From a virus: 28,953 bases of DNA. Positions 1 to 28,953 of the stretch are shown here, one piece after another. The stretch spans positions 1 to 28,953 of IMG/VR virus record IMGVR_UViG_3300044971_000211, one strand, 5' to 3'. Every line of letters starts with the position of its first letter. Positions within the stretch are counted from its first letter, which is position 1. A model generated the notes under the pieces. It searched no databases. It saw nothing but the letters and a program-made list of their open reading frames with translations, and was not told the DNA's origin. Position numbers and translations under genes: made by a program.

Positions 1-2
1 CG

Positions 3-1472
3 GCTGGGAACGTCACCACAAATGCCAATCTAACCGGTGCAGTTACTTCAGTTGGTAATGCAACATCTCTCGGATCATTTACATCTGCTCAACTGCTGGG
101 CGCACTTACTGACGAAACGGGCACAGGAGCAGCGGTATTTGCCACAAGCCCAACCTTGACCACTCCCGCGCTGGGCACGCCATCGGCGCTGGTTGGCACA
201 AACATAACAGGCACCGCTTCAGGACTCACTGCGGGCAACGTAACTACAAATGCCAACTTAACCGGAGATGTAACGTCCGTTGGGAATGCAACCTCAATTG
301 CTTCTGGCGTAATTGTCAATGCAGACATTAACGCATCAGCCGCTATTGTTGATACAAAGCTGGCAACAATTTCTACGGCTTTAAAGGTTAGCAACTCAGC
401 AACAACAGCAACAAACGCAAACACAGCATCAGCCATTGTTGCCCGGGACGCATCAGGAAACTTTAGTGCAGGAACAATTACAGCTTCTTTAACAGGCAAC
501 GCATCAACAGTTACAACTAACGCCAACTTGACTGGCGACGTGACCTCGGTTGGTAATGCAACTGCAATTGCTGCCGGGGTGATTGTTGACGCAGACATTA
601 ACGCGTCTGCTGGCATTGTGGACACTAAGCTAGCAACAATTTCTACAGCGTCAAAAGTCAGCAACTCAGCCACTACAGCAACATCAGCAAACACCGCCAA
701 CGCAATTGTTGCGCGTGATGCAAGTGGAAACTTCACCGCAGGCACGATTACCGCCGCTTTGACTGGTACTGCAAGCGGAAATTTAGTCAGTGGTGGCGCA
801 CTTGGTACACCATCAAGCGGTACTTTGACCAACTGCACGTTTCCTACGCTTAACCAGAACACCACGGGCAGCGCAGCAACCCTGACCACAGGTCGCACTA
901 TTGCGATCACAGGCGACTTGGCGTATACGAGCGGCTCATTTAATGGTTCTGCCGCTGTGACCGGAACTGGAACACTGGCAACAGTCAATGCAAACGTGGG
1001 CGCGTTTACAAGCGCAAACATCACCGTCAATGCTAAAGGCTTGATTACCGCCGCTGCAAATGGCACCGCAGCCGTTATCGGCACAACCACACAGGTTGCC
1101 TACAACAACGCCGGAACAATGGCTGGCTCCGCCAATTTGACTTTCGACGGCACAAACTTGACTTGCGGCGGTACGGTAACAGCCAACTCGGACGAGCGTC
1201 TGAAGACCAACTGGCGTGACCTGCCTGAGAACTTTGTTGACCGCCTTGCCGGGGTTAAGCATGGTATCTATGACCGGACGGACATTGAGCTTACGCAGGT
1301 CGGTGTTTCTGCTCAATCTCTGCAAGAGTTGCTGGAGCAGGCTGTTTTGGTTGGTGAGGACGGCACTTTGTCAGTAGCTTACGGCAACGCTGCATTGGTG
1401 GCTTGTATTCAATTGGCCCAAAGAGTTGTCGCGTTGGAGCAAACCGTGGCAAAATTGACTAAAGGTACTTAA
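3..1472 (+). CDS. Tail fibre/spike protein with C-terminal S74 chaperone domain (5' partial)
   Basis: The frame is open from the window edge, so this is the C-terminal part of a longer fibre protein; the first in-frame start-like codon at 156 is a TTG inside the repeat region and is not a credible start. The body is Thr/Ala/Asn/Ser-rich and made of beta-type repeats, including two 90-residue units (249-518 and 519-788) and part of another at the left edge. The last ~100 residues (from about 1180) carry SDERLK followed by a helical tail, the signature of the peptidase S74 intramolecular chaperone of phage fibres and endosialidases. In that family the C-terminal domain helps trimerise the fibre and cuts itself off at the Ser-Asp bond, here at 1188-1193. 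Likely role: receptor-binding or tail appendage. Function of the fibre body is inferred; the S74 call is strong. Confidence 0.85.
   Translation, partial: AGNVTTNANLTGAVTSVGNATSLGSFTSAQLLGALTDETGTGAAVFATSPTLTTPALGTPSALVGTNITGTASGLTAGNVTTNANLTGDVTSVGNATSIASGVIVNADINASAAIVDTKLATISTALKVSNSATTATNANTASAIVARDASGNFSAGTITASLTGNASTVTTNANLTGDVTSVGNATAIAAGVIVDADINASAGIVDTKLATISTASKVSNSATTATSANTANAIVARDASGNFTAGTITAALTGTASGNLVSGGALGTPSSGTLTNCTFPTLNQNTTGSAATLTTGRTIAITGDLAYTSGSFNGSAAVTGTGTLATVNANVGAFTSANITVNAKGLITAAANGTAAVIGTTTQVAYNNAGTMAGSANLTFDGTNLTCGGTVTANSDERLKTNWRDLPENFVDRLAGVKHGIYDRTDIELTQVGVSAQSLQELLEQAVLVGEDGTLSVAYGNAALVACIQLAQRVVALEQTVAKLTKGT
249..788 (+). repeat. Two tandem 270-nt (90-aa) repeats in the fibre gene
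   Basis: Unit 1 is 249-518 and unit 2 is 519-788. Both encode NANLTGDVTSVGNAT, then ADINASA, IVDTKLATIST, KVSNSATTAT and IVARDASGNF in the same order. A partial third copy (NANLTG-VTSVGNATS) lies at 24-68. The proteins match far better than the DNA, with many synonymous differences, so the duplication is old and kept by selection on protein. Confidence 0.85.
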
Positions 1473-1473
1473 C

Positions 1474-3282
1474 ATGGCAAGCACATTTTCCCCCGACCTG
1501 CGAATTGAACTTATTGGCGCTGGCGAACAGGCTGGTACGTGGAACACCACAACCAACACCAACCTAGGCACGATCATCGAAGACGCAATTGCGGGGTTTG
1601 TAACGGTATCCGTTACCTCGGCCAATCAAGCCTTTACTGCGCTGGACGGTGCTGTTGACCAAGCGCGTAACGCAACGATTTCACTGACAACCACCACTAC
1701 GGCCAACTTTGCGGTGTACGCACCCCCGGCCTCCAAGCAGTACGTTATCTATAACACTACGGCGTATGTAGCAACAATATTTAACTCGACGGTGCTGGGC
1801 AACACCACTGCTGCGGGTGCGGGCATAGCAATTCCTGCGGGTAAGACCGTTACAGTCTACAGCAACGGCACCGCCTTTTTTGGCTCAATGGACCATGCGG
1901 TTGGTTCATTCGGTGTGGGTACGTCTCAGGCGGTTGGTACTTCACAAACAATCGGTACTTCTCAGACTGTTGGCACTTCTCAGACTGTTGGTGGAGGACA
2001 AACTGTTGGGGCATCACAGACTGTTGGCGGTTCGCAAACCGTTAGGGGTACTTTAGGTGTTACCGAGTCCATATCTACAAATAGCAGCGCGTACCTGAAT
2101 GGCGCTACTACAGAAACGGTCGATCAGTCTACCGCCATAAACATTACCACTGAAGCTATCACGCTTGCCACCGCAGCATATAGCGATGATGTGGCGGTTG
2201 TTCTGACATCTTCAGGCACTATGCCGACGGGGTTGTCTACAAACACAAATTATTTTGTTGTAAATACGAGCGCTACGTCTTTCTTCGCGGGTACGGGTAG
2301 CATCAGCGGTACAACACTGACCATATCGGCAGTGCAGGCAGGCTCTATTGGTGTAGGAACCGCCATCACAGGCGCAGGCGTTACCTCTACTACCGTAGCT
2401 AGTTTGGGCACTGGCACTGGTGGTGCAGGCACATATAACGTTGTTGCCTCACAAACCGTAGCGTCAACAACCATCTCCGGCACCTATTCGGGTTCACAGA
2501 CAATCAAGCTGTCCACGAGTGTTGGCGGGGCCGCTGCAAATATCACTGCGGTGGGGACGGGAAATCTGACGCTGACACCCGTGTCTTTAGGCATAACGGC
2601 CCCCGTGGGGACTAGCACAACTGCGTTGGCTACATGTGCGTTTGTTTTGGCGCAAGTACCGCCATTTAATCCCACAAACTGGTCCGCAGATGAAACATTT
2701 GCCACACAGACAGCGACGATAACTATTGCGTCTCCTGCGGTAGTTACTGTGGCTACGGCTCCGGCAAACGATACTCCAGTTGCGTTTTCTACGACGGGCG
2801 CTTTGCCAACAGGCATAACATTAAACGAAGCGTACTATGTTAATGGCCGCACAGCTACAACATATAATCTAGCTACAACGGCTGGCACAACGCAAATCGT
2901 AGATATTACTATTGCCACGCCGGGAGTTGTATCCGGGTTTTCCGCACCTGCCAATGGTGATATTGTTATCTTTTCAACAACGGGCGCGTTGCCAACCGGA
3001 TTGACCGCAGGTACAACCTATTACGCAGTTAACCGAACAAGCACAACCTTTGAGGTTGCGGCGACATCAGGCGGCGTGGCAATTGACACCAGCGGCACTC
3101 AGTCAGGAGTCCAGACTGCCACTTGGTACACGCTAGTTAATACGTCTGGTGTGCAATCGGGGGTTCAAACAGAAACTACCTCCAAGCTAAATTTTAAGTA
3201 CAAAACACTGACTAAAATGTCGCTAGATTTAGGCGGCAATTTAATTGTTTCTGGAAACGTAACCGCAGGCGGCACCCCTTAA
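1474..3282 (+). CDS. Modular tail-fibre-like structural protein
   Basis: A 602-residue Thr/Ser/Gly/Ala-rich protein starting one base after the previous stop, with AAAGG about 10 bases before ATG. Residues 1-145 resemble a widespread phage fibre N-terminal module (AGEQAGTWNTTTNTNLGT, then aromatic beta strands and an IPAGKTVTVYSNG turn), probably the part that attaches to the virion. Residues 149-190 are seven hexapeptide repeats of the G-x-x-Q-T-V type. Residues ~238-365 and ~414-541 hold three copies of a beta cassette with the core (T/M)G-x-x-PTG(L/I)...YF/YV-VN; the first copy is split by an inserted second cassette. The C terminus ends in LDLGGNLIVSGNVTAGG, a typical strand turn of fibre proteins. 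Probably a fibre or fibre adaptor; the exact role is not known. No cysteines of note and no signal peptide. Confidence 0.75.
   Translation: MASTFSPDLRIELIGAGEQAGTWNTTTNTNLGTIIEDAIAGFVTVSVTSANQAFTALDGAVDQARNATISLTTTTTANFAVYAPPASKQYVIYNTTAYVATIFNSTVLGNTTAAGAGIAIPAGKTVTVYSNGTAFFGSMDHAVGSFGVGTSQAVGTSQTIGTSQTVGTSQTVGGGQTVGASQTVGGSQTVRGTLGVTESISTNSSAYLNGATTETVDQSTAINITTEAITLATAAYSDDVAVVLTSSGTMPTGLSTNTNYFVVNTSATSFFAGTGSISGTTLTISAVQAGSIGVGTAITGAGVTSTTVASLGTGTGGAGTYNVVASQTVASTTISGTYSGSQTIKLSTSVGGAAANITAVGTGNLTLTPVSLGITAPVGTSTTALATCAFVLAQVPPFNPTNWSADETFATQTATITIASPAVVTVATAPANDTPVAFSTTGALPTGITLNEAYYVNGRTATTYNLATTAGTTQIVDITIATPGVVSGFSAPANGDIVIFSTTGALPTGLTAGTTYYAVNRTSTTFEVAATSGGVAIDTSGTQSGVQTATWYTLVNTSGVQSGVQTETTSKLNFKYKTLTKMSLDLGGNLIVSGNVTAGGTP
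1918..2043 (+). repeat. Seven 18-nt tandem repeats encoding G-x-x-Q-(T/A)-(V/I)
   Basis: Seven in-frame hexapeptides read GTSQAV, GTSQTI, GTSQTV, GTSQTV, GGGQTV, GASQTV, GGSQTV. Regular Gly/Gln/Val spacing every six residues suggests a thin beta-solenoid or triple-beta shaft segment. The DNA copies differ at third positions, so it is protein-level repetition rather than a recent slippage product. Confidence 0.85.
2185..3096 (+). repeat. Three copies of a beta cassette (PTGL...YFVVN type)
   Basis: Copy 1 spans about 2185-2280 and resumes 2506-2560 after an inserted segment; copy 2 is about 2713-2898; copy 3 about 2899-3096. Copies 2 and 3 share ITIA-P-VV, then APAN, FSTTGALPTG, a Tyr-Tyr/Val-Asn strand and a closing ATT/ATSGG strand. 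A fourth copy lies in the tail hub gene at about 7036-7299. Boundaries are estimated by eye. Confidence 0.7.
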
Positions 3283-3293
3283 AGGAGATATAG

Positions 3294-4070
3294 ATGGCAG
3301 TCTTAACATCAACCGGCATTACCTTTAGTGATGCCACAACTCAAGCAACCAGAGCATCAACAGCGGCAGATGTACAAACCCTATTGGCTACAGGCACTTG
3401 GACAAAACCAACTGGCGGTCAAACTATGGTCCGCGTTCAAATATGGGGCGGTGGAGGTGGAGGGGGAAGGACCAATATAAACCCTAACGCTTGCGCTGCT
3501 GGGGGCGGTGCTTACAACGAAGTTACTGTGCCAATTTCTCAAGTAAATACACAAACAATTACAATAGGTACTGGCGGCACAGGCGCTACAACTACTACAA
3601 ATGGCGCCGATGGGGGCACTACAACACTGACTGTTAACGGCGCAGCATTTAACGTATATGGTGGCGCTGGCGGTGGAACAAACGGCCTCAGCGGTGGCGG
3701 CGGCGGTGGAACAACCGGCGCAGGTAGTCGGCCTACAGGGGGCAACCCTAATATTGCTTTTTATAATACTGCGCGTTTTGGGGAAGGCGCAGTTAGCAGC
3801 GGTGCTAATGCTGGTATTTTTCATGGCGGCGGCGGTGGTAACAAGAACGGCCAAACTGGCGGTGGGTCTATATACGGCGGCGGCGGCGGCTCTCACGGTT
3901 CCGGTGTTGCTGGTGGGGCTTCTATATTCGGCGGGGCCGGTGGCGCTGGTAGTGCTGCTGCTACCGCTGGCGCTGGTGTTCAACCCGGTGGCGGTGGCGG
4001 CGCAAGTGAGTCCCCTAACCAAACTGGCGGCGCTGGCGGCGCTGGTAAAGCCATTCTAACTAGCTGGTAA
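3294..4070 (+). CDS. Glycine-rich tail fibre (tip/adhesin-like) protein
   Basis: A 258-residue protein with a strong Shine-Dalgarno (AAAGGAGATATAG) directly before ATG 3294. Residues 1-40 (LTSTGITFSDATTQ) look like a fibre C-terminal or adaptor strand found in many phage fibres. Residues ~40-255 are a poly-glycine domain opening with TGTWTKPTGGQTMVRVQIWG and then repeated GGGGGG-type runs at roughly 51-57, 123-135, 151-156, 181-186, 196-201 and 231-236. This is the style of the glycine-rich fibre domain in which sheets of polyglycine II helices pack together, as in T-even gp38-type adhesins; I infer receptor binding. The ending GGAGGAGKAILTSW is typical of this domain. Long GC-rich runs make antisense frames open; these are not genes. 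Confidence 0.8.
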   Translation: MAVLTSTGITFSDATTQATRASTAADVQTLLATGTWTKPTGGQTMVRVQIWGGGGGGGRTNINPNACAAGGGAYNEVTVPISQVNTQTITIGTGGTGATTTTNGADGGTTTLTVNGAAFNVYGGAGGGTNGLSGGGGGGTTGAGSRPTGGNPNIAFYNTARFGEGAVSSGANAGIFHGGGGGNKNGQTGGGSIYGGGGGSHGSGVAGGASIFGGAGGAGSAAATAGAGVQPGGGGGASESPNQTGGAGGAGKAILTSW

Positions 4071-4081
4071 GGAGAAATATC

Positions 4082-4492
4082 ATGGCATTAAACGACTACG
4101 CTTATTACAACAAAACCACTGGCTTGATTGAAAATGTAATCTTGCTGGACAGTGACGACATCGGCACATTGATTAACTTCCCACCAGAGAACTACGACAT
4201 TGTTAACATTCCAACAGGCGGTATTGCTGGCGCATGGTCAATGTGCGGTATCGGTTGGTCTTATATTGGCAGCCAATTTGTTGAGCCTCCACAGATTGAG
4301 GAATCTTTAGAGCAACTTGCTGCTGCGGCTCGTTCAAGGCGTAACAGTTTATTAGCTCAAACAGATTGGACGCAAGCCGCTGATGTTCCGCAAGCTACTA
4401 AAGATTTGTGGGCAACCTACCGTCAAGCATTGCGGGATGTGCCTCAGCAATCAGGCTTTCCGACTGAAATTGTTTGGCCTGTGAAGCCGTGA
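4082..4492 (+). CDS. Tail assembly chaperone-like protein (Phage_tail_APC type)
   Basis: A 136-residue protein, start supported by TAAGGAGAAATATC before ATG. The C-terminal half carries ARSRRNSLLAQTDWTQAAD, then WATYRQALRDVP and a closing IVWPVKP. This order (R-RN-LL-tDW, W-xYRqaLRD, P-xxx-WP) is the hallmark of the family annotated as phage tail assembly chaperone or tail fibre assembly protein, usually encoded right after a fibre gene as here. The N-terminal half (ALNDYAYYNKTTGLIENVILLDSDD) is the beta part common in the same proteins. Likely helps fold or attach the fibre encoded just upstream; it need not be in the virion. Confidence 0.8.
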   Translation: MALNDYAYYNKTTGLIENVILLDSDDIGTLINFPPENYDIVNIPTGGIAGAWSMCGIGWSYIGSQFVEPPQIEESLEQLAAAARSRRNSLLAQTDWTQAADVPQATKDLWATYRQALRDVPQQSGFPTEIVWPVKP

Positions 4493-4520
4493 TGTTTGTC
4501 AAAGGCAAAGTCTAACGTGC

Positions 4521-4685
4521 ATGGATGCCCTGCCACCTTCACCCCCAGTGGCGCAAGCTCCTGCGCCCGTATTTGAGTGCGTGAGGTGGTCATGGTCATC
4601 TGATCGCAAAGAAGTCTGGTGCTTGAAGTGGCGGGAGAAAAACAAACCTGAACCGAAGAAAGTAGCGGAGACCGAAAGTGATTGA
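4521..4685 (+). CDS. Small 54-aa phage protein, unknown function
   Basis: A 54-residue frame too short for most gene callers: MDALPPSP start, proline-rich to residue ~17, then FECVRWSWSSDRKEVWCLKW, then a Lys/Glu tail. Two Cys flank an alternating Trp/charged strand, a pattern that looks like a small folded beta hairpin rather than random translation. Its stop overlaps the GTG start of the next gene by eight bases (GTGATTGA), so it is probably translationally coupled to it. The ribosome binding site is weak (AAAGG at 4501-4505). I do not recognise a function; its position at the head of the lysis-type cassette is the only clue. Confidence 0.55.
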   Translation: MDALPPSPPVAQAPAPVFECVRWSWSSDRKEVWCLKWREKNKPEPKKVAETESD

Positions 4686-5148
4686 TCCACTCACGGCCCT
4701 AGCAGGCATACAGGCAGCAGTTGCGCTCATCAAGAAGGTCAGCAAGACTGTCGATGATGTGTCGTCGCTTGGTCCCGTTTTGGGCAAGTACTTTGACGCC
4801 AAGTCCACGGCTACCAAGGCTGTTGTTCAGGCTAAGAAGTCCAAGTCCAGCATGGGCACGGCTATCCAGATTGAGATGGCGCTGGATCAGGCCAAGCGGT
4901 TTGAAGATGAGCTACAACTGCTGTTTATGCAAGCGGGGAAAATAGACGTCTGGAACAGAATCAAGTCCAGAGCAGCGGCAATGGATGTGGAGTCTGCCCA
5001 TGATGCGCGGCGGGAGCGTGAGGCTGCGGTCAAGCGCAAGCAAGAGATGGACGATGTGATTGAGTTGGCCTTGCTGGCGGTTATCTTCTTCAGCTTGGTC
5101 GGGGTGATCTTGTATTTCACCATTGGCATCCTTGAGCAGCAAAGATGA
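4678..5148 (+). CDS. Membrane protein with C-terminal transmembrane helix, lysis cassette
   Basis: A 156-residue protein starting at GTG 4678, chosen because GGAG sits seven bases upstream and the start overlaps the preceding stop. Residues ~1-27 are an amphipathic Ala/Val/Leu helix, ~40-122 are charged and probably coiled-coil (Lys/Arg/Glu-rich, RREREAAVKRKQ), and ~128-151 form one clear membrane helix (ELALLAVIFFSLVGVILYFT). It would sit as a tail-anchored protein with most of its mass in the cytoplasm. It is followed by an ATGA-overlapped membrane protein, then the holin and endolysin, so a role in lysis timing, membrane targeting or envelope disruption is plausible but inferred. No named family recognised. 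Confidence 0.7.
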   Translation: MIDPLTALAGIQAAVALIKKVSKTVDDVSSLGPVLGKYFDAKSTATKAVVQAKKSKSSMGTAIQIEMALDQAKRFEDELQLLFMQAGKIDVWNRIKSRAAAMDVESAHDARREREAAVKRKQEMDDVIELALLAVIFFSLVGVILYFTIGILEQQR

Positions 5149-5753
5149 GCGACGAGCGTTTAAACCTAGTTGACAAGGTGCTGGCGTATGTCAGCAGCCC
5201 GTTCCGTCTCTTTGCGATGGTGCTCATGGCCGTCCTAACCTTTGCGGGATACTTTGTATATACAAACCAAGAGTTGTTAATAGGGGCGTACAAGGAGTCC
5301 AGAAAGATTCCCAGCATCGCTGAAGACCGCGTTGAAGATGCTGCCGCGCATTTGTTCAAGCAGTCTGGCGCACAGATCGTGGCGGTGTTCAAAGTCAATT
5401 CAATGTTTGGCACGCGCATCCTGCACCGTGCCTATGCTAAAGACGGCAGGGACAAAACAAACGACGGGCTGGACGTGGGGCTGTTTACACAGAACGCAGG
5501 CAACAATTCTGATGTTGTCAAGCTCATGGCGAATGAGATTCCATGCAGCGAGTACAAATCAGCGCAGTCGGAAATGGGTTTGTGGTACATCGCCAAGGGC
5601 GTTACCTATACGTGCCGTATCAGTGTTCCACCGGAGCCGGGCAGGTTTGTTGGGCAGATCACAGTCGGATGGGCTACCCAGCCAGAAGACATGGACAACA
5701 CCCGCGCCATGCTTCAAATCGCAGCAACCATGCTTTCTAGGAGTAAACAATGA
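5145..5753 (+). CDS. Single-span membrane protein with probable periplasmic domain, lysis cassette
   Basis: A 202-residue protein overlapping its neighbours by ATGA at both ends (5145-5148 and 5750-5753). Residues ~19-40 are a single membrane helix (FRLFAMVLMAVLTFAGYFVY) with Lys/Arg before it, so the remaining ~160 residues should face the periplasm. That part is a mixed alpha/beta domain (GAQIVAVFKVNSMFGTRILH) with two Cys (C135, C158), which fits an oxidising compartment. The fold looks a little like a small sensor domain of GAF/PAS style, but I cannot support that. It is far longer than an inner-membrane spanin and has no lipobox, so it is not a standard spanin. Function unknown; context says lysis or envelope interaction. 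Confidence 0.7.
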   Translation: MSDERLNLVDKVLAYVSSPFRLFAMVLMAVLTFAGYFVYTNQELLIGAYKESRKIPSIAEDRVEDAAAHLFKQSGAQIVAVFKVNSMFGTRILHRAYAKDGRDKTNDGLDVGLFTQNAGNNSDVVKLMANEIPCSEYKSAQSEMGLWYIAKGVTYTCRISVPPEPGRFVGQITVGWATQPEDMDNTRAMLQIAATMLSRSKQ

Positions 5754-6160
5754 TTGGTCTTGACGCACTTTTAAACGTGGGCGGTAAGCTCATTGACAAA
5801 CTGATTCCTGATCCAGAGGCCAAAGCCAAGGCGCAATTTGAACTAACAAAGATGGCTCAGGATGGCGAGCTTGCCAAGATGGCAAACGACACGGACCTGT
5901 ACAAGACCGAGCAGAACAACCTGACCGACCGGCTGAAGTCGGATATGTCTTCAGACTCTTGGCTTTCCAAAAACATCCGGCCTATGACACTGGTCGCCAT
6001 CTTTATTGGTTACTTCGTGTTTGCCATGATGAGCGCCTTCAAACTGGACGCCAACGAAGTCTACGTCACCCTGCTGGGCCAGTGGGGCATGCTGGTGATG
6101 AGCTTCTATTTTGGTGGCCGCACGCTTGAGAAAATCATGGATATGAAGGCTAAGAAATGA
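5750..6160 (+). CDS. Holin, 3TM gene-transfer-agent type
   Basis: A 136-residue protein with AGGAG six bases before ATG, overlapping upstream and downstream genes by ATGA. The N-terminal ~65 residues are amphipathic and charged (LLNVGGKLIDKLIPDPEAKAK), then SWLSKNIRPMTLV leads into two hydrophobic segments at ~78-97 and ~105-122 and a Lys-rich tail. This is the pattern of the holin family called GTA_holin_3TM, in which the conserved W-x-x-x-x-RP precedes the helices. Holins assemble in the inner membrane and open it at a set time, releasing the endolysin encoded by the next gene. Length is typical for the family. Confidence 0.82.
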   Translation: MIGLDALLNVGGKLIDKLIPDPEAKAKAQFELTKMAQDGELAKMANDTDLYKTEQNNLTDRLKSDMSSDSWLSKNIRPMTLVAIFIGYFVFAMMSAFKLDANEVYVTLLGQWGMLVMSFYFGGRTLEKIMDMKAKK

Positions 6161-6585
6161 AACTCACCGAACACTTCACGCTGGAAGAACTGATTGCCAC
6201 CAGCCACCGACAGTTTGACAATACGCCAAACGAAGCCGAGACCGCCAACCTACAACGACTTGCCGAGTTCTTGGAGCAGGTCAAGGAAGCGTTGGATGGC
6301 AAACCCGTCATGGTCAACAGCGCCTTCCGGTCAAAACAAGTCAACGACAGCGTTGGCTCCAAAGACACGAGCCAGCATAGAATCGGCTGCGCGGCAGACT
6401 TACGTGTTCCCGGGATGACTCCTGATGCTGTGGTACGCGCAGTTATTGCTGCGGGTTTACCCTTTGACCAGATCATTCGTGAGTTTGATGCTTGGACGCA
6501 TATCAGTGTGACAAACACGCCAGACGGACCCCCTCGCAGGCAGGCGCTTATCATTGACAAAGCAGGCACTCGACCTTTCGCCTGA
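6157..6585 (+). CDS. Endolysin, peptidase M15 (peptidoglycan peptidase)
   Basis: A 142-residue zinc peptidase starting at ATG 6157, inside the holin stop (ATGA), with AAGG upstream. N-terminal FTLEELIATSHR is the usual lead-in. The M15 motifs are in order: SAFRS (residues 55-59), S72-x-H74 and D81 within SQHRIGCAADLR, and E109 with W113-x-H115. H74, D81 and H115 should bind zinc and E109 act as general base. Members cleave peptide cross-links of peptidoglycan. No signal peptide, so it depends on the holin upstream for export. All catalytic positions appear intact. Length matches small phage M15 endolysins. Confidence 0.92.
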   Translation: MKLTEHFTLEELIATSHRQFDNTPNEAETANLQRLAEFLEQVKEALDGKPVMVNSAFRSKQVNDSVGSKDTSQHRIGCAADLRVPGMTPDAVVRAVIAAGLPFDQIIREFDAWTHISVTNTPDGPPRRQALIIDKAGTRPFA

Positions 6586-6603
6586 TACGTGGGAAAATGA
6601 ACC

Positions 6604-8778
6604 ATGCCTCTACAAAAACTCCAGTTCCGGCCCGGTGTAAACCGAGAGTCCACCACGCTCGCCAATGAGGGCGGTTGGTTTGAGAGCGACAAAGTGCGCT
6701 TTCGCTCGGGTTCGGCAGAGAAGATTGGTGGCTGGGTTGCCGACACTGGCACATCTAATGCTACGCTGGCTCCTCCTACGGGCTCGTTCTGGGGGACTTG
6801 CCGGTCGCTGTGGAATTGGATTACGCTGTCTAGCTACAACCTGCTGGGTGTTGGTACGAACCTCAAGTTCTATATCCAGAACGGCACTGGTGGCACTTTC
6901 TACGACATCACCCCGATTCGTCTTACAACCGCTGCCGGTGATGTGACTTTTGCAGCCACCAACGGCTCAACCACCCTGACAGTTACCGATGCCGCGCACG
7001 GAGCGCAGGCTGGGGACTTTGTTACGTACAGTGGCGCTATTGCGCTAAGCACTCAAACGTACACAGCAGATGCCGGTACAGATAAAATTACTTTTACAAC
7101 GGCGCTTGCAAACGGGACAACCCTTCAATTATTTACAACAGGCACAGCCCCCGCAGGACTAGCAATTGCCACCACCTACTTTGTTGTAAATAGTGACACA
7201 CCAACAGCTTCGTGCAAGCTCTCTTTGACTTCAGGCGGCACAGCTATTGACATAACAGGCGCTGGCACAGGCACTCAAACCTTTGCCTTGACCACGGGAA
7301 TTACCGCCACCGTGCTCAATAAAGAGTATCGCGTAGTGTCCGTCACCAGCAACAACGTCTACACAATCACTTCTACTGTTGCGGCAAACGCTTCGGACGT
7401 TGGCAATGGCGGCAGCGCTACTGTGGGTGCGTACCAAATTACAACCGGCTCGGATGTTTCTACAACCAGTGTGGGCTGGGGCGCTGGTGGGTGGGGTGGT
7501 ATCACCACCGGATATACGAGTACGGGTTGGGGTTCGCCCGCCCCCGCTGGTGTCGGCTTTGGTTCTCAGCTTCGTCTGTGGAGTCAGTCTAACTACGGTG
7601 AAGATTTAATTTTTAATCCCCGTGGCGGCGGGCTGTACTACTGGGATACCAACGCCAACCCAAACATTTTTGATCGCGGAACTCTACTTACCACCGGGGA
7701 CACCCCAGATTTCTGCAACATAGTTATGGTGTCGGACGCCTCACGCTTTGTCATTGGTTTTGGGGTAAACGACTACGGCTCCGCCGTACAGAACCCAATG
7801 TTAATACGTTGGTCAGACCAAGAAGATTACACACAGTGGACACCTGCTATTACCAATCAAGCTGGCAGCTTTACACTTAGTGACGGCTCGCAGATCGTTA
7901 CTACCATGCAGGCTCGGCAAGAGATTCTGGTCTGGACAGACTCCGCGCTGTATTCCATGCAGTATTTGGGTGCTCCCTACGTCTGGGGGTTCCAGATTCT
8001 CGCCGATAACCTATCTATTGCTAGCCAGAACGCAGTGGCTACGGCCAACAACGTGACTTACTGGATGGGGGTGGACAAGTTCTACATGTACTCTGGTCGC
8101 GTTGAAACGCTGCCCTGCACCCTGCGCTCCTATGTTTACAACGACATCAACATAGCGCAGGCGTCTCAGTTCTTTGCTGGAACAAACGAGGGGTTTAATG
8201 AGATTTGGTGGTACTACTGCTCGGCCAACTCCGACACCATCGACAAGTACGTGGTGTACAACTACCTTGAGCGCATCTGGTACTACGGCACGTTAAACCG
8301 CTCTGCTTGGCTGGACAGCCCTCTGCGTATAGAGCCTATGGCGACCACCTACGGCAATCAGCTTGTGTATCACGAGACTGGCGTGGATGACGGCACAACC
8401 AACCCGCCTTCGGCCATTACCGCGTACGTACAGTCCGCTGACTTTGACATCGGTGACGGGCACAACTTTGGTTTTGTCTGGAGGCTTATTCCTGACGTGA
8501 CCTTTGACGGCTCTACGGTCACTGCTCCTACGCTGGACTTCACGGTTCGGCCTCGGCAGTTCCCCGGCTCTAACTATGGCAACGCAAACAATCCCGAGGT
8601 GATAAGCAGCATCAGCTACGCCGGACAACGTACGTACAACGTGCAGCAGTTTACTGAACAGGTCTATGTCAGGATTCGCGGGCGTCAGATGGCATTCAAA
8701 GTTAGCTCCGACACGCTGGGCACAGCTTGGCAGCTTGGTGTTCCTCGTATTGAAGTCCGACCAGACGGCAGAAGGTAA
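6604..8778 (+). CDS. Tail hub/nozzle or DNA-stabilisation protein (P22 gp10/T7 gp12-like candidate)
   Basis: A 724-residue beta-rich structural protein. It opens with LQKLQFRPGVNRESTT and later DKVRFRSGSAEKIGGW (residues ~27-44), a start shared by a common podovirus virion family. From ~300 onward it shows repeated beta blades with motifs such as DLIFNPRGGGLYYWD, MLIRWSDQEDYTQW and VTYWMGVDKFYMYSGRVE, consistent with a propeller-like tail component as in P22 gp10 or T7 gp12. Those assign it to the lower tail, sealing packaged DNA; the link is by style and position, not proven. Residues ~145-232 are an inserted cassette also present in the 1474-3282 gene. Trp/Gly-rich VGWGAGGWGG lies near 295. 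Weak GGGAAA Shine-Dalgarno before ATG 6604. Confidence 0.65.
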   Translation: MPLQKLQFRPGVNRESTTLANEGGWFESDKVRFRSGSAEKIGGWVADTGTSNATLAPPTGSFWGTCRSLWNWITLSSYNLLGVGTNLKFYIQNGTGGTFYDITPIRLTTAAGDVTFAATNGSTTLTVTDAAHGAQAGDFVTYSGAIALSTQTYTADAGTDKITFTTALANGTTLQLFTTGTAPAGLAIATTYFVVNSDTPTASCKLSLTSGGTAIDITGAGTGTQTFALTTGITATVLNKEYRVVSVTSNNVYTITSTVAANASDVGNGGSATVGAYQITTGSDVSTTSVGWGAGGWGGITTGYTSTGWGSPAPAGVGFGSQLRLWSQSNYGEDLIFNPRGGGLYYWDTNANPNIFDRGTLLTTGDTPDFCNIVMVSDASRFVIGFGVNDYGSAVQNPMLIRWSDQEDYTQWTPAITNQAGSFTLSDGSQIVTTMQARQEILVWTDSALYSMQYLGAPYVWGFQILADNLSIASQNAVATANNVTYWMGVDKFYMYSGRVETLPCTLRSYVYNDINIAQASQFFAGTNEGFNEIWWYYCSANSDTIDKYVVYNYLERIWYYGTLNRSAWLDSPLRIEPMATTYGNQLVYHETGVDDGTTNPPSAITAYVQSADFDIGDGHNFGFVWRLIPDVTFDGSTVTAPTLDFTVRPRQFPGSNYGNANNPEVISSISYAGQRTYNVQQFTEQVYVRIRGRQMAFKVSSDTLGTAWQLGVPRIEVRPDGRR
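7036..7299 (+). repeat. Fourth copy of the PTGL...YFVVN beta cassette, inserted in the tail hub gene
   Basis: About 88 codons carrying GTAPAGLAIATTYFVVN then KLSLTSGGTAIDITGAGTG, closely like the cassettes in the fibre-like gene at 2185-3096. The bases TTTGTTGTAAATA are identical between this copy and copy 1 there (2253-2267 region). The flanks VTYSGA and ITATVLNKEY read as one interrupted beta domain. Edges estimated by eye. Confidence 0.65.
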
Positions 8779-8780
8779 GC

Positions 8781-9095
8781 ATGAGCAACCCTCTAGTCCG
8801 CGCCCCGCGCTTACCGACTGCCCCGGTTGAGTACGATACTCAATATATGGCGTCGCTTCTTAGCACCTTGCGGCTGTATTTCAATGCGTTGGACAACCCC
8901 GGCGCAGTAGTTGCGTCCACAAAAAATATAAACAACGAAATCGTCACCGCGCTTAGTTTTAGCCAGCCCGACCCTGTAACTCCCGGGACTTTGCGTATCA
9001 GTCTTCCAACAGAAGTTGACGAAGCAGCGGGCAGGCTTAAAACTGGGGACGTCTACTACGACACAACTTCGTTTGTGCTAAAGGTAGCACCATGA
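8781..9095 (+). CDS. Small conserved-looking structural-region protein, unknown
   Basis: A 104-residue protein two bases after the tail hub stop, with AAGGTAAGC before ATG. Features: NPLVRAPRLPTAP start, an aromatic helix QYMASLLSTLRLYFNALDN (residues ~22-40), and a C-terminal beta hairpin GDVYYDTTSFVLKVAP. The short Leu/Tyr-rich helix plus a strand that ends at the stop suggest a small adaptor that packs on a larger ring or fibre. I do not recognise a named family. Position between tail hub and ejection-protein genes suggests a minor virion or assembly protein. Confidence 0.65.
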   Translation: MSNPLVRAPRLPTAPVEYDTQYMASLLSTLRLYFNALDNPGAVVASTKNINNEIVTALSFSQPDPVTPGTLRISLPTEVDEAAGRLKTGDVYYDTTSFVLKVAP

Positions 9096-9129
9096 TAAAC
9101 TCGACCCACCCCCGATTTCAGAGGACTCC

Positions 9130-11238
9130 ATGAACCAACAAACTGCACAAGGACTCGCTTCGCTTGGTCGCGGACCGGACTCTATGCTGGTACACATGGC
9201 CCCCCAAGAGGTTGCGGGTCTGCAAGCGCTTGCCATGAAACACGGCGGCTCCCTCACAATTAACCCAGAAACAGGTCTACCAGAGGCAGGCTTCCTGTCA
9301 ACCATCTTGCCTATGGTGGCGGGCTTTGCGCTTGGCCCTGCCGGGTTTGGGCTGATGTCTTCCGCTATGGCGGGTATCACGGTTGGGGGCATTTCTGCTC
9401 TTACTTCCGGCAGCTTGTCCAAGGGTTTGATGGCCGGTCTTGGCGCGTATGGCGGTGCTGGACTAGGCGAAAGCCTGATGGGCGCGGGTACAGGGTCGTT
9501 GTCTTCTGCTGCTGGCGCAGGCGCACCGCAAGTAGCTGCTGAATCTATTGTTCCTCAAGCCGCTATGCCTGCGGCCACTAATGCTGCGGCTACTAATGTT
9601 GCGGCTACTAATGTTGCGGCAGCGGCTCCGGATGTTTTTGGGGGCACAGCAAACGAAATTGCCAGCGCCTACGGGTACCCAACACTTGCAGCTCCAACAG
9701 TGCCTGCAATCAACGCAGCGCAAATAGTCCCAACAGTTACACAGGCCCCCGTTGCTGCATCTGTGTACGCGCCAGCCGAAAGCATGGGCGCGGCGTTAGC
9801 ACGAGATCAAGCCGCCGCACAAGCTGTTGGCAGTAAACTGGCCTCAACAGGAGCCGCAGATACACTTGGCGCAGGGTTTAAGGCTATTACGGCCAGCCCT
9901 AGTGCCGCGCTGGAGTTTGCCAAAGCCAACAAAATGACGCTTGGTGCACTAGGCATTTCCGCCCTTGCGGGTATGCAGCCAGACGACTTGAATGCCCCGG
10001 AACAAAACCCCGGCATGATCCGCCCATACACATACGCCCGCACTAAAAATAAAGAAGCGTTTGAGGACGTGGAAGGCACACCGTTGTCGTCTAAAGAACG
10101 CCGGTACTTTGATGAAAAATACGCAGCGCTTACCCCCTACAAGGCCCCCGGCGCAGAGTACATGGCAGAGGGTGGCCCTGTTGAGGACATGTCAAATGCC
10201 AACGCTATCGGCATGAACACCGGCTACCCCCAGTCAGACATCCGTGCAGGCGCGTACGCAACCCCGTACCAACAGCCAATTAGCCGCAATGTAGTCACAG
10301 GGGCACAGGACGCGGCTGTCAACCCATACACAGGCCAACCGCAGTTTGCCGAAGGTGGCTCCGTAGGCGGCTACACATACGACCCTGAGACGGGTATCTA
10401 CACCAAGAAGGGTGGCACGGGAGCCACAACGGTTTCTCCTATTGGGGGCATTTCGGGGGCCAGTGGTTCAAGTGACATGCAGCCGATGGACCCGAAAACG
10501 CTTGAATTTCTTGAGAAAGAGACTCCTGCTGAGCGTGAATCTCGTATGCTGGGGATTAACAGCCTTTTGCAAAACGCAGTGAACTTTGCCGTCCCCGGCG
10601 TGGGGTTTGTAAACTCATTGCCCGGCATGTTGTCAAGCGCAACTGCTGGCCAAATTGCAAACTTTTTTAATCCCCCCGGCGCGGTTAATTACGATATTCC
10701 TGTGGTAGATGCGGTTCCGACATTTTATACACCCGAAGGTAGATACGGCTTCACGGCTGAGCAACCGGGAACCCCCTCTCCAGATAGTGGTGGCGGTAAC
10801 CAATCTGGTAACTCAGAAACTGGGGGCCAAGGTACAGGTGACGGCGGTGCGGGTAGTGGTGGCGGGCGAAGCGCGGGTGATGCTCGTGGCGGGTTCTACA
10901 ACAACGGCAAGTTTGACCAGCGCCCAGCAAACATGGCTCAAGGCGGCATCTCCAATCTTGGCGACTACTCCGACGGCGGCAGACTTCTGCGTGGCCCCGG
11001 TGATGGCGTGTCCGATGACATTCCTGCAATGATTGGCCAAAAACAGCAAGCCCGTCTTGCCGATGGTGAGTTTGTAGTCCCTGCGCGAATTGTGTCCGAG
11101 CTGGGTAACGGCTCCACCGAAGCTGGCGCTCGTCAGTTGTACGCCATGATGGACCGGGTGCAGAAAGCCCGCAAGAAAACAGTCGGCAAAGACAAAGTGG
11201 CAACAAATAGCAGGGCAGCTAAACTTCTACCGGCATGA
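9130..11238 (+). CDS. Large internal/ejection-type virion protein
   Basis: A 702-residue protein with GAGGACTCC before ATG. Residues ~55-130 are a long Gly/Ala/Leu hydrophobic stretch (PMVAGFALGPAGFGLMSSAM and following), likely membrane-inserting; ~130-260 is Ala-rich with AATN repeats. The middle and C-terminal parts are Gly/Pro-rich and carry three copies of the motif A-x-GG-x: MAEGGPV at 345, FAEGGSV at 406, MAQGGIS at 602. Near the end is a distinct block, RGPGDGVSDDIPAMIG followed by ARLADGEFVVPARIV (residues ~620-655) and NGSTEAGARQLYAMMDRV, seen in many environmental phage proteins. Membrane-active N terminus plus neighbours suggest a DNA-ejection or inner-core protein. The next gene starts within its stop (ATGA). 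Confidence 0.65.
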   Translation: MNQQTAQGLASLGRGPDSMLVHMAPQEVAGLQALAMKHGGSLTINPETGLPEAGFLSTILPMVAGFALGPAGFGLMSSAMAGITVGGISALTSGSLSKGLMAGLGAYGGAGLGESLMGAGTGSLSSAAGAGAPQVAAESIVPQAAMPAATNAAATNVAATNVAAAAPDVFGGTANEIASAYGYPTLAAPTVPAINAAQIVPTVTQAPVAASVYAPAESMGAALARDQAAAQAVGSKLASTGAADTLGAGFKAITASPSAALEFAKANKMTLGALGISALAGMQPDDLNAPEQNPGMIRPYTYARTKNKEAFEDVEGTPLSSKERRYFDEKYAALTPYKAPGAEYMAEGGPVEDMSNANAIGMNTGYPQSDIRAGAYATPYQQPISRNVVTGAQDAAVNPYTGQPQFAEGGSVGGYTYDPETGIYTKKGGTGATTVSPIGGISGASGSSDMQPMDPKTLEFLEKETPAERESRMLGINSLLQNAVNFAVPGVGFVNSLPGMLSSATAGQIANFFNPPGAVNYDIPVVDAVPTFYTPEGRYGFTAEQPGTPSPDSGGGNQSGNSETGGQGTGDGGAGSGGGRSAGDARGGFYNNGKFDQRPANMAQGGISNLGDYSDGGRLLRGPGDGVSDDIPAMIGQKQQARLADGEFVVPARIVSELGNGSTEAGARQLYAMMDRVQKARKKTVGKDKVATNSRAAKLLPA

Positions 11239-11687
11239 ACATTGTGTATGAAGACACCCCGCCAATGCAGTTTCTGGAAGAGCTTAAACCGCTGTTCCCG
11301 ATTCACTATGACGAGCTGTGTGTCACCAAGGACTTCCCGTTAAAACCAGACTACGAAGCCTACACAAGACTGAACAGCGCCGGGATGTTGCGGTGCATTA
11401 CTTGCCGAGCAGATGATGAGTTGATAGGGTATGCGATCTTTGTTGTGCAGCCGCATTTACACTACAGTACGTGCCTTACTGCCTTTGAAGACATTTATTT
11501 CATCAAGAAAGAATTTCGTAAGGGGCGGATCGGAATCCGACTGTTCCAGTACGCGGAGAGTGCGCTTAAACGTGTGGGGGTCAACCGCATCATTATGCAC
11601 ACCAAGATTCACATGGACAATTCTCGGTTGTTTGAGTACTTGGGGTACAAGATGACTGACAAGCTATTTACAAAGATACTGGATTAG
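11235..11687 (+). CDS. GNAT-family N-acetyltransferase
   Basis: A 150-residue protein with ATGA overlap to the upstream virion gene and no clear Shine-Dalgarno of its own, so translation is probably coupled. The GNAT core is visible: LIGYAIFVVQPH strand (~63-74), EDIYFIKKEFRKGRIGIRLF (~85-104) with the acetyl-CoA pyrophosphate-binding R-K-G-R-I-G-I-R loop, then helix QYAESALKRVGVNRIIMHT and the closing NSRLFEYLGYKMT. In this superfamily the enzyme moves acetyl from acetyl-CoA to an amine on protein or small molecule. Being inside the ejection-protein block, it may modify virion proteins or act early in the host; substrate unknown. Confidence 0.85.
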   Translation: MNIVYEDTPPMQFLEELKPLFPIHYDELCVTKDFPLKPDYEAYTRLNSAGMLRCITCRADDELIGYAIFVVQPHLHYSTCLTAFEDIYFIKKEFRKGRIGIRLFQYAESALKRVGVNRIIMHTKIHMDNSRLFEYLGYKMTDKLFTKILD

Positions 11688-11696
11688 GAGCCCTCT

Positions 11697-12812
11697 ATGA
11701 GCTATTCCCGCAGACAACTCTACGCAGCAGGCGAGCCGTTTGGCGAGGGTGCTACGCGCCACAAAGTTGGTGGTCGTGTCTATGGCGGCGGGGGTAGTTC
11801 AGCGCCAGCTCCAACAAGCACAACCAATACAACAACCAGCATCCCTGACTACGCCAAGCCGTATGTTGAGAAGATGCTCGGCAAGACGGAGGCGCTCTCT
11901 GAGACCCCGTACCAGACCTACGACCGTGACCGGATTGCAGGGTTTACCCCAATGCAGCAGCAGGCGTTCCAAGGCGCTCAGGGGATGCAGACTTCTGGCC
12001 TGACGGGTCTTGGCGGGCAGTATGCAGGCGCGGCTACGCTGGGCGCTCTGGGTACAAACTACGACCCCACCCAGTTTCAAGGCGGGCAATTTGGCCAGCA
12101 AGACGCGCAGCAATACATGTCCCCGTACATGCAGAGTGTTGTTGACATCCAGCAGCGAGAAGCCCAACGTCAAGGTGACATTGCCGGTACACAACTAGCG
12201 GGCCAAGCCACTAAATCAGGCGCGTTTGGCGGGGGCCGTCAAGCCATCATGGAGGCCGAAGCTGCCCGGAATCTGGCTACGCAAAAGGGCGACATCCAAG
12301 CGCAGGGCTTGCAGTCCTCATACCAGCAGGCGCAAGCCCAGTTCAATGCCGACCAAGCTCGTCGTATGCAAGCGCAGCAGCTTTCGGAGCAGTCCAAACA
12401 GTACGGCGCGGGTCTCGGCCTTCAAGGTCTTCAGACTGCGTTACAAGGCGCGGGTCAGATGGGCACGCTTGGCGGTCAGCAGTTTGCGCAGGGTATGGAC
12501 ATTAACAAGCTCCAGCAGTCTTACGGCACGCAGCAACAGCAGCAAGAACAGAACATCCTGTCGCAGCAGTATCAGGACTTCCTGAACCAGCAGAACTATC
12601 CATACAAACAGTTGGGCTTTCAGTCTGACATGCTGCGCGGTCTGCCGCTGTCACAAGCGTCTCAACAGATGTATCAGCAGCAGCCCTCGTTGTTGTCTCA
12701 AGGGGCGGGTCTCGCCACCGCAGGCTACGGCATAAGCCGCATGGCAGATGGCGGCGCAGTAGAACAACGACCTGCCGGTCTGGCCGAGTTGGCAATCTCA
12801 AGAATGGCGTAA
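11697..12812 (+). CDS. Gln-rich internal/ejection-type virion protein
   Basis: A 371-residue protein with AGGAG six bases before ATG. N-terminal ~45 residues are Ser/Thr/Gly-rich with KVGGRVYGGGGSS. Then DYAKPYVEKMLGKTEAL and DRDRIAGFTPMQQQAF (~75-90), followed by a Gln/Ala-rich helical region with YMSPYMQSVVDIQQREAQRQ (~140-160) and AFGGGRQAIMEAEAARN (~175-192). Long Gln-rich coiled helices (190-310) fit proteins that line the ejection tube of podoviruses. Near the C terminus is MADGGAVE (residue 349), the motif shared with both neighbours. No enzyme motif seen. Role as an ejection protein (P22 gp7/gp20 position) is inferred from context. Confidence 0.65.
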   Translation: MSYSRRQLYAAGEPFGEGATRHKVGGRVYGGGGSSAPAPTSTTNTTTSIPDYAKPYVEKMLGKTEALSETPYQTYDRDRIAGFTPMQQQAFQGAQGMQTSGLTGLGGQYAGAATLGALGTNYDPTQFQGGQFGQQDAQQYMSPYMQSVVDIQQREAQRQGDIAGTQLAGQATKSGAFGGGRQAIMEAEAARNLATQKGDIQAQGLQSSYQQAQAQFNADQARRMQAQQLSEQSKQYGAGLGLQGLQTALQGAGQMGTLGGQQFAQGMDINKLQQSYGTQQQQQEQNILSQQYQDFLNQQNYPYKQLGFQSDMLRGLPLSQASQQMYQQQPSLLSQGAGLATAGYGISRMADGGAVEQRPAGLAELAISRMA

Positions 12813-12821
12813 GGGTAAACC

Positions 12822-14459
12822 ATGATTAACGTCAATCAGATCACTTCTCAACTGGCCCGGATGCCAGATCAAGCGTTGCAGCAGTACGCCATGATGCACA
12901 AGAACGACCCGTACACGGTGTCGCTGGCGCTGTCCGAGTCCAACCGCCGCAAGCAGATGCGCGATGCCGCGCAGGGCCAGCAAGGTATGGGCGAACAGCC
13001 CAAGGTAGTAGACCAAGGTATTGCAGAGATGCTGCCACAGGCTCCCCAGCCCATGCCAGAAGATGTGGGTATTGGCGCTCTCCCAGCGCCCAACATGCAG
13101 GGCATGGCCGGTGGCGGCATCGTGGCGTTTGGTGACGGCGGAGAAGTTCAACGCTTTCAAACCGGGGGGGTTCCCCGTGTTGGATCACACGGACTGGCCT
13201 CGATAATTCCAGACAAAACAGGCTACGAAGGCATGGGGATTTTGGAATTTTTGCAAGCCTTTGGAACGGACATGCTGAACAAGCTGCCCACCGAAGACAA
13301 AGAGCGCCTCAAACAAAATCAGGTCAAAAAAGAAGCCGCCGGTGTAGTAGACATGAGTGCGTACAGACCTCGCCCAACTATGGAAGCCGGACAGGAAGCC
13401 GCGTTGTACGAAAAAGCGGGGTTGATGCCCAGCGCTCCTGTCGTTATTCCCCCAGTAGATACGGGGGTTGTCGGCACGCAAACACCCGCTTCCAGTGTTA
13501 AAACTCCCCCTGTTGCGGGTCCTCGTCCGGCTTCTGCGCCTGCGCCTGCTGCTCCGGCAGGCTTGTCGTATCTTGACCGGTTGAAGGCTGCACAAACAGC
13601 AATGGGGCCAACCGTAAATCCCGAGCAGGTGGCAATGGACGCACTTGTTGCCGAGCGCAACAGGGGCGCAGCCGACAGCAAAAAAGAACTTGAAGCGGAC
13701 ATTGCATCCCGCGCTGACCAGTTTAAAAACCGGGAAGAGCGTACTAACAAACGTCAAACCGAGTTGGATAAGTCCAAAGATGCCAACACCGGCATGGCAC
13801 TCCTTGAAGCGGGTCTGGCAATGATGCAGTCTCGCGGTCCCGGGCTTGCTGGCATTGCTCAAGGCGCTGGAGTCGGCCTCAAACAGTACCAGTCCGGCAT
13901 CAAAGACCTGAAAGCGGCGCAGGAGAAACTGGACGAGGCCCGTGATCGCACAGACGAGCTGAAGCAGAACCAGTCCATGATGGACAAGAGTGCCGTTCGC
14001 GCCGCAAACAAAGACATCCGGGACGCGTCATTGGCTGGGCAGCAGTACCAGATTGATGCCCGTATGAAAATTTACGGTGAGAACCGAACGGATGCCCGCG
14101 CTGGAATTGCCAGCGATATAGCTGTTTCCGAAGCCGCCAAAACGCGAGCCACGCAACTGCAAGCGGCGGGTATAGCTGCTGCACCGGGACTTGCCCGCAA
14201 CAAAATGCTGGCCGCTTCACAAAGTGATACGGCAAAAGCGCGTACGGAGTACGGCAAGTTGCAAGCCAAAGTCATGTCTGACTTGAGCGCCGACCCCCAA
14301 TACACTATGGCTACCGACGCTGTAAAGGCGCAGATGGCCACAACCCGTTTGCGTGCTGCGCTTCTGAACAATCCATTCCTGTCTGCGTATGCGGCTGGAA
14401 TCGGTTTTAGTGCTGCACCGGCAGGCACAGGTGCAGTGCGAGAGCTGGACGAAGATTGA
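12822..14459 (+). CDS. Internal/ejection-type virion protein with coiled coil
   Basis: A 545-residue protein, AAGGG before ATG. Residues 1-45 (VNQITSQLARMPDQALQQYA, NDPYTVSLALSESNRRKQMR) match a start I recall from many environmental podovirus genomes without assigned function. Residues ~95-116 hold MAGGGIVAFGDGGEVQRF, a long version of the A-x-GG-x-V motif of the two genes upstream. A Pro/Ala-rich linker (~205-250) follows, then charged helices and coiled coils (~265-430) with MALLEAGLAMMQSRGPGLAG in the middle. Likely a DNA-ejection protein or inner-core component acting with its neighbours and the giant protein downstream. No catalytic motif visible. Confidence 0.65.
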   Translation: MINVNQITSQLARMPDQALQQYAMMHKNDPYTVSLALSESNRRKQMRDAAQGQQGMGEQPKVVDQGIAEMLPQAPQPMPEDVGIGALPAPNMQGMAGGGIVAFGDGGEVQRFQTGGVPRVGSHGLASIIPDKTGYEGMGILEFLQAFGTDMLNKLPTEDKERLKQNQVKKEAAGVVDMSAYRPRPTMEAGQEAALYEKAGLMPSAPVVIPPVDTGVVGTQTPASSVKTPPVAGPRPASAPAPAAPAGLSYLDRLKAAQTAMGPTVNPEQVAMDALVAERNRGAADSKKELEADIASRADQFKNREERTNKRQTELDKSKDANTGMALLEAGLAMMQSRGPGLAGIAQGAGVGLKQYQSGIKDLKAAQEKLDEARDRTDELKQNQSMMDKSAVRAANKDIRDASLAGQQYQIDARMKIYGENRTDARAGIASDIAVSEAAKTRATQLQAAGIAAAPGLARNKMLAASQSDTAKARTEYGKLQAKVMSDLSADPQYTMATDAVKAQMATTRLRAALLNNPFLSAYAAGIGFSAAPAGTGAVRELDED

Positions 14460-14542
14460 TAAGCGTGCGAAAATAAGCTACGTCTTCCCGGACCTGACCC
14501 CCCGGGGAGTCGCTTACCCAACGGTCTCACAATTCGATTGAT
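14460..14542 (+). other. 83-bp leader before the giant gene, possible hairpin
   Basis: TTCCCGG (14488-14494 region) can pair with CCGGGGA (about 14505-14511) around a 10-base loop, and outer ATAAGC/GCTTA copies flank it. There is no run of T after it, so it is not a standard terminator. There is also no AGGAG-type site before ATG 14543. It may be an RNA structure that controls translation of the 9.4-kb gene, or nothing. Confidence 0.25.
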
Positions 14543-17500
14543 ATGGCTAAATATCTACCTTTGCCGGATGGCTCCTCGCTTAAAGTCCCAAACGACATGC
14601 CGTACGAGGAGGCAATGGCAAAGGCGCAAGCCAAGTTCCCCGAACTGTTTGCAAAAGCGCCAGCCCCCGGCGAAGGCCCGGAATCAGGCTTCACCCCCGC
14701 ACTTAAAGCAGGTTACTCTGGACTCAAATCCGGCCTTGCTGCGCTCGCTGGCAAAACCGGCATCATGGACGAAGAAGCTGCTGCCAAGTACATGCAGGAG
14801 CAAGAGGAATACCAGAAGAAGACCTTCAAGCCCACAGCGACTTTTGGCGAGGCCCCGGTCACTAAAACCCTTGAGTTGCTTGGCGGTTCCGCGCCATACA
14901 TGGTTGCGCCACTGATCGCGGGTGGAGCGGCTGCTTCAGCTCCTGTGTCTGGCGCTCTTGGTTTGGGCGCTCTTGGTGCGTCAATTCTTGGGGGTACGGC
15001 TGCGGGTGCGGCTTCTGCCGCCCAGTTCACGGGTTCCAACTTGCAGCGTCAGTTGGAAGAGGACAAGAACCTCAAACTGGGGCAGACTGATCTTGGCGCT
15101 GCGGCTTTAGCTGCCATCCCACAGGCTGCGCTTGATGTAATTAGCTTGAAGATGCTGCCGGGTATTCGCAACATTCTGTCTGCGGGCGGGAAAGAAGTCT
15201 CTAGTGCTGCTGCCAAGAAGTTTGCAGAGCAGGGCCTCAAAGAAGTTGCCAAAGACTACGCCGCCGCCACAGGCAAGGCAATGACTGCCGGAGCTTTGAC
15301 TGAAGCTGGGCAACAAATTTTGGAGCGTGCGCAAGCTGGGTTGGAGATCACGGACGAGAAGGCGCGGGCTGAGTACTGGGACAGCTTGGTCGGCGGTGCG
15401 GTTCTTGGCGGCGTGTTGTCGCCTGCTGGCCGTTACGTTGAGCGCCGGGGCGAGGCCAGAGTCGCAGAAGGCGAGAAGTTTAAAGAAGCCCAAGCAGCAC
15501 GAGTTGAGGAAGAAGCCCGCATCAAAGAGGAAACCGCTGAGCGTTCGAAGCCGGAGTACGCTTTCAAGGTAGTGGCTGACTACGAAGAATTTGAGAAACA
15601 AAAAGCTGCCCTGAAAGCGCAGATTCGCAAAATAGAGAAGGGCTCTCCAACTGAGCTGGCAGACACAGAATTTAACAAAGCCCTAAACAAACAGCTAAAT
15701 AAGCTGGGTAAAGACGCAGAGCCGCTTGCCAACGAGTACAACCGCGTTCTGCCAATCGTTGCCAAAGAAAAAGAAGCCGCCCGTCTTGCAGGCATGACGC
15801 CTGAAGAGTACATGCTGGAGACAATGCCTGTCCCAGAGGCAGCTACGCGCACGCGTGAGCAGCGGGGGGCGTCATTAAATGCAGGGCCGGAAGCCGCCGC
15901 TGCGCGACTGGCCGAAGCTGGCGTGGAGCAATTTGAACCTGTTGTGCCTTCGGAAGCGCCGGGGCCGGAGACACAGTATGCCGAGGAACGCGTTACGCTG
16001 GCGCGGGAGCAGCAACCAGCCGCTGACGCCAAGGACTATGTTGACTACTTGATGGAAGACCCCGCAATGGCACGCGCCGTTGCAAAAAACCGTACGCCGT
16101 TGCCCGGTCTTTCTACCGATGAGCAAGGTGCTGTGCATGGTGCGCTGCGTTTGAAGTTCAAAGCGGAAGACGCTGCCGCAGCCAAAGTTGAGGCTACTGC
16201 CACCAAAGAGGAGATGACGCAGCGTGCCGAAGACCTCAAGGCGCAGAAGACTACGGAAGACAAAGACCCACTGGCGCTGCTGCGAGAGTCAATGGCCGGT
16301 GAGGAAGAGATTCGCACAACTGGCGAAGCCAACTTTGACTACCTTGACCCGATCTTTGAGAAAGCAATGGAAGGCCAGCAGCCTGTTGTAGCGGTCAATC
16401 CAGCTGTCAAGCCATCACGCGATGCCAAGCGCATCAAGACCAACATCGATACGCTGACCAAAGCCATCGATACAGCCGAGCAGGACTACATTACTGCTAA
16501 ACGTGCGGGGGAGTCTTCCGCAGCATCTGCTGCTTTTGGGCGCGGCAACCAAGCCATTGAACAGCTTCAGCAGTTTGAGCAGGACGAGGCCGGTGGCGCG
16601 TACGCCCAGTCGGTTTTGAAATCCCGTAACGATCAGCAAGCAGCGCTGAACTCCGTTGAAGAGAGCCTTGACAGACTACGCAAAGGCGAAGTGCTGAGCG
16701 AAGACAAGATGGCCTCAAGCACTCAGGCGGGCTTGGTTACCCGCTCCGAAAAAGCACGGGCAGACTTTATTAAGGCAGTGCTGCAAGAAGCCGCTACCCA
16801 CCGACGTGCCAACGGCCAGCCCGCCATGACCACAGACGAAGCCGTCAAGGCCGCGTCAGAACTTTACGACACCTTCAATGAGTGGATCAAGCGCGTACAG
16901 AACGAGCCAAAGCGCGATACATCTGAGGCGGTGATGGTTGAGCCTGCGCAGATGCGGGCAAACAAGTTGGTCAGAGAAGCCCGTTACGAGCAACGCAAAG
17001 TCTTTGACTCACGCCCAATCGAGGGCTACAGGTTTGGCGCGTACCCACAGGCCGTGCAGGTAATGAAAGACCAGCTTGACCAGATTCGGGACAGACTGGG
17101 CCAAGTCGATGTACGGGCTGAGAAGATTGAGCCGCTGCTCAAGACGCAGTTTGCCACCACAGAAGCCGAGAAGACCGCTGAAGCGCGTGGTGAGAACACA
17201 AAAACTCTGTCAGGTGAGCTGCGGCGCAGGTCTGATTACGTTGGCAACATGCTGGAAAAGGCTTTCACACGCAATATCCCAGAAGAGTTGCGCGAAGTAC
17301 TGGAGCAGGCACAGGACGTTATTGTTCGTGGTAAAGCATCGCGGAACCTACTTGATGCGGTTGAAGTTCAAGCTGGCCGGATTCTTCGGGGCGAAGACAC
17401 GGGCACCAAGATTGTTCCACAACGCAAGGTGATGGACGAAGGCCGTCCCGTATACGAAGTTACCCCCGATGGCACTATGCGGCAAGGCATTCGCGGACGG

Positions 17501-20500
17501 CGGACGGCAGATGTGGGCAAGACGGTAGCGCAAGCCCCGGTTAGTGAATACATGCAGGACATTAAAGACGCGCTTGCAGCATACCGGCAGTTGGAGCAAG
17601 GCAGTGAGACGGTTGGTAAGGTTGAGGGTCAGCAGGAGATGTTTGCTCCCTCCAAACAGTTTGGTACGATTCGAGCTACGGCGGAGAGTTTCAACCGCTC
17701 CCCGATGGTGCTGAAAGCCCGTGCCGCAATAGCCCGTGCTGCCGATGCACTGAAGCAAGCCAACCGCTACTCCGACGTAATGAAGCAACGCAGCGAAGCT
17801 ATTGCGCTGTTTAACAAGCAGATTGACGACGCTCAGTCTGGTATGGAGGGGGCAAAGTGGCTGAGCATGGCCTTCCCCAAAGTTGGCACAAGCCTTGGTA
17901 AGTTTGAGCCGCGTGTACCAACCGCCGCAGAAACAAAAGCCGACCCAAAAGTAAAAGCAAAATACGATGCCGCCAAGGCCGTGGCGGACAAGTACAACAA
18001 GTGGGTCGATACAACCAACGAGCAGAACACATTGCTGCTTTCGGAAAACTTACAGGCACCTGCCAACGTCAAGGCTGGAGCTATTGCCAAACAACTTGTG
18101 GAAATGAAGAAGGGGCTTCTCAGCGCCATCGATACGTACGCTGCCCGTGTAGCGCCCAAACCAACCGCCACTGCTCGGACCAAAGAAAAGTTAGCTGTAC
18201 GTATTGACGCCGCCAAAGACCTTGAAGCCGAGCAGCGCGGTAAGTTGCAGCAAGCGGTTGATCTTGCGGTCAGAGATAAGCGGATGGCAATGGAAGCTGC
18301 GCAAGAAGCCTTAAAACCAAAGATTGCGGAACTGCAAAAATCATTGGCCGAAACCGAAGCCACTTTGCAAAAACGGTACGAAGCTGCTGACGCCGAAGGC
18401 ATTTCCCCTGACAGCAAAGCCCGGATTGATGCTCTGTTAAAAGAAGTTACAGACTCGCGCACAAAAATTGACGCCATGCAAAACGAAGCGCAAGCTACGT
18501 TTGATACGACTGCCCTAGTGGCCGCAGCACACACCGACAATAAAGTTAAGTTTGAGTTTCGCGTATTGGCTCGTTTGCAAAAGAATGTAGCTGACTTGGT
18601 GGCTAGACGCAAAGAAGTTGCGCCGCCAGATATTGCCGCTGCTGCCCGTGCTGCCGAAGAACAACGCAAGGTAGCTGATCGCGCTGATGCGCTTGCCCGC
18701 GAAGAAGCCGCTAAAGCCGCTAAAGATAAACGTGATTTAGAACAACGTCTGTTCACAGTCCAGAGCGCCGGTATCAAAGGCGTCGAACGTCTTGTTGGTG
18801 GCCAGCGTGTGCAGGTGTTAACAGCCCAACAAGCAAAAGAACGCAAGGCTCTTGACGATGCCGCCAAGAATGCACGCGAAGCTGCGGCTGTCAGTGTTCG
18901 TGCCGAAAGTGCGCAGGCCCAAATTGCCTTCGAAACAGAGAAGAAAAAACAAGGCAAGCGTGCCATCGGCCCCGTCACCCGCGAAGAGACTGCTGCGCCA
19001 TCACAGTTCCGCGCTGGTACTGAAGAGAGCAAAGCCGGTGAAGGTCGGACTTCAACCAAACAAACGCTGTCGGAAGCCCGTGGCGTCAAGTCGCGTGACG
19101 TGCCGATCAGCAAGAAAGAAATGGCGGAGGCAAACATTGACGCGCTGCGTCAAAAAGTTTCTGATGCGCGAGAAGAAGCGCTCATGGTTACGCAGATGCT
19201 TAGCGTGGCCCGGACGACAGAGAGTCCTGCGCTGTTGATAAAGGCAAACGCGGCTGAAACCCGTTTGGAAGATGCTTTGCAAGAGCTGAAGGATGCGGTA
19301 GACGCCACCAAGACCGCCGCTGAGCGCAAACGGGAAGCCGCCGCGCAGGCTAAGCTGGACGCAGTTGAGAAGTTTCAGTTCTCGCGTGGCGTCAATGTTG
19401 ACGGGCAAAGCAAGAAAGACCTTAACAAAGAACTCACCACTGCTATGGGCGAGTCAGTCACAAATCGTGGCAAGGTAACCATTTACCAGAACGCAAAAGA
19501 AGCCAACGACACAGGTAACTTTATTGAAGTCATCCCAGATGATGCCAAAGGTTTTGTTGCTGACGGCAAAGCGTACCTGATTGCTGACAACATTGGCCGT
19601 GGTCACGGACTTGGCGTGCTGCTGCACGAGCTTGGTGTACACATCGGGTTCAGAAACTTCTTTAACGCCAGCGAGTACAACGCGCTGGTAAAGACTGTAA
19701 AGAACTGGGCTACTAAAAAAGACGGATCGATTGAGTCTGAAATTGGCCAAGCCGCCATAAACCGCGTTGAGGCCGCAAAGACACCGGAAGATCAAGTAGA
19801 CGATGAGTTGTTGGCCTACGCTATAGAAGAAGCCATTCAGAGGGGCGTGTCTCCAGACGGGGTAAAGAATGGCCGCGCAGCCCACAACTGGCTGCAAATA
19901 ATCTTTAAAGCGTTCAAGAACGTGTTGAAGAAGTTTGGCATTGACTCCGACTCACTGACTGTTGGCGACTTGGTTAATTTGGCCCACGGCGCTGCGCAAC
20001 TGGAACTCAAGGGAACTTGGCACGGAACACGCGCAGAGTTTGACGCGTTTGACTTTAAGTACATGGGCACCGGCGAAGGTGCGCAAGCGTTTAGTTACGG
20101 AACTTACACGGGCGACACTACTGATGTTGCCAAAAGATATCAGGGAATTGGAGCGCAAAAAGCGTTGCCAGCGTGGAATGCACTGCCTGAGATCGAGCGG
20201 TGGAAAAAATCGCAAGCGCCTAAATTTAACGGTTTTGTCGAAGAGGATTTTTTAATTCCTATAGGTGATACAGGCGGCGTACCAGCAAAGTTTAAAGATC
20301 TAATTCGCTCGGCTTTGGCGGAGTACGAGAGCCGCGTTAGCTTTGGCGTCAGTCTATACGATTCTCCTGCAAAAGAGTTCAAGACTATTTTGGAAAAACT
20401 AGCCAATAAACAAATGCAGAATTCTGGTGTTCGCCCCGGTATGGTGCTTGCTAGGCCAATTCGTTTTACCGCAGCAATGGCTCGACAGAATGTTGCCGCT

Positions 20501-23500
20501 TTTCGGGCAGGTCTGCCCAAACCAGAGCGGAATAAAGTGTCCGCACTTGAAACCGAGCAAAAAGCGTGGCTAGATTCTCTCGACTACAGCAAGTTTCAGG
20601 CAGTTACTACCGAACCTGTGTACAAAGGGTACACGTACCACGAACCGACTCCTGAATACACCGATACTGATAGAACAGGGGCGGCTGTACTGTTTGAGTT
20701 AGTAGAGTACCCAAAAAACCCAGACGCCCCTTTTAAAGAACGTGTAAAAGATGCCATAGAAGCTGTACGCAAAGACGCCCAACGGCACAAAAAGCTGTTT
20801 AGTGGCGGCAAATCTCCGTATTACAAAGATAGCGTGCGCATTCTTGCGACCTTGGACAAGTTGGACTTGGCTGATTTTGTGTTTAACCCACCAACAGCGC
20901 CGCCAGTGCCGCAGCCAACAGGCACCATGCTGCGCACAGTACGCACACGCCCAGAAATAGACTACCTGCTGTGGGACGCCCCGGCAGATAAGCAATCGCG
21001 TGTCGTTGAAGAAGCCTTTGCCAGAGTGCTTGACAAGATGACAACCAGTCAGACCCAAACTTTCTGGAGAATACTGCGCGAAGAACCAAGAGGTAAGGAC
21101 GTGTACACAGCGCTATCAAAAGCGCTAAGCCCTGACGGACTTAACAAAAACGACCGAGCTACCTCACTTGCGCTTTTTGCAGAAGGCGTGGCAGGTAACA
21201 AGTTTTTGGACGGCGTGTCACGAGACAAGCCCGTCACCAACAAATCAACATACAACTACGTGGACTTCGGTGATTTGGATACCGTGTCCGTTGTTGTTGG
21301 GGCCAACATTGACCCAATTGGGCAAGCCGCAGGTATTTTGTTTTCTAGAAAACCAACGTACGCTAACCCAGAGATGGAGCGCCTTGGTAGAACAACTGAC
21401 AAGTTTGTTGCCAAGAACAAGACAATGTTTGAGAAGATCAGAGCAGCCGCCACCGGGATTTCATTTGAGACCATGCTGGTTGACCGCTTTGCGGGCTTTG
21501 AGCGTCTGGCCAAGTACATGGATCAGCTCAAGGGCTCCCAGATGCTAATGTATCTGCGCCAGTACGACCAGCGTATGCACATGGTGCAGCAGTCCATCGA
21601 GAACGGTGCCCCTATCCGTAAGGAGATCACCCGCGCTGATGGCCGCAAAGAGTACATCATTGAGAGCAAAGAAGGCGCGAACATCAAGAACGTCATCAGG
21701 ATTCTCAAAGACGCGCAGCCATACGTTGGTAACGGCGAAGCCGTCAACCGCACGTTCACCATGTACTTGGCCGCACTCCGCGCTGAGAACAAAGGGCTTG
21801 AAGCGCTGAACTTTGGTGAAGACGTTACAGAGGCCATGCTGGCGGATGTTATGAAAGCCGTTGATGGCAACGCCGCCTTGAAGAAGGTGTTCAGCCAAGC
21901 CAGAGACGAGTACAACGCTTACAACCGGGACATGATTCAGTTCTTGGCAAGCAGCGGCGCTATATCTAAGAGCACGGCAGCAATGCTGTCCGCGTCAAAT
22001 GACTACATCCCGTTTTATCGGGAGCAAAACGGCGTGGCTCAACTGCTTATTGGCGGTGAAACGCCCGTCAAACTCGGCAACATTGCTGACCAGCCACACT
22101 TGAAAGAACTGGTTGGTGGCGACAAGCCGATTCTAGACTTTATGATTAGCTCGGTACAGAACACCAACATGTTGGTGGACATGGCGATGCGCAATCTGGC
22201 AACAAAGAACGCCGTGTTTGAGTTGGTGAGTCTGAACGCCGCCAAGATTGTAGGTAAGACTGCTGGCACGGATGTGGTGAAGTTTAGAGAAGACGGCGAA
22301 GATCGCTACGCTGTTATCTCCACAGAGACAATCAAAATCGGCAATAAGGAGTTCAACACGGGCGTGCCCGCTGATGTTCTGGTAAAGGGCATGGAGGGCA
22401 TCCCCACACAGATGCCGGTGCTGCTGCGCGCTATGGCAGTTCCGTCACAGCTTTTGCGCAAAGCAATTACCCTAAGCCCCCTGTACATGGCAAAGCAGTT
22501 GTTCCGTGACTCGTTGGCCGCTCCAATCTTGGCCGGTGCTAACTTCACGCCTGTGTTTGGCGCTCTGCGGGAGATCAACAGCGCGACCAAAGGCACGCTG
22601 GAGAAACGCGGTATTGTGGGAAGTCAGTACATGATGGGTTCTTCTGAAGACATCAGCCAGATTCTGCGCACCATTAACGACGGCAAACCCGGCTGGATGA
22701 AAGCACTGGGTGCGCTTGAGGCTACGGGTATGGAGGCAGACGCGCTTACTCGCCGTGCTCAGTACAACAGCTACATCTCCCAAGGGCTGTCTGAGATGGA
22801 GGCTACCTTGCTGGCGCTGGAGTCAATGAACTTTAACAAGCGCGGCGCGTCCCCAAGCATCCACGCAGCCAATGCGCTTATTCCTTTCTTCAACGCCCAG
22901 ATTCAAGGTCTGAACGTGATGTACAAGGCCATGACGGGTAACCTGCCGTTTAACGACAGACTAAATATTCAGACCAAGTTGTTGCAGCGCGGCGCTTTCA
23001 TGGCGGGGGCCACCTTGCTCTACGCAGCAGCTATGGAGGACGACGAAGCCTACAAGAACGCCACCCCCGACCAGAAGTACGGTAGCTGGTTTGTCCGCAT
23101 CCCCGGCGTGTCAGAGCCGGTGCGTATCCCCCTGCCGTTTGAGATCGGCTACATCTTCAAGGCGTTGCCGGAGGCGATATACAACACCATGACCTCCAAG
23201 AACGGCGGTGAAGAAGCGGTCAAAGCGTTCAAGCAGATTCTGCTCAACACGATTCCGGGCGGCTCGTCCTACGGCATCCCGCAGGTAATGAAACCCGCCA
23301 TCGAAGCAGGGCTCGGCAAGTCGTTTTACACAGGTCGGGACATCTTGTCTGCGCGGGAGAAAGAGTTGCTGCCAGAAGAGCAGTTCCGGGCCAACACGGC
23401 AGACATTTCCAAAGCGCTGGGTAAGACGATGGGCATTTCCCCGATCATTTTTGAGCAGCTTGTCAGCGGTTACACGGGCACAATGGGCCTAGCTTTCCTG

Positions 23501-23935
23501 CATGCCGTCAGTCTGGGCGTGCCTAAGTCCGAGTCCCCTGAGAACGCCGTCAAACGCTTGTCCGAGTACCCACTCGTTGGCGGGGCGTTCCAGCCGAACG
23601 ATGCTGGCGGCATTATCAACAGTGTGTACGAGCGCTTCAACGAGGACATTAAAGTTCGCAACAGCGTCAAGCGCATGATTACCGAGGGCCGCACAGCGGA
23701 GGCTAAAGACCTGCTACAACGGCGCGGCAACGAGTACCTTGAGGCGGAGATGGCCGACAAGTTCAAGGCAAACATGGACAAGTTGACTGCGGCGTCGCGT
23801 GCGGTACAGGCGTCCACCATGAGCGCTGAGGAGAAGCGCAAGCAACTGGACGCGATCAAGAAAATTCAAACCGGGCTGTCTACTTATTACAGGGAGGCAA
23901 GCGATAAAACCAGACTCCTACCAAACCGTTTTTGA
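14543..23935 (+). CDS. Giant polyvalent internal virion protein: zincin-like, ART-PolyVal and LPD38-like domains
   Basis: A 3130-residue protein, about a third of the window. ATG 14543 is chosen because KYLPLPDGSSLKVPNDMPYE is a recognisable N-terminal module of such proteins. Residues ~114-163 are Gly/Ala hydrophobic, possibly membrane-inserting. Residues ~300-1640 are mostly Lys/Glu/Ala coiled coil. H1695-E1696-L-G-V-H1700 after a KAYLIADNI strand is a zincin-type site, with E1755 of DELLAYAIE a candidate third ligand. Residues ~1826-2255 read as an ADP-ribosyltransferase-like ART-PolyVal domain: H1827-G-T, FDAFD, GTGEG-Q-F-x-x-GTY (Y1855), LLWDAPADKQS (2143-2153), KFLDG (2220-2224) and TYNYVDF. 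Residues ~2290-2830 resemble LPD38 (DYIPFYR at 2487, NFNKRGA at 2763, IPFFNAQIQG). Known polyvalent proteins are thought to enter the host with phage DNA; that role here is inferred. Last gene of the late operon. Confidence 0.85.
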   Translation: MAKYLPLPDGSSLKVPNDMPYEEAMAKAQAKFPELFAKAPAPGEGPESGFTPALKAGYSGLKSGLAALAGKTGIMDEEAAAKYMQEQEEYQKKTFKPTATFGEAPVTKTLELLGGSAPYMVAPLIAGGAAASAPVSGALGLGALGASILGGTAAGAASAAQFTGSNLQRQLEEDKNLKLGQTDLGAAALAAIPQAALDVISLKMLPGIRNILSAGGKEVSSAAAKKFAEQGLKEVAKDYAAATGKAMTAGALTEAGQQILERAQAGLEITDEKARAEYWDSLVGGAVLGGVLSPAGRYVERRGEARVAEGEKFKEAQAARVEEEARIKEETAERSKPEYAFKVVADYEEFEKQKAALKAQIRKIEKGSPTELADTEFNKALNKQLNKLGKDAEPLANEYNRVLPIVAKEKEAARLAGMTPEEYMLETMPVPEAATRTREQRGASLNAGPEAAAARLAEAGVEQFEPVVPSEAPGPETQYAEERVTLAREQQPAADAKDYVDYLMEDPAMARAVAKNRTPLPGLSTDEQGAVHGALRLKFKAEDAAAAKVEATATKEEMTQRAEDLKAQKTTEDKDPLALLRESMAGEEEIRTTGEANFDYLDPIFEKAMEGQQPVVAVNPAVKPSRDAKRIKTNIDTLTKAIDTAEQDYITAKRAGESSAASAAFGRGNQAIEQLQQFEQDEAGGAYAQSVLKSRNDQQAALNSVEESLDRLRKGEVLSEDKMASSTQAGLVTRSEKARADFIKAVLQEAATHRRANGQPAMTTDEAVKAASELYDTFNEWIKRVQNEPKRDTSEAVMVEPAQMRANKLVREARYEQRKVFDSRPIEGYRFGAYPQAVQVMKDQLDQIRDRLGQVDVRAEKIEPLLKTQFATTEAEKTAEARGENTKTLSGELRRRSDYVGNMLEKAFTRNIPEELREVLEQAQDVIVRGKASRNLLDAVEVQAGRILRGEDTGTKIVPQRKVMDEGRPVYEVTPDGTMRQGIRGRRTADVGKTVAQAPVSEYMQDIKDALAAYRQLEQGSETVGKVEGQQEMFAPSKQFGTIRATAESFNRSPMVLKARAAIARAADALKQANRYSDVMKQRSEAIALFNKQIDDAQSGMEGAKWLSMAFPKVGTSLGKFEPRVPTAAETKADPKVKAKYDAAKAVADKYNKWVDTTNEQNTLLLSENLQAPANVKAGAIAKQLVEMKKGLLSAIDTYAARVAPKPTATARTKEKLAVRIDAAKDLEAEQRGKLQQAVDLAVRDKRMAMEAAQEALKPKIAELQKSLAETEATLQKRYEAADAEGISPDSKARIDALLKEVTDSRTKIDAMQNEAQATFDTTALVAAAHTDNKVKFEFRVLARLQKNVADLVARRKEVAPPDIAAAARAAEEQRKVADRADALAREEAAKAAKDKRDLEQRLFTVQSAGIKGVERLVGGQRVQVLTAQQAKERKALDDAAKNAREAAAVSVRAESAQAQIAFETEKKKQGKRAIGPVTREETAAPSQFRAGTEESKAGEGRTSTKQTLSEARGVKSRDVPISKKEMAEANIDALRQKVSDAREEALMVTQMLSVARTTESPALLIKANAAETRLEDALQELKDAVDATKTAAERKREAAAQAKLDAVEKFQFSRGVNVDGQSKKDLNKELTTAMGESVTNRGKVTIYQNAKEANDTGNFIEVIPDDAKGFVADGKAYLIADNIGRGHGLGVLLHELGVHIGFRNFFNASEYNALVKTVKNWATKKDGSIESEIGQAAINRVEAAKTPEDQVDDELLAYAIEEAIQRGVSPDGVKNGRAAHNWLQIIFKAFKNVLKKFGIDSDSLTVGDLVNLAHGAAQLELKGTWHGTRAEFDAFDFKYMGTGEGAQAFSYGTYTGDTTDVAKRYQGIGAQKALPAWNALPEIERWKKSQAPKFNGFVEEDFLIPIGDTGGVPAKFKDLIRSALAEYESRVSFGVSLYDSPAKEFKTILEKLANKQMQNSGVRPGMVLARPIRFTAAMARQNVAAFRAGLPKPERNKVSALETEQKAWLDSLDYSKFQAVTTEPVYKGYTYHEPTPEYTDTDRTGAAVLFELVEYPKNPDAPFKERVKDAIEAVRKDAQRHKKLFSGGKSPYYKDSVRILATLDKLDLADFVFNPPTAPPVPQPTGTMLRTVRTRPEIDYLLWDAPADKQSRVVEEAFARVLDKMTTSQTQTFWRILREEPRGKDVYTALSKALSPDGLNKNDRATSLALFAEGVAGNKFLDGVSRDKPVTNKSTYNYVDFGDLDTVSVVVGANIDPIGQAAGILFSRKPTYANPEMERLGRTTDKFVAKNKTMFEKIRAAATGISFETMLVDRFAGFERLAKYMDQLKGSQMLMYLRQYDQRMHMVQQSIENGAPIRKEITRADGRKEYIIESKEGANIKNVIRILKDAQPYVGNGEAVNRTFTMYLAALRAENKGLEALNFGEDVTEAMLADVMKAVDGNAALKKVFSQARDEYNAYNRDMIQFLASSGAISKSTAAMLSASNDYIPFYREQNGVAQLLIGGETPVKLGNIADQPHLKELVGGDKPILDFMISSVQNTNMLVDMAMRNLATKNAVFELVSLNAAKIVGKTAGTDVVKFREDGEDRYAVISTETIKIGNKEFNTGVPADVLVKGMEGIPTQMPVLLRAMAVPSQLLRKAITLSPLYMAKQLFRDSLAAPILAGANFTPVFGALREINSATKGTLEKRGIVGSQYMMGSSEDISQILRTINDGKPGWMKALGALEATGMEADALTRRAQYNSYISQGLSEMEATLLALESMNFNKRGASPSIHAANALIPFFNAQIQGLNVMYKAMTGNLPFNDRLNIQTKLLQRGAFMAGATLLYAAAMEDDEAYKNATPDQKYGSWFVRIPGVSEPVRIPLPFEIGYIFKALPEAIYNTMTSKNGGEEAVKAFKQILLNTIPGGSSYGIPQVMKPAIEAGLGKSFYTGRDILSAREKELLPEEQFRANTADISKALGKTMGISPIIFEQLVSGYTGTMGLAFLHAVSLGVPKSESPENAVKRLSEYPLVGGAFQPNDAGGIINSVYERFNEDIKVRNSVKRMITEGRTAEAKDLLQRRGNEYLEAEMADKFKANMDKLTAASRAVQASTMSAEEKRKQLDAIKKIQTGLSTYYREASDKTRLLPNRF

Positions 23936-24074
23936 TACCCGGCGCGGCTTTGACGGAAATCCGGTAGGGGAGCGAGGCCCGTAAGCCCGCCTCCCTTACC
24001 TTTTCTGTGTCCAGCCCCGGCACAAAGAAGCCCTCACCCTTCTTTAGCTTCGCCCACGGATACTTTATTTCCAT
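23880..24074 (-). CDS. Small 64-aa phage protein (YPW-x-K-L...G-x-FFVPG type)
   Basis: A 64-residue protein reading MEIKYPWAKLKKGEGFFVPG, then KVREAGLRASLPYRISVKAA and a closing LVGVWFYRLPPCNK. The layout (KYPW-x-xL-xxG-x-FFVP, a short helix, then a final V-x-(V/F)-x-R strand) is one I recall from many small phage early proteins of unknown function. ATG at 24074 is chosen because GAGG lies six bases upstream (24081-24084). It begins inside the 3' end of the primase-helicase gene (41-base overlap, different frame) and ends inside the 3' end of the giant + strand gene (56-base antisense overlap). Probably made from the early transcript. Possibly a small nucleic-acid or protein-binding factor; not established. 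Confidence 0.72.
   Translation of the reverse strand: MEIKYPWAKLKKGEGFFVPGLDTEKVREAGLRASLPYRISVKAAPGIKNGLVGVWFYRLPPCNK
23968..24006 (+). terminator. Possible weak terminator for the late operon
   Basis: GGGAG (23968-23972) pairs with CTCCC (23991-23995), and an inner GGC/GCC stem lies beyond a 3x3 internal loop; the hairpin is followed by TTACCTTTTCT on the + strand. It lies 33 bases after the giant gene's stop, where a late terminator is expected, but it is inside a coding gene of the other strand and the stem is imperfect. Confidence 0.3.
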
Positions 24075-26964
24075 CAAAGACCTCGTTCTTAAAGCTGACG
24101 TGCATGGCGTTGACCCGCATGCTTGGGCCGTTGGTTCGCGCCAGCATGTCTTTCTTGGTGTAGGTCACGCGGAACAGGGTCTCCATCTGGGCTTTGAACT
24201 CGTCATACCCAAAGCTCATTGTGACGCAGTGCTTTTTCATAAGCTGCTCCTCAACATAGAACTCGCGGTAGCCTTGCGTTGCCATCCCGTGCTCTACTCG
24301 CCCGAGTACCTTTGAGCGGGTTATGGAGAAGTCCTTAGTGCCATCCCCATCGCCCCAGCCCGTCATCACGATGCCATCGACTTTGCGAATCACAATGAAG
24401 TTGCCGTAGTTGTCGCCAATGTACGCGTTGAGCACATCTTCAGCCGAGCGTACGCTGCTGGTCATAACACCACGCGCCGTCTTAATCAACTTGAGCAGCG
24501 CAGCAATAATCTTGTTGACTTCTACGTCAAGAATCCCAGAGTACTCAGAGCGCAGCAGCACCGCAGCGGCCACAGTTGTTGTGCAGCCAGCGTGCCAGTA
24601 CCGCTCATCGTCCGTGAAGTTCATGGCTTTCTTCAGGTGTATGTGAACTTTGCCCACAACTTCCTCAACAGTCTTCTGGTTCTTGGCCAACCAGCGCACC
24701 CAAGCCTCGCCAGCCACCCCATAGTTACGTTTGAGTTCAAGCAGCATGGTGCGCTCTTCTGAAGTCCAGATCAGTTTCGTGTGCGGGCTCCACTCCAGCA
24801 TCCGCAGCAACTCGCCGTTTGAACTGTGCTTGCGTGCCCCAGCCATGTAGTCGGTCAGCTTCTCGTTCCCAGTCATCGTACAAGTCGATGCCCAATTGCT
24901 GTTGTTGATGCGCTCCTTGTTGGCCCCGGACTCCATCCGCTCCTTGCCCTGACCCTCGGCGTAGTCAAATATGAAAGCGGGTGCCCACTCCATGTTCTCG
25001 CGCTGTGTGCTCGTGATCTCGTCAATCAGCAGCGGCATACTCTTGAGCAAGCCAGCGCGTTGCTGCATAGCCACGGGTGATGTACTCTTGCCCGTTCTGT
25101 AGCGCAGTGGGTGCCCCCACACGCCAGCCTTGGCGCTCAGCACCAGTGATTTACCTGTACCAGACCACTGCGAACCAATGTGCCAGACGAACCCCTCGTA
25201 CTCAGTGAAGCGCATGAGTGGGGCACCGAAAGAGTCTATACATAGCGCCAACGCTATGTCCATGTCGGGCTTATTCACAAAAATTGTCTGCCACAGCTTC
25301 TGCCACTTAGACAAATCGCCGCGCCCGTTGGTGTTGCGGTTGATGTTTTCCAGCCCCGGCATAGGAACCTGTGTCTCCCGTCCGTCTGCGGTGAACACGC
25401 GGTTGTTGTACACAAAGGAGTTGTCGTCCTGCCAGCCGCACTGTGACGGCACACTAATTGGCTTGCGGTTCTGACTGGCCTCGCCCACGCAAGCGCGGAC
25501 GTACTCGTACAGAATCTTGTCGTGCCCTGCGAATGTAGACACGATGTTCTGGCTGGCCAGCCACTTCAGCGTCTCGTCTTTGCTGACAATGGACTTCTGC
25601 GGAAAGTTGAGCGTCTGCACACCTTCGGGTCGTACAGCGGCCATGTGTACCAAGTGGTCGTTCTCCATCTTCAGCAGATCAACCACAAACAAGTCGTACG
25701 GAACCAACTGAATGTTCCTCTTGACCTTCTTGCCCTCCTCATCTTCCTCGCTCTTGACGCAGTACACGCCGCCGTTCTCGCCGTAGCTGTACCCCCTTGG
25801 TGGGACAGGCCGTGTAACTGATGCGGGGCTGGAAAGCAGTGGGGCATCCGGTTCGTACGCATCCTCCGCGTTAAATTCGGCTTCCTCATCAAACTCAGTG
25901 TCAGGCACCTGTGGCGTCAGTTGGATGACTTTCTCGGTGTTGTCTTCCTTGATCTCGCGCCCTAGCACCAGCGGGTTGGTTATTTTGCCCCAGTGCTTGC
26001 ACCCCGTACAGATTCCGGGGTTCTCGCTGTCCATCTTTGTGCAGGGGTACGGGCCTTTGATCTCGGCCATCTTCTGGCGCATACGCTCTTCTGGGTATGG
26101 GTGCATGGCACTCAGCTCCAGCGCTTTCGCATCGCCGTCTTGGCAGACCTTGGCCCATGACAGCAGCCCACGCCATACCGGTTCTTTGCCGTCTTCAGCG
26201 GCGGTGTTCTTGTAGTCGGCTATCTGAGCGCAGTGCGGCTCCACGTTGGCAAACAAAGTCACGCTGTTGGCCAGCATGTTCACCTGTGCCGCGCCTTGAA
26301 CGCGCTGTGGGCGTTGACCCGGCAGGTCGATCTTTGGCTCAGGCGCTTCGTACTTCTCCTCAACGTGCTGGTATACAACGCCAGAGAACGCCGCCAGATT
26401 AAAGATGTCGCCCTCCTGCAATATGCGAACAGGGCGCGGCTTGTCGTACTTGGCCTTCATGTTGAACGTGCCGGGGACTCGCAGAATCCTCGCCAAGTCC
26501 GCTGTCACCGTCATGTCGATCTTGAAGTTGAACTGGGCGCACAAGCGCTTGAAGTTCTCAGCAACAGGTCGCCATATAGCGGCAGGGATGTCTGCGTCCA
26601 AAGGCCAGTAGGCATGCAGCCCACCACCTGAATCAACAATCCACGGCGTTCCCAGTTCTGCCAGCCCAGTGTCCTGCATGAACTTTATGAGTGCGTTGGC
26701 AGCGTCTTTCTTGGTGGCGTAGCCATCCATGTCGATGAAGAACGACTTAACGAACTGTGCGTTATCTGCGCCGCGCTTCGTGTCGAAGGCGGCTACCCCA
26801 TAGAACACATCGTATGACGCGGCTGTCCATGCGTCTATCTTGGGGATTAGGTCATCAATTGTCTCCGCATAAAAGTGCTCCTTCTTCTTTGTGAGTTCTA
26901 CCGCGCAGTACAGGCCAAGACCCGGAGACGGTAAAACCACCGCTAGAAATTCAGCGGGTGTCAT
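24034..26964 (-). CDS. Primase-helicase (prim-pol N-terminal, P-loop helicase-like C-terminal)
   Basis: A 976-residue replication protein, start supported by AGGA before ATG 26964. Residues ~1-190 form an archaeo-eukaryotic primase-like domain: D78-M-D80 for metal, SGGGLHAYWP (112-121) with the conserved S-x-x-x-x-H, and DLARILRVPGTFNMK (156-170). A Cys cluster follows (C308, C319, C322 with H324), likely a zinc site, then an acidic linker (~345-375). The C-terminal part (~420-976) is a DUF927/superfamily-3-like ATPase: Walker A GSQWSGTGKS (597-606) and Walker B LLIDEI (645-650). Such fusions both start and unwind DNA for phage replication. No DNA polymerase gene is visible in the window, so it may lie outside or the host's is used. 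It ends overlapping the next small gene. Confidence 0.88.
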   Translation of the reverse strand: MTPAEFLAVVLPSPGLGLYCAVELTKKKEHFYAETIDDLIPKIDAWTAASYDVFYGVAAFDTKRGADNAQFVKSFFIDMDGYATKKDAANALIKFMQDTGLAELGTPWIVDSGGGLHAYWPLDADIPAAIWRPVAENFKRLCAQFNFKIDMTVTADLARILRVPGTFNMKAKYDKPRPVRILQEGDIFNLAAFSGVVYQHVEEKYEAPEPKIDLPGQRPQRVQGAAQVNMLANSVTLFANVEPHCAQIADYKNTAAEDGKEPVWRGLLSWAKVCQDGDAKALELSAMHPYPEERMRQKMAEIKGPYPCTKMDSENPGICTGCKHWGKITNPLVLGREIKEDNTEKVIQLTPQVPDTEFDEEAEFNAEDAYEPDAPLLSSPASVTRPVPPRGYSYGENGGVYCVKSEEDEEGKKVKRNIQLVPYDLFVVDLLKMENDHLVHMAAVRPEGVQTLNFPQKSIVSKDETLKWLASQNIVSTFAGHDKILYEYVRACVGEASQNRKPISVPSQCGWQDDNSFVYNNRVFTADGRETQVPMPGLENINRNTNGRGDLSKWQKLWQTIFVNKPDMDIALALCIDSFGAPLMRFTEYEGFVWHIGSQWSGTGKSLVLSAKAGVWGHPLRYRTGKSTSPVAMQQRAGLLKSMPLLIDEITSTQRENMEWAPAFIFDYAEGQGKERMESGANKERINNSNWASTCTMTGNEKLTDYMAGARKHSSNGELLRMLEWSPHTKLIWTSEERTMLLELKRNYGVAGEAWVRWLAKNQKTVEEVVGKVHIHLKKAMNFTDDERYWHAGCTTTVAAAVLLRSEYSGILDVEVNKIIAALLKLIKTARGVMTSSVRSAEDVLNAYIGDNYGNFIVIRKVDGIVMTGWGDGDGTKDFSITRSKVLGRVEHGMATQGYREFYVEEQLMKKHCVTMSFGYDEFKAQMETLFRVTYTKKDMLARTNGPSMRVNAMHVSFKNEVFDGNKVSVGEAKEG

Positions 26965-26978
26965 AGTCGTCCTAAGTT

Positions 26979-27200
26979 TTATTTCAGTTCTGGGTCGTTC
27001 GCGTGATTTACACCGGCTTCAAAGCCTTCTTCAAAGCCTTCTTGATGGCTATGTTGTCGTGCTGTTTTGTCATCAATAAGCAGGGCCATGCGAACGCACA
27101 GCTCCTCAACCCAGTCTTTGGGTAGCATCTCGTTGCCCATCAAATAGACTTGGCGCAGGAGTTCTTCATCTGTCAGTTGGGAAGGTCGAATACTTTGCAT
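26979..27200 (-). CDS. Small acidic protein, unknown function
   Basis: A 73-residue protein. ATG at 27200 is preferred over an upstream TTG because GGAG (27207-27210) is spaced six bases from it and the TTG would lie within that site. It reads QSIRPSQLTDEELLRQVYLM, a helical middle (PKDWVEELCVRMALL), and a tail with a small repeat EGFEEGFEAG followed by VNHANDPELK. The Glu/Phe/Gly tail is typical of small phage early proteins with a short helical repeat. Function unknown. It overlaps the upstream HTH gene by 28 bases and sits 14 bases before the primase-helicase start, so it is in the early operon. Confidence 0.6.
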   Translation of the reverse strand: MQSIRPSQLTDEELLRQVYLMGNEMLPKDWVEELCVRMALLIDDKTARQHSHQEGFEEGFEAGVNHANDPELK

Positions 27201-27451
27201 GTTTTTCTCCAAGCCTCGTCCGCTGTGCTGGACGATTGCATTATTTTTAAGAGTGCGTTGACCGTTGAGCGGTACGCGACGAAGACTTCACCGCCACCAA
27301 ACCAGTTGTAGATGGTCTGCCGCGATGCGCCAGAGGCGTACGCGATCTTGGTGACAGGGAAGTCCAGATGCACGGCCCAGCGCCCAAGCTGGTTGCCCAG
27401 CGTCTTGGGGGACTTAGACACCGTGTCTATAACTTGTTGTGAGTAGGCCAT
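27173..27451 (-). CDS. Small helix-turn-helix DNA-binding protein
   Basis: A 92-residue protein. ATG 27451 (AYSQQVIDTVSKSPK) is chosen over a TTG at 27511 that would overlap the upstream gene; the Shine-Dalgarno is weak either way. Residues ~27-52 read HLDFPVTKIAYASGASRQTI followed by YNWFGG, a clear HTH with recognition helix SRQTIYNW, followed by YRSTVNALLKIM. Small proteins like this in phage replication arms act as transcription regulators or as accessory DNA-binding factors. It lies between a putative ssDNA-binding protein and the primase-helicase. Target sites were not identified; the TTGCAA pair at 28907-28919 is one speculative candidate. Confidence 0.72.
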   Translation of the reverse strand: MAYSQQVIDTVSKSPKTLGNQLGRWAVHLDFPVTKIAYASGASRQTIYNWFGGGEVFVAYRSTVNALLKIMQSSSTADEAWRKTCKVFDLPN

Positions 27452-27495
27452 ATATTTAGTAGGCGGAGGAGCGCACGGCTCCCCCTGTCCCGATC

Positions 27496-28392
27496 TTAGG
27501 ATTCGTCCCAATCGTCAACCATCTCGGCAAGGTTGGCCTTGGCCTTTGGCACAGCGCTTGGCTTCTTCTCTTCTTTGCGAACCACTGGCTCTTCATCTTC
27601 GTCAGCCGCTGCCTCCACTTTGGCAGGGCGCTTGCCCGGCACATCGATTGGTGCGGCCACGCTGGCCGTGTCGTTCTTAAACACAGTCATGGCAACTGCG
27701 TTCTTGGCATCAGCGGTCTGACCTTGCTTCTTGATGACCGGAGCTTCGTCATCGTCAATCCAACGCATTGGTTTGAAGAACAGCTTGGGGGACTCAGACT
27801 TGGTGTCGAAGTTCATGCGGGTGATGACCTCGGACGGGTCGATGTTCTGCGCAGCCAACCAACGAGCGTACGCTTGCAGTGGGCGCTTATCGCCGTCTTC
27901 GTTACCAAAGACCGAAGTCGCTGGCGCAGTCAACTGCAACACATCACCGCCCATGTCATTTGCCAGCACGACAGCCAAGCGCTGTTGGTAGCGGCAAGCA
28001 CGGCTGTTACCTTGGCCTGAGCCAGCGATATTGTTGGGGCAAGCATCACACTTGGCGGCGGGCTTGTCTTTCACGGCGGCGTCAGGCGCTACACCATCGG
28101 CAGACCAGCAGTCAGGTGCGGCCACCTTGTCAGCATCGTACTTGGCTCCGTAGAACACGCGGGACACGTTGGGCGCGGCATTGACCACGACCACATCTAA
28201 GTAGCGCTCTTCAATTGCAGCGACTTCTTTGCCGCCACTGATAAGACGGAACACACCGCCTTTGATAGACACACGCTTGCCACCGGCTACTCCACCGCCA
28301 CCCGCAAGGGCTTTGGCAATTGCTGACAGTTCGCCCCGCGCTTTTACGTGCGCAGGGACTTGGGACGGATTGAAAAGAGCGACATTGCTCAT
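27496..28392 (-). CDS. Putative ssDNA-binding protein with Cys4 site and acidic tail
   Basis: A 298-residue protein with a strong AAGGAGAA five bases before ATG. N-terminal ~90 residues are beta-rich (KRVSIKGGVFRLISGGKEVA, EERYLDVVVVNAAPNVSRVF). Four cysteines (C95, C115, C118, C133; spacing 19, 2 and 14) suggest one zinc site inserted in that domain. Residues ~140-225 continue as mixed alpha/beta, ending with LFFKPMRWI. The last ~85 residues are a Lys/Glu/Pro linker ending in the acidic, aromatic tail EMVDDWDES. Zinc plus a disordered linker and an acidic tail recall phage ssDNA-binding proteins (T4 gp32 has zinc; T7 gp2.5 an acidic tail), and the gene lies in the replication arm. The call is inference; no OB-fold motif can be read directly. 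Confidence 0.5.
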   Translation of the reverse strand: MSNVALFNPSQVPAHVKARGELSAIAKALAGGGGVAGGKRVSIKGGVFRLISGGKEVAAIEERYLDVVVVNAAPNVSRVFYGAKYDADKVAAPDCWSADGVAPDAAVKDKPAAKCDACPNNIAGSGQGNSRACRYQQRLAVVLANDMGGDVLQLTAPATSVFGNEDGDKRPLQAYARWLAAQNIDPSEVITRMNFDTKSESPKLFFKPMRWIDDDEAPVIKKQGQTADAKNAVAMTVFKNDTASVAAPIDVPGKRPAKVEAAADEDEEPVVRKEEKKPSAVPKAKANLAEMVDDWDES

Positions 28393-28397
28393 AGGGT

Positions 28398-28404
28398 TCT
28401 CCTT
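28398..28404 (-). promoter_or_regulatory. Strong ribosome binding site for the putative SSB
   Basis: On the minus strand AAGGAGA lies five bases before ATG 28392. It is the best Shine-Dalgarno of the early arm and suggests high expression, as expected for a stoichiometric ssDNA-binding protein. Confidence 0.7.
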
Positions 28405-28407
28405 GGG

Positions 28408-28857
28408 TTACTTGGTTGGTTTACGAACTGAAATTGAATACTCTGTGACTGTGTTCAAGCCAGCAGGTACAGCGCCGGGGTTCTCTTCAAGAAAAGTTCC
28501 CATGTTGGTCTGCGCAATGCGTTTCTCGAACAGGTCGAGGGCATCGTGCTGTTTGACGAACTCTTTGAAAGAGTCCCAGTCACTTGTGTTGTACCGCGTC
28601 TTTGTAGAAAGCGTGACCGTACCGCTGTCGGTTCGCACCGATGCGATGCCAAGCTTGAGCATCTGATCTTTGAGCGCTATCTTCACGCCTTCTTGCTGCG
28701 CTTTGATGGCCTCGATCTGAGTCTCGTACTCGGTGGTCAGACGCTGCACTTCTGCTTGCATCTTGCGGTACACCCGCGCCAGCTTGTCCATTGGGACAAT
28801 TGGTTGGTCACTCGAAGCAGCCTGTGCGGGCGCTTCTTCTGTTTCGTCATCTGTCAT
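28408..28857 (-). CDS. Coiled-coil early phage protein, unknown (Gp157-like layout)
   Basis: A 149-residue protein with GGAG six bases before ATG 28857. Residues 1-20 are acidic and flexible, ~23-70 form a long coiled helix (KLARVYRKMQAEVQRLTTEY), then a beta part (GIASVRTDSGTVTLSTKTRY), then SDWDSFKEFVKQHDALDLFE and a closing NPGAVPAGLNTVTEYSISVR. A coiled N terminus followed by a G-x-x-x-V-x-T-x-x-G-T-V strand is also the layout of Siphovirus Gp157 proteins, linked to phage resistance, but the C-terminal part differs. It is the first gene visible in the early operon and directly precedes the putative ssDNA-binding protein, so a recombination or replication helper is possible. No catalytic motif seen. 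Confidence 0.65.
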   Translation of the reverse strand: MTDDETEEAPAQAASSDQPIVPMDKLARVYRKMQAEVQRLTTEYETQIEAIKAQQEGVKIALKDQMLKLGIASVRTDSGTVTLSTKTRYNTSDWDSFKEFVKQHDALDLFEKRIAQTNMGTFLEENPGAVPAGLNTVTEYSISVRKPTK

Positions 28858-28891
28858 TTGCTTCTCCGTTTATTGTTGTACAAGGTTGGAC

Positions 28892-28919
28892 AGTTTACAC
28901 ACGTTTTTGCAATTTGCAA
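28892..28919 (-). promoter_or_regulatory. Candidate promoter for the early arm, with paired TTGCAA
   Basis: On the minus strand TTGCAA (28914-28919) and TAAACT (28892-28897) are 16 bases apart, each matching four of six sigma-70 positions. A second TTGCAA lies at 28907-28912, so two palindromic hexamers one base apart overlap the -35 area and could be an operator. The promoter would start a transcript just upstream of ATG 28857. Weak statistical support in a short A/T-rich stretch. Confidence 0.3.
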
Positions 28920-28953
28920 CTCCTTTCATTTAATTTTTTATTTCATGGTCGAA

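Follow-up and report, generated by a model that had tools for sequence, protein, structure and literature searches.

A giant polyvalent protein of a probable podovirus with an exchangeable zincin-ART cassette between candidate border peptides

The giant gene and its surroundings

The stretch of DNA that was analyzed (the window) is a 28,953-base fragment of the virus record IMGVR_UViG_3300044971_000211 in IMG/VR. The frame at 14543-23935 on the plus strand is open throughout and encodes 3,130 aa, as an earlier note, made from the letters of this DNA alone, had described. The motifs quoted in that note were found at the residues that it gave: HELGVH at 1695, HGT at 1827, Y1855, KFLDG at 2220, TYNYVDF at 2236, DYIPFYR at 2487, NFNKRGA at 2763 and PFFNAQIQG at 2781. 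Full-length relatives in IMG/VR possess 2.0-3.3 kaa. The genes upstream and the non-enzymatic parts of the protein are as follows.

11235-11687, acetyltransferase-like gene (family match)
11697..12812, +, DNA-ejection-protein homologue (phrog_4287, E 5e-17)
12822..14459, +, 545-aa protein directly upstream of the giant gene, a probable virion protein by its position only
14543..23935, +, giant polyvalent protein, 3130 aa (single open frame, Pfam LPD38, full-length IMG/VR relatives)
14543..14662, +, conserved N-terminal stretch of the MAKYLPLPDGSS type, aa 1-40, candidate packaging signal
15560..19342, +, long middle region of low conservation, aa ~340-1600 (from the identity pattern among relatives)
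21350..23932, +, conserved C-terminal module with LPD38, aa 2270-3130 (common to many relatives)
23042..23578, +, Pfam LPD38 (PF18857), aa 2834-3012 (E 5.7e-30)

The N-termini are alike across the family despite the diverged middle, in which aa 340-1000 show 35-42% identity in more distant relatives and aa 1000-1620 are well conserved only in the loci L002 and L011. In P1 DarB, an N-terminal stretch of 30 aa acts as a capsid signal (PMC9024508).

The C-terminal module (860 residues) is common to 80 IMG/VR loci and 150 phage records. Its LPD38 domain scored 105 bits against a cut-off of 27. The earlier note had placed an LPD38-like region at DYIPFYR, NFNKRGA and PFFNAQIQG; LPD38 is present, but these three motifs precede the Pfam domain and are part of the larger conserved module. 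AlphaFold, given 44 sequences, modelled the module poorly (pLDDT 62); with this model, Foldseek returned no significant match and the other structure-comparison rows were weak.

The giant gene is the second gene after the ejection-protein match, and a position after internal virion protein genes was also observed in the relatives L108 and L109. The order in the window is acetyltransferase, ejection protein, one gene without a family match (the 545-aa protein gave no significant one) and the giant gene. In ct8d5349 and Pelagibacter phage Lederberg, the order is tail-tube or stabilization protein, acetyltransferase, internal virion protein and LPD38 giant. The late-operon position after ejection proteins, which the earlier note had reported, is supported by the upstream phrog_4287 match and by the gene order in relatives. 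The phiARM81mr homologue bears the annotation putative virion structural protein. The virus is a probable podovirus. Judged from this setting, the giant protein is probably carried in the virion and injected with the DNA.

The acetyltransferase-like gene is kept amid virion protein genes in the window and in distant phages of this type, L108 (4171-4602) and L109 (3871-4326). Directly after the giant gene, the opposite strand encodes a 976-aa DUF927 / primase-helicase-like protein (24034-26964, -). Within the phages collection, the window has only one near-identical DNA match, over 4678-5009 (334 bases, 85%, MW202879.1, Manatee Spring phage).

In some loci, the giant gene is divided into two frames. 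These overlap in L014/L006 (2736-4247 and 4184-12355), L057 (5859-8624 and 8558-12541) and L040 (898-8613 and 8546-10192), and do not overlap in L072 (1683-3968 and 4212-8717). The split genes may reflect sequencing error, frameshift or real gene fission.

The zincin domain

19400..19987, +, zincin-type metallopeptidase domain, aa 1620-1815 (hhalign and predicted helix/strand order)
19625..19642, +, HELGVH (HExxxH), aa 1695-1700 (H, E and H invariant in 18 relatives)
19805..19807, +, E1755 in DELLAY, likely third zinc ligand (invariant)

Relatives of the zincin-ART region were drawn from IMG/VR and 18 sequences were aligned. H1695, E1696, H1700 and E1755 are invariant in all 18. By hhalign, the window zincin matched the HExxGH-class zincins that fill the same slot in the family (Prob 95.9, E 6e-9). 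The helix and strand order, predicted with modest confidence, is consistent with a zincin core, and helices cover both HELGVH and E1755. The window protein possesses the sequence pattern of a zincin, an HExxH or HExxxH helix with a Glu on a later helix. Since the Glu that matches E1755 is also invariant in both other zincin classes of the family, E1755 is likely to be the third zinc ligand. The strict HExxH pattern is absent from the window protein (it is expected in only 0.5% of shuffles), because HELGVH is an HExxxH hexapeptide. The protease-like site of the earlier note is supported as a zincin, of the HExxxH type, by profile and by invariant residues. HExxxH zincins in polyvalent proteins are already described by Iyer et al. 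2017 (PMC5512222), and we classify the window domain as a putative metallopeptidase of this polyvalent-protein type.

AlphaFold gave a poor model of aa 1620-2280 from the 18 sequences (pLDDT 64), with which Foldseek found no significant match; residues 7-176 of the model weakly resembled the zincin-fold domains of lethal factor (Z ~4). No match was obtained with the zincin-ART and C-terminal module profiles in a PDB sequence search, or by tblastn of the zincin-ART region against the phages collection. A scan of genome contigs with the zincin-ART profile detected one distant zincin only.

The HExxGH-class and HExxH-class slot zincins resemble each other weakly (Prob 39, P 3e-4). The HExxH class matches the zincin of the N4 virion RNA polymerase (Prob 94.4, E 9e-8), and this match favours a structural or regulatory zincin that, positioned ahead of a large helical module like its N4 counterpart, folds or autoinhibits the protein without proteolysis. 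In N4, the zincin and the helical part make up the C-terminal domain that autoinhibits the polymerase (PMC12633501). However, all three divergent zincin classes keep the catalytic Glu and the metal ligands without change, and the helical part of N4 did not match the LPD38 module. We regard a structural or regulatory zincin as improbable.

The ART domain

20012..21280, +, ART-PolyVal domain with a long insert, aa 1824-2246 (hhalign with both halves; PF18760)
20021..20029, +, H1827-G-T, first ART catalytic motif (H and G invariant)
20105..20107, +, Y1855, second ART catalytic motif (invariant)
20150..20887, +, variable insert inside the ART, aa ~1870-2115 (longer than the corresponding variable region in canonical ARTs)
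21209..21211, +, D2223 of the KFLD motif, probable third catalytic residue of the ART (invariant in canonical ARTs and in those of the window class)

An insert of ~250 residues separates the two halves of the ART, which were compared apart with canonical ART-PolyVal domains and were not joined across the insert. The N-half matched with Prob 98.7 (E 1.5e-16) and the C-half with Prob 99.8 (E 1.4e-29). H1827 and Y1855 are invariant in 18 of the 18 aligned relatives. The ART-like domain proposed by the earlier note is supported in both halves by the profile matches. Iyer et al. 2017 (PMC5512222) describe an H-Y-D catalytic triad with the D in strand 5; since D2223 is invariant in both ART groups, it is probably the third catalytic residue. 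The Pfam score of the window protein for PF18760 is sub-threshold (15-16 bits against a cut-off of 31.2, aa ~1823-1867) and covers the N-half only, with the insert coming next. PF18760 matched five of five tested ART-class records and none of eight tested related viral records without an ART. The ART part of the aa 1620-2280 model was poorly modelled, and tblastn with the ART of L013 against the phages collection gave no match. By profile comparison, we assign the window domain to ART-PolyVal, with a predicted activity.

In the Tunturiibacter phage Tunturi_5 (L101), an ORF at ~3547-8052, annotated as MutT/NUDIX, encodes 1501 aa with three HG[ST] ART-like starts, and the third of these aligned as an ART.

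The zincin and the ART, two unrelated enzymatic domains, lie in one frame with LPD38 on a viral contig. For Iyer et al. 2017, polyvalent proteins carry at least two such domains on one polypeptide, and by domain content the window protein is one of them. The earlier note had proposed this combination of domains and had named profile searches that find neither a zincin nor an ART fold as evidence against it; the profile comparisons matched both.

Exchange of the zincin-ART cassette

The zincin-ART region of L002, one of the two closest relatives of the window, is 97% identical to that of the window. L011, which the contig names place in the same sample as L002, is ~88-98% identical to the window on either side of the slot (91-94% DNA identity over most of the flanking sequence). 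Over 19338-21367, in contrast, L011 and the window have nothing in common, and the slot of L011 holds a different zincin, HEATGH, without an ART. Because near-identical flanks enclose a different zincin and no ART, the zincin-ART unit reads as a cassette that is swappable between close relatives. The enzyme slot of these near-identical phages is thus one that close relatives exchange.

A zincin site of one of several types lies ahead of the C-terminal module in nearly all full-length relatives, and additional inserts occur within or behind the slot in other family members. In L046, L048 and L075, an insert of ~150 residues interrupts the zincin after the HExxH helix and before the Glu helix, and its starts (MTRRRLLQAAGA, TRRKLLKGAAAA and MTRRQFLQGAGA) resemble a twin-arginine signal. 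In L051, L052, L053, L065, L067 and L079, inserts of ~700-800 residues between the zincin and the C-terminal module contain the motif PWCTG..S..GDFY.YY, which we take to be reminiscent of PcfJ-like domains.

Border peptides in the window and its family

19379..19387, +, border peptide 1, FSR, aa 1613-1615 (ahead of the zincin in ART-class relatives; codons TTC TCG CGT)
21341..21349, +, border peptide 2, FSR, aa 2267-2269 (LFSR, LLSR or LFSK in ART-class relatives; codons TTT TCT AGA)

Matched borders are visible by eye in the home family of the window. In a blind test, their signal was marginal, with P 0.024 when the windows were tight and P 0.21 when they were broad. Among 17 units of the window type, in which the ART immediately follows the zincin, the match was not significant (P 0.14). 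Enrichment of [FY][SR] is strong in the home family; since this pattern was picked on the same data, the case rests on an independent set of ARTs.

The joint between the zincin and the ART carries no border peptide in the window's family, and its sequence, GDLVN..A.GAAQLEL.GTWHG, is among the most conserved parts. The earlier note had proposed that the zincin cuts here, at aa ~1700-1830, and frees the toxin-like ART alone. The zincin directly adjoins the ART (H1700 and H1827 lie 127 residues apart), which would suit such a cut, and border-like peptides are found between zincin and ART in several other proteins, among them L160 (GIRFSMRA) and L118 (GFSQS). For the window's family, this position was rejected, as the joint is strongly conserved without such a peptide and the candidate sites lie outside the pair; a cut that frees the ART alone is very unlikely.

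Border peptides in an independent set of ARTs

Because the border signal of the home family is weak, 80 further loci with canonical ARTs were collected, including 45 giants in which no zincin immediately precedes the ART. For each ART, the preceding 15 residues were compared with the 34 residues that follow it, in the protein itself and against other proteins by permutation. For the 45 giants, the self match was 17.7 against 12.2 in permutations (z 11), a value reached in 0 of 20,000 permutations; 33 representatives gave z 8.7. Small stand-alone ARTs (n=14) matched at chance level (z 1.1), whereas 14 giants drawn at random gave a median z of 5.6. When either window was shifted by 40-200 residues, the signal was gone (z -1.1 to 2.0), and it was kept under nine choices of window and word size.

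Examples are TDRFAVA, twice in L122, RFQPV, twice in L127, NYSIG in L172, and FMPA-type peptides in L128, L138 and L147. A protein's own motif also recurs in other parts of its sequence more often than expected (P 0.002). In L147, [YF]MPA occurs seven times (0.02 expected), and each of its two ARTs is bracketed. Zincin-type sites occur in 45 of the 57 giant ART proteins, against 3.6 expected, and about a dozen, mostly of one type, possess no recognisable one. These results suggest that giant ART-bearing phage proteins carry polyprotein-like border sites, that is, candidate cut sites.

Codons at matched residues are identical in 31 of 64 cases, against 28.1 expected if they were independent. 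Since this agreement is no more than expected, the repeat is maintained as a peptide. This result bears on the idea that the peptides are scars of cassette exchange, left by short DNA homology or target duplication and without a function in the protein. Cassettes are swapped, as such scars would require, but codons agree at chance, and the two FSR copies of the window differ in all three; we find this origin very unlikely.

A further alternative takes the zincin as an effector that cuts host proteins beside the ART, with the border peptides as linkers or docking motifs. Zincins are listed as possible effectors by Iyer et al. 2017 (PMC5512222), zincin types are exchanged as effectors are, and the same source states that the N4 virion RNA polymerase stays whole. 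Linkers, however, need no protein-specific peptide that flanks a domain on both sides and is absent elsewhere, or that occurs in up to seven copies, and the small stand-alone ARTs lack the repeats. We judge an effector zincin with such linkers to be unlikely, though worth keeping in mind.

Proposed mechanism

We propose that the giant protein is a virion-borne polyvalent protein that fills the ejection-protein slot of a probable podovirus. Its N-terminus and LPD38 C-terminal module would form a fixed chassis for packaging and delivery, with an exchangeable enzyme cassette, an HExxxH zincin fused to an ART, between the two ends. The zincin may cut at the border peptides outside the cassette, FSR 1613-1615 and FSR 2267-2269, and cleavage would free a zincin-ART piece of ~650 residues. 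The freed piece is predicted to ADP-ribosylate a host target early in infection.

The model builds on the observed domains, the invariant residues, the cassette swap and the matched border peptides of other giants. Packaging, injection, cleavage, the zincin as the cutter, and the activity and target of the ART are steps that we infer from sequence. Taken whole, with injected chassis, swappable cassette, cutting by the zincin at the FSR borders and ADP-ribosylation in the host, it has in our estimate close to an even chance of being right. Somewhat more tentatively, giant polyvalent proteins may be true polyproteins, each with its own border peptide that is read by the embedded zincin to release cassettes, with FSR serving in the window protein.

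Processing by embedded zincins has been proposed before (Iyer et al. 2017, PMC5512222). Reading the border peptides as protein-specific cut sites of an embedded zincin is the simplest account of them and would fit that proposal. The same source counts against cleavage in one respect, since it describes the N4 virion RNA polymerase, which has a related zincin, as packaged unprocessed. The novelty lies in the border peptides, which can be tested: they are not described in the portions of that paper covered here, and no other report of them was found in the open-licence literature. They offer candidate cut sites in dozens of phages, the FSR pair for the window phage among them. If the model is true, the injected enzymes are exchangeable parts of a phage polyprotein system, and peptide pairs would provide a way to find hidden domains of unknown function between two copies.

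Comparison with known systems

The window protein resembles the polyvalent proteins of Iyer et al. (PMC5512222) as a giant multidomain protein with zincin, ART and LPD domains, an HExxxH motif and the H-Y-D residues. A loose comparison of polyvalent proteins with viral polyproteins was already made there. The swap of a zincin-ART cassette before an LPD38 module is specific to the window's family. The ART shares with ART-PolyVal (PF18760), in the Tox-ART-HYD2 clade, the order HG[ST], G.GxY, LLWD..Q, KxxD..SR and NYV.F, and differs in its long insert and in a single-sequence Pfam score under the cut-off.

The N4 virion RNA polymerase is likewise an ejected giant protein with a zincin beside a large, mostly helical C-terminal part, and its C1 (zincin) is the part matched by the HExxH-class slot zincins of the family. 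In contrast, the window protein has no match to a polymerase family in Pfam, NCBIfam or PHROGs, and C2 (helical) is the part without a match to the LPD38 module. The likeness to T7 gp16 is one of position only, a large late gene after internal virion protein genes, as in T7-like relatives; no sequence or fold similarity was detected in the PDB sequence search or in the fold search with the poor model. P1 DarB and its counterparts in Bcep22-like phages carry the annotation of DarB-like antirestriction proteins and are likened to the window protein by description and not by sequence. They are very large virion-borne proteins, and the DarB-like homologue of JC1 was found in virions by mass spectrometry.
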